Position numbers and translations under genes: made by a program
Assembly: GCA_014359475.1 (NCBI GenBank)
Contig: JACIZI010000005.1
Coordinates: 114,463-178,462, forward strand
Direction: 5' to 3'
From: Marinobacter sp.
Lineage (GTDB): Bacteria; Pseudomonadota; Gammaproteobacteria; Pseudomonadales; Oleiphilaceae
Length of the DNA stretch: 64,000 nt
Notes under the pieces: generated by a model
The model's database searches: none
Seen by the model: the letters and a program-made list of their open reading frames with translations, nothing else
Told to the model about the DNA's origin: nothing
Part shown: positions 1 to 64,000 of the stretch, in pieces
Layout of the letters: each line of letters starts with the position of its first letter
Position numbering within the stretch: the first letter of the stretch is position 1

Positions 1-609
1 GCCCACCAGGATAATATCCGGGTCTTCACGCAGGGCCGAGCGCAGTGCCTCGTTGAAGCCCAGGGTATCGCGGTGCACTTCCCGCTGATTCAACAGGCAC
101 TTTTTGGATTCGTGCACGAATTCGATGGGGTCTTCGATAGTGAGGATATGCTCGTAACGGGTCTCGTTGATGTAGTCGATCATCGCGGCCAGGGTGGTGG
201 ACTTACCGGAACCGGTCGGCCCGGTGACCAGCACCAGCCCACGGGGCACCGATGAAATATCCTTGAAAACCTGGCCCATGCCCAGATCTTCCATGGTAAG
301 CACCTTGGAAGGAATGGTCCGGAACACGGCTCCGGCACCCCGGGCCTGGTTGAAAGCGTTAACACGGAAGCGCGCGACACCAGGCACCTCGAAGGAGAAG
401 TCAGTCTCGAGGAATTCTTCGTAGTCCTTGCGCTGCTTGTCGTTCATGATGTCGTAAATCAGCCCATGCACTTCCTTGTGTTCCATCGGAGGCAGGTTGA
501 TACGACGCACATCACCATCAACACGAATCATGGGCGGGAGGCCGGCGGAAAGGTGGAGGTCCGACGCACCCTGTTTGGCCGAGAAGGCAAGCAGTTCAGT
601 TATATCCAT
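1..609 (-). CDS. pilT: Twitching motility ATPase PilT (N-terminal 203 codons; runs off the window)
   Basis: PilT is the hexameric cytoplasmic ATPase that powers type IV pilus retraction. The visible residues 1-203 begin MDITELLAFSAKQGASDLHL, the usual PilT N-terminal PAS-like domain. The Walker A motif GPTGSGKST lies at residues 130-138, followed by the Asp-box segment (TIEDPIEF, residues 157-164). The family is about 344 residues long, so roughly 140 codons are missing beyond base 1. The gene is divergent from yggS, as in Pseudomonas, where pilT is usually followed by pilU. Identification is secure; only the truncation limits it. Confidence 0.96.
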   Translation of the reverse strand, partial: MDITELLAFSAKQGASDLHLSAGLPPMIRVDGDVRRINLPPMEHKEVHGLIYDIMNDKQRKDYEEFLETDFSFEVPGVARFRVNAFNQARGAGAVFRTIPSKVLTMEDLGMGQVFKDISSVPRGLVLVTGPTGSGKSTTLAAMIDYINETRYEHILTIEDPIEFVHESKKCLLNQREVHRDTLGFNEALRSALREDPDIILVG

Positions 610-739
610 AGATTTCCCCGGAAGGTTTTTCTTTTTTTCCAGTAACACGTTATCCGGGCCGGATGTCACCGGGGATCACTTGGCAATTCAGTGACCTGCG
701 GTTAACGTAAGCCAACGCCGGAATCATCAGACAGGTACT

Positions 740-1444
740 ATGAGCAGCATAGCAGACAACATCGGGAGCGTAACCCGACGCATACAAAAAGCAACAATGA
801 CGGCCGGCCGGGCACCGGGCAGCGTGTGGCTGCTGGCGGTCAGCAAGGCCCGACCGGCCGCTGATCTGCGGGAAGCCTGGCAGGCCGGCCAGCGGCTTTT
901 CGGCGAGAGCTACCTGCAGGAGGCGCTGGTCAAAATGGTGGAACTGGAAGATCTGCCAGACCTCGAGTGGCACTTCATCGGCCCCATCCAGTCCAACAAA
1001 ACCCGCCAGATTGCGTCGGCGTTCCATTGGGTACACAGCGTCGACCGGCTCAAGATTGCCCGGCGTCTGAGTGAGCAGCGGGAGGCCCGGTTGCCTCCCC
1101 TCAACATCTGCATTCAGGTCAACATTGACCGGGAGGGCAGCAAAGCCGGCTGCCTGCCCGAGGAAGTGAAGGAACTGGCCACAGCCATCACTGAACTACC
1201 CAACCTGAACCTGCGCGGACTGATGGCTATTCCCGACCCCCGGGCCACGCAACAGGAGCGCGACGGCAGCTTCCGCCGTATGGCGGATTTACTGCAGCAC
1301 TGTCAACAACAGTTGCCGGGTGCGACGGGCCTCGACACCTTGTCCATGGGCATGTCCGGGGATCTGGAGGATGCGATCCGGGAAGGGGCCACCATCGTGA
1401 GGGTAGGCACCGATATTTTCGGCTCGCGCCCGGTCCAGCGCTGA
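740..1444 (+). CDS. yggS: YggS family pyridoxal phosphate homeostasis protein
   Basis: Single-domain PLP-binding protein (PROSC/YggS family) that buffers free pyridoxal phosphate and affects amino-acid and keto-acid balance; it has no known catalytic activity. The PLP lysine is K36 in LLAVSKARPA, and the barrel motifs WHFIGPIQSNKTRQ and LSMGMSGDLEDAI are present. The 234 residues match the family length. It starts 130 bp from the divergent pilT start and is followed 60 bp later by proC. The yggS-proC-yggT order is conserved across gammaproteobacteria and suggests one operon. Confidence 0.96.
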   Translation: MSSIADNIGSVTRRIQKATMTAGRAPGSVWLLAVSKARPAADLREAWQAGQRLFGESYLQEALVKMVELEDLPDLEWHFIGPIQSNKTRQIASAFHWVHSVDRLKIARRLSEQREARLPPLNICIQVNIDREGSKAGCLPEEVKELATAITELPNLNLRGLMAIPDPRATQQERDGSFRRMADLLQHCQQQLPGATGLDTLSMGMSGDLEDAIREGATIVRVGTDIFGSRPVQR

Positions 1445-1504
1445 AACGCGCCTGACCTGTTATCATCACACTCCCGACGACTGAACTGACACTGGAGCAA
1501 TACG

Positions 1505-2335
1505 TTGAGCACATCACCGACCATCTCGTTTATCGGTGCCGGCAATATGGCCAGCGCCATTATTGGCGGCATGCTGGACAACGGCTACAAGGCTGGCAGC
1601 ATCTGGGTTAGCGCACCGGACGATCAGCAGCTGCAAAATCTTCGTGACCGTTTCGGGGTGAGTGTGACGACCGACAATCGCCACTGCGCCCAGCAGGGCG
1701 ACATAGTTGTACTGGCGGTCAAACCCCAGGTAATGCGACAGGTTTGCCAGGACATTGCCCCGGTGGTGCAGAACACCCGGCCGTTGCTGGTATCTATCGC
1801 TGCCGGGCTGGAATCCGACACCCTGGACGAATGGCTGGGGGGCGGCACTCCCCTGGTACGGGTGATGCCGAACACTCCCTCCCTGGTTGGCAAGGGGGCC
1901 GCCGGACTCTATGCCAACGACCGGGTCAGCGAGCAGCAGAAGGCTGACACAGAATCCATTTTCAGCAGCATTGGCATGGCCCGGTGGGTCAATGACGAAG
2001 CCATGCTGCACGCAGTAACTGCACTGTCCGGCAGCGGCCCAGCCTACTTCTTCCTGTTACTCGAGGCACTGGAGGATGCAGCCACTGACGCCGGCATGGC
2101 GGCAGACACCGCCCGCCAGCTGGCAATCCAGACCATGGCAGGCGCCGCTGAAATGGCCGGCAGGAGTGAGCATGATCCGGCGCAGCTCAAGCGAAATGTC
2201 ATGTCACCCGGCGGCACCACCGAGCGGGCAATCCAATGCTTTGAAGACGGCGGCCTGCGAAATCTGGTAAAAGAGGCCTATCAATCTGCCTTCCGCCGCT
2301 CAGGCGAACTGGCAACGGAACTGTCCGGCAAATAA
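1505..2335 (+). CDS. proC: Pyrroline-5-carboxylate reductase
   Basis: Catalyses the last step of proline synthesis, NAD(P)H-dependent reduction of 1-pyrroline-5-carboxylate. The N-terminal Rossmann motif FIGAGNMASAIIGG occupies about residues 9-22. The conserved VRVMPNTPSLVGKGAAGL segment and the C-terminal dimerisation signature (SGSGPAYFF, then MSPGGTTE) follow. The start is a TTG codon preceded by GGAG about 7 bases upstream; no nearby ATG would keep the glycine-rich loop. The 276-residue length is normal. It lies between yggS and yggT in the same orientation. Confidence 0.97.
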   Translation: MSTSPTISFIGAGNMASAIIGGMLDNGYKAGSIWVSAPDDQQLQNLRDRFGVSVTTDNRHCAQQGDIVVLAVKPQVMRQVCQDIAPVVQNTRPLLVSIAAGLESDTLDEWLGGGTPLVRVMPNTPSLVGKGAAGLYANDRVSEQQKADTESIFSSIGMARWVNDEAMLHAVTALSGSGPAYFFLLLEALEDAATDAGMAADTARQLAIQTMAGAAEMAGRSEHDPAQLKRNVMSPGGTTERAIQCFEDGGLRNLVKEAYQSAFRRSGELATELSGK

Positions 2336-2371
2336 CCGACGACCACACTGACCCAATGGAGACACGGCTTC

Positions 2372-2956
2372 ATGCTGGCTGAAATTGTCATTACCGTTCT
2401 GCTCATTGCCTCCACTTTCTATATGACTGTGGTGCTACTGCGCTTTTTGCTGCAACTGGCCCGGGCGGATTTTTATAATCCCATCACCCAGTTCGTGGTC
2501 AAGGCCACCAACGCACCTCTGCGACCGCTGCGTAAAATCATCCCCGGCTGGGGTGGCATTGACGGTGCCTCGCTGGTGCTGGCCGTCCTGATCCAGGCGA
2601 TCACCTTTTTTCTGATCCTGATCGCCCTCAATGGCGGCATTCCGGCCATCAACCCGCTGACCCTGCTGACCTGGTCGGTACTTAACATTCTCGACCTGAT
2701 TGTGAAGATCTACTTCTGGTCAGTGATTGCCGTGGTCGTTGTCAGCTGGATCGCCCCCACCAGCCATCACCCGGCCATTCAACTGGTGGCCCAGCTTACC
2801 GAGCCGGTGATGCGCCCGGTACGCAACATGATGCCCTCCATGGGCGGGCTGGACCTTTCGCCGATCATCGTGTTTCTGATTCTGAACGTGATGTCCGTGG
2901 TGATTAACCACATGAAGATGTCGGCAGGACTCGGTGCCATCGGTCTGGGAATGTAG
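2372..2956 (+). CDS. yggT: YggT family integral membrane protein
   Basis: Small inner-membrane protein with two tandem YGGT units, each a pair of hydrophobic helices. The repeat motif NPITQFVVKATNAPLRPLRK (about residues 36-55) recurs as HPAIQLVAQLTEPVMRPVRN (about 132-151), followed in each case by a Gly-Gly turn (GWGGIDGASLV and SMGGLDLSPII). The 194-residue length is usual. The family has been linked to osmotic tolerance and cell-envelope processes, but its biochemistry is unsettled. A GGAG ribosome-binding site precedes the ATG. It is probably the last gene of a yggS-proC-yggT unit. Confidence 0.93.
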   Translation: MLAEIVITVLLIASTFYMTVVLLRFLLQLARADFYNPITQFVVKATNAPLRPLRKIIPGWGGIDGASLVLAVLIQAITFFLILIALNGGIPAINPLTLLTWSVLNILDLIVKIYFWSVIAVVVVSWIAPTSHHPAIQLVAQLTEPVMRPVRNMMPSMGGLDLSPIIVFLILNVMSVVINHMKMSAGLGAIGLGM

Positions 2957-3105
2957 ACCCGTTCCGCAAAATACAACCGGTTACAATTTAACCCGTCGTA
3001 TTTCGCTATAGTTGACGAGGTGCTGTGGGCGCACCTGACCGAAAACGGGCGGAAGTCCGCCGGGCATCGGCAGCGGGCAAAAAATAATGGCAGAAGGGTC
3101 CGGAG

Positions 3106-5073
3106 ATGCATACACAAGGGAGTCTGTCACACCAGGTTGAGGCCTATCACAACTGGAAGAAGGAACTGATCCGCCAGATCAGCCGCTACCGGTTGTGGTT
3201 GCAGGATAATAACCTGTTCACTGATGACATCAGCCAGCGCATCCGCCACGGGCTGGAGCTGCTCATTGAGGACGAGCTGACCATTGCCTTTGTGGGTGAG
3301 TATTCCCGGGGCAAGACAGAGTTGATCAACGCCCTGTTCTTCGCGGAATTCGGTCAGCGCATGCTGCCCTCCCAGGCGGGCCGCACGACCATGTGTCCCA
3401 CCGAACTGTTCTTTGACCGCACCGAAAATGCCAACTACCTTCTGCTGCTGCCCATCGAGACCCGCACCGAAGAACATTCTCTGCAGGAGCTCCGTCGACA
3501 GCCAGCCCGGTGGATCCGCCACGAGCTGGACCAGTCCACTCCCGATGTCATGCGTGAAGTGCTGGCGGAAGTAGCACGCGTCAAGAGTGTCACGCCTGCC
3601 GAAGCCCGGGCCCTGGGTTTTGAGGAAGGCAACCTGGAACACGACCGGGAAAATCCGGACCAGGTGCTGGTGCCCGCCTGGCGCAATGCCCAGATCAGCA
3701 TCCGTCATCCACTGTTCGAGCGGGGCTTGCGGATTCTGGACACGCCAGGCCTGAATGCCCTGGGCTCCGAGCCGGAACTGACCATCAGCATGCTGCCCGC
3801 TGCCCATGCGGTGATTTTCCTGCTCAGCGCTGATACTGGTGTCACCGCCAGTGATATGACCATCTGGAAGGAATACATCGACACCCGCAATGCCGACCAC
3901 CGGGCCGGCCGTTTCGCGGTGCTGAACAAGATCGACGTGCTGTGGGACGACCTGCAGGGAGAGGAACATACCCGCAAGGCGGTGGACAATGTGATCGGCT
4001 ACACAGCCGACCACCTGGGCATTCGGGAAAGGGATGTGATCCCGCTCTCCGCCAAACAGGGCCTGACTGCCCGCGTAAAAAAGGATGAGGCCCTGTTCGA
4101 ACGGTCCAATCTGGGCCACCTGGAACAGCTGATCATTGATCGCATCCTGATCCACAAGGAACAGCTGATCACCCAGAGCCTGATCAATGACATGCTGGGC
4201 ATGCTGCAGAACAGCCAGGCCACCATGCAGACCCGGCTGGAGTCTCTGCAGGACGAGCACAAAGCCTGTTCCGGCGACACCATCGACAAAACCGCCCTGC
4301 GCAGGCTGGCCGAAAGAGCCCAGAGGGATTATGACTTCTACTACAAAAAACTGATCACGCTACGCTCCAGCCGGCGACTGATGGATTCCCAGGGGGACAT
4401 CCTCAGGAAACTCGTCAGCGAGGACCGGTTGGAGGAGCATGCGCAGCGGATCCGTGAGCAAATGGCAGGCAGCTGGACCACCGCAGGCATGAATCGCTGC
4501 ATGGACGGTTTCTTCGAGCTGCTGGAGAACGACCTCAACAATCTGATGAGCGAAGGCAAACTGGCCGAGAAAATGGTCAATGCCATCTATCGACGCTATA
4601 ACGAAGACACCCGTGCCCGTCACCTGGAACCGATTCCTCTGCGCGCCGGCCGCCATGTGATTGCCGTCCGCGAACTGCGCAAGAAAGCCGGCCGCTTCCG
4701 CCTCAGTCCCAGGAACCTGCTGACCGAACAGTCTTTGCTGGTGCGCCGATTTTTCAATGTCATGGTAGGCGAGGCACGAACCCTGCACCGGCGGGTGCGG
4801 GAAGATGTGGACCGTTGGCCCTCCGAGGCACTGCTCCCGATCATGCAATACTCCCTGGAGCAGAAGCAGTTGCTGGAGCACCAGATCCGCCGCCTGCGAG
4901 ACATGGCGCGCAATGACCGGGACACCCGCGCCGAACGGGCCCGGCTGGACAACAGCATCAGCGACCTGAAGCGGCAACTGCAACTGTCCGATGCCATTGC
5001 CAGGCAGATCCGAAAACCGGCACCCACGCTGATCCAGCAAAAGGTGGTCAACATATCCGGCGCGCTGCAATAA
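3106..5073 (+). CDS. Dynamin-like large GTPase
   Basis: A 655-residue protein with a dynamin-type GTPase domain. G1 is GEYSRGKTE at residues 64-72, a G2-like threonine lies in GRTTMCPTE, G3 is LDTPGL near residue 212, and G4 is LNKIDVL near residue 270. The rest is strongly helical and charged, with coiled-coil character in the last 80 residues (LEQKQLLEHQIRRLRDMARN). No transmembrane segment or signal peptide is evident, unlike mitofusin-like dynamins, so any membrane binding would be peripheral. Bacterial dynamin-like proteins remodel or protect membranes, but no function can be assigned here. It sits alone between yggT and metX, a position empty in Pseudomonas. A weak GGAG abuts the ATG. 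Confidence 0.85.
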   Translation: MHTQGSLSHQVEAYHNWKKELIRQISRYRLWLQDNNLFTDDISQRIRHGLELLIEDELTIAFVGEYSRGKTELINALFFAEFGQRMLPSQAGRTTMCPTELFFDRTENANYLLLLPIETRTEEHSLQELRRQPARWIRHELDQSTPDVMREVLAEVARVKSVTPAEARALGFEEGNLEHDRENPDQVLVPAWRNAQISIRHPLFERGLRILDTPGLNALGSEPELTISMLPAAHAVIFLLSADTGVTASDMTIWKEYIDTRNADHRAGRFAVLNKIDVLWDDLQGEEHTRKAVDNVIGYTADHLGIRERDVIPLSAKQGLTARVKKDEALFERSNLGHLEQLIIDRILIHKEQLITQSLINDMLGMLQNSQATMQTRLESLQDEHKACSGDTIDKTALRRLAERAQRDYDFYYKKLITLRSSRRLMDSQGDILRKLVSEDRLEEHAQRIREQMAGSWTTAGMNRCMDGFFELLENDLNNLMSEGKLAEKMVNAIYRRYNEDTRARHLEPIPLRAGRHVIAVRELRKKAGRFRLSPRNLLTEQSLLVRRFFNVMVGEARTLHRRVREDVDRWPSEALLPIMQYSLEQKQLLEHQIRRLRDMARNDRDTRAERARLDNSISDLKRQLQLSDAIARQIRKPAPTLIQQKVVNISGALQ

Positions 5074-5079
5074 AGGCGG

Positions 5080-5108
5080 TTGCAGGGTCCGGCAGGGGGC
5101 ATTAGACT
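5080..5108 (+). promoter_or_regulatory. Probable sigma-70 promoter for metX
   Basis: TTGCAG (5080-5085), a 17-base spacer and TAGACT (5103-5108) lie 36 bases before the metX ATG and just after the stop of the upstream GTPase gene. The match to TTGACA/TATAAT is 4/6 and 4/6 with optimal spacing. This is a prediction from sequence alone. Confidence 0.4.
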
Positions 5109-5144
5109 GGCGGGCTACGACCCTATCAGGAAAGACCCACACCC

Positions 5145-6293
5145 ATGCCGGAAACCCTGCCCAAGGATTCTGTGGGGATCGTCACCCCCCAGGCACAGAC
5201 CTTTGCCGCACCCGTTACTCTCGATTGCGGGCAGGCCCTCGATCAGTACCAGTTGGTTTACGAAACCTACGGCGAGCTGAACAGCGATGCCAGCAATGCC
5301 GTGCTGGTCTGCCATGCCCTGAGCGGCCATCATCACGCCGCCGGCTACCACAGCATGGACGAGCGCAAGCCCGGCTGGTGGGACAGCTGCATAGGCCCCG
5401 GAAAACCAATTGATACCAAACGCTTTTTCGTGGTTTGTCCAAATAATATCGGTGGCTGTCACGGCAGCACCGGACCGGCCAGCATTGACCCCGCCACCGG
5501 CAAGCCCTACGGCCCGGATTTTCCGGTGGTGACCGTCGGCGACTGGGTACGCACCCAGTCCCTGCTGGCCGATCGACTCGGCATCGATCAATGGGCCGCC
5601 GTGGTAGGGGGATCGCTTGGTGGCATGCAGGCCATGCAGTGGAGCATGGATTATCCCGAACGGCTGAGACATGCCGTGATCATTGCTTCAACTCCCCGGC
5701 TGACGGCCCAGAACATCGCTTTCAATGAAGTGGCTCGTCGCGCCATCACATCAGACCAGGAATTCCACGAGGGCCGTTATTACGAGCACAACACCCTGCC
5801 CCGCCGCGGCCTGATGCTCGCCCGCATGGTGGGGCACATCACCTATCTGTCGGATGCCTCCATGGGCGAGAAGTTCGGCCGGGAACTGAGGGACCAGGCC
5901 TACAAGTTCGGCTACGACGCGGAGTTCCAGGTAGAGAGTTACCTGCGTTACCAGGGGGAGCGGTTCTCGGAATCCTTCGACGCCAACACCTACCTGCTGA
6001 TGACCCGGGCGCTGGATTATTTCGATCCGGCCCATGAGTACGGCGGCGATCTGGCCAAAGCCCTGGCTCCTGCAAAATGCCAGTTCCTGGTACTGTCTTT
6101 CAGCACGGACTGGCGCTTTGCACCGGCACGCTCCGAGGAAATGGTCAATGCCATGATCGCGGCCCGCAAACCGGTCAGCTACGCGGAAATTGATGCGCCC
6201 TGGGGCCACGATGCCTTCCTGATCCCGACACCCAGGTACACCGAGGCTTTCACCGCCTACATGGACCGTGTTGCAAGGGAGTCAGGTGCATGA
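5145..6293 (+). CDS. metX: Homoserine O-acyltransferase MetX
   Basis: Acylates the hydroxyl of L-homoserine, the first committed step of methionine synthesis. It is an alpha/beta-hydrolase-fold enzyme. The nucleophile is S157 in [12 protein letters not shown], and the acid and histidine lie in the C-terminal STDWRF and PWGHDAFLI segments. The 382-residue length is normal. Many proteobacterial MetX enzymes annotated as acetyltransferases use succinyl-CoA instead, and the acyl donor cannot be fixed by reading alone. AGGAAAG precedes the ATG. The last 4 bases overlap metW, the usual metXW pair. Confidence 0.96.
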
Positions 6294-6892
6294 GACCGGA
6301 TCTTGAAATTATCCAGACGTGGATCAGGCCGGAAGCCCATGTGCTTGATCTGGGCTGCGGTGACGGCACCCTGCTGCACTACCTGCAGGAAAACCGGCAG
6401 GCCACCGGATTCGGCCTGGAAATCAACCCGGATCACATCACCACCTGCATGGGGCGCGGCGTGAACGTGATCGAACAGAACCTGGACACCCAGGGGCTGG
6501 GCAACTTCGAAGACCGGAGCTTCGACGTAGTGCTGATGACCCAGGCCCTGCAGGCGGTGCGCCGCCCGGACATGGTGATCGAGGAAATGCTGCGGGTCGG
6601 CTCCGAGGGCATCGTGACCTTTCCCAACTTTGCCCACTGGCGACTGCGCTGGGGTCTGACCCTGAGCGGCCGCATGCCGGAGTCCGAGGCTCTGCCCTAC
6701 AAGTGGTACAACACACCCAACATCCGGCTTTGCACCTTCAAGGACTTTGAGGCACTGTGCCATCAGAAAGGCATCAAGATCCGCAGTCGCCGGGTAGTGG
6801 ATGGCCAGCATCAGAACAGTTGGCTGGCCCGCATATGGCCGAACCTGCTCGGTGAAATTGCCATCTACCGTATAGCCAGAAAGGAGCAGTGA
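6290..6892 (+). CDS. metW: Methionine biosynthesis protein MetW
   Basis: Class I SAM-methyltransferase-fold protein, 200 residues, with motif [16 protein letters not shown] at about residues 19-33. It starts inside the ATGA overlap with metX. In proteobacteria metW is nearly always coupled to metX and is thought to form a complex with MetX or to support its activity; no methyl acceptor is established. The C-terminal half ([24 protein letters not shown]) is the typical MetW signature. Confidence 0.95.
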
Positions 6893-6893
6893 C

Positions 6894-7340
6894 ATGATCA
6901 GACAACGATGCTTGCAAGGCATACTGGCCACCATGCTCGGTCTGGTGAGCCTGAGCACGCTGGGCGGTTCCAAAGACTTCGGCGACAAACAGGTGCTGTA
7001 CAGTGTTTTCCCCAGTACCTTCCTGAGCCCGGAAGTCGCAAAGGCCAACAACCTGCAACGCAGCGGCGGTATCGGTGTGGTGAGCATTTCCATCATGGAG
7101 GAAACCGGAGAGAACGCCATGCAGCCACTCTCCGGTCAGGTCGAAGGCCAGGTCAGCAACGATATACAGCAAATACGTCAGCTCGGCTTCCGTCGGGTTA
7201 CCGAGGGTGAGGCGGTGTACTTTATTGCCCAGTACCAGTACAGCTCCGGTGAACTCATGACTTTCAACATCACCGTCCGGCCCACGGGAACGGATAAAGA
7301 GCTGGCCCTGCGTTTCTCCCATACCCTGTTCAATGACTGA
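6894..7340 (+). CDS. DUF4426 periplasmic protein
   Basis: A 148-residue protein with an N-terminal signal peptide (hydrophobic stretch ILATMLGLVSLSTLGG, about residues 10-25) followed by a small beta-rich domain of the DUF4426 family. This family is found in the same place, after metW and before rdgB, in Pseudomonas and relatives. A strong AAGGAG precedes the ATG. Its last 8 bases overlap rdgB, which suggests translational coupling. The function is unknown; the conserved position argues for a role shared with its neighbours or simply for operon stability. Confidence 0.85.
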   Translation: MIRQRCLQGILATMLGLVSLSTLGGSKDFGDKQVLYSVFPSTFLSPEVAKANNLQRSGGIGVVSISIMEETGENAMQPLSGQVEGQVSNDIQQIRQLGFRRVTEGEAVYFIAQYQYSSGELMTFNITVRPTGTDKELALRFSHTLFND

Positions 7341-7971
7341 TATGACCAGAGACTCCTCACAGCTGGTGATTGCCAGCAACAATCAGGGCAAGATTGCCGA
7401 ATTCCGGGACCTGCTCGCCCCACTGGGTCTCACGCCGGTTGGCCAGGCGGAGCTGGGAGTGAGCGAGGCGGAAGAGCCGGCGGTCACCTTTATCGAGAAT
7501 GCGCTGCTCAAAGCCCGCCATGCGGCCCGGGAAACGGGCCTGCCCGCCCTTGCCGATGATTCCGGACTGGCGGTGGACTGGCTGGGGGGCGATCCGGGTG
7601 TGCGCTCCGCCCGCTTTGCCGGAGAAAACGCAAGCGATGCAGACAATGTGCAGCTGTTGCTGGAACGCCTGCACGGGGTTGCCGAAGCACAACGCACCGC
7701 CCAGTTTCATTGCGTACTGGTATTCCTGCGCCACGCCGAGGACCCGGTACCGGTCATCAGTCACGGTCGCTGGGAAGGCCGCATTCTGGAACATCCCCGG
7801 GGCGAAGGCGGGTTCGGATACGACCCGGTATTCCTGGCCCCGGAGCACCACTGCAGTGCGGCTGAACTGGGCCGGGACGAGAAAAGCCGCATCAGCCACC
7901 GGGGCCGGGCACTTCGTGGCCTGATGGCCAGCCTTCAGGCACCGGGAATGCACGGCAACCCCGATGCCTGA
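7333..7971 (+). CDS. rdgB: XTP/dITP (non-canonical purine NTP) pyrophosphatase RdgB
   Basis: Hydrolyses dITP, XTP and related deaminated purine nucleotides to monophosphates, keeping them out of DNA. The family motifs are clear: VIASNNQGKIAEF at about residues 12-24, the metal-binding ADDSGLAVDWLGG near 72-84, and GFGYDPVFLAP in the C-terminal half. The 212-residue length is slightly above the usual 197-200. The start overlaps the upstream DUF4426 gene by 8 bases; a second in-frame ATG three codons later is an alternative start. It overlaps hemW by 8 bases at its end. Confidence 0.96.
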   Translation: MTDMTRDSSQLVIASNNQGKIAEFRDLLAPLGLTPVGQAELGVSEAEEPAVTFIENALLKARHAARETGLPALADDSGLAVDWLGGDPGVRSARFAGENASDADNVQLLLERLHGVAEAQRTAQFHCVLVFLRHAEDPVPVISHGRWEGRILEHPRGEGGFGYDPVFLAPEHHCSAAELGRDEKSRISHRGRALRGLMASLQAPGMHGNPDA

Positions 7972-9109
7972 CCCAGCCAGTCCGGCACTGCCACCCCTCA
8001 GTCTTTACATCCATGTGCCCTGGTGTGTCCGCAAGTGCCCCTACTGCGACTTCAACAGCCATGCGGCAGAGGAGACCCTGCCCGAGCAGGCCTACCTGAA
8101 CGCCCTGCTCGAGGACCTGGAACAGGATCTGACCCTGGCCGGCGACCGGCCCATCGCAACGATTTTCATCGGCGGCGGCACGCCATCGCTAATGTCCGGG
8201 GGTTTCTATCAGGAACTACTGGATGCCCTGCAAACCCGTCTGAGCTTCCTGCCGGATGCAGAAATCACCTTGGAAGCCAACCCCGGTACGCTTGAGCAGG
8301 GCCGCTTCGAGGCCTTCCGGGCCGCTGGCATCAACCGCCTGTCGCTTGGCATACAGAGTTTCAATGACCGGCACCTGCAAGCCCTGGGACGCATACACGA
8401 TTCCGACGCCGCCCACCGGGCCATCGAAGCAGCCCACAGAGCCGGCTTCGAGAATTTCAACCTGGACCTGATGCACGGCCTGCCCGGCCAGGATCCGAAA
8501 GATGCCCTTGCGGACCTGGAAGCCGCCCTGGCCTGGCAACCACCACATCTGTCCTGGTACCAGCTGACCCTGGAACCGAACACCGAGTTCTACAGTCGCC
8601 CACCCGACCTGCCAGAGGACGATGACCTGGCCGAAATCCAGGATCGCGGAGCGGCCCTGCTGACCGCCTATGGAATGAGCCGCTACGAGGTATCAGCATG
8701 GAGCCTGTTGGGACAGGAGTCCCGCCATAACCTGAATTACTGGACCTTCGGGGATTACCTCGCGCTTGGAGCAGGCGCTCACGGCAAGATTACCGGGCGC
8801 GCCGGCGCGATTACCCGTTACTGGAAAACACGTCAGCCGGAGGCCTACCTGCAACGCATCGGCAGCCGCACCGCCGGCCGCAAGGAGATTGCACAGGACG
8901 ACCTGCCCCTGGAGTTCATGATGAATGCTCTACGCCTGAGTGGCGGGGTGGAGGAATCCCTGTTTTTCCGGCGCACCGGTTTACCCATCGAGTCAGTCAG
9001 GGTAAAACTTGCACAATTAAGGGATAAAAAGTTACTGGTGCCGGATCGACTGCAAGCCACCGATCTGGGCCAGCGTTACCTGAATACGGTGCTGGAGCAA
9101 TTTCTGTGA
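7964..9109 (+). CDS. hemW: Radical SAM heme chaperone HemW
   Basis: A HemN-like radical SAM protein, now regarded as a heme-binding chaperone rather than a coproporphyrinogen oxidase. The cluster motif C-x3-C-x2-C appears as CVRKCPYC in IHVPWCVRKCPYCDFNSH near residues 18-35. The SAM-binding GGGTPSLM and the HemW-type GIQSFNDRHLQALGR segment follow, with a C-terminal HemN_C domain. The 381-residue length is normal. Its start lies inside rdgB. The downstream 167 bases to trmB hold no gene; I see only short GCATGC repeats there. Confidence 0.95.
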   Translation: MPDPASPALPPLSLYIHVPWCVRKCPYCDFNSHAAEETLPEQAYLNALLEDLEQDLTLAGDRPIATIFIGGGTPSLMSGGFYQELLDALQTRLSFLPDAEITLEANPGTLEQGRFEAFRAAGINRLSLGIQSFNDRHLQALGRIHDSDAAHRAIEAAHRAGFENFNLDLMHGLPGQDPKDALADLEAALAWQPPHLSWYQLTLEPNTEFYSRPPDLPEDDDLAEIQDRGAALLTAYGMSRYEVSAWSLLGQESRHNLNYWTFGDYLALGAGAHGKITGRAGAITRYWKTRQPEAYLQRIGSRTAGRKEIAQDDLPLEFMMNALRLSGGVEESLFFRRTGLPIESVRVKLAQLRDKKLLVPDRLQATDLGQRYLNTVLEQFL

Positions 9110-9276
9110 TGTCCCCCGGACAAACGCTGCACCCAATGGCCCCCGGCGCTCCACGGGAGTCTGCCGGCAGCGGAGGCGACCGGCAAGCTCCGGGCCTCCC
9201 GCTGACAGCGAAGGATCCGCAGCAGGCACCGCTTACCTGAGCATGCCTTGCATGCTTTGATAGTGCCCGCCAGCCA

Positions 9277-9984
9277 TCAGTTGGTTCGGTGGAACAGCAG
9301 GTCCCAGACTCCGTGACCACGCTCCTCGCCACGTTTCTCGAACTTGGTCACCGGCCGGTAGTCGGGTTTCGGGGCGTACTGACCAGGTTCCATAGAGTTG
9401 GCGAAACCCTCGGAATCACTCATCACTTCCATCATGTGCTCGGCGTAGTTTTCCCAGTCTGTGGCGAGGTGCAGCACACCGCCTACCCGCAGCTTGTGGC
9501 GGATCCTCTGGATAAATTCCGGCTGGATCAGGCGCCGCTTGTGGTGGCGCTTTTTGTGCCAGGGGTCCGGGAAAAACACCATCACACGATCCAGGCAGGC
9601 ATCCGGCAGGCAAAGGTCAATCACATCGTTGGCATCGATGTTGTAGATCCGTACATTCTCCAGACCGCGCGCCTCGATTTCCTTGAGCAAGGCGCCAACA
9701 CCCGGCGGGTGGACCTCAACGCCAATGAAATCCTGCTCCGGCGCGGCTTCTGCCATCTCGGCCAGGGAATGCCCCATGCCGAAGCCTATCTCCAGGTTCA
9801 GCATGGCATCCCGTCCGAAAATCTCGCGCGGGTCGATCATGCCCTGCTCCCGCGTGAGCCCGTAAACCGGCCAGCTCCGATCAAAGGCTTTCTTCTGACC
9901 TTCAGTCATGCGGCCCTGACGCAACACAAAACTGCGGACCCCCCGACGGGTGGTAACGGGCGTGTCGCTTTTCTGGTCAGTCAT
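9277..9984 (-). CDS. trmB: tRNA (guanine-N7-)-methyltransferase
   Basis: Methylates N7 of G46 in the variable loop of tRNAs using SAM. SAM-binding motif [16 protein letters not shown] lies near residues 63-78, and the family hallmark [15 protein letters not shown] near residues 136-150. The C-terminal [19 protein letters not shown] segment is also typical. The 235-residue length matches the family. It is convergent with hemW and preceded by an 83-base gap from the comM stop. Confidence 0.96.
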
Positions 9985-10042
9985 CGGTTTTCCTCATTGT
10001 CTGAACGCATGATTACTATACCAAAGAGTCTATCAGATGCCG

Positions 10043-10065
10043 CCCCGCTTCACCCTGCGGCGGGG
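10043..10065 (-). terminator. Hairpin just after comM (weak terminator candidate)
   Basis: CCCCGC (10043-10048) pairs with GCGGGG (10060-10065) around an 11-base loop, immediately beyond the comM stop codon. There is no T-run on the comM-sense strand, so if it terminates transcription it does so inefficiently or with Rho. Confidence 0.3.
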
Positions 10066-10067
10066 AT

Positions 10068-11573
10068 TTATACCGACTGTTTACGGTCCAGTTTCCGATA
10101 CCCCAGGGCTTCCACCAGATGGGATTGGGACACCTCCTCGCAGCCATCCAGGTCCGCCAGGGTGCGGGCCACCCGCAGTATCCGGTGCAACGCCCGGGCC
10201 GACAGGCCCAGCCGGTCCATCGCCGAAGACAGCAATTGCTCCCCTTTGCTGTCCAGCCGGGTGGCATCCCGCAAGGCATTGCCGGCCAGCAGGGCATTGA
10301 TCTGGCCCCGGGCCATCTGGCGCTGTCGTGCCTTTGCCACTCGCTCCCGGACTCCCTCGCTGGATTCACCATCCGGCTGGGTTCGCAGCAGCACATCACC
10401 ACTCTGAACAGGCACTTCCACATGCAGGTCAAACCGGTCGAGCAAAGGGCCGGAAATTTTCGAGCGGTAGCGGGCCACCTGCTGGGGACTGCACTGGCAG
10501 TCAATGGACGGATGTCCGGAGTAGCCACAGGGACAAGGGTTCATGGCACCGACCACCTGAAACCTGGCCGGATAGGTGACCTGCCTTGCCGCACGACTGA
10601 TCGACACTTCACCAGACTCCATTGGCTCCCGCAGCACTTCCAGTACCTTGCGGTCAAATTCCGGCAACTCATCCATGAAGAGCACACCACGGTGCGCCAG
10701 GGAGATCTCCCCGGGGCGGGGGTTGCTGCCACCACCCACCAGCGCCACCGCGGATGCCGTGTGGTGCGGCGCCCGGTAAGGCGGCCTGCGCCAGCTCTGC
10801 TTGCCACTGAGCAGACCTGCCACAGAGTGTACACTCGCCACCTCCAGAGCGGCTCCGGTGGATAATGGCGGGAGAATACCGGGCAGCCGACTGGCGAGCA
10901 TGCTCTTGCCGGTACCCGGTGGCCCGAACATCAGCAGATTGTGGCCCCCGGCAGCGGCCACTTCCAGTGCCCGGCGGGGCACATGCTGGCCCCGCACGTC
11001 AACCAGATCCGGCCCCTCGGCGACCACATCGGTCTCGTCACCAGCGGTGACAACATCCAGAGCGCCGCGCTCGCAGAAATATTCGCAGGTTTGAAGTAAT
11101 GTCGTGGCGGCAAGCACGTCGCCCTCGCTGGCGAGAGCCGCTTCCTCTGCGTTGGCGGAGGGAATCAGCAGCCGCCGGCCCGCCTCCCGTGCCGCCAGCA
11201 CCGCCGGAATCACACCCTTGAGAGGGCGCAACCGTCCGTCCAGCGACAATTCTCCCAGCACCTCACAATCTGCCAGCCGGTCGGCGGGAATCTGCCCGGA
11301 TGCCGCCAATATGCCCAGGGCGATAGGCAGGTCAAAACGACCACCTTCCTTGGGCAAATCGGCCGGGGCAAGGTTGATGGTAATTCTTCGGGCGGGGAAC
11401 TCGAAACCGACGTTGATCAGGGCGCTGCGCACCCGCTCTTTGCTCTCCCGAACGCCGGTCTCCGGCAATCCGACGATGGACAGGGCCGGCAGCCCGCCGG
11501 ACAGGTGAACTTCTACGGTGACTTCGGGTGCGGACACGCCAATACTGGCGCGGGTATGGACTATGGCAAACAT
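10068..11573 (-). CDS. comM: YifB/ComM family Mg-chelatase-like AAA+ ATPase
   Basis: A 501-residue AAA+ protein with an N-terminal Lon-protease-like ChlI domain (residues 1-170), an Mg-chelatase AAA+ core and a C-terminal helical domain. Walker A is GPPGTGKS at 217-224, Walker B is LFMDELPEF, and the Cys-rich MNPCPCGYSGH segment follows. In naturally transformable gammaproteobacteria ComM is a branch-migration helicase that helps integrate transforming DNA. Many non-competent species also keep it, so its presence alone does not show competence. It lies downstream of ubiK in the same direction. Confidence 0.93.
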   Translation of the reverse strand: MFAIVHTRASIGVSAPEVTVEVHLSGGLPALSIVGLPETGVRESKERVRSALINVGFEFPARRITINLAPADLPKEGGRFDLPIALGILAASGQIPADRLADCEVLGELSLDGRLRPLKGVIPAVLAAREAGRRLLIPSANAEEAALASEGDVLAATTLLQTCEYFCERGALDVVTAGDETDVVAEGPDLVDVRGQHVPRRALEVAAAGGHNLLMFGPPGTGKSMLASRLPGILPPLSTGAALEVASVHSVAGLLSGKQSWRRPPYRAPHHTASAVALVGGGSNPRPGEISLAHRGVLFMDELPEFDRKVLEVLREPMESGEVSISRAARQVTYPARFQVVGAMNPCPCGYSGHPSIDCQCSPQQVARYRSKISGPLLDRFDLHVEVPVQSGDVLLRTQPDGESSEGVRERVAKARQRQMARGQINALLAGNALRDATRLDSKGEQLLSSAMDRLGLSARALHRILRVARTLADLDGCEEVSQSHLVEALGYRKLDRKQSV

Positions 11574-11625
11574 GCTAACCTTCCGTGGCTTTAACGCCGG
11601 GCTGACTCCCTGCCCGGCCAGTAAT

Positions 11626-11883
11626 TCAGTTCTGCTCGGTCAGTTTCTTTTCCAGATCGGCGACGCGCTTCTCCAGAGCTTCAACCTTTTCCCGGGTTTT
11701 TGCCAGTACCGCCTGCTGGGCGTCAAACTCGTCCCGGGTGACCAACTCCAGACGAGACATAACCGTCAGTGCCGCCGCCCGTGCCTGGGCTTCAAAATCC
11801 TCGCGGGCGGCCCGCGCCATATCCGGTACGAACTGGCCAAACTGGCTCTGCAATTGCGACAACAAGTCCTGCGGTCCTTTCAC
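11626..11883 (-). CDS. ubiK: UbiK (YqiC) accessory factor for ubiquinone synthesis
   Basis: A small helical protein that ends in a coiled coil (KTREKVEALEKRVADLEKKL). It matches the UbiK/YqiC/BMFP family, which binds UbiJ and supports aerobic ubiquinone synthesis at the membrane. I place the start at a GTG (VKGPQDLLSQLQSQFGQF), giving 85 residues, because GAGG sits 6 bases upstream and family members start close to this point. An in-frame ATG 10 codons earlier (11913) would give 95 residues with an atypical basic leader. It is divergent from glnK. Confidence 0.85.
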   Translation of the reverse strand: MKGPQDLLSQLQSQFGQFVPDMARAAREDFEAQARAAALTVMSRLELVTRDEFDAQQAVLAKTREKVEALEKRVADLEKKLTEQN

Positions 11884-12058
11884 CTGACACCTCACTGGCT
11901 TTCGGGCGGCCAACGGCCGAAAATTTGTAGATCAGAAGTGTAACACACAGCGGCCAGTGCCATACTGGCAGATGAATCAGCGTGCGCCCTGCAGCCCAGC
12001 CACCTTGCAGCGGGTAACGGGGTGACGACGCGTCATTATGGTTCATTTCTGTGGGGGC

Positions 12059-12097
12059 TGCGCTACAATGGTGCGCCCAGACGTTCCATTTTGGAAC
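12059..12097 (+). promoter_or_regulatory. NtrC-like enhancer sites upstream of glnK
   Basis: TGCGCTACAATGGTGCG (12059-12075) is close to the NtrC dyad consensus TGCACCAAAATGGTGCA. A second, weaker dyad GTTCCATTTTGGAAC (12083-12097) has its centre 23 bases downstream. Both lie 40-80 bases upstream of the sigma-54 element, a normal enhancer position. This fits nitrogen-limitation control of glnK-amtB; binding is inferred. Confidence 0.6.
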
Positions 12098-12138
12098 ACA
12101 CAATCCGCAACTTACTGTTTATAAAGACCATTTTTGCG

Positions 12139-12155
12139 TTGGCACACACGATGCT
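12139..12155 (+). promoter_or_regulatory. Sigma-54 promoter of glnK-amtB
   Basis: TTGGCACACACGATGCT carries the invariant GG and GC dinucleotides with exactly 10 bases between them, as required for the -24/-12 elements recognised by RpoN, and the full TTGGCAC half at -24. It lies about 110 bases before the glnK ATG, with NtrC-like sites upstream. GlnK-amtB operons are standard NtrC/RpoN targets. Confidence 0.8.
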
Positions 12156-12157
12156 AA

Positions 12158-12604
<447 letters not shown>

Positions 12605-12676
12605 TCGTCGCATGACGTAACGATTCAGCCAACGCAAAAACCTATAACCTGAAGAACCTTGTGCGGAGGGCTTCTC

Positions 12677-13948
12677 ATGGAAAGTAATCTCTTTCACCTG
12701 CAATATGCTATAGATACGTTTTATTTTCTTGTTTGCGGCGCATTAGTCATGTGGATGGCTGCCGGTTTCGCCATGCTCGAATCCGGTCTGGTACGCGCCA
12801 AGAACACCACCGAAATTCTCACCAAGAACGTCGCCCTGTACGCGATTGCCTGCCTCATGTACCTGGTGTGCGGCTACGCCATCATGTACGGCGGGGGCAT
12901 CTTCCTGAGCGGCATCGCCGAGGTTGACGTTGCCGGCACGCTAGGCGACTTCGCCGGTCGTGAAGATGGGTTCGAGGGCGGCTCCATCTACTCTGGCGCA
13001 TCTGACTTCTTCTTCCAGGTGGTGTTCGTGGCAACCGCCATGTCCATCGTATCCGGCGCGGTTGCCGAGCGCATGAAGCTTTGGGCCTTCCTGATCTTCG
13101 CGGTTGTCATGACCGGTGTCATCTACCCACTGGAAGGTGCCTGGACCTGGGGCGGTGCCGATGTATTCGGTATGTACAACCTGGGTGATCTCGGCTTCAG
13201 TGACTTTGCCGGTTCCGGCATCGTGCATATGGCCGGCGCGGCAGCGGCCCTGGCCGGTGTGCTCCTGCTGGGTGCCCGAAAAGGTAAGTACGGCCCTAAC
13301 GGCGAGATCCGCGCCTTCCCGGGTGCCAACATGCCACTGGCGGCACTGGGCACCTTCATCCTGTGGATGGGCTGGTTCGGCTTCAACGGCGGGTCCGTAC
13401 TGAAACTGGGCGACATTGCGAGCGCCAACTCGGTAGCCATGGTATTCCTGAACACCAACACTGCCGCTGCCGGTGGAGCGATAGCGGCCCTGATCACCGC
13501 TCGCCTGATGTTCGGCAAAGCCGACCTGACCATGCTGCTTAACGGTGCGATCGCCGGCCTGGTGGTCATCACTGCAGAGCCGTCCACTCCAAGCGCACTG
13601 ACCGCAACCATCTGGGGCGCACTGGGCGGTATTCTGGTGGTGCTGAGCATCGTCACTCTGGACAAGCTGCGCATCGATGACCCTGTAGGTGCTATCTCCG
13701 CCCACGGTGTGTGCGGTCTGCTGGGTCTGCTGCTGGTGCCGGTTACCAATGGTGATGCGAGCTTCAGCGGCCAGATCATTGGCGCCCTGACCATTTTCAT
13801 CTGGGTATTCGTTGCGAGCCTGGTTGTCTGGGGCATCCTCAAGGCCGTGATGGGCATTCGCGTAAGCGAGGAAGAGGAGTACGAAGGCGTGGACCTGTCC
13901 GAGTGTGGCATGGAAGCCTATCCGGAGTTTGTCAGCGGTAAGCAGTAA
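12677..13948 (+). CDS. amtB: Ammonium transporter AmtB
   Basis: Trimeric inner-membrane ammonium channel of the Amt/Rh family, 423 residues, with about 11 transmembrane helices. The pore histidines sit in SGIVHMAGAAAAL and ISAHGVCGLLG. The N-terminal ALVMWMAAGFAMLESGLVR and ILWMGWFGFNGGS motifs are typical. I chose the ATG at 12677 because GGAGGG lies just before it. It is cotranscribed with glnK, and the pair ends at a strong terminator. Confidence 0.96.
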   Translation: MESNLFHLQYAIDTFYFLVCGALVMWMAAGFAMLESGLVRAKNTTEILTKNVALYAIACLMYLVCGYAIMYGGGIFLSGIAEVDVAGTLGDFAGREDGFEGGSIYSGASDFFFQVVFVATAMSIVSGAVAERMKLWAFLIFAVVMTGVIYPLEGAWTWGGADVFGMYNLGDLGFSDFAGSGIVHMAGAAAALAGVLLLGARKGKYGPNGEIRAFPGANMPLAALGTFILWMGWFGFNGGSVLKLGDIASANSVAMVFLNTNTAAAGGAIAALITARLMFGKADLTMLLNGAIAGLVVITAEPSTPSALTATIWGALGGILVVLSIVTLDKLRIDDPVGAISAHGVCGLLGLLLVPVTNGDASFSGQIIGALTIFIWVFVASLVVWGILKAVMGIRVSEEEEYEGVDLSECGMEAYPEFVSGKQ

Positions 13949-13970
13949 ACCGCGACAGTACCCGAACCAG

Positions 13971-14000
13971 AAAGGGGGTGCCGGCAGGCACCCCCTTTTT
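13971..14000. terminator. Strong bidirectional intrinsic terminator between amtB and speE
   Basis: GGGGGTGCC and GGCACCCCC form a 9-bp stem around a short loop, followed by TTTTT on the plus strand and by TTT on the minus strand. It lies between the convergent amtB and speE stops and can end both transcripts. Confidence 0.9.
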
Positions 14001-14021
14001 GTATGAGGGCATCAACTCCGG

Positions 14022-14903
14022 TTACCCCTCGTCCGGGAACACCTCGTCTTCCAGTACGTTGACCATGAACTGGGGCATGGCCAGAGCGCCCCGGTGAATA
14101 TCCGCGTTGTAATAACGGGTCACAAACGAGCGCTTGTCGGCATCTTCCTCGCGGAAGTAGATCACTGGCTTCTCCTTGCTGGCCAGGGTACAACTCCACC
14201 AGCCTGTGGGGTACACCGGCTGCGGAAACGGCAGCGTACGCACATGGCGGAAACCGGCCTGGCGCATATCATCATGAATACCCTTGATAATGGTGCTGGT
14301 GTGCAGCAGCGGAGATTCGCTTTGTTGCACGATAATGCCGCCTTCCCTCAACGCCAGCATCGCATCACGGTAGAAGTCCAGAGCAAACAGGCCTTCCGCC
14401 GGGCCCACCGGGTCGGTACTGTCGATGATAATGACATCCAGGCTGCCCGGTGCCACCTCCCGTATCCACTGCACTCCATCTCCAAAAAAGAAGTTGGCCC
14501 GCGGGTCTGTGTTGGATTCACACAGTTCCGGGAAGTATTGCTCCGACAGACGGGTGACCCGCTCGTCGATCTCGATTTGCCAGACCTCTTCCACATCCGG
14601 GTGCTTGAGCACTTCTTTCAGGGTACCGCAGTCGCCACCCCCGATAATCACCACCTTTTTCGGGTTCCGGTGGGTAAACAGAGCCGGATGGGTCATCATC
14701 TCGTGGTAAAGGAAATTGTCCCGGCTGGTGAGCATCACGCAGCCATCCAGCACCATCAGATTGCCGAAGCTCTCGGTTTCCCAGATCTCCAGGGTCTGGT
14801 ATTCCGTCTGTTCTTCATGGAGCTTGCGTTTCACCTTGAGGGAAAAGGCGGTTCCTTCGTCCTGGAATACTTCGGTAAACCAGCCTTGGTTGAGATCGGT
14901 CAT
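14022..14903 (-). CDS. speE: Polyamine aminopropyltransferase (spermidine synthase)
   Basis: Transfers the aminopropyl group from decarboxylated S-adenosylmethionine to putrescine, making spermidine. It shows the SAM-type motif VVIIGGGDCGTLKEVLKH (about residues 83-100) and the catalytic DSTDPVGPAEGLF loop. At 293 residues it is of normal length. The ATG at 14903 has GGAG 7 bases upstream; a TTG one codon earlier is less likely. It is divergent from speA, which starts the arginine route to putrescine, so the two fit one pathway. Confidence 0.95.
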   Translation of the reverse strand: MTDLNQGWFTEVFQDEGTAFSLKVKRKLHEEQTEYQTLEIWETESFGNLMVLDGCVMLTSRDNFLYHEMMTHPALFTHRNPKKVVIIGGGDCGTLKEVLKHPDVEEVWQIEIDERVTRLSEQYFPELCESNTDPRANFFFGDGVQWIREVAPGSLDVIIIDSTDPVGPAEGLFALDFYRDAMLALREGGIIVQQSESPLLHTSTIIKGIHDDMRQAGFRHVRTLPFPQPVYPTGWWSCTLASKEKPVIYFREEDADKRSFVTRYYNADIHRGALAMPQFMVNVLEDEVFPDEG

Positions 14904-14999
14904 CAATTATCTCCAGTATTGCTCGGTGAGCGGATTGTTCATCGTGGCTATTGTAGGCGGCACAGCCGGTCAGCTAAAGCGGCTTTGGCCGCCAGACGC

Positions 15000-15027
15000 T
15001 TGCGCCTCTGCCGGTAAGCCCTACAAT
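15000..15027 (+). promoter_or_regulatory. Probable sigma-70 promoter of speA
   Basis: TTGCGC (15000-15005), a 16-base spacer and TACAAT (15022-15027) lie about 50 bases upstream of the speA ATG. The -10 is a 5/6 match. Prediction only. Confidence 0.5.
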
Positions 15028-15073
15028 GGCGCTGACAGACGGCCACAACGCCACAACCACAGGACCCTGACCA

Positions 15074-16984
15074 ATGACTGACATGTCCGCCGACAACGCC
15101 CATGAGGTCTACAACATCCGCCACTGGGGAGACGGCTACATAGACGTGAGCGACCAGGGAGATCTGCTGATCAGTCCGGACCGCGGGCCCGCGGGCCCGC
15201 ATATCAATCTGCCGGAACTGATCCGGCACCTTACCGGCCAGGACATCCAGTTGCCGGTACTGTTGCGCTTTACCGATATTCTCCATGACCGTGTCAACCG
15301 ATTGTGCAACGCATTCAATCAGGTCGCGGCGGATCAGCGGTACCGGGGGCAATACACGGCAGTGTACCCCATCAAGGTGAACCAGCAACGGCGGGTCGTG
15401 GAGGAGCTGCTGGCTGCGGAGCCGGCTGCCAGCCGGGGCCAGGTTGGTCTGGAGGCCGGCAGTAAACCGGAGCTGATGGCGGTGCTGGCTCTGTCCCGGG
15501 GCAAGGGTTCGGTGATTGTCTGCAATGGTTACAAGGACCGGGAGTACATTCGCCTGGCGCTGATCGGCCAGTTGCTGGGCCACCAGGTCTTCATCGTGGT
15601 GGAAAAGCAATCCGAACTGCCGCTGATTCTGGAGGAATCCCGCAAGCTCGGTGTGCAGCCGGTGATCGGGGTGCGGGCGCGACTGGCCACCATCGGCAAG
15701 GGCAACTGGCAGAATACCGGCGGAGAAAAATCCAAGTTCGGGCTGTCAGCAAGCCAGATCCTTGAAGTGGTTCAGACACTCCGCAACAATCACTGTCTGG
15801 ACGCACTGCAGTTGCTGCATTTCCACCTCGGCTCCCAGATCGCCAATATTCGTGACATCCAGACCGGCCTGAAAGAATGCGCACGCTTCTATACCGAGCT
15901 TCGGTCCTTGGGCGCACCGATTGATACGGTGGATATCGGCGGCGGCCTGGGGGTGGATTATGAGGGCACACGCTCCCGCAGCAGTTGCTCCATGAACTAC
16001 AGCATGCATGAATACGCCTGGAACGTGATCCACACCCTGCAGGCGGAATGCGACCGCGCCGACACTCCCCACCCGCACCTGATCAGCGAATCCGGGCGTG
16101 CCCTGACTGCGCACCATGCGGTGCTGGTCACCAACGTAATTGACCGGGAGGTGGTCGATGACCGTACGTCGTCGGCTCCGTCTGCAGACAGCCCTGCGCC
16201 GCTGCAGGACCTGTGGCTGGCGTTACAGGGACTCCAGGAGCAGCCCGCCGTGCGCTCCCGGGTGGAAATCTACCACGACATTCTGCATGCCATGTCCGAC
16301 GTGAACGCCCAGTTTGCCCACGGCCTGCTTGGACTTCAGGATCGGGCAAGCGCCGAACGCCTGTATAGTCAGGCCTGCCGCTTGTTACTCCGGCAACTCA
16401 ACAACCAGAACCGCGCCCACCGGGAAATCATCGATGAACTGAACGAGAAGCTGGCCGAGAAGCTGTTCGTCAACTTCTCCCTGTTCCAGTCACTGCCCGA
16501 TATCTGGGGCATCGACCAGATTTTTCCGGTAGTGCCCATCAGCGGCCTGAACCGGCCCCTGACCCGGCGAGGCGTGATTCAGGACATCACCTGTGATTCC
16601 GACGGCCGGATTGACCAGTATGTGGATGGCCAGGGACTGGAAACCACCCTGCCACTGCCGGAAGACATGCCCGGCAAACCGCTGGTGCTGGGCTTCTTCA
16701 TGACCGGTGCCTACCAGGAAATTCTGGGGGACATGCATAATCTGTTCGGGGATACCCATTCAGTGGATGTAAAACTGGCTGAAGACGGCAAGTTCGCTAT
16801 CACCGGCACCTTTACCGGGGACACGGTGGCCAGGACCTTGCAATACGTGAATTTCCAGCCCGAACAACTGCGCAATGCGTACCGGCAGAAACTCCGGGCC
16901 AGCGATCTTTCCCTGGAGACACAACAACAGCTGCTTGACGAACTGAACAGCGGCCTGGACGGCTACACCTATCTGGAGGAATGA
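15074..16984 (+). CDS. speA: Biosynthetic arginine decarboxylase
   Basis: PLP-dependent fold-III decarboxylase that converts arginine to agmatine, the entry to putrescine. It has 636 residues, the usual size. The PLP lysine is K101 in VYPIKVNQQ. HFHLGSQIANIRDIQ and the glycine-rich VDIGGGLGVDYEGT bind the cofactor phosphate, and the C-terminal DITCDSDGRIDQYVDGQG segment contributes to the active site. It is divergent from speE with 170 bases between the starts. Confidence 0.96.
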   Translation: MTDMSADNAHEVYNIRHWGDGYIDVSDQGDLLISPDRGPAGPHINLPELIRHLTGQDIQLPVLLRFTDILHDRVNRLCNAFNQVAADQRYRGQYTAVYPIKVNQQRRVVEELLAAEPAASRGQVGLEAGSKPELMAVLALSRGKGSVIVCNGYKDREYIRLALIGQLLGHQVFIVVEKQSELPLILEESRKLGVQPVIGVRARLATIGKGNWQNTGGEKSKFGLSASQILEVVQTLRNNHCLDALQLLHFHLGSQIANIRDIQTGLKECARFYTELRSLGAPIDTVDIGGGLGVDYEGTRSRSSCSMNYSMHEYAWNVIHTLQAECDRADTPHPHLISESGRALTAHHAVLVTNVIDREVVDDRTSSAPSADSPAPLQDLWLALQGLQEQPAVRSRVEIYHDILHAMSDVNAQFAHGLLGLQDRASAERLYSQACRLLLRQLNNQNRAHREIIDELNEKLAEKLFVNFSLFQSLPDIWGIDQIFPVVPISGLNRPLTRRGVIQDITCDSDGRIDQYVDGQGLETTLPLPEDMPGKPLVLGFFMTGAYQEILGDMHNLFGDTHSVDVKLAEDGKFAITGTFTGDTVARTLQYVNFQPEQLRNAYRQKLRASDLSLETQQQLLDELNSGLDGYTYLEE

Positions 16985-17001
16985 AATTGCACTGCACCCG
17001 A

Positions 17002-17031
17002 TGATCCGGTGGCCGGCACGGAGCGTAAAAG
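17002..17031 (+). promoter_or_regulatory. ECF (RpoE/ChrR-type) autoregulatory promoter
   Basis: TGATCC (17002-17007), exactly 18 bases, then TAAAAG (17026-17031). This matches the promoter type recognised by the singlet-oxygen-responsive RpoE of Rhodobacter sphaeroides (TGATCC, 18-base gap, TAAGA). It lies about 80 bases before the ECF sigma gene start, so the sigma factor probably activates its own operon. Based on motif and position only. Confidence 0.75.
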
Positions 17032-17112
17032 CCTGTACTGACAATCCGGTGACGAGTGCCTACAATGATTCAACAAGTTGCTTCAAGCCATACCACAGTC
17101 AAGGAGCGTCCG

Positions 17113-17712
17113 GTGTCGACACTGGATCAGAAGCCTGCAAACGGTGAGCGCCGTAAAGATCCCTGGAGCCAGCTCCTGAACCGTGTTGGCAAACACCAGG
17201 ACCGGGAGGCCTACCACCAGCTGTTCCAGCATTTCGGTCCGCAGATCAAGTACTATGCCTTGTCCAACGGGCTCGCCAGTCATGCGGACGAACTGGTTCA
17301 GGAGGTGTTCGTTTCTATCTGGCGCCGCTCCTCTCTGTACGACTGGCGCAAGGCAGCTGCCTCCACCTGGATCTTCACCATCGCGCGGAACCAGCGCATC
17401 GACATGCTGCGCAAGATGCGCCGCTCCAGCGCAGAAATCACTATTGAAACGGAAGATCTCTGGCAGATTCCGGGCGAGCAGGAAGACGAGCCGGTGACCT
17501 CATTGCATCGGCTGATGTCGGAACGGCGTATCCGCGAATCCCTTTCCCATCTGCCCGAAGAACAGGTCACGGTCATTGCCAAGGTATATATGGAAAATAA
17601 ATCTCATCAGATGGTAGCAGATGAGCTGGATATACCCCTGGGCACCGTCAAAAGCCGGGTTCGCCTTGCGTTGAACAAGCTTAAAGTCATTTTGCAGGAC
17701 CAGAACCAATGA
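17113..17712 (+). CDS. ECF sigma factor of the ChrR-controlled group
   Basis: An ECF sigma-70 factor of 199 residues with region 2 (AYHQLFQHFGPQIKYYALS, then AASTWIFTIARNQRIDMLRK) and region 4 with its helix-turn-helix (MVADELDIPLGTVKSRVRLA). It is followed, with a 4-base overlap, by a ChrR-type anti-sigma factor, so it should belong to the RpoE/ChrR group that answers singlet oxygen and other oxidants in proteobacteria. I chose the GTG start because AAGGAG lies 6 bases upstream; an ATG at 17065 and a GTG at 17056 are in frame but lack good ribosome-binding sites. Confidence 0.88.
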   Translation: MSTLDQKPANGERRKDPWSQLLNRVGKHQDREAYHQLFQHFGPQIKYYALSNGLASHADELVQEVFVSIWRRSSLYDWRKAAASTWIFTIARNQRIDMLRKMRRSSAEITIETEDLWQIPGEQEDEPVTSLHRLMSERRIRESLSHLPEEQVTVIAKVYMENKSHQMVADELDIPLGTVKSRVRLALNKLKVILQDQNQ

Positions 17713-18344
17713 CACGGCATCATCCGGACAACATCAGCCTGATGGAATACAGCGCCGGCAACCTGACCGAGCCCCATGCGCTGTGCATCCGCCTGCATCT
17801 GGATCAATGCCCGCACTGCCGAAGCCGTGTGGACACCCTGGACAGCCTGGGTGCGGTAATGATGGAGCATCAGCCCAGGGTGGACGTGTCCGAAAACATG
17901 TTCGATTCCATTCTGGCCCGCCTGGACGACGATCCCGAGCCGCGCATGGTCCGCCCTGCCCTGCACACAGACCCACTCCGGAGACTGTTGGGCAGTGATC
18001 TGAATGACCTGCCCTGGAAACGGCAACTGGGGGATGTGAGTGCCCTCGATATCAGCGAGAAGTTCCCTGACCAGCCAGAACAGGTGGTTTTGCAGAAACT
18101 GGCGGCGGGCGGCAAGGCACCGTCCCATACGCACCGGGGGGAGGAAACCACTATTGTTCTACAGGGTGCTTTTGCAGACCAGAACGGCGTGTTCAATCAG
18201 TGGGACTTTGTGGTACTGACCGACCAGGATGATCACAAGCCCGTGGCGGTCGGTTGCGAAGACTGTATCACCCTGTCGGTTCTGAGCGCACCGGTGAAAC
18301 TCACTGGTACCTTTACCCGGCTGCTGAATCCTTTTATCCGCTGA
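17709..18344 (+). CDS. chrR: ChrR-type zinc anti-sigma factor with C-terminal cupin
   Basis: A 211-residue protein. The N-terminal anti-sigma domain carries the zinc motif H30-x3-C34-x2-C37 (RLHLDQCPHC), and a histidine pair at positions 4-5 could complete the site. The C-terminal half is a cupin barrel (GGKAPSHTHRGEETTIVLQG, about residues 136-155), as in ChrR of Rhodobacter sphaeroides. By analogy it holds the sigma factor inactive until singlet oxygen or a related stress frees it. The ATG overlaps the sigma-factor stop. The 190 bases after it hold no gene that I can see. Confidence 0.88.
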   Translation: MTRHHPDNISLMEYSAGNLTEPHALCIRLHLDQCPHCRSRVDTLDSLGAVMMEHQPRVDVSENMFDSILARLDDDPEPRMVRPALHTDPLRRLLGSDLNDLPWKRQLGDVSALDISEKFPDQPEQVVLQKLAAGGKAPSHTHRGEETTIVLQGAFADQNGVFNQWDFVVLTDQDDHKPVAVGCEDCITLSVLSAPVKLTGTFTRLLNPFIR

Positions 18345-18534
18345 TTCCGACGGAAAGCCCTGGAAGAAGACTGCCTGTTTCTGAACGAGTCCGCCCGATG
18401 TCCCGCTGAGCAGGGCCCTGGCTGAGCCGGCATCGTGCGTGTTTTATGCCCGGACTGCATAGTGGTGAGCAGCGACGCTGCGGTACAATCTGTGCCTGTT
18501 TACCGCTGCACCCTTGCCGGACCGGGAATCACCC

Positions 18535-19347
18535 ATGGCATCAACCCCTGAGAAAACCGACGATTACGAGTTCCGTTTTGGCGGCATAGAGCGGCTTTAT
18601 GGCCGGCCCGCCCTGCAGGCTTTCCGGGCAAGTCATCTGGTGGTGGTTGGCCTGGGCGGTGTGGGTTCCTGGGCGGCGGAGTCCCTGGCCCGTACCGGCA
18701 TCGGTACCATCACCCTGGTGGATATGGACGATGTGTGTGTGTCCAACACCAACCGCCAACTGCACGCTCTGAATGGCGCCTACGGTCGTACCAAGACGGA
18801 TGCTATGGCCGAGCGACTGCGCGCCATTAATCCCCATGCGGACATTCGGGTCCATTTCGGCTTTCTCACCACAAAAAATGTTGCCGAGCTGATTACCGGC
18901 GACGTGGATGGTGTTGTCGATGCCATCGACAGCGTCAAGTCCAAGGCGGCACTGATTGCCCACTGCAAACGCCAGAAAATTCCCCTTGTCTGCGCCGGCG
19001 GCGCCGGTGGACAGACCGATCCCACACAGATCCGGGTGGCGGACCTGTCCCGCACTACCCAGGATCCGCTACTCGCGAAGGTTCGCAACCTGTTGCGCCG
19101 GGAATATGGTTTTCCGCGCAATCCGAAAAGACGTTTCGGCGTGGAGGCCGTATACTCGCTGGAACAGCTCAAGTATCCGACCGGCGACGGCAGCGTCTGT
19201 CTGCAGAAACCCTCGGATCAGGGGCCGGTTCGGCTGGATTGCGCCACAGGCTTTGGTGCCGCCAGCCCGGTAACCGCCACATTCGGTTTTACCGCCTCGG
19301 CCCGCCTGCTTGAACGGCTGGTCCGGAAACTTTCGCAAGGAAACTGA
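18535..19347 (+). CDS. tcdA: tRNA threonylcarbamoyladenosine dehydratase TcdA
   Basis: E1-like ThiF-fold enzyme that dehydrates N6-threonylcarbamoyladenosine at tRNA position 37 to its cyclic form (ct6A), using ATP. The N-terminal FGGIERLYG signature, the nucleotide-binding VVVGLGGVGSWAAESLAR and the DMDDVCVSNTNRQ segment (about residues 34-72) are typical. Length is 270 residues from the ATG at 18535; an in-frame TTG 7 codons earlier is possible. TACAAT, a plausible -10 box, lies about 50 bases upstream. Confidence 0.93.
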   Translation: MASTPEKTDDYEFRFGGIERLYGRPALQAFRASHLVVVGLGGVGSWAAESLARTGIGTITLVDMDDVCVSNTNRQLHALNGAYGRTKTDAMAERLRAINPHADIRVHFGFLTTKNVAELITGDVDGVVDAIDSVKSKAALIAHCKRQKIPLVCAGGAGGQTDPTQIRVADLSRTTQDPLLAKVRNLLRREYGFPRNPKRRFGVEAVYSLEQLKYPTGDGSVCLQKPSDQGPVRLDCATGFGAASPVTATFGFTASARLLERLVRKLSQGN

Positions 19348-19354
19348 AGCGTCT

Positions 19355-21223
19355 ATGTCTGTCAGCACCGTTCTCTCTCTCGCCAGTATCGGGGTGCTTT
19401 CCCTTGCCTGCCAATGGCTGGCCTGGCGTGTGCGCATGCCCGCCATCCTTTTGCTGCTGGCCGGCGGCATTGCCGCTGGCCCGATACTGGGCTGGCTGCA
19501 TCCAGAGGCCCTGTTCGGCGACCTGTTGTTTCCGTTCGTCTCCCTGGCAGTGGCGATCATTCTCTTTGAAGGCAGCCTGACTCTGCGCTATGCGGAGATC
19601 AAGGGCCACGGCAAAATGGTCCGCAACCTCATTCCGGTGGGCTCAGTGGTCACCTGCCTGACCGGCACACTGGCGGCCCGCTGGATACTCAATGTACCCT
19701 GGGAAGTGGCGCTGTTGTTCGGGGCCATTTCCATTGTGACCGGCCCGACCGTGATCGCACCGCTGCTGCGCTCGGTGCGGCCGGATGCCCGGCTCGCCAG
19801 AATCCTGCGCTGGGAAGGTATCATCATTGACCCGGTAGGCGCACTGCTCGCCGTGCTGGTGTTCGAGGGCATCATTTCCTGGGGTCAGGGCAATGTATTC
19901 AGCCATTCCCTGGGTATTTTCGGTAAAACTCTTCTGGTGGGCTTCACCATCGGTGCCCTGGCGGGCTGGATGAACGGCGTGGCTCTGCGCAAGCATCTGT
20001 TGCCCCAATACCTCCATAACGCCGGCACCCTCACTTTCATGCTGGGCGTCTATGCCCTGTCCAACGAGATTGCCCATGAATCCGGCCTGCTGACGGTCAC
20101 TGTTATGGGCATCTGGATGGCCAATATGAAGCAGGTGCCGGTGGACAGCATCATTGAGTTCAAGGAATCCCTGAGCGTTCTGCTGATTTCGGCGCTGTTC
20201 ATCATACTGGCGGCCCGGGTAGAGTTTGCGGCGATTGCCGAGCTGGGCTGGGGACTGGCAGCGGTGCTGGGCATCCTGATGCTGGTAGCCCGGCCGGTGA
20301 GTATTTTCCTGGCAGCCATCGGCACCAACCTGAACTGGAGGGACAAGCTGTTTCTCAGCTGGGTGGCTCCCCGGGGCATCGTGGCTGCGGCGGTATCCGC
20401 CCTGTTTGCCTTTCAGCTGCAGAATCTCGGCTATGAGAATGCGGGCATTCTGGTACCCATGGTATTCATGCTGATTATCGCAACCGTCACCATACAGAGT
20501 CTGACTGCCCGGCCGATAGCCACGTTGCTGAATGTGGCGGAGCCGCCCAGCTATGGCTACCTGATTCTGGGAGCCAATCCGGTGGCCCGACAAATCGCCC
20601 TGGCCCTGCAGAAACTCGAGGTACCGGTCACCCTGACGGATACAAACTGGGAAAACGTGCGCCAGTCACGGATGGAAAACCTCACCGTCTATTTCGGCAA
20701 TCCGGTGTCGGAACATGCGAGCACCCACCTCGATTTAACCGGCATCGGCAACCTGCTGATTATCTCACCGTACAAACACATGAACTCCCTTGCCACCTAT
20801 CACTTTCTGGACTGGTTCGGCAAAGGCAGCGTGTACAGCCTGTCGGATAATGACCAGGACCAGAGGGCACGACACCAGACTGCGGAAAAGGTGCAGCAGA
20901 CACGGGGACTGTTCGGGGATATCAGTTACGCCAAGCTGGCCAGCCTTGTCAGCCAGGGTTATCGTGTGAAAACCACCCATCTGAGCGAGAGCTTCACCTA
21001 CGAGGACTTTGTCCGCCAGCACGAGCGACAGGCCATTCTGCTGTTCACCGTCGACAGCAAGGGCCATATTGAACCAGTCACCTCTGGAGACATACCCGAG
21101 CCGGAAGAAGAATGGACACTGGTCAGCCTGGTACCTCCGGCCGCACCGAAAGAGCGGAAAGAACCTGGCAATGGCCCCCCAGCAGACAAGGTATCCTCCA
21201 AACATAAGGAAAAGAAAGCCTGA
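19355..21223 (+). CDS. CPA1-type Na+/H+ antiporter with C-terminal RCK-like domain
   Basis: A 622-residue inner-membrane cation/proton antiporter. About 12 hydrophobic helices fill residues 1-395. The ion-binding region IIIDPVGALLAVLVFEG and the preceding SIVTGPTVIAPLLR are characteristic of the NhaP/Na_H_exchanger family. The C-terminal part begins with a TrkA-N/RCK-like Rossmann segment (YGYLILGANPVARQIALAL, about residues 400-418) that may bind a nucleotide and regulate transport. The ATG at 19355 is 8 bases past tcdA and has AAGGAA upstream. Na+ versus K+ specificity cannot be told. Confidence 0.88.
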   Translation: MSVSTVLSLASIGVLSLACQWLAWRVRMPAILLLLAGGIAAGPILGWLHPEALFGDLLFPFVSLAVAIILFEGSLTLRYAEIKGHGKMVRNLIPVGSVVTCLTGTLAARWILNVPWEVALLFGAISIVTGPTVIAPLLRSVRPDARLARILRWEGIIIDPVGALLAVLVFEGIISWGQGNVFSHSLGIFGKTLLVGFTIGALAGWMNGVALRKHLLPQYLHNAGTLTFMLGVYALSNEIAHESGLLTVTVMGIWMANMKQVPVDSIIEFKESLSVLLISALFIILAARVEFAAIAELGWGLAAVLGILMLVARPVSIFLAAIGTNLNWRDKLFLSWVAPRGIVAAAVSALFAFQLQNLGYENAGILVPMVFMLIIATVTIQSLTARPIATLLNVAEPPSYGYLILGANPVARQIALALQKLEVPVTLTDTNWENVRQSRMENLTVYFGNPVSEHASTHLDLTGIGNLLIISPYKHMNSLATYHFLDWFGKGSVYSLSDNDQDQRARHQTAEKVQQTRGLFGDISYAKLASLVSQGYRVKTTHLSESFTYEDFVRQHERQAILLFTVDSKGHIEPVTSGDIPEPEEEWTLVSLVPPAAPKERKEPGNGPPADKVSSKHKEKKA

Positions 21224-21244
21224 CGACGATCAGGGGCAACGTCT

Positions 21245-22192
21245 TCAGCTGCAATCGAGCACCAGTTTGCCCCTGACATGCCCCTCTTCCAGCAACCGGT
21301 GCCCCTCGGCCGCCTGTTCCAGCGGCAATATCCGTTCAATATGAACCCGGACATCACCATCCTCAATCAGCTCGGCGATGTCATCCAGCTGGTAGGCATC
21401 CGGCCGCATGGTCATGCCGTGGGCCCTGAGCCCCAGGGTTTCAGCGCGGCTGATAATCTCATCCGCGGTCACCGTGGGGACGGTCACCATAACTCCCTGC
21501 TCGCCCAAGGTTTTCAGGGCATGCCTGCCGGGCTCACCGCCAACCAGATCCAGCACCAGATCCAGCCCATAGCATTCCTCTGCCACGTCTGTGGTGTGGT
21601 AGTCAATAAACTCATGGACGCCGAGTTCTGCGAGAAAATCCCGGTTCCGTGCGGAAGCCGTGGCAATCACATGGGCACCCCGCTCCAGGGCAAACTGCAC
21701 CGCAAAGTGGCCCACACCACCCGCACCGGCCAGAATCAGCACTTTTTGCCCGGCTTCCAGCTCCGCCACTTCAAACAGCGCCTGCCAGGCAGTCAGTGCC
21801 GCCAGCGGCACCGCGCCGGCACTCGTCAGGTCCAGCTCTTCCGGCACAATGGCGAGGTCCTCCGCACGGGCCAGCGCATAGTCGGCGTAACCTCCGCCGC
21901 CACCGGGAAAACCCACAAGCCCCATCACCCGGTCGCCAGGCATCCGGTCGCTGACGCCAGGACCGATCTGCTCTACCGTACCGGCAACCTCGAATCCCGG
22001 CACGAAGGGCAACCGGTTTTCGATCTGCCGGGCAACAAAGCCCAGCCCCTTGCGGGTTTTCCAGTCGATGGGGTTCAGGCCGGCGCCTGCCACCCTGATC
22101 AACACTTCGTTATCCCCGGGAACCGGGCGCTTCGTATCAACCATCTCGAGCACATCACTTTTACCAAAGCTGGCGTACCGGATCTGTCTCAT
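21245..22192 (-). CDS. Zinc-independent MDR-family NADPH:quinone reductase-like oxidoreductase
   Basis: A 315-residue medium-chain dehydrogenase/reductase. The GroES-like N-terminal domain (RVAGAGLNPIDWKTRKG) is followed by an NADPH-binding Rossmann domain with VLILAGAGGVGHFAVQFALE at about residues 150-169. The cysteine ligands for catalytic and structural zinc are absent, which places it with quinone-oxidoreductase-like members. The substrate is unknown. It is the last gene of a leftward set with a thioesterase, an SMP-30-like protein and an esterase. Confidence 0.85.
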   Translation of the reverse strand: MRQIRYASFGKSDVLEMVDTKRPVPGDNEVLIRVAGAGLNPIDWKTRKGLGFVARQIENRLPFVPGFEVAGTVEQIGPGVSDRMPGDRVMGLVGFPGGGGGYADYALARAEDLAIVPEELDLTSAGAVPLAALTAWQALFEVAELEAGQKVLILAGAGGVGHFAVQFALERGAHVIATASARNRDFLAELGVHEFIDYHTTDVAEECYGLDLVLDLVGGEPGRHALKTLGEQGVMVTVPTVTADEIISRAETLGLRAHGMTMRPDAYQLDDIAELIEDGDVRVHIERILPLEQAAEGHRLLEEGHVRGKLVLDCS

Positions 22193-22239
22193 GGGAGGCT
22201 CCCTGTGACTGTGATGATGTGTTCAGGCTGGCTTACCGC

Positions 22240-22710
22240 TCAGCGACTGCCCAGTGTGCGGCCGCCGGCCACAACTGCCCCACCCAGGCATTCAGCAAAC
22301 TCCGCCGGCATACGGGCCGGACGTTGGGTTTTCATGTTCACGCAGGCATGGGTGGAAAAAGCCCGCATCAGGGTACGTCCGTCCCGTACCCGCAACAGCT
22401 GGAACTGTCGGGCCGATTGCAGTCGGTTATCGCAGTCCGTCAGCCAGGTACCCAGTAGCAGGCGGTCACCGGCATTAGCCGAAGCCAGGTAATCAATCTC
22501 CGTATGGGTAATGGCCATGGCCTTGCCGGTCTGTTCGTGCAGCTCCCAGGTCATTCCCAGGGTGTCGATATGGGCCCAGCTGACGTCCTCCAGCCAGCGC
22601 ACATACACCACATTATTGGCATGGCCCAAGCGATCAGTATCACGCTCATCAACAGTAATTTCCACCGTGAAGGGGTCCGGCAGATCCCACTCAATTGCCT
22701 CAGAATTCAT
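22240..22710 (-). CDS. Hotdog-fold acyl-CoA thioesterase (4HBT/YbgC-like)
   Basis: A 156-residue single hotdog-fold protein. The catalytic motif of the 4HBT/FadM type is visible as DTDRLGHANNVVYVRWLEDV at about residues 19-38, including the conserved D-x3-GH-x-NN-x2-Y pattern. Such enzymes hydrolyse acyl-CoA or aromatic CoA thioesters in the cytoplasm. The gene overlaps the upstream SMP-30-like gene by 11 bases, so the two are probably translated together. Confidence 0.87.
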   Translation of the reverse strand: MNSEAIEWDLPDPFTVEITVDERDTDRLGHANNVVYVRWLEDVSWAHIDTLGMTWELHEQTGKAMAITHTEIDYLASANAGDRLLLGTWLTDCDNRLQSARQFQLLRVRDGRTLMRAFSTHACVNMKTQRPARMPAEFAECLGGAVVAGGRTLGSR

Positions 22711-23794
22711 CGGTTACCTCATTCAGGCCGGGAACAGCTGACACGGGCAAGCGCCCGATCCGGTCATTGTGGAGCGAGCCGAAATACAGAAAGCCGCCAT
22801 GGGGTGTCACTGAAGTCAGCCCCTGCAAATGCCGGCCACCGGGATCATGCAGACTGGCCAGGAAACGCCCCTCCCGGTCCAGTACCGCCACAAAGCCGTA
22901 GGGCTTCGGCTGCGGCCGCAAAACCTCAGGCAACTTTGCCACCAGATCTTTCAGCCAGGGCCAGCGGTGCATACTGTCGATGCGGTGGTCCCGCAGCAGC
23001 GGAAAAGCCACCCATACCCTTTCCTGCCCATCAATATCCAGATTATCCGGGAAGCCGGGCAGGTTATCAGCTAACACCTCCACTTGCCCTGCTTTGGGCC
23101 CCACAATATTGTATTTGAGTATCCGGTATTTCCAGGTCTCGCTGACCAGCAGATAGCTGCCGTCCGGCGCAACCGACACGCCATTGGCAAAATTAAGATT
23201 GCTCACCAGCACCTCCGCCCGGCCGCGGTGGGGTGTCCAGCGCAAAAGCCGGCCGCTGGGGCGCATATCCAGCAGATCCAGCATAGAGTCCTGATACCCG
23301 AACCGGATGCTGGCATCGGTGAAATAGACCCGCCCATCCGGCGCGATGCTGACATCATCGGTAAACCCGAACGGTTGGCCACGGGCTTCCCGGGTGAGCA
23401 CCCGGACGGAACCATCCACATCCACAGAAAGCAGGCCCCGCTGTGCATCAGCGACCAGCAAACGGTCGTACTGGTCAAAAGCCATACCCAGCGGGCGGCC
23501 ACCGGTTTCTGCCAGAACGTCCAACTGACCGCCTTTACCGACCCGCACCAGTTTGCCATCCAAAGTGCCGGTATATACCCGGCCGCGCTCATCCAGTGCC
23601 ACGTCCTCCGGGCCGGTTACCTGCCCCTTCGCCAGCAGGTCTGCCTCCCTCAACAGGGTGTTGGGAGCCAGCGGACCCTCCAGTGCCGGCGGCTCTGGTG
23701 CCTGCCAGCCACGGCTGTCGATTGGCGAAGGTGACAGAAGGAAGGTCCCAAGGGCCAGGAATATTACCAGCAAAGCAACGAGCAACCACTTCAT
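22700..23794 (-). CDS. Membrane-anchored SMP-30/strictosidine synthase-like beta-propeller protein
   Basis: A 364-residue protein. The N-terminal hydrophobic helix (WLLVALLVIFLALGTFLLS, residues 3-21) could be a membrane anchor or uncleaved signal. A six-bladed propeller follows, with repeated GxVYxTD-type blades (for example DGRVYFTDASIRFGY and LNFANGVSVAPDGSYLLVSE). The family includes lactonases, paraoxonase-like hydrolases and plant strictosidine synthases; the substrate cannot be assigned. It is in a leftward cluster with an esterase upstream and a thioesterase downstream. Confidence 0.83.
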   Translation of the reverse strand: MKWLLVALLVIFLALGTFLLSPSPIDSRGWQAPEPPALEGPLAPNTLLREADLLAKGQVTGPEDVALDERGRVYTGTLDGKLVRVGKGGQLDVLAETGGRPLGMAFDQYDRLLVADAQRGLLSVDVDGSVRVLTREARGQPFGFTDDVSIAPDGRVYFTDASIRFGYQDSMLDLLDMRPSGRLLRWTPHRGRAEVLVSNLNFANGVSVAPDGSYLLVSETWKYRILKYNIVGPKAGQVEVLADNLPGFPDNLDIDGQERVWVAFPLLRDHRIDSMHRWPWLKDLVAKLPEVLRPQPKPYGFVAVLDREGRFLASLHDPGGRHLQGLTSVTPHGGFLYFGSLHNDRIGRLPVSAVPGLNEVTDEF

Positions 23795-23834
23795 TCAGGC
23801 AACCTTTCCGATTCCGATGGACTTGGGATAGACC

Positions 23835-24623
23835 TCAATCCTGCAGGAAACGCCGGCACAGTGCCACAAAGGTCCCGGTCTTCTCGGCATGCAGCCAGTG
23901 GCCGGCTCCCTGAATGACTTTCACCTGTGCGGCAGGAAACAGGCTTGCGATGGCCTCCCGGTGTTTTTCCTGAATGTAGGCGGAGTCCGCTCCCTTGATA
24001 AACAGTACCGGGCCCTTGTAGCTACCACCTTCCGGTGCGGCTGCGAGATTGCTGTAACAACGCTCGATCACTGACAGGTTCAGCCGCCAGCGGAAAACCG
24101 GCTGACCCGCCTGCTGCTCGCCTCTGGGTACCCTTTCCAGGTTTTTCAGCAGAAACTGTCGAACTGCCTGTGTTTCTACCTGCTCCGCCAGTTGCGCGTC
24201 GGCATCTTTTCGGGATTTGACGGCTTGCAGGTCCAAAGAGATCAGCCCTTCCAGAATGGCATCATGCCGGGGCTTATAGGTGACTGGCGCGATGTCGGCA
24301 ACAATAATGCGCTCGATGCGCTCACCGGCGGCCAGGGCCAGCTGCATGGCCACCTTACCCCCCATGGAATGGCCCAGCACTGCGGCCTTGTCCAACCCCT
24401 GACGATCCATGTACGCCAGCACATCCTCTGCCATGGAAGGGTAGTCCATGGTATCGGTATGGGGCGACCCACCGTGGTTACGCAGATCCAGCGCGTGAAT
24501 CTGCCACTGGTCTTCCAGGCCCCGGGCTACTGCCCCCAGGTTGTCGGCGGAACCGAACAGCCCGTGCAACAGGATCACCGGTCTACCCTCGCCGGTGATC
24601 CGGCCTTCAAGCTCGACACTCAT
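23835..24623 (-). CDS. YbfF-like alpha/beta hydrolase (esterase)
   Basis: A 262-residue alpha/beta hydrolase resembling E. coli YbfF, an acyl-CoA/short-chain esterase. The oxyanion-hole segment is ILLHGLFGSADN, the nucleophile serine lies in LGHSMGGKVAMQLAL, and the C-terminal histidine is in GAGHWLHAEK. I start it at the ATG at 24623 because GCGGAGAAG precedes it; the frame is open for another 41 codons upstream, but that stretch is low-complexity and unlike the family. It heads the set of esterase, SMP-30-like, thioesterase and MDR genes. Confidence 0.88.
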   Translation of the reverse strand: MSVELEGRITGEGRPVILLHGLFGSADNLGAVARGLEDQWQIHALDLRNHGGSPHTDTMDYPSMAEDVLAYMDRQGLDKAAVLGHSMGGKVAMQLALAAGERIERIIVADIAPVTYKPRHDAILEGLISLDLQAVKSRKDADAQLAEQVETQAVRQFLLKNLERVPRGEQQAGQPVFRWRLNLSVIERCYSNLAAAPEGGSYKGPVLFIKGADSAYIQEKHREAIASLFPAAQVKVIQGAGHWLHAEKTGTFVALCRRFLQD

Positions 24624-24767
24624 GCACTTCTCCGCTACCGGTTTTTTGTCAACAGCGGTTACATTACCATTGTCCGCCTGAAGTGACACCCAGCCACCCG
24701 TGCCTGGCGCACCAAACAAAAACCAGGCATTGTCAGGTTGGGCCAAAGCCCCTTCCGGTGCGCCGGA

Positions 24768-24860
24768 TCAGCAGTAGAAAATGCGGCTCAGGTACTCCGC
24801 AAGTGCCATACAGTTCTCGCGTTCTGTTTTGGTATGGGGAACAAAGATTTCATCATTCAT
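24768..24860 (-). CDS. Small protein of 30 residues with a near-perfect Shine-Dalgarno sequence
   Basis: The reading frame encodes a 30-residue peptide that starts MNDEIFVPHTKTERENC and ends LSRIFYC, with two cysteines. The case for translation is AAGGAGGTG placed 6 bases before the ATG, one of the best ribosome-binding sites in the window, and its position between two genes on the same strand. I do not recognise a family. It is acidic at the N-terminus and amphipathic near the C-terminus, with no clear membrane helix. Confidence 0.55.
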   Translation of the reverse strand: MNDEIFVPHTKTERENCMALAEYLSRIFYC

Positions 24861-24911
24861 AATGCACCTCCTTTTACCAATTATGGCATTACTCACTCTA
24901 TATACAAATGT

Positions 24912-25124
24912 TCAGCGCTTTCGACGATAATCCGGATCGGTCCAGCATACCGGAAGCGGCTCGCCTGAGGGAAAGACCAACTCTGCCTTGGGGAAAGACT
25001 CCGGGTCCTGGGCTTCCTCACCATAGTGCAGGCTGCCTTTCACGCTGTTCACATGGGGATCGAACAGGTCGAGGGTATCCAGTACTTCGATCAGGTGGCC
25101 GCTGCTTTTATCCGCGACAAACAT
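24912..25124 (-). CDS. Small acidic conserved-type protein of unknown function (70 residues)
   Basis: A 70-residue soluble protein with the pattern MFVADKSSGHLIEVLDTLDL, an acidic centre (GEEAQDPESFPKAEL) and a C-terminus LPVCWTDPDYRRKR. It resembles small uncharacterised proteins of pseudomonads as I recall them, but no function is known to me. I chose the ATG at 25124 because GGAG precedes it; the frame is open upstream without a good ribosome site. The 30-residue peptide gene follows 51 bases downstream. The 308 bases between this start and the MFS gene hold no gene that I can support, only the inverted repeat listed separately. Confidence 0.65.
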   Translation of the reverse strand: MFVADKSSGHLIEVLDTLDLFDPHVNSVKGSLHYGEEAQDPESFPKAELVFPSGEPLPVCWTDPDYRRKR

Positions 25125-25143
25125 GACAGCACTCCTTTTTCGA

Positions 25144-25161
25144 ACCGTTTTTTTTAACGGT
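25144..25161. repeat. Inverted repeat with T6 loop upstream of the 70-residue protein gene
   Basis: ACCGTT, six T, AACGGT: a perfect 6-bp dyad 20 bases upstream of the small gene's start. It could be an operator or an mRNA hairpin in that gene's leader. No regulator is recognised. Confidence 0.35.
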
Positions 25162-25432
25162 AACAGAGAACCGGGCACTCTGCCTGCCGGTTGCACGTAG
25201 CGATTTTCAAAATCAGGCGTCGCTGATAAAACCGATGATGCCGGACTGGTCCACCACAAGCACAGGATCAAGCAGCAAATGAACCAGCTTGTTGGGACAC
25301 AGTCCCGAGCCGCCGACTCCGTTGGCTTCGATCATCGCTGGCCCGGCCGACAGCCGCCTGTCTGCCGTTGAAAGATGCAAATCACGCCCAACCTGGATAG
25401 CATTCTAACCGGATTCACCCATTCGAGGTCCT

Positions 25433-26632
25433 ATGAACCCATCCACCGACGCTCCCAACCTTCGACCCAATGATCTGCTCACGTTCATCATGGCCCTGGC
25501 CTGTGGCGTTGCGGTGGCCAATATCTACTACGCCCAGCCACTGCTGGATACCCTGGCCCGCTACTTCGACGTCGGCCAGGGTTCGGCCGGCATCATCATC
25601 ACCATGACGCAGCTGGGTTACGCCACGGGACTGATTCTGCTCGTTCCGCTCGGCGATCTGCTTGAACGCCGGCGGCTGATCACGGCCATGTCCGTTGTCA
25701 CGGCGCTGTCCCTGGCCGGGATTGCCCTGTCGCCCACCATCGAACTGTTCATCGTCACCGCCCTGGCCACCGGGGTAACGGCGGTGGTCGCCCAGGTCCT
25801 GGTGCCGTTTGCCGCCCATATGGCCAGCGATGCCGAACGTGGGCGGGTGGTCGGCCGGGTAATGACTGGATTATTGCTGGGCATCCTGCTGGCCCGGGTG
25901 GTCTCCGGAGCCATCGCGGATCTGTTCGGGTGGCGAACTGTGTACTGGATCGCCGCTGGCATCATGATCCTGCAGACCGTCATGTTGGCCCGACTGCTTC
26001 CCAGGGAGCCGGCACAATCCACCATGCCTTACGGCCGGTTGCTGCTGTCAGTGCTGACGCTGATGCGGGAAGAGCCCCTTCTGCGTCGGCGCATTTTCTA
26101 TGGCGCCCTGGGTTTTGCCGCCTTCAGCGCCTTCTGGACCACCATCCCGTTCCTGCTGGCACAGGCACCCTACCATTATCCCGATTCCATGATCGGCCTT
26201 TTCGGCCTGCTCGGTGTCGCCGGCGCACTCTGCGCCAATTTCGCCGGCAGCCTGCACGACCGGGGCCATTCCCGAAGCGGGACGGTGCTGTTCCAGGCAC
26301 TGATCGGCGTCTCGTTCGTGTTAATGGCGGTCTACGCCCACAGTCTGGCGGCGATTATCCTGGGTATTATCCTTCTGGACCTTGGCGTGCAGGGTAATCA
26401 GATTCTTAACCAGGGCGCGATCTACCAGATCCGCCCGGATGCCCGAAGCCGCATTACCACCGCCTACATGACCTGCTATTTCCTGGGCGGCGCAGCGGGT
26501 TCCGCCGGCGCCGCCTATCTGTACCAGTTTGCCGGCTGGACCGGGGCCTGCACCCTGGGCGGAGCCCTGGGGCTGACCGGTGTCCTGTTCTGGCTGACGG
26601 AGCCCCCGAGGCAGATCGCCAAATCTGTGTAA
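25433..26632 (+). CDS. Major facilitator superfamily exporter
   Basis: A 399-residue MFS transporter with 12 hydrophobic helices. The loop 2-3 signature reads PLGDLLERRRLITAMSV (about residues 83-99), and the drug-efflux-like helix 5 segment is VVGRVMTGLLLGILLARVVSG. It resembles the AraJ/sugar-efflux and multidrug-exporter branch. No substrate can be deduced. It stands alone between a divergent small-gene cluster and the convergent patatin gene. Confidence 0.88.
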   Translation: MNPSTDAPNLRPNDLLTFIMALACGVAVANIYYAQPLLDTLARYFDVGQGSAGIIITMTQLGYATGLILLVPLGDLLERRRLITAMSVVTALSLAGIALSPTIELFIVTALATGVTAVVAQVLVPFAAHMASDAERGRVVGRVMTGLLLGILLARVVSGAIADLFGWRTVYWIAAGIMILQTVMLARLLPREPAQSTMPYGRLLLSVLTLMREEPLLRRRIFYGALGFAAFSAFWTTIPFLLAQAPYHYPDSMIGLFGLLGVAGALCANFAGSLHDRGHSRSGTVLFQALIGVSFVLMAVYAHSLAAIILGIILLDLGVQGNQILNQGAIYQIRPDARSRITTAYMTCYFLGGAAGSAGAAYLYQFAGWTGACTLGGALGLTGVLFWLTEPPRQIAKSV

Positions 26633-26725
26633 ATCCTGTACACAAATTGCTACACGAAAAACGGTCGATTTGCCGCCGAACCGGCCCGACATCACACCCA
26701 TCAGGAAGATGCAAGCGAGCAGGCC

Positions 26726-28948
26726 TCAGTTGAACAGGCGGGTAAATGAAAAGCCGATATTGAGGTAAGCTCCCCACTCGGCCTCATTATTGTAAGCCGC
26801 CGCGAGCTGGATCGGACCGAGGAAGGTATCCACACCCGTAAACAGGCTCCAGGAGCGCAACAGGTCATTCCAGTTTGCGTCACCAAGGGAGTGCCAGGCG
26901 TTACCGGTCTCGAACCCCGCGCCCATAAACCAGGGGAGATAGGGGCCGCCGAATTCCTGGATCCCCATTACCGAAGCCAGTAACGCATCTTCGCCAGCGA
27001 CCTCACCGGTGCTATAGGCCGATAACTGACGAAAGCCGCCCAGTTGCCGGGCGTTCTCGATACCCGCTTCACCATGGGTCACCGAACTGGCATAGAACAA
27101 CCCCACCACACCGGTCCGCTGCCACTGGCCGGTGCCGATCAGCAAAGTGGTTACCCGGTCATAATTGCGATCTGCCCTCAGTTCCGGGCGCTCGGCCTCC
27201 AGCCGCAAACCGGCAAAATAGCCATCCCTTGGCAGGAAGGGGCTATCCAGAGAGTCATGTACCAGCTGCAGACTCAGGCCACCCCGGTCAATCGCGTCAC
27301 GGTCGATCAATGAAGCCCCCAATGCCTCATCAATCCGGGCGTAACCGCGCCGGTATCCAAACCGGACTTCATTGTTCACCCCCATATCGAACCCCACCGC
27401 CAGGTCGGCCTGGCGGTAACTGACATCCACCTCGGCAATTCGCTCGCCAGCGTTGTCGAAAGCGCTGAAAGATTCTTCCCGGTATTCCACTCCGGCCAAC
27501 AGGAAACGCTCAAACCCGTAACTGACCGGCTGGAACCACTGGCTGCGAATCCACGGGTGAGTACCCAATTGCAGCCCTGTAGTCCACTCCGCCCCCAGAT
27601 TATTCAGCTCGGTCATACGCAGGGCAGAGGCCACATTAAAGCGGGTATCGCTGTTAAAGTTACCCTCGTAGGCAAGACCGAAGGCCAGATAGTTGGGCCC
27701 CCAGCTTTTCTGGCGCACCTGGATATCCAGCAGCGCCGCATCGCCATCTGGCCGCAGGCTGTAGCTTGCGGTTTCATAGTACCCGAGGCCGTAGATACGC
27801 TTGAGATCCTCCTCAAGAATATCAATATCCAACGGTTCACCCACCGATTGCCGGATACGGGAGCGGAGAAATTCCGGCGACAACCGGGAATCCCCGCTAA
27901 TCCGGATTCCGGAAATGCGCTGCTGTTCTGCTTCCGGCATGGTCCGGCGGGCAATCCAACGGCTCCACTCTGCCTCGTCCAGGGCCAGATGATTCAGTTG
28001 CACCGCCTCGTTGCGGGCCTCCGTCGCTCCGAGCTCGAACAGTACCGGTGCCTGGTGAAAATCCGCCGAACCCAGACCATCCAGGTCCGGCCTGAGGATT
28101 ATGTCTCTCTCGGTGAGCATGGCGAGCTGGACTTCGGTGTTACGACGAGTCAGCATAGTGGTCAGCTGCCCCACGACGGACAGTGCCTGCTGCAGCTCAT
28201 CCTTGTCCATCAGGGGATCCGTGATGTCCACGGCAATCACCACGTCTGCCCCCATGTTACGGACCACACTCACCGGCAGGTTATTCGCTACGCCGCCATC
28301 GACCAGCAACCGCCCATCCATACTGACGGGCGCATAGACACCGGGTATGCTCATACTGGCGCGGATCGCCTCAGCCAGGCTGCCCTCACCGATGACAACC
28401 TGCTCACCGGTTTCCAGGTCAGTGGCAACGGCGCGGAAAGGGATCGGCAGATCATCAAAGTCCTTGACCAAACCGGCCCGGCGGGTCAGTTCGTTCAGGA
28501 TAAACCCAAGATTCTGCCCTGACACCAGCCCACCACCGAGTTTGATGCCACTCGCGCTGACCCCGATCCCGGGGGTCACCGGATAGAGCCAGTCCATGGA
28601 TTTGCGACGCACCGGTTTGTAAGCGCGGCCGGGGTCATCCCGGAAGCTGGATACCCAGTCCATTTCGATGAAGCGCTGCTCTATTTCCTCTACCGGCATA
28701 CCGGAGGCGTAGAGGGCAGCCACCGCAGCACCGGCACTGGTGCCTGCGATGACATCCACTGGCACATGCATTTCTTCCAGGGCCCTTAACACGCCCACAT
28801 GGGCCATACCTTTGGCACCACCACCACTGAGCGCCAGCCCCACGACCGGACGCTCGGAACCCAGAAGCCGTAGCGGGCAGATCAGCAGTAACAGAATCAG
28901 CAAAATAGGCAAGCCCGGCCGCCAGGCCGGGATTTGCCGGTCAGGCAC
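26726..28948 (-). CDS. PlpD-type patatin phospholipase fused to POTRA and Omp85 beta-barrel (type Vd autotransporter)
   Basis: A 740-residue protein. A hydrophobic N-terminal signal (ILLILLLLICPLRLLG, about 15-30) is followed by a patatin lipase domain with glycine-rich oxyanion loop SGGGAKG (41-47), nucleophile S71 in GTSAG and partner D217 in VDGG. A POTRA-like domain (about 350-420) and an Omp85/BamA-type barrel fill the C-terminus. This layout is that of PlpD in Pseudomonas, which carries its phospholipase A domain across the outer membrane. The start is a GTG overlapping the upstream gene by 8 bases and lacking a good Shine-Dalgarno, so expression may depend on coupling. Confidence 0.9.
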   Translation of the reverse strand: MPDRQIPAWRPGLPILLILLLLICPLRLLGSERPVVGLALSGGGAKGMAHVGVLRALEEMHVPVDVIAGTSAGAAVAALYASGMPVEEIEQRFIEMDWVSSFRDDPGRAYKPVRRKSMDWLYPVTPGIGVSASGIKLGGGLVSGQNLGFILNELTRRAGLVKDFDDLPIPFRAVATDLETGEQVVIGEGSLAEAIRASMSIPGVYAPVSMDGRLLVDGGVANNLPVSVVRNMGADVVIAVDITDPLMDKDELQQALSVVGQLTTMLTRRNTEVQLAMLTERDIILRPDLDGLGSADFHQAPVLFELGATEARNEAVQLNHLALDEAEWSRWIARRTMPEAEQQRISGIRISGDSRLSPEFLRSRIRQSVGEPLDIDILEEDLKRIYGLGYYETASYSLRPDGDAALLDIQVRQKSWGPNYLAFGLAYEGNFNSDTRFNVASALRMTELNNLGAEWTTGLQLGTHPWIRSQWFQPVSYGFERFLLAGVEYREESFSAFDNAGERIAEVDVSYRQADLAVGFDMGVNNEVRFGYRRGYARIDEALGASLIDRDAIDRGGLSLQLVHDSLDSPFLPRDGYFAGLRLEAERPELRADRNYDRVTTLLIGTGQWQRTGVVGLFYASSVTHGEAGIENARQLGGFRQLSAYSTGEVAGEDALLASVMGIQEFGGPYLPWFMGAGFETGNAWHSLGDANWNDLLRSWSLFTGVDTFLGPIQLAAAYNNEAEWGAYLNIGFSFTRLFN

Positions 28949-29597
28949 CGGAGGTGCGATCGTCGTCGTCCGCCAGGGACAGGTGGGAAATATCCGGCAC
29001 CACCGGAGGTGGGGTTTCCCGCTTCACCTCCAGGTCGCTGCCCGGCGGTGCCAGGCTCCAGTCGTCCAGGTGCCGGAACATGGGGGCTTCAACCTCCCGG
29101 TGCTGTTCCAGGGTAACCCCCACCGGGTCCAGGGTCAGGTCACTGCCGGCAAGAATACTGTCGACCTTCTCACCAGCTACCGGAAGCCGATCACCGGGTT
29201 CCACCTCCGGAACCCGGTTCGCCGGGGCAGGTTGCCCCGGGGGTTCACTGGCAGGCTTCGATTCAGCCCTCGGTTCCGAAACTGTCGCCGGGCCCGGGGC
29301 GGCTGGCGCGGGCTTTGCCGGCACATCTGCCGTACTGGCCCCGGCCTCCGGACCGCCGGCCCCGGAAGCCGCGCCATCCATCGGCCGGACATAGGCAATC
29401 ATGCCATGCTTGCGCATGACAGCACGGTATTTTTCTGCCTGGGCCTCCTCCAGCCGATTGCGGATCACCACCGGCTGGCCACTGAACATCTTGTCGACCT
29501 GCCCGACCGTAGCCTTGAACAACGTCCTGGCATTCTGCCGCGCGGTGTGCTCATCCGTGCCCTCGGCACACTCTCCCCTGAAAATCAGCTGGAACAT
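28941..29597 (-). CDS. Hypothetical protein: compact N-terminal domain plus Pro/Ala-rich linker
   Basis: A 218-residue protein. Residues 1-70 (FRGECAEGTDEHTARQNART, then KMFSGQPVVIRNRLEEAQAE) resemble a small alpha/beta module seen at the N-terminus of assorted gammaproteobacterial membrane proteins. Residues 75-150 are rich in Pro, Ala and Glu and look disordered; the acidic C-terminus ends DDDDRTSGA. There is no signal or membrane segment. Its stop overlaps the start of the PlpD-type gene, hinting at a shared transcript and perhaps a shared role. The function is unknown. Confidence 0.75.
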   Translation of the reverse strand: MFQLIFRGECAEGTDEHTARQNARTLFKATVGQVDKMFSGQPVVIRNRLEEAQAEKYRAVMRKHGMIAYVRPMDGAASGAGGPEAGASTADVPAKPAPAAPGPATVSEPRAESKPASEPPGQPAPANRVPEVEPGDRLPVAGEKVDSILAGSDLTLDPVGVTLEQHREVEAPMFRHLDDWSLAPPGSDLEVKRETPPPVVPDISHLSLADDDDRTSGA

Positions 29598-29792
29598 TGA
29601 TTATTCTCCCCCGCATGCGTTTTCTTTCATCATAGACGATCCCCGGAATGCGAGAAATGCCGCAATCCGGGCCTCAAACGCAAACAACTGAAAAATCTTG
29701 TCAGAATGCTCTGCAACAGAGCCGGGTCTCTGCAATAATGGCCCTTAACAGTTCATTACATTTTGTTACATGCCACCGGAACCCTTACCACC

Positions 29793-30155
29793 ATGGCCAG
29801 AGCCAATTTGCTGATAATTGTTGCAACCGCCCTGTTGCTGGCCTCCGGTCCGGCCACTGCGGAAAATCTGGACCTGGTTCTCAGCGGCTTGCTGGAGGGT
29901 GAAAAAGCCACCTACATCGGCTATGACAGTATCGAGCGAGAGGACATACCGGAGAGTTCGAGCGTTGAGCGCAAGTATCTGATTGTAGACTACCGGTTCG
30001 ACCGTGCGCCCGCCGACGCGCAACTTCAGGCCAGCGTGCACAAGGTGTGCATGGCACTGCTGGGCAACCGGGAGCTCATCAGGAATTTGACCGCCGCAGG
30101 CTACGACATGGTGTCTATCGCCTTCAACCGCCAGTCCCAGTACGACTGCCTGTGA
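29793..30155 (+). CDS. Hypothetical periplasmic protein (120 residues)
   Basis: From the ATG at 29793 the protein has a clear signal peptide (NLLIIVATALLLASGPATA, cleavage before ENL) and a mature part of about 97 residues. The mature part has two cysteines (KVCMALL and the C-terminal YDCL) that could form a disulfide. An in-frame TTG ten codons upstream is a poorer start. I do not recognise the family. It is divergent from the 218-residue protein and convergent with the sensor kinase. Confidence 0.7.
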   Translation: MARANLLIIVATALLLASGPATAENLDLVLSGLLEGEKATYIGYDSIEREDIPESSSVERKYLIVDYRFDRAPADAQLQASVHKVCMALLGNRELIRNLTAAGYDMVSIAFNRQSQYDCL

Positions 30156-30170
30156 CCGGCTCTGCCGGTC
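30154..30170. terminator. Hairpin between convergent genes
   Basis: GACCGGC, TCT, GCCGGTC: a perfect 7-bp GC-rich stem starting at the stop codon of the 120-residue protein and ending 7 bases before the stop of the sensor kinase gene. There is no T-run, so it is only a candidate bidirectional terminator. Confidence 0.4.
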
Positions 30171-30177
30171 TCAGCGG

Positions 30178-32970
30178 TTACGCCCGGTCAAGCAAACGGG
30201 GAAAGGATTCCAGGGAGGCATTGACCGCATCCAGGTTGAACGACTCGACATCCGCCAGCAGCTTTTCCCCGTAAATAGTGACCGCCCGGGATCTGTGCCG
30301 GCGCCCCCAATCCAGCACCCGACGGGCAAAATCCCGCATCTGTTCCGGGTCACCGCTTTCCCGCACACCTTGCCACTCATCACCGAAATCCCGTGACAAC
30401 TGCTCCCGAAGCCAGCTCCGCTCCTGCAGGCTGAGGGTTTCTACCAGCAGGCGTTCAGACTCCTCGGGGTCACCGCTTTCCTCGGCCTGCTCAACGGTAG
30501 CCTCGACCCGAGGCAGGCATACGGTAAACACCGACCCCTTGCCAACCTCACTATCCAGAATCAGCTCGCCGCCCATCATCTGCACCAGCTTGCGACTGAT
30601 CGCCAGTCCCAGGCCGGTGCCCCCGTACCGGCGACTGCTCTGCCCTTCCTGCTGCTCGAACGCCTCAAAGATTTGTTCCCGCTGATCATCGGCAATACCA
30701 ATTCCGGTATCCGCGACAGTGATTTCCAAACGATAGCAGCAGGACGGCTTCGCATCGTCCGGCTGATCGTTATCCGGCAACGGCATTGCCACAGCCCGCA
30801 CCGATACTTCCCCTTCGTGGGTGAACTTGATGGCGTTACCCACCAGGTTGAACAACACCTGGCGCAACCGTGTTTCATCCAGCAGCATCGACCCAGGCAT
30901 GCGGGACTCCACACTGACTTCCAGAGAAATGCCCTGTTCCCGGGCTCGCAGGTCGAAAATATGCCGCACATCATCCAACAGCCGGCGCATCGATACGGGA
31001 GAGTAATCCAGCCGCATCTTGCCGGCCTCGATACGGGACAGGTCGAGAATGTCGTTGATCAGCATCAGCAGGCTGCGACTGCCTGCCCGAATGGCATCCA
31101 GGTAGTTGCGTTGCTGGGGATCAGTCACCGTGCTGCTGAGCAGATCCGCATAGCCGATCACTGCGTTCATCGGAGTGCGGATCTCATGGGACATATTGGC
31201 CAGGAATTCACTCTTGGCACGGTTGGCCGCCTCTGCATCGCTGGCCAGGCGTTCCGCCTCCAGCTTGGCGGCCCGCAAATCGTCCTCACTGCGGCGCAGC
31301 GCGTTTTCCGAGCGGATCCGTTCGTCCACCTCCCGGGACAGTTTGCGATTCCAGTACAGGAAAATCAGCACCACGATCAGTGCCGTCAGAATCACCCGCC
31401 GCACCACCGTGTAGTCGGTAGCCTGCTCTACATCGATGTGGATCCAGCGGTTGTAGATTGCCTCGGCATCCTCACTGGACAGGCTGGCCAGGCCCTTGTT
31501 GAGTATTTTCAATAACTCCGGATTGTCCTTGCGGACCGCCATCCGGAACTCGAACTGGTACGGGGTAATACTGGTAATTCTCAGATTGGACAGGCCCAGC
31601 CGGGCCACGGTGTAGCTCACCCCGGGAATGTGGGTAACCATCACATCCAGCTCCCCATTGGAAAGTGCCAGCAAACCCTCCCCGGCAGAGGCCACCGGGT
31701 ACAGGTTGAGGTCCGGATGGTTTATCAGCAGGTAGTCGTAACTGGCGTGACCGCTGACGACACCTACCCGCTGATCCTGCAATTCCCGCAGATCGCCCAC
31801 GAAACGCCCTTCATCGCGAATTACCAGGGCTATCGGCACCGTCAGGTACGGACGGCTAAACAGGAAGCGGTTTTCCCTTTGGGGTGTGCGGGTCACGGCA
31901 GGCAGCACATCCACCTCACCGCTGGCCAGGCGTTCGGAGGCAGAGCGCCAGTCTGCCACCGGAGTCCGCGAGAAACGGGCACCGAGGTTCTTTTCAAGCC
32001 GGGTTAACAGGTCTGGCACCAGACCCGAGGGCTGGCCGCCATTGCCGGTAAACTCGAAGGGAGGCCAGTCAGTCCGCAGCGCCACACGAATATCCGGATG
32101 GTCCGCGAGCCAGCTTTGTTCGGCGCTGGTGAGCCCGATGGGTTTCTGGTCCCGGGTATTTGGTAACGACGACTGCAACCAGCGATCGCGAAGTGTCCGG
32201 TGCTCGGTATGGGATATCGACTCCACAGCCTGCTGAAGGATGTGATGCAGCTGAGCGTCTGAAGAGGGCACCTCAAAAACCACATCCACAGGCCGCTGTT
32301 CCAGCAACAGGGCAAGCCCCAGGCCGTTAATCATTGCGGACTGCAGGTAGTCCGCCACCACCGGAACCGGAGCCAGAAACGCATCAGCCTGACCGGACAA
32401 CACCTTGCTGACCGCGTCGCCGATACTGGTGACCGGGACAGGCTTGAACCGGTCAACCGGGTTGAGCAGGCGGAACTGGTTGGGGTCGCCCTCCACCATG
32501 GCAATACGACTCTGCTCAAGGTCGGTCAGATTCCGGATACCGGTATTGCCCTGATCCACAAACACACCGTAGACCATGGTCATCAGCGGGTCGGTCAGCA
32601 GTCCCCCTGGCTCCTGGCCCTGTTCCGGTAACCGGGTAACGAGCCGCGCATCGATATCGCCGGCACCAAGCAACCGGTTTGACGTTGTGGCATTCCCGGC
32701 CACCGGCTGAAGATCAATACCAAGTTTATCTTCCAGCAACTGAAGGTAATCAATCCAGGTGCCGGCCAGACCCCCATCGGCTGCCTCAAACGCCAGCGGC
32801 ATACGATCTGCCTGTAGTCCGATCCGCAGCGAATCCCGGCTCTCAAGCCAGGCGAGATCCTTTACCCCCAGTACCGGAGCCGGTGATTCCACTGGCGGGT
32901 CCGCCAGCACCGGCGTGACTGCCAGCCACAGAACGCTCCATATTCTGCGCCATTTACCTGAACCTGCCAT
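30178..32970 (-). CDS. BvgS/EvgS-like sensor histidine kinase with two periplasmic solute-binding domains
   Basis: A 930-residue membrane sensor. After a signal-type N-terminus come two SBP_bac_3 (Venus-flytrap) domains, about residues 45-275 and 290-510. One membrane helix follows ([15 protein letters not shown], 526-540), then a short coiled coil, HisKA with H595 in [10 protein letters not shown] and HATPase_c with N (NLVGNAIKF), G1 (DTGIGIAD) and G2 ([10 protein letters not shown]) boxes. Unlike BvgS or EvgS it has no receiver domain; the last 100 residues are helical and charged, with no clear HPt histidine. No response regulator gene is adjacent, so its partner is elsewhere. Bound ligands are probably amino acids or similar solutes. 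Confidence 0.9.
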
Positions 32971-33108
32971 TAACCGCTATGCCTCTTAACCAGTCTGACG
33001 ACGAATCACAGCGCCGATGGTTTGCAATTTCGCCGGCCCGCCCATATAACAGTAGTCAGTCATTGCTCGCTGATAAACGCCTGCAAACCAACCCTGGAGC
33101 GATCTTCT

Positions 33109-33342
33109 ATGGATACCAGCAAACACAGCCTCAACACCCTGTTCGAGCAGCTGGGCATGCCCTCCGACAATGCCAGCATCGAGAAGTTTGTCACCCGACA
33201 TTCGCCCCTGCCCCGGGAGATTGCATTGCAGGATGCGCCGTTCTGGTCCGAAAGCCAGTCTCATTTTCTTGAAGAAGGACTGGAAGAAGACTCGGACTGG
33301 GCCGAAATCATCGACGAGCTTGATGCCATGCTACGCCACTGA
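33109..33342 (+). CDS. DUF2789 family protein
   Basis: A 77-residue acidic cytoplasmic protein (HSLNTLFEQLGMPSDNASIE at about 6-25, then PLPREIALQDAPFW) matching DUF2789, a small family of gammaproteobacteria with no known function. GGAG precedes the ATG. It is divergent from the sensor kinase gene across 138 bases in which I see no further feature, and convergent with the diguanylate cyclase gene. Confidence 0.82.
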   Translation: MDTSKHSLNTLFEQLGMPSDNASIEKFVTRHSPLPREIALQDAPFWSESQSHFLEEGLEEDSDWAEIIDELDAMLRH

Positions 33343-33364
33343 CCGTAAGACCGCGCCGGCGGAA

Positions 33365-34840
33365 TCAGCCGGCGGCAACCATCACCTGGTTGCGGCCGGC
33401 ATCCTTGGCTTTATAGAGGGCCTGGTCGGCACGCTCAAACGCCTCTTCGAGATGCTCGTCATCGGCAAACTGCGTCACTCCCGCCGAGAAGGTGACCGAC
33501 ACCGGCTCTGCGCGAAAGTGAAATGGCAGTTTGGCAATATGTTCCCGGACGTCGTTGAGCACCAAGGCAGCATTCTGCAGCGAGGTGTCCGGTAACAACA
33601 CCACAAACTCCTCACCACCGTAGCGGGCAATGAAATCGGTATTGCGGAAACGTTCCCGTAGCGCACCGGCCACCAGCTGCAACACCCGGTCACCGGCCTT
33701 ATGGCCGTATGAATCGTTGACCCGCTTGAAATGATCAATATCCAGCACGACAACCGAGAGGGGGTGCCCGTAGCGCAGCCAGCGGTTGTATTCCAGTTCC
33801 AGCCGCTCTTCCCAGGCCTGGCGGTTGGGCAGGCCGGTCAGCAGATCGGTGATAGCGCGGCTACGTTCCTGTTGCAGCTGCTCCGACATCTGTTCACTGT
33901 GGGCTTCCACCGCCGCCAGCTTTTCCTGCATGGTTTTCAGCTGGCGGGTAAGCACGGCTTCCCGTTCGGCTTCACGTTCCCGGTACAGGCTGACCGCCCG
34001 TGACACATTACTCAGATGGCCCGCCACCGAGCCTTTCAGTTCTTCCAGGCTGCCGCTTGCCTTGGCACGGCGGCTGAACACGTCCAGCTCTTCGCGGATT
34101 TCTTCTTCCAGCTCCCGGGATGCGGTCTTGCGGCTGGTCTGGGCCGTCTGCTGTTCACTGAAATGCTGCTGCAGGGCCTGCAGCCGATCATCCAGGCGGC
34201 GCAGAAATCCTTCGAATTCACGCTGGCTGCGGGTCAGGGCGGCAATCACCAGTTCTGCCACGCCACTGAGCCCTTCCCGCAGCTCTTCCCAGTCGTCACT
34301 CGTGACCAGGTGATCCTGCAAATACTTCGCCCGCTCATCCGCTTCCGACTCCAGAGTCACTTGCCGGCGCAATTGCTCCAGTAACTCCCCCACCCGGCGG
34401 GCAATCCGTAAACGCTCGTCGGTACAATCCTCTTTGCCCGTCTCCAGGTCCACCGAGCCCGGTTGTAGCTCCGAAACCCGGTCTTCCGGCACTTTAGTGT
34501 CCGCAGTGCCCGCCTCGTCGCGGCCCAGCAGGCGACCGAGCAGGCTGCGTTTGTCCTTCCGCTGGCTTCTCTCCCGCAATTCATCGAGATGGCGGATGCG
34601 CCGGTCGATCCGCTCCTGCAGTTTTTGCCAGGCGGGGCCGCCGGCGTTTTCCTGCCGTGCGAGTGCACGCACCTCTGCCAGCGCATCATCCAGCTTGCTG
34701 TCCTGACCTTCTGCAGCCAGACAGGTACGCACCAGCATCCGCTCAAGCGCGCGAATTCGCTCTTCCCACGCCTTTCCACGCTGCCCAGCGTCCTCCAGCT
34801 CTCTAAGGTACTTGTTTTTCCAGGAGGCGTCCTCGGTCAT
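33365..34840 (-). CDS. Diguanylate cyclase with long coiled-coil N-terminus
   Basis: A 491-residue cytoplasmic protein that should make cyclic di-GMP. The GGDEF domain is intact: YGGEEF at about residues 407-412, with the inhibitory I-site RNTD exactly five residues before the active-site loop. Residues 1-310 are charged heptad-rich helices with no recognised sensor and no membrane segment. The start overlaps the xerC stop by 4 bases (ATGA), so it is probably translated with the dapF-DUF484-xerC unit. Confidence 0.92.
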   Translation of the reverse strand: MTEDASWKNKYLRELEDAGQRGKAWEERIRALERMLVRTCLAAEGQDSKLDDALAEVRALARQENAGGPAWQKLQERIDRRIRHLDELRERSQRKDKRSLLGRLLGRDEAGTADTKVPEDRVSELQPGSVDLETGKEDCTDERLRIARRVGELLEQLRRQVTLESEADERAKYLQDHLVTSDDWEELREGLSGVAELVIAALTRSQREFEGFLRRLDDRLQALQQHFSEQQTAQTSRKTASRELEEEIREELDVFSRRAKASGSLEELKGSVAGHLSNVSRAVSLYREREAEREAVLTRQLKTMQEKLAAVEAHSEQMSEQLQQERSRAITDLLTGLPNRQAWEERLELEYNRWLRYGHPLSVVVLDIDHFKRVNDSYGHKAGDRVLQLVAGALRERFRNTDFIARYGGEEFVVLLPDTSLQNAALVLNDVREHIAKLPFHFRAEPVSVTFSAGVTQFADDEHLEEAFERADQALYKAKDAGRNQVMVAAG

Positions 34841-35784
34841 CCCTCTCTCCCGCCGGGGGTAGCCTTGTGTCTGCGCCTGGCCCTGGGATGGCTCTGGTCA
34901 TAGACCCTGGCCAGATGCTGGAAGTCCAGATGAGTATAGACTTGGGTAGTAGCGATGTCCGCATGGCCAAGCAGTTCCTGAACCGCACGCAGATCGCCAC
35001 TGGATTCCAGCAGATGGCTGGCAAAGGAGTGACGCAGCATGTGAGGATGAAGCTTCTGGTCGGCACCACGCTTCAGCCCCCAGCGGCGCAGTCGTTGCTG
35101 GATACTGCGGTGACTCAGACGGTCGCCCCGGCGACTGACAAACAGCGCCGGCTGCCCCTCGCCGGCCAGTGTCGGGCGCACCTGCAACCATACATCAACC
35201 GCCTTCAGCGCGGCCCGCCCCACTGGCAACAGGCGCTCCTTGCCACCCTTACCCCAAACCCGGACCTCGCCACCCCGGCGATCCAGGGCATGCAGATCCA
35301 GCCCTGCCAGTTCCGACAGCCGCAGCCCGGAGGAATACATCAACTCGAACATGGCCAGGTCCCGGATTTCCAGCGGATCGTCCGGTTCAGGGTCGAGCAG
35401 AGCCCCGATCTGGTCTACGTCGGCGACTCTCGGCAGGCGCTTGGGGGAACGGGGCGCACGGATATCCAGCGCGGGATTATCTTTCGCCACACCTTCACGT
35501 AACAGATAACGGTAGAAACGCCGGATAGCGGAAAGGTGGCGGGCGATACTGCGACCGCTGAGTTTGCGGCTGCTGAGGTGGGCGACATAACGGCGCAGGT
35601 GGTGGTGCGTCAGTACCGGCCACTCATCGGTGTTGTTCTGTTCCAGCCAATAAAGCAGCGCCAGCAGATCCCGTTGGTAACTGTCACAGGTGCGCGGGGA
35701 ATGACGCTTCTCATCCGCCAGGTGACGGATGAACGCATCCACATAGGTGCGCGGGGTTTCCCCGCCAACCAATTCTCCGGGCAT
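34837..35784 (-). CDS. xerC: Tyrosine recombinase XerC
   Basis: Site-specific recombinase that acts with XerD at dif to resolve chromosome dimers. It has 315 residues with an N-terminal SAM-like core-binding domain and a C-terminal catalytic domain. The catalytic residues are visible: R in GLRLSELAGL, H-x-x-R in HPHMLRHSFASHLL, H in LLGHADI and Y in TTQVYTHLDF. The dapF-DUF484-xerC order is the usual one for chromosomal XerC, which separates it from the mobile tyrosine recombinases later in the window. It shares one base with the DUF484 stop. Confidence 0.94.
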   Translation of the reverse strand: MPGELVGGETPRTYVDAFIRHLADEKRHSPRTCDSYQRDLLALLYWLEQNNTDEWPVLTHHHLRRYVAHLSSRKLSGRSIARHLSAIRRFYRYLLREGVAKDNPALDIRAPRSPKRLPRVADVDQIGALLDPEPDDPLEIRDLAMFELMYSSGLRLSELAGLDLHALDRRGGEVRVWGKGGKERLLPVGRAALKAVDVWLQVRPTLAGEGQPALFVSRRGDRLSHRSIQQRLRRWGLKRGADQKLHPHMLRHSFASHLLESSGDLRAVQELLGHADIATTQVYTHLDFQHLARVYDQSHPRARRRHKATPGGREG

Positions 35785-36536
35785 CAGGACGACTCCGCCG
35801 CTACCCCCCGCACAGGCGATTGTTCCACATGGCGCTGCACCATGGGCGGCAACAGCCGGCTCAGGGTATCGCTAATGTAGCTGAGAAACAGCGAGCCCAT
35901 GCTCTGGTCGAAATAACCCGGCTGGCAGCTGCCCACGGCAAACACACCAATCAGCCCTTCCTGTCTCAGTGGCACCAGCGCCACCGAGACAATCGGCTCT
36001 TCCCGGGACGGAAACAGGAATTCCCGCTCGCTTTCGCGGAACTGGCCACACACCGCCCGGTCACCCTCCAGCAGGTTGCCAAGACGGCTCCGGGCCTGAT
36101 CCGGCGACACCACATGCAGGGCTCCGTGGCTGCCGTCCACAACCGGCTGATCGGTAAACAGGATCACCGAGGCGGCATCCAGGCCGAAATCGCCACGGAT
36201 GCTGTCATCAATCACTGAAGCCATGTCACTGAGATTGCGGGCTTCAATCACCTGCATCAGCAAACGCTTGCTCTTCTCGAACAGGCGGTCGTTATGACGG
36301 GCGATGGATATCAGCTCCACCAGCTCCCGGCGCAGGGTATCCCGCTGTTCCCGGAACAGGTGCACCTGGCGCTCGACCAGGGAAATGGCGCTGCCGCTGT
36401 CGTGGGGCAGCGTCAGCCCGCGCAGCAGTTCGTCCCGATCCACGAAGAAATCCGGATGCTGACGCAGATACTCCGCGACGTCGCTGGCGGCGAGCGTGCC
36501 GGCCTTCTTGTCGGTCTGGGCCGTTGAATCTTTCAT
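35784..36536 (-). CDS. DUF484 family GAF-like protein
   Basis: A 250-residue cytoplasmic protein of the DUF484 family: an N-terminal helical region (AEYLRQHPDFFVDRDELL), a coiled coil (VERQVHLFREQRDTLRRELV) and a GAF-like fold ending in QSMGSLFLSYISDTLSRLL. It is nearly always found between dapF and xerC in gammaproteobacteria, yet has no established function. The ATG at 36536 has AGGAG 6 bases upstream, better than an in-frame candidate 12 codons earlier. Confidence 0.88.
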   Translation of the reverse strand: MKDSTAQTDKKAGTLAASDVAEYLRQHPDFFVDRDELLRGLTLPHDSGSAISLVERQVHLFREQRDTLRRELVELISIARHNDRLFEKSKRLLMQVIEARNLSDMASVIDDSIRGDFGLDAASVILFTDQPVVDGSHGALHVVSPDQARSRLGNLLEGDRAVCGQFRESEREFLFPSREEPIVSVALVPLRQEGLIGVFAVGSCQPGYFDQSMGSLFLSYISDTLSRLLPPMVQRHVEQSPVRGVAAESS

Positions 36537-36568
36537 GCTGCTCTCCTGACTGCGGGACAACGTCAGCG

Positions 36569-37522
36569 TCAACGCTGGCCCTGGTGGTGATTCCTGTTGT
36601 CCTGCTGCCGGCCGGAACGGCGACGACGTTGCGGGCCAGGGTCCACGGGCAGGCGAAGTTCACCCTCGAATACCGTAGCGGCCGGGCCCTGCATCATAAC
36701 AGGGGTCCCTTCCCCCGGCCATTCAATGGTCAGAGTACCGCCAGACAGTTCCACTTCCACCCGTTCGCCCAGCAGACCTCGCAGACGACCGGCGACCACC
36801 GCCGCACAAGCACCGGTGCCGCAGGCCAGGGTTTCCCCCACTCCGCGCTCAAAAACCCGCAGACGGGCATGGCCTGCATCGCGAATCTCCAAAAAACCGA
36901 TGTTGGCCCGGGACGGAAAACGCGGGTGCTTCTCCAGCAGTGGCCCCAGCGTTTCCACCGGTGCGGTTTTCACGTCGTCCACCAGCAGCACACCGTGGGG
37001 ATTGCCCATGGAAACGGCGGACAATTCCACGGTCTGGCCATTCACCTCCACAGTGTAGACGGTCTTGCGGCTGTCTGCGGCGAACGGTATGGCGGGGGGG
37101 TTCAGTTCCGGTACGCCCATGTCTACGGTCACCCGACCATTACGCTCAACCCGCAGTTCGATCACGCCACCGGCGGTCTGAACCCGGATGACTCGCTTGT
37201 TGGTCAGTTGCCGATCCCGCACAAACCGGGCGAAACAACGGGCACCGTTGCCGCACTGCTCGACTTCCGAGCCGTCGCTGTTAAAGATGCGATAGCGGAA
37301 ATCCACATCCGGCAGACCGGGCGGCTCCACCACCAGCAACTGGTCAAAGCCGATACCGAAGTGACGGTCAGACAATTTGCGGATCATCTCCGGACGCAGG
37401 CGGAATGGCTGGCTGATAGCATCCACCACCATGAAGTCATTACCCAGTCCGTGCATCTTGGTAAACCGGAGCTTTGGTCCCTGGCGACGGCGGTTCTGGC
37501 CCACGACTGCCTCCTCACTCAT
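36569..37522 (-). CDS. dapF: Diaminopimelate epimerase (with basic C-terminal extension)
   Basis: Interconverts LL- and meso-diaminopimelate for lysine and peptidoglycan. Both catalytic cysteines are in place: NGARCFARF and [13 protein letters not shown]; the N-terminal [13 protein letters not shown] is typical. At 317 residues it is about 40 longer than usual: 18 extra residues precede the usual start, and a very basic Arg/Gln/His-rich tail ([20 protein letters not shown]) is added at the end. The ATG at 37522 overlaps the lysA stop in an ATGA. An upstream in-frame GTG (37534) is possible. Confidence 0.93.
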
Positions 37523-38769
37523 TCCGGCAGGCACGCTTCGGGCCCCAGCAGATCCTCGAGCGTTTCCCGACGACGCACCAGGTGGGCCTGCTCACCATCC
37601 ACCATCACTTCCGGCGGACGGCAACGTGTGTTGTAGTTGGAGCTCATCACAAACCCATAGGCTCCGGCCGAGCGAACCGCCAGCAGATCCCCGGGCTGCA
37701 GGGCCAGAGTGCGGGCCTTGCCCAGAAAATCGCCTGTTTCACAGACCGGGCCGACAATATCCCAGGATTTTTCCGCCTCTGCAGACCGGTTATTGACCGG
37801 CACAATCGCCTGCCAGGCGCCGTACAGAGCCGGACGAATCATATCATTCATCGCCGCATCTACGATGGCAAAGTTGTGTTGGTCCGTGCACTTGAGAAAC
37901 TCTACGCGGGTCAGCATCACGCCTGCATTGGCAGCGATGGAACGGCCCGGCTCCAGCACCAGCGCCAGATTGCGATCACCCATACGCTCACGCACAGCGG
38001 TCACGTACTCCTCAGGCGATGGTGGCTGTTCCTGATCGTAGGTTACGCCCAGGCCGCCGCCCAGATCCAGATGGCGCAGCTGGATACCGTTTTCTGCCAG
38101 TCCGTCCACCAGTGCCAGCACCCGGTCCAGGGCGTCCAGAAACGGCGCCACGCTGGTCAACTGGGAACCGATATGGCAGTCCACACCCACCACATCCAGG
38201 TATTCCATGGCAGCAGCCCGGGCGTAGATCCGCGGCGCATCGGCGATATCAACACCGAATTTGTTTTCCTTCAGACCGGTGGAAATATAAGGGTGGGTGC
38301 CCGCATCCACATCCGGATTGACCCGCAGGGAAACCGGAGCCCGCACGCCCAGCTCACCGGCCACTTCGTTAAGGCGGTCCAGCTCGGCATCCGATTCCAC
38401 ATTGAAGCAGCGCACGCCCACTTCCAGGGCCCGGCGCATTTCTGCGGCCTGCTTACCCACACCGGAGAACACCACCCGGGCCGGATCGCCACCGGCCCGC
38501 AGCACCCGCTCCAGTTCACCGGCGGAGACAATGTCGAATCCGGCCCCCAGGCGGGCGAGCACATTCAGCACCGCCAGGTTGCTGTTGGCCTTGACCGCGT
38601 AACATACCAGATGAGGCATTCCTTCCAGCGCCCGGTCATAGGCCAGGTAGCGCTGTTCCAGTGTCGCACGGGAATAGACATACACCGGCGTGCCATAGTC
38701 ACCGGCAATACGGGAGAGAGCGACGTTCTCGGCGTAGAGCTCGCCGTCGCGATACGTGAAATTGTCCAT
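37519..38769 (-). CDS. lysA: Diaminopimelate decarboxylase
   Basis: PLP-dependent fold-III enzyme that decarboxylates meso-diaminopimelate to lysine. The 416 residues include the cofactor lysine in [13 protein letters not shown] (near residue 56), [12 protein letters not shown], the glycine loop [13 protein letters not shown] and the second-subunit cysteine in [12 protein letters not shown]. It sits between lptM and dapF, with which it overlaps by 4 bases, the classical order in gammaproteobacteria. Confidence 0.96.
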
Positions 38770-38796
38770 GTGTATCCTGAAATCAGCGGGGGTCGG

Positions 38797-38976
38797 TCAA
38801 CGGTCAGGCTCGTTTGTCTCGCTCTGGTCACCAGCGGCTTCAGAGGTGCCTTTCGCAACCGGCACGTCTTCCACCGGCGCCTCGCGGTAGAGCGCGCCCT
38901 TCTGGCCGCAACCCTGCACCGTCAGCATGCCGCCCAGCATCAACAACACGGCAGCTGTCCGTCGTATCGGAACCAT
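38797..38976 (-). CDS. lptM: LptM (YifL/LppL-type) small lipoprotein
   Basis: A 59-residue lipoprotein: positively charged start (MVPIRRT), hydrophobic core and lipobox with the acylated cysteine in TVQGCGQKGALY, then an acidic, unstructured tail. The CGQKG(A/P)LY sequence right after the cysteine is the LptM hallmark; LptM assists LptD assembly in the outer membrane. The gene is found just upstream of lysA in most relatives. The frame is open 27 codons further upstream, but the ATG at 38976 fits signal-peptide length and has GGAAGG before it. Confidence 0.88.
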   Translation of the reverse strand: MVPIRRTAAVLLMLGGMLTVQGCGQKGALYREAPVEDVPVAKGTSEAAGDQSETNEPDR

Positions 38977-39069
38977 GACCTTCCCCGGAAAATATTTACC
39001 GGCAGTATACCTGAGAAGGGAAAGAGAAAGTAACGGGCCGTTCCGGTTTCCGGACAACCGCAGAGCCCC

Positions 39070-41916
39070 TCAGGGTAACCGGTTGAGGGCCTGCTCCAGC
39101 TGCGCCCGGTGAGCCAGATAGCGGGCAGTGGGAATGTCCTGCTGATAGACATACGGCTCCAGATCATGGGGCAGATGCAAGTCGGTCAGATACACCGGAT
39201 AGGATTCTTCACTTCGCCGGCAGTCGCGGATATGGTTGCTGACAGCGCTAATCAGCTGGTCGCCCCAGGCCTGCAGGGTAAATTCCCGGTCATCACAGCA
39301 GATGTCGAACCCCAGACTGCCGTCGGTATTGCGCACACCAATCGCCTGCACCTCCATCCAGGTCACCGGTAACCGGCCGCCCGGCAGCGGACGACGCTCT
39401 GCCACCCATTGCCCTTCACGCTCCTGCAACTCGAACAATGCCATCTCCGGTGCGCCTGTTCCCAGATCACTGCGCAGCTGACGGCGCTCTGCCAGGTTTT
39501 CCAGAAACCGCACCAACGGCCGCAGCACATAGTCCCGGTGACCACCACGGCACTGCCAGCCAACCAGTGCCCCCTGCTCGTCCGCGACCCACAGATGAAG
39601 CCTGCGCTTGTCCTCCCGGTAGAAGATCTGGATGGTTTCCGGTTTGGCTTGCTCGCAGACCACCCGCAAACAAGGGTGGTCGGACAGGGTGGTTGCCTCG
39701 AATACCACGGGAGCAAAACGGGCTGTCGGCCGCAGCAGGTATTCTTCCAGCGCAGCGAGGTTGTCGAGAGCCAGAAATTCCGGCTCCAGGCCCCGGAATT
39801 GCAATACATAATAGCGGCCGCCCAGCCCAATAATATATCGCAAAGAATGGGGACCACGGCCACCGGCGAAGAAGCGGGACAGCAGATCGCGCACCAGGAT
39901 GGCAATTCTCCGGGCGATGGTGCTGCCATGCCCGGGTGTCTGGCACAACACTTCCAGCGCAGGCATTTCCCCCGGGGCAATGGCCACCGAGGCCAGCAGA
40001 TTTTTAAGACATTGCACCAGGGTATCCCCCGCTGCATAGTGCTGCAGACTAACCTCATGCCAGCTGTTCAGGGTCACCTGGTCAATGGATACCAGCAGAT
40101 TCGCCTCGCCACTGCCCATACCTACCGCCCGTTGGTAACCAGACAACCGGTGCCGTCCCAGGCCCTCCAGTGCCGCCTGGGGATCCACTCCGGCATTGAT
40201 AAACAACAGGCAGGCCAGGGGCCGCATCGCCCGGGCCAGGGCTTCCCGCGGAGCGGGAGGCAAGGGTACAGGGAGGTAATGCCGCAGCGCATCCAGCATC
40301 ACCGACAGATCGCCGGGATTGACAGATTCATCCGCACTGCGAACGTTCAGCCGGGTGCCACGGGTGAGCAGGCCATTCAGGTAACTCCACAACACCAGCT
40401 CCATCAGGTCTCCCGCTCTGCGTATGGGGGGCTGATGACCGGAGCGACCCGCGCTTTCCATATCCCGGAACATCCGCCAGCCTGTTGCGTCCCCGGGGCC
40501 TCCCGGCTCCGGACTCTGCACAAAACTGAGATTCTCTTCCGCCAGCGACGGAGCAAGCCCCGGATTGATCTGTTCGACCTTGCCCGCTTTACGCTGAAAG
40601 GCAGCGTAGAGTTTGCGGCCCAGCAGGTTCATATCCCGCTCACTGATAGCCGCCGCCCGGCCGTGCTCCCGGGCAAGCCGTGCCAGCAGCCGGTAACTGT
40701 GGGTAAGCTCACCCACCACACTACGGCGCAGGGCCAGCACGTCTTCTGCCCGCCACTGCTCCCGATTATCCAGCCAGAGCCGGCGGCGGAGCGGCCAGCC
40801 CCACTCCTCAACAAGACTTGCCAGCATGGCACGGCGCCAGTTACCAGTGTCAGACACCCGGGTGAGCGGCAGGCCGGCTTTCAGGTACAGGCTCTGGCGC
40901 ACCAGGTCGAGCCGGCCCTCCGCACCCGACACCTGTAACCAGGCTTCGAGGCGGCGGTACAACAACAGGTAGGGATCCAGCTCATCCGGATGGGTGCGCC
41001 CGGCAAACACCGCTTCCTTGAACCGCGCCGAAAGCAGGGGTTCCTCCCGGTTGCGGGCGTAACACTCAATCAACATCAATTTGAGCAAGGATTTCCAGGG
41101 CGTTTCTATGCCTTTGTAGAGCTGCCAGACACCGGCACCCAGGAATTCCTCCGCAGGCACGCAGGATACCGGTCCAAAATCCACGTAATCCCCGGCGCGG
41201 ATGAACCGGCACTGCAGCAGGTAATCCGCATACTCCCGATAGCGGTTTTCGTCCGCTGCGGGAATCAGCCACCACAGGGGACGGGCACCCGCCAGGTGTA
41301 CCGAGGTGCGATAAAACTCGTCCAGCAACAGATAATGCTGGGCGCTGCCGCAATTCTCGCCGGCGACTTCCGCGCTCTGCCGACCGGCCCGCCAATCCTC
41401 GGCGGAAAACACGAATACATGCAGCTCCACGCCCAGTGAATCGGCCCACTCCGCCAGCCCCGATGCCTTGCGTTCCAGTGCCCGCACCTGCCCGGCATCC
41501 AGCCCCGGCTGATGGCACAACCATACATCCAGGTCGCTGGTTACCGAATGCCCCAGTGACCCAGGACTGCCCATCAAAAACAGCGCCTCCAGTGCCGGCT
41601 GGCGCTTGCGATCCGGGCGATGGGGGAATGTTCGAGCGTGGCGGCGGGCGGCATGCAGTGCCGCTTCATCCGGCTCATAACAGGCAATACCGCAGGGGCA
41701 GTCGTTATCAGAGTAGCCCGGCAGTCCGGGATGATTGAGATGGAACACCAGGGGTAGCAGATCCAGAACCGCCTGTTGCCGGTAAGTCAGTGCGGAACGG
41801 GCCCGCAACCAACGTTGCCGGTTTACCTCCAGAAAGCGATCCGTCAGCCGCTTCAGAGTCTTGCGGTCGATTCCCTCATCATAATCAAGGACAATGGGTG
41901 GGCTCTGGGCTGACAC
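39070..41916 (-). CDS. cyaA: Class I adenylate cyclase
   Basis: Makes cyclic AMP from ATP. The 948-residue length and the N-terminal catalytic signature GSPGSLGHSVTSDLDVWLCH (about residues 120-139) are those of class I cyclases of Pseudomonas and enterobacteria. The C-terminal half is the regulatory region. I take the GTG at 41916 as start because CCGGAGAGACT precedes it and the protein then begins like other CyaA enzymes. An ORF extended to 42153 would overlap the divergent gene. cAMP with Vfr/CRP may tie to the type IV pilus system seen at the start of the window. Confidence 0.93.
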   Translation of the reverse strand: MSAQSPPIVLDYDEGIDRKTLKRLTDRFLEVNRQRWLRARSALTYRQQAVLDLLPLVFHLNHPGLPGYSDNDCPCGIACYEPDEAALHAARRHARTFPHRPDRKRQPALEALFLMGSPGSLGHSVTSDLDVWLCHQPGLDAGQVRALERKASGLAEWADSLGVELHVFVFSAEDWRAGRQSAEVAGENCGSAQHYLLLDEFYRTSVHLAGARPLWWLIPAADENRYREYADYLLQCRFIRAGDYVDFGPVSCVPAEEFLGAGVWQLYKGIETPWKSLLKLMLIECYARNREEPLLSARFKEAVFAGRTHPDELDPYLLLYRRLEAWLQVSGAEGRLDLVRQSLYLKAGLPLTRVSDTGNWRRAMLASLVEEWGWPLRRRLWLDNREQWRAEDVLALRRSVVGELTHSYRLLARLAREHGRAAAISERDMNLLGRKLYAAFQRKAGKVEQINPGLAPSLAEENLSFVQSPEPGGPGDATGWRMFRDMESAGRSGHQPPIRRAGDLMELVLWSYLNGLLTRGTRLNVRSADESVNPGDLSVMLDALRHYLPVPLPPAPREALARAMRPLACLLFINAGVDPQAALEGLGRHRLSGYQRAVGMGSGEANLLVSIDQVTLNSWHEVSLQHYAAGDTLVQCLKNLLASVAIAPGEMPALEVLCQTPGHGSTIARRIAILVRDLLSRFFAGGRGPHSLRYIIGLGGRYYVLQFRGLEPEFLALDNLAALEEYLLRPTARFAPVVFEATTLSDHPCLRVVCEQAKPETIQIFYREDKRRLHLWVADEQGALVGWQCRGGHRDYVLRPLVRFLENLAERRQLRSDLGTGAPEMALFELQEREGQWVAERRPLPGGRLPVTWMEVQAIGVRNTDGSLGFDICCDDREFTLQAWGDQLISAVSNHIRDCRRSEESYPVYLTDLHLPHDLEPYVYQQDIPTARYLAHRAQLEQALNRLP

Positions 41917-42042
41917 AGTCTCTCCGGGGAGGTTCCTTCTGACCTTATTATCAGTATCATGATGGCATCGTTGCAGAACCGGTAAAAAAAATAAAAGCGG
42001 CCGCGGGCTCCGGTCCGGAGTGCCCGCCAGAGGCAACCAGAC

Positions 42043-44484
42043 GTGAAAGAATTCTTGGTAAGTCGCTATCGCTCCGACAACCCCCAGGCGCAGGAGCGTC
42101 AGACGCTCATCCGCATTAACGACACCGGTAAAATTATCCACGCAGACTCCCACTGCGAGTCAGTGCTGGGTTACGAGGCGCAGGAACTCGAAGGCCGGCC
42201 GGTGCGCACGATTCTGGCCGCCCACGAGGATGACCCCTTCACGCCCGCCAACCGCCACCGCATCGAAAACGGCGACAAGGTGCTGATCACCCTGCGCCAC
42301 CGGGATCGATATTTCTTTACTGCAAGACTGACCCTGCGATCCAGCGTGAATGATTCGGATCAGGCGGCCACCGCCTGTATCCGGGTAAGGGACAATGTCC
42401 CGTTGGAAGCCCCCGTGGTGCGGCTGGCCGAATCCAGCGCCGGCATCGGCTTCTGGGACCTGGACACCCAGAACAACGAAGTGACCTGGAGCAGCGGCCT
42501 GTACCGGTTGCTGGGATTGCGTCCCGGCGCGGATATCACTCCGGATCAGGCGCTCTTCTACGCCCAGTCCCGACAGGGAAGGATACGGGCACTGGTGCGC
42601 CGCTGCATCCGGACCGGCAAGCCTTTCAGTATCGTGCTGGACATGCTTACCGCCCGTCAGCAGCCCAGCCGCATGAAGCTGACTGGCCAGGCCATCTACT
42701 GCGAGGGGCGGATCCACAAGCTGAGCGGCATCCTGATCAACCTGACAGACCAGCGGGAGCAAGAACAGGCACTGCAGAACAGCCGCAACCTCCTTGATGC
42801 CGTTACCTCCGCCAGCACCGACCTGATTGCGGCGGTGGACTGCGAACTGAACTTGTTGCAAGGCAACCAGGCCTTTGCAAAACAGTTCCAGAAACTGTTC
42901 GACCACTATCCGAGACCGGGGGATAACCTGTCGCGGCTGCTGAAAGATCACCCCAATGAACGCCGCATGATGGAGCGCCTGTGGCAGCGCGCCTTCGAGC
43001 GGGACAGTTTCCTGGTGGAAATGCCACTGGCCCAGCTCAATCCGGACCTGCCGGTGTATCAAATGCACTACCGACGGCTGGTCAACGGTGAGGGCGAAAC
43101 CTTTGGCGCAGTGCGCGTGGCCCGGGATACCAGCGCCCGGACACGCGCCGGTAACAGCGAATACCGCATCCGCCATGACCCGGTCACCGGCCTGCTCAAC
43201 CGGCGGGAGTTTCTCGCCCGGCTAGACCGCACCCTCAGGCAGAAGCGCCGCAAGTCGCTGGTGGGCAGTCTGCTGTATCTCGACCTGGACGATTTCGACA
43301 AGTTCAATGAAGAGGCCGGAAACAGTGCCGGCGACCGCTATCTGCGGGGGCTGGCAGGCAGCCTGGGCATTAAGGTACGCCAACGGGATGCGCTGGCAAG
43401 GCTTTCCGGTGACACCTTTGTGCTGCTGATGGAAAACTGCCCGGAGTCCCGGGCCAGGCAGATTGCCGGAGAGCTGATCCAGCATATCCGTGATTACCGG
43501 CTGGAATGGCAGGGACACGAACTGTACACCACCGCCACCGGCGGGCTGCTGATTCTGGATGGAGAATCGGATCAGGAACCGGAACAGCTGCTGGTGCAGG
43601 CCGCGGATCTTTGCCACACCGCCAGGATTGCCGGGCGTGACCGTTACCACACCGCCCACGCGGTCGTCGGCAATACCGTGGAAGGGGATGCCGGCCTGCT
43701 GCTGGAGCAGATCCATTACGCATTGGACAACCATAAGGTACTGTTGGAATTCCAGTCCATGAAGCCGGTCAACAGCGTCAGCTGGGGCGACCATATCGAA
43801 ATTCTGGCGCGAATTCCCGGCCAGAATGAGGATGAGCGAAGCATTCAGCCGGGGGCATTTTTGCCGATCGCGGAACGCTTTGATCTGGCCAAGCGGCTGG
43901 ACCGGGAGATTATCCGCCAGACTCTCGGCTGGCTGGAGCAACACCCGTTGTTGGAGCCCCGCCTCAAGTACTGCGGTTTCAACCTGTCCCTGGCGAGTAC
44001 CCTGGATGATACTTTTGCAGAGTTCATGGCAGAACAGCTCAAAGACTCACGTTACGCTCCGGAGGTGTTCTGCCTGGAAATCCGCGAAGCTCATGCCACC
44101 CAGTACCCTGAGGATGTCACGATACTGTGTGAAGCGCTGCACCATGTGGGCTGCCGTGTGGCACTGGACGGTGCCGGTGCCTCGGTGGAAAGCTACAGCC
44201 TGGCGGCGAAGCTGCCGGTCGACATCATCAAGCTGGATCGCAACATGATGCAGCATCTGGAGGATGACCCGGTGCAGGAAGTCATGGTCGAGGCCTTGCA
44301 CAAGATTGCCGAGGCGGCGGGCAAGGTGACTGTCGCCACCTTTATTGAAAACGACGACACCCTGCGCCATGTGCGCGCCCTGGGCATCCATTACGGCCAG
44401 GGCTACCGGTTGTTCCGGCCCCAACCCCTGAGCGCACTGAAGCCGGCCGCCGTGGAGCTGGCGACCGGCCGGATCGGCGGTTAG
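42043..44484 (+). CDS. PAS-GGDEF-EAL protein with degenerate catalytic motifs
   Basis: An 813-residue cytoplasmic protein with two or three PAS-like domains (about 15-110, 125-240, 250-365), GGDEF (375-545) and EAL (555-805). The cyclase loop reads SGDTF (455-459) in place of GGDEF, and no RxxD I-site is evident. In the EAL domain the EAL motif is EIL (586-588), the paired aspartates DDFG have become DGAG (709-712), and the AEGVE glutamate is a threonine (ATFIE, 765-769), while N647, E679, K730 and Q786 remain. It may thus be a cyclic di-GMP receptor rather than an enzyme. It is divergent from cyaA and overlaps the argH stop tail-to-tail. Confidence 0.88.
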
Positions 44485-45875
44485 CCTTCCGCCTTTCTGG
44501 CTCTGGCCACCGCTGCCCGGACCTGATCCGGGGCGGTGCCGCCGAGGTGATCCCGGGCCTGCACGGAGCCTTCCAGGGTCAGGACATCGAACACATCCTC
44601 GCCAATCACATCGGAGAACTGGCGCAGCTCATCCAGTGTCATATCGGACAGATCCCGGCCTTCAGCCACTCCGAAGGCCACGGATTTACCGACAATTTCG
44701 TGGGCATCCCGGAAGGGCACGCCTTTCTTGACCAGATAATCCGCCAGATCCGTCGCGGTGGAAAAGCCGCTCTTGGCCGCCACCCGCATGTTCGCCGATT
44801 TTGACCGGATCGCCGGCACCATGTCGGCGTAGGCTTTGAGGCAGCCCTTGACGGTATCCACGGTATCAAACAGCGGTTCCTTGTCTTCCTGATTGTCCTT
44901 GTTGTAGGCCAGCGGCTGGCTCTTCATCAGGGTCAGCAGGCTGATCAGGTGGCCATTCACCCGGCCAGTCTTGCCCCGCACCAGTTCCGGCACATCCGGA
45001 TTCTTCTTCTGGGGCATGATCGACGAACCGGTGCAGAAGCGGTCCGGCAGGTCGATGAAATCGAACTGCGCCGAGGTCCACAGCACCAGCTCTTCGCTGA
45101 AGCGGGACAGGTGGGTCATCAGCAGGGCCGCAAAGCTGCAGAACTCGATGGCAAAGTCCCGGTCACTGACCGAATCCAGGGAGTTTTCAGTCGGCCGGTC
45201 AAAGCCCAGCAGCCGGGCGGTCATGGCACGGTCAATCGGATAGGTGGTGCCCGCCAGTGCGGCGGCGCCCAGCGGCATTACATTGACCCGCTTGCGACAG
45301 TCCTGCAGCCGCTCGGCATCACGTACCAGCATTTCGTACCAGGCCAGCAGGTGATGACCGAAGGTGACCGGCTGGGCGGTCTGCAGGTGGGTGAAGCCGG
45401 GCATAATGGTGTCCGCTTCCCGCTCGGCCAGATCCAGCAGACCGCTGCGCAGGCGCTGCAGTTCGGCGGCAATCACGTCGATTTCGTCCCGCAGCCAGAG
45501 GCGGATATCGGTGGCCACCTGGTCGTTGCGACTGCGCCCGGTGTGCAGCTTCTTGCCGGTGATACCGATACGGTCAGTCAGCCGGGCCTCGATGTTCATG
45601 TGCACATCTTCCAGGCTCACCGACCACTGGAATTCGCCTTTTTCGATATCCTGGCGCACACCGTCCAGCCCCTCGATAATCGCGTCCCGCTCCTCAGTGG
45701 TCAGTACACCCACTTCCGCCAGCATGGTGGCATGGGCCACCGAGCCCGTAATATCATGGTGGTAGAGCCGCTGGTCAAACGCCACGGAAGCCGTGAACCG
45801 CTCCACAAAAGCGTCCGTCGGCTCACTGAAACGACCACCCCAGGGCTTATCGGAACTCTTGCTTTGATCCGTCAT
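44481..45875 (-). CDS. argH: Argininosuccinate lyase
   Basis: Last enzyme of arginine synthesis; cleaves argininosuccinate to arginine and fumarate. The 464 residues carry the superfamily signature [16 protein letters not shown] (about residues 280-295), the [13 protein letters not shown] segment and the [10 protein letters not shown] region. GGAG lies 10 bases before the ATG. Only about 15 bases separate its start codon from the proposed end of the mobile island, so its promoter is probably supplied or altered by inserted DNA. Confidence 0.97.
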
Positions 45876-45889
45876 GGTTTTAGAACTCC

Positions 45890-45904
45890 AGTAACATGTA
45901 ACAT
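45890..45904 (+). repeat. Proposed left end site of the island
   Basis: AGTAACATGTAACAT, itself a tandem of GTAACAT heptamers. Its near copy lies in inverted orientation at 54087-54101 (13 of 15 positions match, the two differences being A/G). Only 14 bases separate it from the argH start codon. Confidence 0.5.
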
Positions 45905-46109
45905 TTTCTCAAGTGCCTGTTTTTACAAGAAATCAGTAAAGTAACACTTTTTGGTGTTTTCCGCGTAATTTTGACCTCATTGTAACCTTTCAAGATTCAG
46001 GAATCGCGATGAATTTCGTGGGACGGTGGGAGGTTGCCAAGCAACTTTTAGGTGGCTGTACATACTCGGCAGGAGGGAAATTCTATGAGTGCTTGAACGC
46101 GTTCGTAAG

Positions 46110-46128
46110 GGTCGCAAAGCGAACATTC
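46110..46128 (+). repeat. 19-base direct repeat, copy 1 (upstream of lipoprotein gene)
   Basis: GGTCGCAAAGCGAACATTC; 18 of 19 bases are repeated at 47354-47372, so the two copies bracket the lipoprotein gene. Part of this copy also pairs with TCGCTTTG at 46148-46155. Confidence 0.6.
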
Positions 46129-46167
46129 AGATCAAAGTCCGAAGGGCTCGCTTTGAGGGTAGTGTGT

Positions 46168-46272
46168 GTCATGCGTATTTGGGTAAGTCCAATCATAGGC
46201 CAGGAGTGTCTAGTACACCGGGGTAAGTCCGTTTGAGGCGCGGGTCAGTCATACATATCGGGGTAAGCCCAA
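46168..46272 (+). repeat. Three imperfect direct repeats with an exact 40-base period
   Basis: GGGTAAG(T/C)CC occurs at 46181, 46221 and 46261, exactly 40 bases apart, each preceded by GTC 13 bases earlier. Copies 1 and 3 agree at 20 of 25 positions from GTC onward; copy 2 shares mainly GTC and GGGTAAGTCC. The phase is close to four helical turns, which suggests protein binding on one DNA face. Confidence 0.6.
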
Positions 46273-46403
46273 GACCTGAACCTCTGGTACTATTCACTGC
46301 ACGAAAACAAACTTTTCCAGCTATTCGCTTCTAGGAACGGGGTGACTGGAGGCAAGAAAAGCATAAAGTCTAGCTACGCGCATTACAAAACGGAGTACTT
46401 AAG

Positions 46404-47264
46404 ATGATTCGAACGCACAGCCCATTACTGCCAATCGCCATTTTTGTTATTGGGCTGTTAAGCGGCTGCGGCACAAGGATGTCATCCCAAGTGGATACCC
46501 AACCAGTGCCTATCGGCAATCAACACGTTGTGTACGAGCGCGGTGTTCCGTTAATTCAGAATATTGGCGAAAATACAACAGTAGTCGTCGCTCCTATGCA
46601 AACGCCACGAAGGTATCCTTATAGAAATAGTTTCTGGATTTCAGTAAGCAACAATTCGCCAGAAAGGTCGTTTCTCTTTGCAATTAAAGATATAAGCATC
46701 CACTACAACGACACCCCCATTAAAATCCTTTCCTACGCAGAAGCCGAAAACGAGGCTTATACGGCAATGCAGGATCAACAAATGGTGGCGGCACTGGCTT
46801 ACACCGCACAATCATTGAATGCTCAGGCGGCATCAACTTCAACCGTCCGCAGCACATCTAGTTCAGGTACTAGCTACCAAGTCTATGACCCCGCAAAAAC
46901 TCAACAGCTAAATATGCAGGCGGGAGAGCAGCTTAAGTCCAATCAAACTGAAGCAGCTTCGGCCTACGAGTCTAGAGTTGACGCACTCGAGGGATACGTC
47001 AGACGAGACACCATTGTTCCTGGCGAAACGTTCAGCGGTTACTTCATGTTCCGGATTCCAAACTTTCAAGCTGGAAAGGCTAACAATCTATCCATCAAAG
47101 TTACTGCGGAAAATGGGGTGCATGAGTTTAGGTTTCGCGAGTTCAACCTTGGGCTGAACCCATCACAAATAGATTCCGCTGCTTCAGCGGATGACCAGAA
47201 AAATGCAACTCAAGCCACCTCCAATGGAATCTTTTTGAAGGGTCGTAAACTTTGGGGAATGTAG
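46404..47264 (+). CDS. Island cargo: putative lipoprotein of unknown function
   Basis: A 286-residue protein with a lipoprotein signal (ILAIF-type hydrophobic core, lipobox LLSGC with Cys at about residue 22). The mature part has a beta-rich N-terminal half, a Ser/Thr/Ala/Gln-rich low-complexity middle (about 130-185) and a second beta-rich part (TIVPGETFSGYFMFRIPNF). CGGAG precedes the ATG. Base composition is clearly lower in GC than the backbone. I do not recognise the family. Lipid anchoring suggests a periplasmic or outer-membrane face location. Confidence 0.72.
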   Translation: MIRTHSPLLPIAIFVIGLLSGCGTRMSSQVDTQPVPIGNQHVVYERGVPLIQNIGENTTVVVAPMQTPRRYPYRNSFWISVSNNSPERSFLFAIKDISIHYNDTPIKILSYAEAENEAYTAMQDQQMVAALAYTAQSLNAQAASTSTVRSTSSSGTSYQVYDPAKTQQLNMQAGEQLKSNQTEAASAYESRVDALEGYVRRDTIVPGETFSGYFMFRIPNFQAGKANNLSIKVTAENGVHEFRFREFNLGLNPSQIDSAASADDQKNATQATSNGIFLKGRKLWGM

Positions 47265-47353
47265 GGTGCTCCCCCACTTTTAGCGTTGGCGTACTCAAAA
47301 TGAGACCTCAGGCCATCATGGTCAACTTCTGTTTAGAAAGAGATGGTAACCGA

Positions 47354-47372
47354 GGTCGCAAAGCGGACATTC
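47354..47372 (+). repeat. 19-base direct repeat, copy 2 (downstream of lipoprotein gene)
   Basis: GGTCGCAAAGCGGACATTC, one base different from the copy at 46110-46128. Here GCGGA-CAT-TCCGC also forms a small perfect hairpin. The 249 bases around it, between the lipoprotein gene and the next gene, contain an 83-codon frame that I do not accept as a gene. Confidence 0.55.
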
Positions 47373-47513
47373 CGCAGCTTGCTATGGCTCATACTGCAAC
47401 TTTAAAGAAGAGCCCTTTAGGTACGGATAGTGATTTAAAGTGTGTAGTTTTGAAATCAATGGATCGGATCTGGGCAGCTAAGCTTACAATATCGACTGTA
47501 TGAGTGGTATTTC

Positions 47514-47858
47514 ATGTCAAAAGTTAATAATCTAGTGAAGGCAGGTAGCGAAAAAGAGTCCATAGACTTTCTGGTAAAATACCGTGATGAGCTTATTCAT
47601 GAGATAGAGGTTGGCAAAAATCATATTGAAAAATTGAATACCATTTCAATCGAGAAAGAGGGCCGCCAAGAAGCGATTGATAGGGTGGAGAAAAAACTCG
47701 CTGAACATCAGAATGAGCTGAAGGCTGTTGACTCTAAAATCAAATTGGGGTTTTTCGATCTCGCATCCGAGAAAGAAATTAAAAAAATCAAGAATAGAAG
47801 ATGGTTGATTGTATTTTTCGGAGCCGCACTTGTGATTTTATTTTTTTATCTATTTTAG
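47514..47858 (+). CDS. Island cargo: coiled-coil protein with C-terminal membrane helix
   Basis: A 114-residue protein. Residues 5-85 are lysine/glutamate-rich heptad helices (EVGKNHIEKLNTISIEKEGR, then KKLAEHQNELKAVDSK). The C-terminus is one hydrophobic helix after a basic patch (KNRRWLIVFFGAALVILFFY), which makes it a tail-anchored inner-membrane protein facing the cytoplasm. AT-rich codon use marks it as foreign to the backbone. No family recognised. Confidence 0.65.
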   Translation: MSKVNNLVKAGSEKESIDFLVKYRDELIHEIEVGKNHIEKLNTISIEKEGRQEAIDRVEKKLAEHQNELKAVDSKIKLGFFDLASEKEIKKIKNRRWLIVFFGAALVILFFYLF

Positions 47859-47928
47859 TGAATTTTTCATAGTTAGTGTAAGCCAGAAATTTATTAAATC
47901 TCACCAGCAATTCCGGTTACCCTTTATA

Positions 47929-47943
47929 AGGGTGGTAAAATCC
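47929..47943. repeat. Perfect inverted repeat in the island intergenic region
   Basis: ACCCTT-TAT-AAGGGT, about 70 bases after the coiled-coil gene and 170 bases before the next. It lacks a T-run, so an operator or mRNA hairpin is as likely as a terminator. The rest of this 259-base gap is AT-rich, with no gene seen. Confidence 0.4.
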
Positions 47944-48117
47944 TACGCTAGTTGAACGTGAAATTTTATGTGCGCCGACGCGGCAGTATTTAATTAGCGA
48001 TAAGGCAAGAATATAAATATCACCAACTTACTTGACCAAGCTAAATTCGGTAGGACACAATCGATAATTTATACTTACAGGAATCTAATTTCGACTTTAA
48101 TTACATGGGAAGCAAAG

Positions 48118-48798
48118 ATGAAAAAATTGGTCATAAACGTATTTGCCGTCATCGCAATCGCAGGGATTGGTTACTTTTTTGGCTTGAAGCATGAAGAGAA
48201 TAAAACGGCCTTATCCTCTGGTTTCTTAAAGACTAGCCAGGAAGATCAAGGAAGACTCATTCTTCATGTGGATGAAGATATGAAGATCCAATCCCTTCTC
48301 AATTCTAAAACATGGGGAAAGACATCTTTTACAGAAACAAAGTTGGAATTAAATTATCGATCTGAAGTCAAGCCGGACTCTTTAATAGTAGAGAGAAACA
48401 CTCCTAATGGCATAAAGTTTTTGGTTAGATTTTCTAATGCCAATGTAAACCTGCCTCTGGAGTTTGATAAGAGTTTTGACGGTTTTAACCAATGGGGAGA
48501 GCTGGAAGAGGGTTACTATGTACAAGTAGCGGAGTATGATTTCGACAACGATGAAAAACCAGAAATTATTATCGCTATTGGTAATGGGTTGACTGACCTA
48601 GTAGTCAATATTATTGAGTACCATGCGCCCCAGTTGCCCAAAGATGCAGAGCGCACTGCCAACTGGACTTTGATTGGTTCGTTCCGGGGGCAGGGAAAAG
48701 CCTTTGTCGAAGGAGCGTCTATCCAGCTACCCTTTGGTGGGCAAGGTAGATATACCGAACACACTTGGGTCAAGAATAAATTTGTAGAAACCAACTAA
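48118..48798 (+). CDS. Island cargo: membrane-anchored periplasmic protein of unknown function
   Basis: A 226-residue protein with an N-terminal helix (VINVFAVIAIAGIGYFFGL, about residues 5-23) that may act as an anchor or signal. The rest is beta-rich. It contains an acidic calcium-loop-like motif DFDNDEKPEIII (about residues 140-151) of the kind seen in FG-GAP/VCBS or EF-like repeats, then GGQGRYTEHTWVKNKF near the end. Codon use is AT-rich. No family recognised. It may work with the two other envelope proteins of this cargo. Confidence 0.65.
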   Translation: MKKLVINVFAVIAIAGIGYFFGLKHEENKTALSSGFLKTSQEDQGRLILHVDEDMKIQSLLNSKTWGKTSFTETKLELNYRSEVKPDSLIVERNTPNGIKFLVRFSNANVNLPLEFDKSFDGFNQWGELEEGYYVQVAEYDFDNDEKPEIIIAIGNGLTDLVVNIIEYHAPQLPKDAERTANWTLIGSFRGQGKAFVEGASIQLPFGGQGRYTEHTWVKNKFVETN

Positions 48799-48801
48799 CA
48801 A

Positions 48802-48987
48802 TTGATTGATTTCCTTGCCATTGTGACCGTTTTTGCTTTTGTAGTGGTGGGGCTATATGCCGCTTACTACAAGATCGGCGATCTTTCATTGCGCTTTCCA
48901 ATGAAACGTGCATCTTTACAGATGGCTTACCAATGTTCGCTTTTGTTTAAAAGAGGAAGAAAAAGGTTCCGGCCAAAATCTGTATAG
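48802..48987 (+). CDS. Possible small membrane protein (61 residues, TTG start)
   Basis: The frame begins with TTG 4 bases after the preceding stop and encodes a hydrophobic helix (FLAIVTVFAFVVVGLYAAYY, about residues 4-23) followed by a basic tail ending KRGRKRFRPKSV. This is a plausible inside-positive single-pass protein, but the ribosome-binding site is poor. Its end comes 3 bases before the end of the convergent ginD-like gene. It could equally be chance. Confidence 0.35.
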   Translation: MIDFLAIVTVFAFVVVGLYAAYYKIGDLSLRFPMKRASLQMAYQCSLLFKRGRKRFRPKSV

Positions 48988-48989
48988 CA

Positions 48990-49400
48990 CTACTCACGCG
49001 ATTTCCCCCTAAAAACGGTAACGTTTTTACTTTCCAAGATTGCCGAGAGCCGGCGATTTTCGAGTTCAAGAGTGGCGTTTTTCGAAGCAAGTTCGTTGCG
49101 CTGCTCGGTCAAATCTACGATTTTTTCCCGAAGTTGACGATTCTTGAAACGCTCTTCCTTGAGTTTCTCCTGCTTCTCATCACGCTGTCTCTGGATCGCC
49201 TTGTTGGAATTGCCCCGGATGCGCTCCAGCAAGTCTGGGTAGTCTTTGTGGATCAAGGCACGACTGACTCCGGCCTCTTCGGCAACAGCGGCCACCGAGA
49301 CTTTCCTGCCCTTCTCAACGACCTTGGGCTGGTCTTTTTCCAACCGAACAATGGCCAGCCGAATACGCTTGTGAGTGTCTGATTCAGATGGCTTCGACAT
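48990..49400 (-). CDS. GinD/TnpC-like small DNA-binding protein
   Basis: A 136-residue basic protein. A TetR-like helix-turn-helix (SVAAVAEEAGVSRALIHKDY, about residues 34-53) is followed by a long coiled coil (RQLREKIVDLTEQRNELASK, then ATLELENRRLSAILE). It resembles the TnpC/DUF6262-type proteins that accompany multi-recombinase elements such as Tn554 and the ginD product of GInt islands, where it is needed for integration and excision. It overlaps the end of the third recombinase gene by 17 bases. Confidence 0.78.
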   Translation of the reverse strand: MSKPSESDTHKRIRLAIVRLEKDQPKVVEKGRKVSVAAVAEEAGVSRALIHKDYPDLLERIRGNSNKAIQRQRDEKQEKLKEERFKNRQLREKIVDLTEQRNELASKNATLELENRRLSAILESKNVTVFRGKSRE

Positions 49401-51237
49401 CGGCCACTTGCTCCTTGAGGCGATTGATGTCTACACCGAGATCCGTTAAAACCCTTTCGCAGCGTTCCATGGTGCGCTCGACGGTCTTTGATCCTGAGTC
49501 GTCCAGATCATCGATCTGGCGTAGCTCAATCTGTTGCATGTAAAGTCCTTCCCAGAAAGGCTTGTGACTATCATCAATACAACCGTGCTCGCAATCTTCG
49601 CATTGGCCACCCGCACAATCCACGCCGGTATCGTTGGTACACCAGGCAATGCCGGTGGACCGCAGGTAAACCAGTTCGCTGATGGCCTCAATCATCTCTT
49701 TCCGATCTTTGTAGGTACGCACTTCTTCCGAGCGGCTCCGCATTTGGCGGATATGACCGGCCATGCCACCGGAAAGCGGGGTATCAGGCTCCAACCAATG
49801 ACCGACAATCGCCTGACGTTTGCCGTCAAAAGCGGCGTAGATTTCGTCATAGAGCTCCAGATCCTGCGCCTCGTTCATTGCATACAGGATGGTCATATCC
49901 AGGCTCCAGTGCTTGAAGTGATCGCGCAGATAACGCAAGTCGCCCAGCTTGTGATGTACCACGTAGTTGGCAAAGGTGCGCCGGAACTGGTGAGGCGCGA
50001 GTTTCCAGTTTATCCCGAGGTTCTTTGCATACTTACTCAATCTCTTACGAAGGGCGATGCCACTGAGCCGATAAATGCTGTTTCCCTTACTGGTCACTTT
50101 GGTCAGCCCGATGCAGCCTGAGCAGGCTTGTAGGCGCGTCACTTCCTGCAAGTCTCCGGCTGCCCTTGCCTCTTTCAGCGCCTGCTCAAGCTCAGCCTGC
50201 AAGGGGCCTGAAAGCCGCTCTAAGACTTTTACAGCATGAATAGCGATTTCTGGACACAGCCATGAGGTTTCGCCCGCATGGGTTTTGTCCGAGCGTGAAC
50301 CCAGGAAGTAGAACCTCTCACCCTCACGAACCTCGCTGTACCACTGATCTCGCCGGATATTTCCGAGTTCATGGGCTCGTATGCCTGTGGTCGCCAGAAT
50401 GATCACGAAACAGCCGTCACGCAGGTCGAGCAGTGTCCTGTTCAGTGCACCTAGCCCCTCATCCCAACCTTGGTTTTTCAACAAACCGATCAGTTCTTCC
50501 CACTGATCAGCGTGGTTTTTCGAACGAGGTTCGAACTGTGACACTGCATCCCGATGTTCCATCAAGTCGTTGGCTTGGCTGAGCAGAGATTCGGCGTGCT
50601 GAAACAGAGGCCGCAAAATATCATCGGGAATTATGTCCGTCTTCGCTTTGTTCGAATCCTTGTGCCCGGCCAACACGAGGGCGGAGCTTTCTGGCCAAGG
50701 ATGATCAAAGCCGTGGGGAGTATCTCGCAGCAAGTGCCAGCTTCGTTCAACAGCCGATAACCGGCTCCACTTCGTCATGCTACTCAGTGGCTTCCCGGGT
50801 TTACGCCGCGCGGTCAAACGTTGGACGTATTGAGCGTAGCGGACCGCGACCAAAGGGGTGACCTGCGCCTGGCTAATGATGCCCTGGTCGTGCAACCAGT
50901 TCAGCCAAGACACCAGATTCTGGAAAACAATGACGACCGAGCCGTTGCCCAGCGACTTCTCGCCCCAGATGATGCGGGCCAGGACGATTTTGGCCTCGGA
51001 TCGCAGTTCCTCGCCTTTGATCCGTGCAAAATCTAGCTTTCGGAAGCCATCCGTCTGGTTACCAGTGCTCTTGGCTTTGGGCAACCACCACTCCGGATCT
51101 TCGTACCGAGAGAGCACGTAGAGCATCCCATCGGCCCGATCCGTGGTGATGATACCGTGCAGTCCCTCATCAATGGGTAACGCTCTCAACAGCCGCTCGC
51201 GGTCGGCCAGTACCTCTGCGCCCGTGACCTCGCTCAT
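49384..51237 (-). CDS. Large tyrosine recombinase (GinC-like)
   Basis: A 617-residue site-specific recombinase. The C-terminal catalytic domain shows R in ATTGIRAHELGNI, HQFRRTFANYV, and H/W and Y in HFKHWSLDMTILYAMN. A cysteine cluster (WCTNDTGVDC, then CEDCEHGC, about residues 555-580) could bind zinc, as in other large recombinases of this type. The ATG at 51237 forms an ATGA overlap with the upstream recombinase stop; the frame is open 22 codons earlier but inside that gene. It is third in the operon. Confidence 0.82.
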   Translation of the reverse strand: MSEVTGAEVLADRERLLRALPIDEGLHGIITTDRADGMLYVLSRYEDPEWWLPKAKSTGNQTDGFRKLDFARIKGEELRSEAKIVLARIIWGEKSLGNGSVVIVFQNLVSWLNWLHDQGIISQAQVTPLVAVRYAQYVQRLTARRKPGKPLSSMTKWSRLSAVERSWHLLRDTPHGFDHPWPESSALVLAGHKDSNKAKTDIIPDDILRPLFQHAESLLSQANDLMEHRDAVSQFEPRSKNHADQWEELIGLLKNQGWDEGLGALNRTLLDLRDGCFVIILATTGIRAHELGNIRRDQWYSEVREGERFYFLGSRSDKTHAGETSWLCPEIAIHAVKVLERLSGPLQAELEQALKEARAAGDLQEVTRLQACSGCIGLTKVTSKGNSIYRLSGIALRKRLSKYAKNLGINWKLAPHQFRRTFANYVVHHKLGDLRYLRDHFKHWSLDMTILYAMNEAQDLELYDEIYAAFDGKRQAIVGHWLEPDTPLSGGMAGHIRQMRSRSEEVRTYKDRKEMIEAISELVYLRSTGIAWCTNDTGVDCAGGQCEDCEHGCIDDSHKPFWEGLYMQQIELRQIDDLDDSGSKTVERTMERCERVLTDLGVDINRLKEQVADVEAI

Positions 51238-52880
51238 ATCGCCATCCTCGCCATGCTCAGGTCTCGCCAGAACGGGTGGGGATTGTCTTTCGCTTTCTCG
51301 CATTGTTCTTTCACGAGCGCTTGATCAAAGCGAGGTGCAATCTCTTCATCGATCAGTCGAATCACTTTCTTGAGATATTTGGTCCAACGCTTACCAGCAA
51401 AGGTGTCGTAATTGCGCAGGGCGGCCCAGTAAAAGCTGAACAGGCGATACAGGTCATCTCCGGTGATCACGAAGCTCTTGCACCGGAAGCAGCCGAGGTA
51501 GTCTTGGCAGGGTTGGCCGTTTTTTGGGGCGCGCTGCCCGCGACGGACATCTTTGCAAGACGCCACGGGCGTCCGGTCACTGGCGATGATATCCGGCTTA
51601 CTAAGAAGCTCCTGAACACGCGTCTCGCCTAAAAAACGCATATTGGTTTCCGCTTCCGGTGGCGCCTCCCAGTAGTGGGCATTGCCCGTCTGAACCGTGT
51701 GCCGCCCCGTTCTGGCTGTGATCAACGGGTCTTGACCAGACATCTCCCACACTCGATTCAGAAGTGTCTGACGCAACCGAGTGACGTTCAACATGAGCGG
51801 CTTCCCATCGTCCGTTTGAAGCTGGTGTTGGTCGACAAGTAGCTTGATGATGTAGTGCAAATGGCTGGCAGTGAGTCGACATGGTTTGCCCGCGTGCTTG
51901 CCCCGCACTGGCTCGTAGACCAGCAGTCGCCCCCGATCACCCAGCTGGGCGCGTATAGAGGCATTCCTCGTAACGATCAGATCAATGGCATCAGCGGCAT
52001 AGAGATGGATACTGGCCATTTCCGATACTTCCTCTGACTTTCTCAGGGCAACCACGTGCGTGGCGTTGCCGCGACGTTTAAAGCTCACAAGCAGACGCAG
52101 GTTGGATTTGAGCGGATGAGGCTGCACGCAGTCCGTGGTGAGTTCCAGGATGGGTGCCGGATTCATTCCAGTAGACAGAGCGATGGACAGCGCGCAAACG
52201 GTCAAATCGTAGCTGTTCAGCGGCTCCGAGTGGGCCACAATTCGTTCCATCTCTATGCGCAGCGCTTTGATCAAAAACCGCTTTTCATTTTTGCTGAGCG
52301 CCTTCTGGCTCTTACGTCGTTTGTTGGAATTCGGAAACGGATTGGCAGGCCAAACCGTTTTCATATCTACTTCCGGCCAGAACCCGAACCGATGACATGC
52401 CACAAGCAGGGATTTGGTTTTGGTAAAGTGACCCTTTTGCGAGCCGTATTCGATGGGCTCGTTCCTCAGGTGCTGAATAAATCGCTTGATCGTTTCGGCG
52501 TTGAGATCCGCCATAGTCAGGCTTTCACCACTAGCAGCGTGGAGTAACGACAGAAAGGGCGCAAAGTGACGAAAGCCAACGTTCCAGTTACCCACAATCG
52601 TGGTCAGGCTGAGGGACTTTCCATTAGTTTTGACGCTCTCAGCGACCAGCTTTTCGAGGGTGCACTGACAGGCGGCGGTGATGTCGTCGAAGCCCTGACC
52701 GTAAAATGGCCCGAAGTCCGCGTTTCTCGTGTTTGTTGTGTTTTCGGGAAAGGCAACGACCGCGTTCTCTGGCTTTGAGAGCGGCGATGGTTCGATGGTT
52801 TCGGTCTTCGCGTTGTTCGCCGTCTCGTCAACCGCCTTAACCCCAATATCATCACCGTCTAGCGTGAAATCTTTTTTCAT
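51234..52880 (-). CDS. Tyrosine recombinase, divergent (GinB-like)
   Basis: A 548-residue phage-integrase-fold protein. A long N-terminal region precedes the catalytic part, in which VTRLRQTLLNRV and TGRHTVQTGNAHYW correspond to the R and H/Y segments. The first catalytic histidine of HxxR seems to be replaced. A C-x2-C pair (YLGCFRCKSF) follows, again suggesting zinc. It overlaps the genes on both sides by 4 bases, so the three recombinases are made from one message. Confidence 0.78.
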   Translation of the reverse strand: MKKDFTLDGDDIGVKAVDETANNAKTETIEPSPLSKPENAVVAFPENTTNTRNADFGPFYGQGFDDITAACQCTLEKLVAESVKTNGKSLSLTTIVGNWNVGFRHFAPFLSLLHAASGESLTMADLNAETIKRFIQHLRNEPIEYGSQKGHFTKTKSLLVACHRFGFWPEVDMKTVWPANPFPNSNKRRKSQKALSKNEKRFLIKALRIEMERIVAHSEPLNSYDLTVCALSIALSTGMNPAPILELTTDCVQPHPLKSNLRLLVSFKRRGNATHVVALRKSEEVSEMASIHLYAADAIDLIVTRNASIRAQLGDRGRLLVYEPVRGKHAGKPCRLTASHLHYIIKLLVDQHQLQTDDGKPLMLNVTRLRQTLLNRVWEMSGQDPLITARTGRHTVQTGNAHYWEAPPEAETNMRFLGETRVQELLSKPDIIASDRTPVASCKDVRRGQRAPKNGQPCQDYLGCFRCKSFVITGDDLYRLFSFYWAALRNYDTFAGKRWTKYLKKVIRLIDEEIAPRFDQALVKEQCEKAKDNPHPFWRDLSMARMAI

Positions 52881-54016
52881 GCGCAGGCCGCCTCCTTCGC
52901 GGTTTCCTCAATTTCTTCCTGATAACTGGTGCGCAGGTCGTCTTCAATGTCGTCGAGGAAATGCAGGTATTTTTCGGTCGTTGTAATGCTGCTGTGGCCG
53001 AGGCGATCTCGGACATAGATCAAGGGATTGAAAGTCGTGCTCTTTCGGGACAACAACGATTTCAGGGTGTGCGTCGCGTAGGTATGACGCAGGATGTGGG
53101 GATGGCAGGCGAACGACAGCTTCAATCGGTTCAGTTGATTGTTGAGCGAGGTTGGAATGCTCCAGGACTTGCCCTTGGCGGTCACAAAGAGGGTTTTGGG
53201 GTCTGTGCCGTGCTTTCGGATCGTTTCATGACGTTCGTGAATCACGTAGTCCCAGAGATCCGCCATCAATGATATCGGCACATGGATCGTCCGTGGCTTG
53301 TCTCCCTTGGTGCTCATCTCTTGGGGTTTAAGCTCAACAACTACATGACTTCGAGCCGAGATCGATTGGGGGGCTGACACATAAGTAACTGGAAACGTCA
53401 GAAGCTCTTCTTTACGCAACCCCGTCAGCAAGCCCAGGCGAACGATCAATCGAAGCGTTTTGTTGTTGATACTTTTGAGCAGCTCTTCCACTTGTTCTTT
53501 GTTGAGGACTTTGATCCTGGTTGGCGTGGTTTTCAGCAGCACATCCGGCTTTACGGCATACCCCCCGGACGTGTCTGTGTGTGCGAGGAAACCCTTTGTC
53601 TGTTTGACTCTCACCGTTTCAAGGTCATACGGCAACGTGCTTACCCAACCGTGTTTGAGGGCAAACTGATAAAACTTGATGACCAGGTGAAGTCGTCGGT
53701 TTACCGTGGAGGCGTTAAGGTTAAATCGATCAAAGGAAACGTCGCGATACAGGGCTAACAGGGTTTCGTGATTTCGGTGATCAAGCTCTCTCCAATCAAA
53801 CCCATTGGCTTCAATGAACTCGAAATAATCACACAGATCCCTTCCAAACGTTTCCCAACTACGTCGGCTTTGCACACTTCCACGTTTTAAGCAGTGATGA
53901 ACGAGAAATTCCATTCCTTCGACAAACACATCATGATTGGATTTGAGAAGAATCGGGAAGCCTTCATAGGAATGGCCCCTGATTTCAAACTCTGGTGTCG
54001 CTAGGATGAATTCCAA
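52877..54016 (-). CDS. Tyrosine recombinase (GinA-like), first gene of the island operon
   Basis: A 379-residue integrase with an N-terminal SAM-like domain and an intact catalytic set: R in LTGLRKEELLTF, HPHILRHTYATH, H in RLGHSSI and Y in TTEKYLHF. I place the start at a TTG preceded by GAAGAG; no ATG is available in the open frame, which begins at a TAA 8 codons earlier. A rare ATT start is an alternative. It reads away from the island's right end. Confidence 0.83.
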   Translation of the reverse strand: MEFILATPEFEIRGHSYEGFPILLKSNHDVFVEGMEFLVHHCLKRGSVQSRRSWETFGRDLCDYFEFIEANGFDWRELDHRNHETLLALYRDVSFDRFNLNASTVNRRLHLVIKFYQFALKHGWVSTLPYDLETVRVKQTKGFLAHTDTSGGYAVKPDVLLKTTPTRIKVLNKEQVEELLKSINNKTLRLIVRLGLLTGLRKEELLTFPVTYVSAPQSISARSHVVVELKPQEMSTKGDKPRTIHVPISLMADLWDYVIHERHETIRKHGTDPKTLFVTAKGKSWSIPTSLNNQLNRLKLSFACHPHILRHTYATHTLKSLLSRKSTTFNPLIYVRDRLGHSSITTTEKYLHFLDDIEDDLRTSYQEEIEETAKEAACA

Positions 54017-54051
54017 TGCTCGCTCTTCAATGCTGTATTTTTAAACAGTGT

Positions 54052-54063
54052 AAGCATATGCTT
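54052..54063. repeat. 12-base palindrome upstream of the recombinase operon
   Basis: AAGCATATGCTT, a perfect palindrome 36 bases before the ginA-like start. It is well placed for autoregulation by the small DNA-binding protein or for recombinase binding. Position-based inference. Confidence 0.4.
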
Positions 54064-54086
54064 TAAGGATGCAACAGGAAGCGTTC

Positions 54087-54101
54087 ATGTTACATGCTAC
54101 C
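54087..54101 (-). repeat. Proposed right end site of the island
   Basis: Read on the minus strand it is GGTAGCATGTAACAT, a near copy of AGTAACATGTAACAT at 45890-45904. It lies outside the first recombinase gene, where an attachment site is expected. Confidence 0.5.
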
Positions 54102-54144
54102 AAGTGGCGAAATCTCAGAATATGAGGATGGATAACCGCAGTAA

Positions 54145-54158
54145 TGGGTTGGAACCCA
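54145..54158. repeat. 14-base palindrome between island and resolvase
   Basis: TGGGTTGGAACCCA, 6-bp perfect arms with a 2-base centre, 118 bases upstream of the resolvase gene. It could be part of a resolution site or an operator. The rest of this 259-base gap shows no gene. Confidence 0.35.
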
Positions 54159-54275
54159 GCATGGAAACGGTCGTTTGTTGGACGCCTAGACCCTTCGTGC
54201 GAAAACCTGCAATTTCTAGTTGTTTTGTGTCCAAAAATCACGTACAAAAAACTATGATTAGAAAAGGTGCGTTTA

Positions 54276-54839
54276 ATGATCATAGGCTATGCGCGTGTCA
54301 GTACCCAAGATCAAAATCCTGAGTTCCAGGTGGATGCTCTGGAAAAAGCTGGGTGTGAGCAAATCTTTCAGGAGAAGTTTACCGGTAAGCTGCGTGAGCG
54401 ACCTGAGTTGTCGCTGTGTCTTCGTACCCTGCGAAAAGGAGATGTTCTCGTCGTCTGGAAGCTGGACCGGTTAGCACGTTCACTGAAAGACCTAGTTGAG
54501 ATTGTTCAAGACCTGAATGATCGCGAGATTGGTTTTAAATCACTCACCGAAGCAATTGATACGACGAGCTCCGGTGGCCGACTGGTATTTCATATCTTTG
54601 GCGCACTGGCAGAGTTTGAGCATGACCTCATTAGAGAACGCACAAAGGCTGGTCTTCAGGCAGCCAGGGCACGAGGACGAAAAGGTGGGCGAAAACCCTC
54701 GATGTCCGATTCGGATGTCCGTAAAGCCGCGGCCATGCTCTCCGACCCTCAAATCACGAAAACAGAAGTTGCGGCTCACTTCGGTGTGACTCGAACGACG
54801 TTGAACGCCTCACTTAAAAGAATTGGATTGGCTGCCTGA
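54276..54839 (+). CDS. Serine recombinase (resolvase/invertase family)
   Basis: A 187-residue small serine recombinase of the Tn3-resolvase/Hin type. The catalytic serine is in YARVSTQDQN (S9), the arginine-rich active-site segment is WKLDRLARSLKDL (about 64-76), the long E-helix begins at GALAEFEHDLIRERT, and the C-terminus is a helix-turn-helix (TKTEVAAHFGVTRTTLNASL). A second in-frame start (GTG, 3 codons earlier) is possible. No transposase gene accompanies it. It points toward hsdM, 42 bases away. Confidence 0.88.
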   Translation: MIIGYARVSTQDQNPEFQVDALEKAGCEQIFQEKFTGKLRERPELSLCLRTLRKGDVLVVWKLDRLARSLKDLVEIVQDLNDREIGFKSLTEAIDTTSSGGRLVFHIFGALAEFEHDLIRERTKAGLQAARARGRKGGRKPSMSDSDVRKAAAMLSDPQITKTEVAAHFGVTRTTLNASLKRIGLAA

Positions 54840-54881
54840 AATAGTCGCAGCCCGACAACATGCTGTATTGGAGCTCCACGG

Positions 54882-56867
54882 ATGACTGACGACAAAACCA
54901 ACCACTCCCAAACCGCCGCGTTTATCTGGTCGGTTGCCGACCTTCTACGCGGTGATTTCAAGCAGAGCCAGTATGGGCGGGTCATCCTGCCGTTTACCCT
55001 GCTGCGTCGTCTGGAGTGTGTTCTTGAGCCAACGAAGGCTCAGGTACTGTCAGCAGCCCAGGAGCATCAGACCAAACCGGATGCAGTTCGTGAGAAGCTT
55101 TTGCTTCGAGCCGCTGGCCAGCAGTTCTTTAATGCTTCTCCCTTAAGTCTGGCTACTCTGTCTGACAGCCAAACGGCTGACGACCTGATGAGCTATGTTC
55201 AGTCGTTCAGCCAGGATGCCCGGGAGATTTTCGAGCATTTTCATTTCGAAGACTTCGTACAACAACTCAGTGCCAACAACTTGCTCTACCAGGTGGTGCA
55301 GCGGTTTGCCAGCATTGACCTGAGCCCGGCAACCATCAGCAACTTCGGTATGGGGATCATCTTTGAAGAATTGATCCGGAAATTTGCGGAGAGCTCTAAT
55401 GAAACGGCCGGGGAACACTTCACGCCACGGGATATCGTGCATCTGACCACCTCCATTGTCCTGACCGGACAGGAGAACCGGTTAACGCCTAATAGCATTG
55501 TGACCATCTACGATCCTACAGCTGGAACGGGCGGGTTCTTGTCCGAAGGCGACGAGTACATTCAGCAGATCAGCGAGAGTGTCACCGTCTCGCTACACGG
55601 CCAGGAATTGAACCCGGAGTCCTACGCCATCTGTAAAGCCGACATGCTGATCAAAGGCCAGGAAGTCAGCAATATCAAGCTCGGCAACACGCTGTCGGAT
55701 GATCAGCTGGCTACTAATAAGTTTGACCTGATGCTCAGTAACCCGCCATTTGGCGTGGAATGGAAAAAGGTGCAGAAGCAGGTCACTGATGAGCACAAGC
55801 ATCGAGGCTTTGATGGTCGTTTTGGGCCTGGGCTTCCCCGTGTGTCCGATGGCTCCCTGCTGTTCCTGATGCACCTGGTCAGCAAAATGCGGGATGCCCG
55901 CGAGGGTGGATCCCGGATCGGCATCATCCTCAATGGTAGCCCATTGTTTACGGGTGGGGCTGGCAGTGGCGAATCCGAAATTCGGCGCTATCTACTGCAG
56001 AACGATATGGTCGAAGCCATCGTGGCTCTGCCAACAGATATGTTCTACAACACCGGAATCTCCACCTATGTGTGGGTGCTTTCCAATAACAAGCCTGCTG
56101 AACGCAAAGGCAAGGTTCAGCTGATTGATGCTACTGACCGGGCGACCAAGATGCGTAAGTCCCTCGGCAGTAAGCGCCAGTTTGTCAGCGAGTCCGACCA
56201 GGGCGAGATCGTGCGCATGTACGGCGACTTCCAGGAAACCAAGAAAAGTAAAATCTTCCCCATCGAAGTCTTCGGTTACCGACGTATCACGGTTGAGCGT
56301 CCGCGAAAGCTGAACTTCCAAACTTCAGAAGAGCGAATCGCTCGGATTGCGGACGAAAAAGCCATCCAGAAAATGGATCAGGAAGACCAGAACAAGATCC
56401 TCGCGGCGTGTCGTGCCCTGGATGCCAATACGGTCTACCGAAATCGCAAGCAGTTCCAGAAGGCCCTGAAGGCTTCGCTCACCGATCATCAGGTGTACCT
56501 GAGTGCCCCTCAACTGAAAGCCCTGCTCAATGCGCTGAGTGAGCGCGACCCAGAAGCGGATACCTGCACGGACAGCAAAGGTAATCCAGAAGCCGATACC
56601 GGCCTGCGGGATTATGAGAACGTCCCCCTCACAGAGTCCGTGTACGACTACTTTGAGCGAGAAGTGAGACCCCATGTGCCGGACGCCTGGATTGATGAAG
56701 CCAAGCGGGACGAGAAGGATGGCGAAGTGGGTATTGTTGGCTTCGAGATTCCGTTTAACCGGCACTTCTATGAGTTCACGCCACCCCGCCCGTTGGATGA
56801 GATTGACGCGGATCTGAAGCAGTGTACTAATCGGATCAAGCAGATGATTGAGGAGCTGTCTGCGTGA
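54882..56867 (+). CDS. hsdM: Type I restriction-modification DNA methyltransferase subunit HsdM
   Basis: The 661-residue N6-adenine methyltransferase subunit of a type I system. The N-terminal HsdM_N helical domain ([20 protein letters not shown], about 14-33) precedes the catalytic domain with SAM motif [10 protein letters not shown] (211-220) and catalytic NPPF (287-290). The C-terminal part after residue 480 is long and helical. GGAGC lies before the ATG. Its stop overlaps the hsdS start (GTGA), so M and S are translated together. Confidence 0.95.
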
Positions 56868-58279
56868 GCCTTGATACATATCCAAGATACAAAAACTCAA
56901 ATATCGAATGGATCGGGGAAGTGCCCGCGCACTGGCGGGTAGCATCACTGCGGTGGTATGCGTCGATCCAAGGTGGGGTGGCCAAGGGAAAAAACTACAA
57001 TGCCGAAACTCCTGTAGTCGATCTCCCATACCTTCGAGTAGCAAATGTTCAGGATGGATTCTGTGACCTTTCGTCAGTAAGTACCGTGACTGTCGCGGTC
57101 TCCGAAGTCGACCGATACCGGCTTCATCCCGGTGATGTGTTGATGAACGAGGGTGGTGATAACGATAAGCTTGGACGTGGTGCAGTGTGGCAGGGGCAGG
57201 TCGAAAACTGCCTTCACCAGAACCATGTATTTGCGATCCGGCCCAACCGGCACCTTCTCCCGTACTGGCTTTCCATGTTCACTCGCTCGGCTGCAGCCCG
57301 CTCATACTTCTACCTTTACTCAAAACAGAGCACCAACCTGGCCTCGATATCCTCTAGCAATGTCATGTCTTGCCCATTGCCATTTCCCTCAACTCAAGAA
57401 CAGCGCCAGATACTGGGATTTTTAGACCACGAAACCGCTAAAATCGACGCCCTAATCCGCGAGCAGGAGCGCCTGATAGAACTGCTTCAGGAAAAGCGCC
57501 AGGCGGTGATTTCCCATGCGGTGACGAAGGGGTTGGATCCGGATGTGCCGATGAAGGACTCCGGGGTGGAGTGGCTTGGGGAGGTGCCGGCGCATTGGAG
57601 AGTCGGAAAGTTAAGGTGGTATGCAACCATCCAAGGAGGAGTTGCGAAAGGTAAGGACTATCAGGATCAGAAAACGGTTTCTCTTCCCTATTTGCGAGTT
57701 GCAAACGTCCAAGCAGGTTACGTGGACTTGACGGAAGTGAAGGAGATAGCGGTCCTGGAGTCTGAGATTGAGCGGTATAGCTTGAGGCATGGTGACGTCC
57801 TCATGAATGAGGGGGGAGACAACGATAAATTAGGGAGAGGAACAGTATGGAGAGCCGAAATAGAACCTTGCCTGCATCAGAATCATGTTTTCGCCATTCG
57901 CCCAAATAGGTATTTGACGCCTGAGTGGCTGGCAATGTTTACCCAATCAAGCCGGGCTCGTTCGTATTTCTTCCTTAACTCAAAACAAAGTACGAATTTG
58001 GCATCAATATCATCTAGCAACGTGATGAACCTAGATTTGCCGATGCCTTCAGTGGATGAGCAGGAACGAATACTTCAATTTCTCGAGTCTGAACTTCAGC
58101 AATTCACTGATTTACAAAAACAAGCAGATAAAGGAATTCAACTACTTTTGGAGCGCCGGTCAGCCCTAATTTCAGCCGCTGTCACCGGGAAAATCGATGT
58201 CCGTAACTGGCAGCCACCAGTCGATGAAAGCGCCTTTGATGAAGAGGTACGCCAAGCCGGGATGGAGGCAACGGCATGA
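56864..58279 (+). CDS. hsdS: Type I restriction-modification specificity subunit HsdS with two near-identical target-recognition domains
   Basis: A 471-residue specificity subunit with the normal layout TRD1 (about 20-170), central coiled-coil spacer ([20 protein letters not shown]), TRD2 (about 234-385) and distal conserved helices. Unusually, the two TRDs are about 70% identical by hand alignment, sharing blocks such as [12 protein letters not shown] and [14 protein letters not shown], so both half-sites should be alike and the target close to palindromic. In the first shared block 9 of 12 codons differ synonymously (57146-57181 against 57806-57841), and TRD2 uses more AT-rich codons. The start is GTG; the end overlaps the next gene by ATGA. 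Confidence 0.93.
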
Positions 58280-59196
58280 GCCGCGGTCGCGGAATCCGTC
58301 TGTTCTTAGTTGATGGCACTCCGAACGGCTTGTTGACCGCCGAAATCATGAACTGGACTGGCCACGCCCTGACGGGGCCCCGCACCAAACTGACCGAGTT
58401 GGTGCAGAGGCCAGAGTGCGGTCGTACCGGTGTGTATTTCCTGGTTGGCCCAGATCCAGACAACGCCATGCGTCCTTTGGTCTACATCGGCGAATCCGAT
58501 GATGTGGCCAAGCGACTGAAACAGCACAACCGTCCGGAGCCCCAAGGCGGCAAGGATTTCTGGGAACGGGTGTGCCTGATCACCAGCAAAGATCAGAATC
58601 TCACCAAAGCTCATGTGAAATACCTGGAAAGCCAGCTCATCACCATTGCCAAGCAATCCGGACGCTGTGGTCTGGTCAACGGTACCGCCCACGATTACAC
58701 CGTGCTCCCTGAGTCCGATCAGGCGGACATGGCGTTCTTCATCGAGCAAATTCGCATCACCCTTCCGGTTCTGGGTTTCGACTTCCTCCGAGAGCCTGCT
58801 GCGCTGCACACCAAGTCGCCATCGTCCGACGAAGACACATTGTTTGAGATGGAATTGCCAAAATACGGCGTTAAAGCGCAGGCACGAGAAATTGATGGCA
58901 GTTTTGTCGTCCTTCAGGGATCTGAAGCCCGTCCCAAATGGACAGCCAAGGCTAACGGTTATGGCAACCTGTACGACCAGTTGGTGAAGGATGGAATGCT
59001 GGCAGACGAGACCAACGGGAAACGGCTGTTTGCCCAAGACTATGAATTTAACAGTCCAAGTGCCGCTGCGGCTATTGTATCCGGCCGAAATGCCAATGGC
59101 CGAATCAGCTGGATGGTCAAGGGTAGCCAGACAACCTATGGAGACTGGCAAAGCTCACTCGTTGAGGCTCAGGATTCGCCAGAGCTCACGGACTGA
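58276..59196 (+). CDS. GIY-YIG nuclease-domain protein with C-terminal DUF4357
   Basis: A 306-residue protein. The GIY-YIG core is recognisable: GVYFLVG (52-58), VYIGES (69-74), the arginine of DVAKRLKQHN (R80) and a metal-binding glutamate candidate in VKYLESQL (E118). The C-terminus (FNSPSAAAAIVSGRNANGRI, about 257-276) matches DUF4357, often found attached to such proteins. It is embedded in the hsd operon with a 4-base overlap with hsdS. Proteins of this type often neighbour type I systems; whether it cuts DNA or helps the system is not known to me. Confidence 0.82.
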   Translation: MSRGRGIRLFLVDGTPNGLLTAEIMNWTGHALTGPRTKLTELVQRPECGRTGVYFLVGPDPDNAMRPLVYIGESDDVAKRLKQHNRPEPQGGKDFWERVCLITSKDQNLTKAHVKYLESQLITIAKQSGRCGLVNGTAHDYTVLPESDQADMAFFIEQIRITLPVLGFDFLREPAALHTKSPSSDEDTLFEMELPKYGVKAQAREIDGSFVVLQGSEARPKWTAKANGYGNLYDQLVKDGMLADETNGKRLFAQDYEFNSPSAAAAIVSGRNANGRISWMVKGSQTTYGDWQSSLVEAQDSPELTD

Positions 59197-59228
59197 ACCC
59201 ACAAAGATCTGGAATAAGGCAGTACCTC

Positions 59229-60056
59229 ATGACATCAATAATCAGACTGGCTGGCGTCGCTGTTTTGGGTAGCTTTGCTCTCGCGGGTTGCCAAACTACT
59301 GGTGTTACCCAGAAGCTTCATACCGAAATGTATCCCCCGCTTGGATGGCCAATCAGCGCGGAAATCGGTGAAACCGTGTTAGAGCGCACCCGAGGCATTG
59401 GTTCTCCAGGGTTTAAGCTTGAAGACCTGGAGTTTGAGCAAGGCGGGTATCGATTCTTCTTGCCAGGCGACCACTATCAAATCGGTTATGAATCGCCCGA
59501 GGGTGAGAGTATTGCCTATGGTTACGGCAACCTGAAGCCTCTCAACGAGGGCACCTCCATCGCTGGAGCAAATTACCAGCTTGTGGCGGGCCCAACGGAT
59601 ACCGGTTGCACCCTCAAAGTTTCCAATCTGAACTTAATGAACGAGGACGGCAAACTCATCACAAACTGGGCATCGAACGATCGGGGGGAGCAACCGGAAA
59701 AGAATGCCATCTCCATCGGTGGTCGGACGATTCTGAGCGGCTCCATCCTCGGGGGCTCACAAGCCATGTTTGCTGTCGAAGTGCCAGAAGATCAGTGTAC
59801 CAAGCGATACAAGTTCGCGAATTATGGGCAAACTTTTCGGCAAGAGTTGATTTATCTGGGACGCTCTGGCGACGAGCTGTCGTTTAAATACCGTGAGTTC
59901 TCGGGGAACCTTGCCAGACCAGCATTCTCTGCAGACCTGAAATATGATCTCTCGGAGAGCCAGACCATCGGTTATCGCGGAGCTCGCATTGACGTTATTG
60001 AAGCGGGCAACCAGGTCATCCGCTATCAAGTACAAAGCAATATTCAAGGTATCTAA
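59229..60056 (+). CDS. Putative lipoprotein inside the hsd operon
   Basis: A 275-residue protein with a lipoprotein signal (LAGVAVLGSFALAGC, Cys at about residue 21) and a beta-rich mature domain containing two further cysteines (DTGCTLKV and PEDQCTKRY) that may pair. I do not recognise the family. It is 32 bases after the GIY-YIG gene and 45 bases before hsdR, all on the same strand, so it should be cotranscribed with a cytoplasmic restriction system although it would be exported. It may be an unrelated passenger. Confidence 0.72.
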   Translation: MTSIIRLAGVAVLGSFALAGCQTTGVTQKLHTEMYPPLGWPISAEIGETVLERTRGIGSPGFKLEDLEFEQGGYRFFLPGDHYQIGYESPEGESIAYGYGNLKPLNEGTSIAGANYQLVAGPTDTGCTLKVSNLNLMNEDGKLITNWASNDRGEQPEKNAISIGGRTILSGSILGGSQAMFAVEVPEDQCTKRYKFANYGQTFRQELIYLGRSGDELSFKYREFSGNLARPAFSADLKYDLSESQTIGYRGARIDVIEAGNQVIRYQVQSNIQGI

Positions 60057-60101
60057 GCGAAAACCGGGTACCAAGCGGGTCAAAGGATACAAGGAGTAGT
60101 C

Positions 60102-63100
60102 ATGGCTGACAGCCGAGAGAGAGCGTTCCAGAACGACATCATCGCAGCCCTGCACGATCAGGGTTGGCTGGTCGGCAAGGCGTCTGAGTACGACAAGGTG
60201 AATGCCGTGTACCCGGAAGACCTGATTGGTTACTTCCAGGAGGCCTGGCCAGACCGATGGGAAAAGTTCTGCAAGGGCAACCCTCAGAACCCGGAAAAAG
60301 TGCTCATCCAGAAAACCGTTCGGGAGCTGGAGAAAAAGGGCACCCTCGATGTGCTCCGCCATGGCTTCAAAGTACCGGGTGTAAAAATCGACCTGTGCAG
60401 CTTCAAGCCGGATCACCGCATGAATCCGGACACAGAGCGTCGATACAACGCCAACCGGTTACGTGTGGTCGAGGAAGTCTCCTATTCGCCTCATGCCCGC
60501 ACCGGGGATTACAATCCACGGCTGGACCTGGTGCTCTTCGTGAATGGGATTCCGACGGCGACGCTGGAGCTCAAAAGCGAGTTCAAGCAAACCGTCGAAC
60601 ACGCCAAGCGCCAATACAAAAAGGATCGTCCGATAAAGGATCCGGTTACACGGAAGCCGGAGCCATTGTTGACGTTCAAGCGTGGGGCATTGGTCCATTT
60701 CGCGGTCAGCCAGGACGAAGTGGCGATGACCACCCGGCTGAATGGAAAGGAGACTTTCTTCCTGCCGTTTAACCGAGGTACGGCCGATGGTGGTGCCGGG
60801 AATCCACGCGCCGAGGACGAGGGTAGCTACGCCACGGCTTACCTGTGGGAGCAACTGTTCCAGAAGGATGCCTGGCTCAAGGTTCTTGGCCGTTTCCTGC
60901 ACCTGGAAAAGAAAACCGAAGAAGATTTCCACGGTAACCGGAAGACCAAGGAAACCCTTATTTTTCCCCGGTACCACCAGTGGGACGTGGTCAACCAGCT
61001 GATTCAGACGACCCGAGAAGAAGGTGCCGGAAAACGCTACCTCATCCAGCACAGTGCGGGCTCCGGCAAATCCAATTCCATTGCCTGGGCAGCCCATCAG
61101 CTGGCGCAGCTCTACGATAACGAGGGCAACAAGCTGTTCAGCTCGGTCATCGTCGTGACTGACCGAACGGTGCTGGATAGCCAGCTTCAGGACACCATCT
61201 ACCAGTTTGAGCACGCTCAGGGCGTGGTTCGACCCATCAATCGTGATTTGGGCAACCAGAGTAAATCGGAGCAGCTGGCTGAAGCTCTGGCCGAGCAGAC
61301 CCGTATCATCATTGTGACCATCCAGACCTTCCCGGCGTTGTTCGATGCGCTGGAGAAGTATCCCAAGCTGGCGTCAGGGCGGTACGCCGTGATCGCAGAC
61401 GAGGCTCACTCTTCGCAAACTGGCTCTTCCGCAACCAAGCTGAAAGCCATCCTGGGTGGTGATTTACCCGAAGGGGAGGAAGTCAGTGCGGAAGAGCTGC
61501 TGGATGCCGCCGTCTCGGCTCGAAAGCCCAGTCAGGACATCAGCTACTACGCCTTTACCGCGACACCTAAGGCCAAGACCATTGAGCTGTTTGGCCGTGA
61601 GCCGGATCCATCACAGCCTCGAAGTGAGTCCAATAAGCCAGAGCCTTTCCATGTGTACTCCATGAGACAGGCTATTGAGGAAGGCTTCATCATTGATGTA
61701 CTCCGGCGCTATACAACCTATGCCGTCGCCTGGAAGCTGGCTCACCCGGACGCAGAGGACGATGAGGTCGATTCCAAGAAGGCCCGAACCACGCTGGCCA
61801 AATGGGTGCGCCTGCACCCATACAACATCAGCCAGAAGGTTGAGGTCATCGTTGAGCACTTCCGGGAAAACGTCCGGCACCTGCTGGATGGCCAGGCCAA
61901 AGCCATGGTGGTGACCAGCAGTCGGCAGGAAGCCGTCCGTTACCAGCTGGCCATGCAGCAGTACATCCAGGACAAGGGCTATCAGGACGTTCATCCACTG
62001 GTGGCCTTCTCAGGCAGCCTGCCACCAGATGATGTGATCCCGGAAGAAGTCACCGAAACCAGCAGTCTTTTGAACCCAGGCCTGAATGGTCGCGATCACG
62101 CCAAGGCGTTCGACACAGACGAGTACAACGTGATGCTGGTTGCCAATAAATACCAAACGGGCTTTGACCAGCCGAAACTCTGCGCCATGTACGTGGACAA
62201 AAAGCTCAAGGGTGTGGAGTGTGTTCAGACACTCTCACGGCTGAACCGGCTGTTCCCGGGCAAGGAAACCTTCATCCTGGATTTCATCAACGATGCTCAG
62301 GACATCCTCGACTCCTTCCTGCCGTACTACAACAAGGCTGAACTGACCGGGGTTTCTGACGCCCAGGTGGTTTATGACATCCAGGAAGCTCTGGATGCCG
62401 AGCAGGTGTACCACTGGGACGAAGTAGAAGCCTTTGCGCGGGCGTTCTTCGATCCCAAAGCAGAATCCTCCAAGCTCAGCTATTACTGCCAACCGGCCCG
62501 GGAGCGCTTCAACAAGCGGTACAAGCTGCTTCACGACGAGCGAGCACAGGTCCGAGCGGCCCGGAAACAGGCTGAGGCTGATGGGAATACCATTGGTCTG
62601 AAGCAGGCCGACGCATCTTTGAAGGAGATTGACGAAGGTCTGGATCAGCTCGATCTGTTCAAGAAAAACCTTGGAAGTTTTGTTCGGACCTACGAGTTCC
62701 TGTCCCAGATCGTATTTTTTGAGGATTCAGAGCTCGAGCAGTTGTGTGTTTTTTCAAAACACCTGTTACCACTGCTGCGCCAGGAGGTTTTGGACGATGA
62801 TGAAATTGATATCTCAGAGCTAGCACTGAGTCATTACCGAATCACCAAGCGAAAGGAGCATGAGCTGCGATTAGAGGGGGAGGATGACCCGGACGGCTTG
62901 GATCCGATTACAGGTGTTGGCACCGGAAAACCTCATGATATAGAGATGAAGCGCCTCTCCGAAATCATCGAAAAGTTAAATGACATCTTCGGTGCTGAAG
63001 TCAGTGATGAAGACCAGCTGCACTTTGCCAATGGCATTGCTGATCGGGTTCGCCGGGATGAAGCAGTGATGGCACAGGTAAACAGCCATTCAACGGATCA

Positions 63101-63287
63101 AGTGATGCATGGGCTGTTTCCGAAGCGGCTTACCGATTTGGTTCTGGATTCGATGACGGATCACGAAAAGCTGTCGATGGAAATTTTGGATAATGAAGAT
63201 AATCAAAAAGCTTTCGCACTTTTGATACTGAGGCTGTTAACGGAACAGCGCCGAGAGATTATGAGCTGGGTAACCCCTGATCCTTAA
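60102..63287 (+). CDS. hsdR: Type I restriction endonuclease motor subunit HsdR
   Basis: The 1061-residue restriction and translocation subunit. The PD-(D/E)xK nuclease motif is visible as D142 and E156-x-K158 in PRLDLVLF and TATLELKS. The superfamily 2 translocase follows, with Walker A AGSGKS (319-324), DEAH box (433-436) and the YQTGFDQP-type C-terminal helicase motifs, then a long helical HsdM-interacting region. CAAGGAG precedes the ATG. With hsdM and hsdS it makes a complete, apparently intact system. Confidence 0.95.
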   Translation: MADSRERAFQNDIIAALHDQGWLVGKASEYDKVNAVYPEDLIGYFQEAWPDRWEKFCKGNPQNPEKVLIQKTVRELEKKGTLDVLRHGFKVPGVKIDLCSFKPDHRMNPDTERRYNANRLRVVEEVSYSPHARTGDYNPRLDLVLFVNGIPTATLELKSEFKQTVEHAKRQYKKDRPIKDPVTRKPEPLLTFKRGALVHFAVSQDEVAMTTRLNGKETFFLPFNRGTADGGAGNPRAEDEGSYATAYLWEQLFQKDAWLKVLGRFLHLEKKTEEDFHGNRKTKETLIFPRYHQWDVVNQLIQTTREEGAGKRYLIQHSAGSGKSNSIAWAAHQLAQLYDNEGNKLFSSVIVVTDRTVLDSQLQDTIYQFEHAQGVVRPINRDLGNQSKSEQLAEALAEQTRIIIVTIQTFPALFDALEKYPKLASGRYAVIADEAHSSQTGSSATKLKAILGGDLPEGEEVSAEELLDAAVSARKPSQDISYYAFTATPKAKTIELFGREPDPSQPRSESNKPEPFHVYSMRQAIEEGFIIDVLRRYTTYAVAWKLAHPDAEDDEVDSKKARTTLAKWVRLHPYNISQKVEVIVEHFRENVRHLLDGQAKAMVVTSSRQEAVRYQLAMQQYIQDKGYQDVHPLVAFSGSLPPDDVIPEEVTETSSLLNPGLNGRDHAKAFDTDEYNVMLVANKYQTGFDQPKLCAMYVDKKLKGVECVQTLSRLNRLFPGKETFILDFINDAQDILDSFLPYYNKAELTGVSDAQVVYDIQEALDAEQVYHWDEVEAFARAFFDPKAESSKLSYYCQPARERFNKRYKLLHDERAQVRAARKQAEADGNTIGLKQADASLKEIDEGLDQLDLFKKNLGSFVRTYEFLSQIVFFEDSELEQLCVFSKHLLPLLRQEVLDDDEIDISELALSHYRITKRKEHELRLEGEDDPDGLDPITGVGTGKPHDIEMKRLSEIIEKLNDIFGAEVSDEDQLHFANGIADRVRRDEAVMAQVNSHSTDQVMHGLFPKRLTDLVLDSMTDHEKLSMEILDNEDNQKAFALLILRLLTEQRREIMSWVTPDP

Positions 63288-63324
63288 TATTGAAGAAACG
63301 ATTTAATGCGTAAGCTTGGCACCT

Positions 63325-63885
63325 TTAGGGCATATCTCCAAAGAACTCTCCTTGAATGAACAAGAGGGTTTTAGCATAAGCTGTTAAGGACACTGCTGAC
63401 AGGGTAATTTCCCACCCTGATGGACAAAGGGTGGGTTGATCCTGAGATGTTAATGTGACTCCTTCGTATGACAGCCGCACTGGATTTAATTTGGTCCCTC
63501 GAGCCGCAAAAAAACTGTGGAAGTGGGGGTTACTCCAGCCCCAGAGAATACGATTACAACTGTCTACCATCACAATAGCACATGGTTTAAATGATACCTC
63601 CACAAGTCTGCAAGCAGTTGCTGTCAAACTAGTGTGATATCGGGCAGCGAGACTAGCGGCCAGCTCAAGGTTGAAAATTTTCGCGTTAACCACATGTCCC
63701 CGAATATCCGAAGTTGGCATTAACAAGTTTGAGGCAAAAACATTCGCCTCTCGCTCAATATCTATCCCGTGGGGCGGACCGCCCAGATTCTCTATATCTT
63801 CTGCGGAACAGCGTATTTCTTTACGGTCTTTGTGTAGGCAATAATGGCCAAGCTCGTGGCCAATGGTGAAGTTTTTTGCCCACCC
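63325..63885 (-). pseudogene. Truncated ImmA/IrrE-type zinc metallopeptidase
   Basis: The open frame encodes FTIGHELGHYCLHKD, with the zinc motif HELGH, then DIEREANVFASNLLMPTSD, which are the conserved segments of ImmA/IrrE peptidases that cut phage-type repressors or stress regulators. The frame is closed by a TAA only 9 codons before HELGH, and no start codon lies between, so the N-terminal part that normally precedes HELGH is missing. The C-terminal 100 residues are family-variable. The break coincides with the IS3-like sequence. Confidence 0.7.
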
Positions 63886-63887
63886 TT

Positions 63888-64000
63888 AAGGCCACACCTT
63901 GAATTGCTGCCCGTTTCCAGATCCACCCCACCATAGTCAGCACCTGGAAGCGCGACCTATTGGAGAGCGCGTCCGACCTCCTCGAAGGCAAGAGTATAAT
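63888..64000 (+). mobile_element. Fragment of an IS3-family transposase OrfA gene
   Basis: In one frame from 63903 the sequence reads IAARFQIHPTIVSTWKRDLL, then ESASDLLEGKSI, the helix-turn-helix end of IS3/IS911-type OrfA. The preceding in-frame KATP and TGA suggest a small deletion compared with the usual KGHTLEEIAARF, and the first ~20 codons are absent. It continues beyond the window, so the rest of the element may be intact or not. Confidence 0.65.

Follow-up and report, generated by a model that had tools for sequence, protein, structure and literature searches.

In the 64,000-nucleotide stretch of Marinobacter DNA analysed here (the window), an operon of recombinase genes lies next to argH, which raises the question of what kind of mobile element has settled at this locus and how far it extends. 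The initial annotation had proposed a compact GInt island. We instead consider it probable that the locus holds an integrative element of the SE type (strand-biased circularizing integrative element; a young class, whose core genes and host range were described in 2023, PMC10214605), inserted at the start codon of argH, with its C′ end at argH, its C end most likely at algZ, an internal operon and cargo on both sides.

The recombination operon and its family

The operon consists of four overlapping minus-strand genes, A-B-C-D, encoding 379, 548, 617 and 136 residues according to the ORF list, and all four frames are intact. Gene A (52,877-54,016, TTG start), an intA-like tyrosine recombinase, matches PF00589 and retains its catalytic residues in all 15 aligned rows. 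Gene C (49,384-51,237), the intB-like large tyrosine recombinase, also matches PF00589 and, in all 14 rows aligned, shows the Arg, HxxR and Tyr blocks; its longest frame would give 639 residues, and the 617 used here follow the relatives, which are annotated with 1,854 nt. Gene B (51,234-52,880) is tfp-like and carries a SAM-like integrase domain (Pfam), but its first catalytic Arg is replaced by Asn and the His of HxxR is absent (15/15 rows). Gene D (48,990-49,400) is srap-like with an N-terminal TetR-like HTH, its Pfam scores of 18.7 bits for TetR_N (cut-off 24) and 28.5 bits for DUF6262 (cut-off 29) both being under the curated cut-offs. The description of three tyrosine recombinases of 379, 548 and 617 residues and a small HTH gene in one operon therefore holds for the overlapping genes and the integrase domains, except that B is non-catalytic. 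The operon block is conserved in other species, so that its arrangement is not due to chance; among 124 Marinobacter genomes searched (own included), the full operon was found in six other congeners (G481, G406, G447, G492, G471 and G488).

Judged by its predicted proteins, the element is SE-type and, by the published criterion, not a GInt, since its second gene is non-catalytic and the four proteins match IntA, Tfp, IntB and Srap of SE-6945 in order. In profile comparisons these matches scored, position by position, 104, 24, 84 and 19 bits, those of B to Tfp and D to Srap being weak, and the best off-diagonal score was 1.0 bit; hhalign gave 99, 66, 99 and 83% for A to D. In SE-6945 itself, a motif scan located both Arg and HxxR blocks in IntB; in Tfp it found no Arg block. 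In GInts, by contrast, it is the third protein, GinC, that lacks catalytic residues, the first two being catalytic, and the gin operon delimits the 5′ end of the island (PMC5385486), an arrangement from which the present element would depart if the algZ-side end is its own. Several GInts have been reported beside ssb (PMC5385486), and an ssb-located operon (L191) served as their stand-in: hhalign gave 90% for A, and none of the other three proteins, taken in order, exceeded 15%. L191 is a weak yardstick, however, and not a proven GInt, because all three of its large genes show an Arg block in the motif scan. A true GInt (ginABCD) would agree with the set of three recombinase-like genes and one small gene, the AT-rich far end and the target specificity, as well as with the likeness of D to DUF6262, which the small gene of the ssb-adjoining operon shares (a site reported for GInts, PMC5385486). 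Nevertheless, with the non-catalytic gene in second rather than third position, and with the profile matches to SE-6945, we regard this reading, and with it the GInt assignment of the initial annotation, as very improbable.

The argH-side end and the 3′ cargo

The target gene argH (44,481-45,875, minus strand; an ORF of 464 residues) shares 81-85% nucleotide identity with argH of 29 congeners, and its start codon sits inside the 6-bp crossover spacer. This attR spacer, ACCATG in minus-strand reading (45,873-45,878), is identical to the native argH target, which a pattern search found in 27 of the 29 congeners with an empty site. The 3′ terminus, motif C′ (GTTACATGTTACTGGAGTTCTAAA, 45,879-45,902, minus strand), directly abuts it and follows the same pattern in all nine located 3′ ends; a pattern search of the fetched G471 and G488 stretches, which may stop short, found no C′-type end. 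The left end is therefore at 45,879 rather than at 45,890 as first annotated. The C′ terminus includes a GGAG ribosome-binding-like stretch 10 nt ahead of the argH ATG, and it opens a conserved AT-rich 3′ tail of 254 bp (45,879-46,132) that is 91% identical to that of a Vibrio IncC plasmid element, 91-92% to those of both G492 copies and 77-78% to those of M. persicus, G406 and G481. A scan of 45,876-46,420 for sigma-70 promoters and terminators gave none of either (0.5 and 0.4 expected, respectively), so that an argH promoter within the tail is unsupported.

Between the tail and gene D lies the 3′ cargo (46,133-48,931, G+C 0.43). Both the short cargo and the AT-rich end foreseen by the initial annotation are thus present, the last 61 nt of the far end having a G+C of 0.31 versus 0.60 for the window left of argH. 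The cargo contains three plus-strand ORFs (46,404-47,264, 47,514-47,858 and 48,118-48,798), none with a convincing family match; the first and third gave no PADLOC match either. We also considered that these ORFs might be integron cassettes, a reading that is disfavoured because they point toward the operon and none matched an integrase family. Separately, an 84-bp repeat near 46,104-46,192 also occurs on contig C28 of the same genome and in L080, with parts matching L082 and G492b; considered as an element end or an integron attC, it resembles a dispersed intergenic repeat and may be one.

The occupied site and the algZ-side end

In the empty site of relatives argH runs straight to algZ. In every one of the 29 congener loci sampled, the two genes are 46-144 bp apart and the island is absent (these loci exclude our own and come from 55 matching genomes, a number that includes it; the sample happened to contain none of the carriers found later). 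The site in the window is thus occupied, and with a 3′ end abutting argH the proposal of a mobile island beside this gene is supported. The position of the other end is less simple. Similarity to the 5′ part of other elements ends at 54,078-54,079 and is followed by a degenerate stretch resembling an intA-side terminus (54,089-54,112, minus strand), identical in G406 and G481, and by a separate module from 54,166, so that the right end first placed at 54,101 is not confirmed. The degenerate stretch is probably not a working end, because it lacks the NNNATG spacer, while all 12 other intA-side ends compared (nine operon-adjacent, three at algZ) finish in ATG. A canonical intA-side terminus is missing near 54.10 kb and present at algZ on contig C28, outside the window, where the proposed outer terminus reads ACCATG and then TTTTGTACTCATAAAACTGTAAC (C28:12,314); the same outer C terminus, TTTTGTAC...GTAAC with ACCATG ahead, is found at algZ in G406 and G481. 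The empty-site comparison hence puts the right junction at algZ, on another contig and not near 54.10 kb, which counts against a compact island of 8.2 kb.

The module on the far side of the degenerate stretch lies on the plus strand. It starts at AACGGTCGTTTGTTGGACG (54,166-54,184), the point where the resolvase/R-M modules of relatives diverge, and comprises a serine resolvase gene (54,267-54,839; Pfam Resolvase, 3.4e-46) and a type I R-M system identified by Pfam and PADLOC (54,882-63,287), which is the probable 5′ cargo. The latter includes hsdM (54,882-56,867), hsdS (56,864-58,279), a DUF4357 gene with a weak GIY-YIG match (58,276-59,196), a further gene (59,229-60,056) and hsdR (60,102-63,287), after which the island runs on to the contig end (63,288-64,000), its proposed outer terminus being on C28. 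In 37 of the 124 congener genomes the query matched with its resolvase portion alone, in some cases only for a short length. In G406, the operon, resolvase, defence genes and algZ-side terminus are all on one contig. The algZ-side module is 92% identical between our genome and G406, versus only 66% for the flanking algZ region, a difference that points to transfer. The island is probably larger than 30 kb, with the operon internal.

Alternatively, a compact SE-type element (45,879 to about 54,112) could stand in tandem with another island of greater age, which would hold the resolvase and R-M genes and end at algZ. The terminus-like stretch at 54,089-54,112 and the module's own left boundary at 54,166 would fit such an arrangement, as would the sizes of the three relatives with both ends measured (L081, 9.3 kb; the G492 copies, 9.4 and 14.5 kb). 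Against one continuous island also speaks that operon (contig C45) and algZ (C28) are separate in our assembly, and that in G481 three contigs hold the operon, the algZ side and the argH side, the algZ-side contig running on past its module into genes that by eye resemble an RND pump and hydrolases. Against the tandem, the inner stretch lacks the spacer that the other 12 ends possess; neither a second 3′ tail (in G406 or C28) nor a second SE operon was found in the sequence on either side of the contig gap. In addition, the inner junction (50-nt windows, about 54,080-54,184) is 100% common to our genome, G406 and G481, three species whose attR footprints differ (ACCATG, CCCATG and GAGATG), as expected if the block was inserted independently, although the difference between CCCATG and ACCATG could be a single mutation. 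We therefore think a tandem rather unlikely. Less likely still is an immobile remnant, with an operon that has ceased to move and a block passed down as part of a defence island: the mixed contents and the possible loss of an original C end beside intA speak for it, and against it are the intact frames, the absence of the block from all the sampled congener loci and the contrast between module and flank in G406.

Footprints, mechanism and implications

Relatives show where the operon of such an element usually sits. Nine other close members could be read at their 5′ end, and in each the operon directly follows C: it lies at the motif-C end in L077, L078, L080, L081, L082, G492a and G492b and, with variants, in G471 and G488, which speaks against an internal operon here. 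No canonical C end lies beside gene A in the window, G406 or G481, for which reason we call the element an SE-type variant and not a standard SE. An end at argH occurs in at least G406, G481 and G492, and also in M. persicus (L077). In six insertions with a known empty site (five at argH, one in an IncC plasmid), the six bases on the intA side are native in 6/6 and those on the far side non-native in 5/6, the exception being the window; our genome, G406 and G481 count here on condition that the end at algZ belongs to their elements, the tally otherwise being 3/3 and 3/3. The window's own footprint is uninformative since both sides read ACCATG. The Vibrio IncC relative, with an exact empty site, has native CTCATG on the intA side and foreign CAGATG on the far side, and the two G492 copies have reciprocal footprints, ACCATG/CCAATG and CCAATG/ACCATG. 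The six-base footprints of the relatives, as read from their sequences, fit the published SE rule, and their ends appear to record the last location of each element.

By analogy with published SE experiments, A and C would swap a single strand between the ends of the element, with B and D assisting without catalysis, and a circle would be copied out that carries the six bases adjoining C. On insertion, the carried bases would come to lie beside C′ and those of the new target beside C. For a large island the predicted circle junction is CTAAA-ACCATG-TTTTGTACTC, and for a small circle it would be one ending at 54,112. That the element is active, is copied out and moves with its whole block as a single unit is what we infer from these likenesses. 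More tentatively, and at somewhat below even chances, the element could be a two-armed SE with an internal operon and exchangeable cargo on both sides, whose 5′ arm docks resolvase-borne R-M modules swapped at a 19-bp site and whose C′ end delivers a ribosome-binding-like stretch that keeps argH translated. If so, a terminal position of the operon is not required, and islands of this type can serve as carriers of phage-defence modules that are swapped in and out. In G492, the two copies have 5.2 kb in common at 99.98% identity and unrelated cargo, and make up a natural test of cargo exchange. The present lineage extends the SEs to the genus Marinobacter and to IncC plasmids of Vibrio, and its 6-bp footprints would let the last location of an element be read from sequence alone.

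Comparison with known systems

SE-6945 and SE-6283 of Vibrio alfacsensis (PMC10214605) resemble the present element in their intA-tfp-intB-srap order, in which the second gene is non-catalytic and the small one encodes a TetR-like HTH, and in having imperfect inverted ends, marine hosts and the 6-bp footprint rule, here seen in the relatives. Protein identity between SE-6945 and the window's proteins is low, about 22-33% where alignable, and in contrast to both Vibrio elements the spacers end in ATG and the operon probably lies inside the element, away from the C end, with cargo on both sides. GInts (PMC5385486) likewise combine three recombinase-fold proteins and a small protein with cargo, an AT-rich 3′ end and a crossover of about 6 nt, and differ, going by their published gene order, in the position of the non-catalytic protein. 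Tn554, whose plan the initial annotation had more loosely invoked, shares an ordinary and a large recombinase, a small protein and a 6-bp footprint (PMC10214605); by description it is set apart by having three genes, tnpA-tnpB-tnpC, and no tfp counterpart (PMC10214605), versus four here with a non-catalytic second. The element of the Vibrio IncC plasmids pVb1796 and pVb1282-tet (NZ_MH113855.1, NZ_OQ622010.1) reaches a nucleotide identity of 89% along the operon and 91% along the 3′ tail but, unlike the one at argH, is compact (9.3 kb), has a canonical C end beside intA, carries an integron with resistance cassettes as cargo and is sited in the plasmid backbone.

Operon and ends of the element

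Four minus-strand genes overlapping head to tail form the operon A-B-C-D at 48,990-54,016, in agreement with the initial annotation, which had claimed an operon of 379-, 548- and 617-residue genes plus a small one. A (intA-like, 379 aa) and C (intB-like, 617 aa) match the Pfam family Phage_integrase, B (tfp-like, 548 aa) matches a SAM-like integrase domain, and D (srap-like, 136 aa) gives TetR_N and DUF6262 matches, each under its own Pfam cut-off. The claimed cargo and AT-rich far end are also present, as three ORFs left of D, for which family searches gave no convincing match, and, beyond them, an AT-rich end adjoining argH. Close relatives of B occur in Marinobacter spp., M. persicus, Marinobacterium, a Sphingomonadales MAG and Vibrio IncC plasmids, and alignment with relatives showed that a core (48,932-54,079) and a 3' tail (45,879-46,132) are conserved.

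Members with the operon at the end of the element (L077 of M. persicus, L078, L080, L081 of the Vibrio plasmid, L082, and copies G492a and G492b of one congener) begin with TTTTGTACC...AATGTAAC directly before A, and variant forms of this start are found in congeners G471 and G488. The window and congeners G406 and G481 are devoid of it and have a different sequence there, common to all three. A single pattern describes the 3' end, GTTACATGT(T/A)AC, 7 nt, CTAA(A/T) and the six-base spacer NNNATG, in 9/9 located ends; no such end was found in the examined stretches of G471 and G488. An 84-bp intergenic repeat near the 3' tail (46,110-46,192) is 79% identical to C28:5,222-5,305 of the same genome, and is found also in L080 and partially in L082 and G492b. 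By eye, L080 and L082 lie inside umuC, inserted at an internal ATG.

The nearest plasmid relative, on Vibrio IncC plasmids (NZ_MH113855.1, 18,777-28,051), has visible exact ends, and its exact empty site could be read from an IncC plasmid without the element. The VMB-1 plasmid was reportedly described by Zheng et al. 2020. The cargo of the plasmid element includes an integron integrase together with cassettes whose annotations read blaVMB-1, dfrA1 and carbenicillinase. In Marinobacter sp. 1-4A, the argH contig (G422 C25) carries at 1,663-2,246 (L098) a dfr-like cassette with 99.7% identity to that of the Vibrio plasmid across 584 bp, and an integron-integrase-like fragment was seen by eye adjoining the operon on a contig other than argH's (G406 C19:55-318). 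The element goes unnamed in the accessible part of PMC9604146, which cites Zheng et al. 2020 on the VMB-1 plasmid.

Insertion between argH and algZ

The divergent starts of argH and algZ are 46-144 bp apart in 29/29 sampled congener loci. In the window's genome, conserved sequence ends at the argH start codon and picks up again at algZ, at C28:12,315, so that the interval amounts to at least 18.1 kb on C45 plus 12.3 kb on C28; the window is G000:C45:114,463-178,462, and its right edge is the contig end. The empty-site junctions first predicted thus hold on the left, near 45.89 kb (the tail starts at 45,879), and apparently not on the right, near 54.10 kb. The stretch at 54,089-54,112 is terminus-like but lacks NNNATG, which is present in all 12 other intA-side ends compared, and next to algZ, C28, G481 C1 and G406 C19 each have the canonical outer end (ACCATG followed by TTTTGTACTCATAAAACTGTAACC). 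A contig gap separates operon and algZ-side end in the window's genome; in G406, a single 625,781-bp contig carries the operon, the resolvase, the defence genes and the canonical outer end. Neither a second 3' tail nor a second operon of this kind was found in C28 or G406; the operon search gave two weak A-like matches there, with E-values of 6e-6 (a 302-aa tyrosine recombinase, C28) and 8e-4 (G406). Beside the algZ-side end, genes for a helicase, a 210-aa protein and a KfrA-like protein form a piece with 92% identity between C28 and G406, compared with 66% in the adjacent algZ region; this piece is cargo, because parts of it recur elsewhere in congener genomes. A possible further recombinase set adjoins the 210-aa/helicase pair in congeners (L198 and L199); the L198 proteins measure ~717, 160 and 499 aa, and profile matches are weak, at 10-19 bits.

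The window's genome, G406 and G481 are identical across 50-nt windows covering ~54,080-54,184, the operon-resolvase interval, and identity falls to 0.58-0.82 in the resolvase windows. The serine resolvase module (54,166-54,839) has a sharp left boundary, AACGGTCGTTTGTTGGACG, and is present in many congeners. Among 13 further loci matching in the resolvase part alone (L129-L141), 12 have the 19-bp module start with at most 3 mismatches; it was not found in L132, whose contig begins within the gene. Left flanks are unlike one another across these loci, save that L129 equals L140, and the R-M genes behind the resolvase differ among the window's genome, G406 and G481. We read this as apparent swapping of resolvase/R-M modules at the 19-bp site, and the module is perhaps a mobile defence module in its own right. 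The two copies on G492 C1 agree over their first 5,173 bp (99.98%) and last 256 bp (98.4%), with no similarity beyond these at E 1e-5 and unrelated cargo, reflecting either homogenised cores or swapped cargo.

Footprints and argH translation

The intA-side footprint is the native target ACCATG in five argH insertions (window, L077, G406, G481, G492a) and the native CTCATG in the IncC insertion. Far-side footprints are ACCATG (window), GTTATG, CCCATG, GAGATG, CCAATG and CAGATG, non-native in 5/6, a count that assigns the algZ-side end to the window's genome, G406 and G481; leaving these out, the figures are native 3/3 and non-native 3/3. A pattern search found ACCATG in 27/29 empty argH sites (exceptions L006 and L018). 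The second G492 copy, at another site, has CCAATG on the intA side and ACCATG on the far side, the reverse of its argH copy. The accessible part of PMC10214605 gives the same footprint behaviour as a rule for strand-biased circularizing integrative elements (SEs), under which the far-side six bases would identify the element's previous site. For the window, an argH-like donor site is the most that can be told, since both footprints agree.

The argH start codon is the ATG of the spacer. GGAG, AGGG or AGGA shortly precedes this ATG in 9/9 located 3' ends, which are related and hence not independent, L080 and L082 being judged by eye. The 3' end could thereby sustain argH translation, an idea that remains a suggestion because a scan of the tail found no promoter.

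Comparison with known systems

Among the open-licence papers listed by our literature searches, none was seen to describe SEs at argH or in Marinobacter, and the word 'Marinobacter' is absent from the main text of PMC10214605. As far as the accessible parts of the two papers go, the second protein, Tfp, is without catalytic residues in SEs (PMC10214605), and the third, GinC, is without the first arginine in GInts (PMC5385486). In B, the first Arg is replaced by Asn and the HxxR His is absent in 15/15 alignment rows; the catalytic blocks of A and C are intact in 15 and 14 rows, respectively. The deficient protein is therefore the second, as in SEs and unlike in GInts. Against SE-6945 (pSEA1), family profiles scored 104 (A-IntA), 24 (B-Tfp), 84 (C-IntB) and 19 bits (D-Srap), with a top off-diagonal score of 1.0 bit; scores are in bits, E-values there referring to a database of four sequences. 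Operons L188 and L190 give ordered matches to A, B, C and D, and a motif scan found Arg and HxxR blocks in their third gene. By eye, the first gene of these SE-like operons adjoins shortened-hsdS-like genes, which suggests hsdS as a possible insertion target. As GInt stand-in we took L191, an operon beside ssb whose genes 1 and 2, but not gene 3, match Pfam integrase families, and with a clear match to the window's family in A alone; the comparison is weak and L191 not proven to be a GInt, because a motif scan found the Arg block in each of its three large genes. Judged by gene order and the ordered match of its four proteins to SE-6945, with GInt taken from its published description, the window's element is SE-type rather than the GInt-type island at first proposed.
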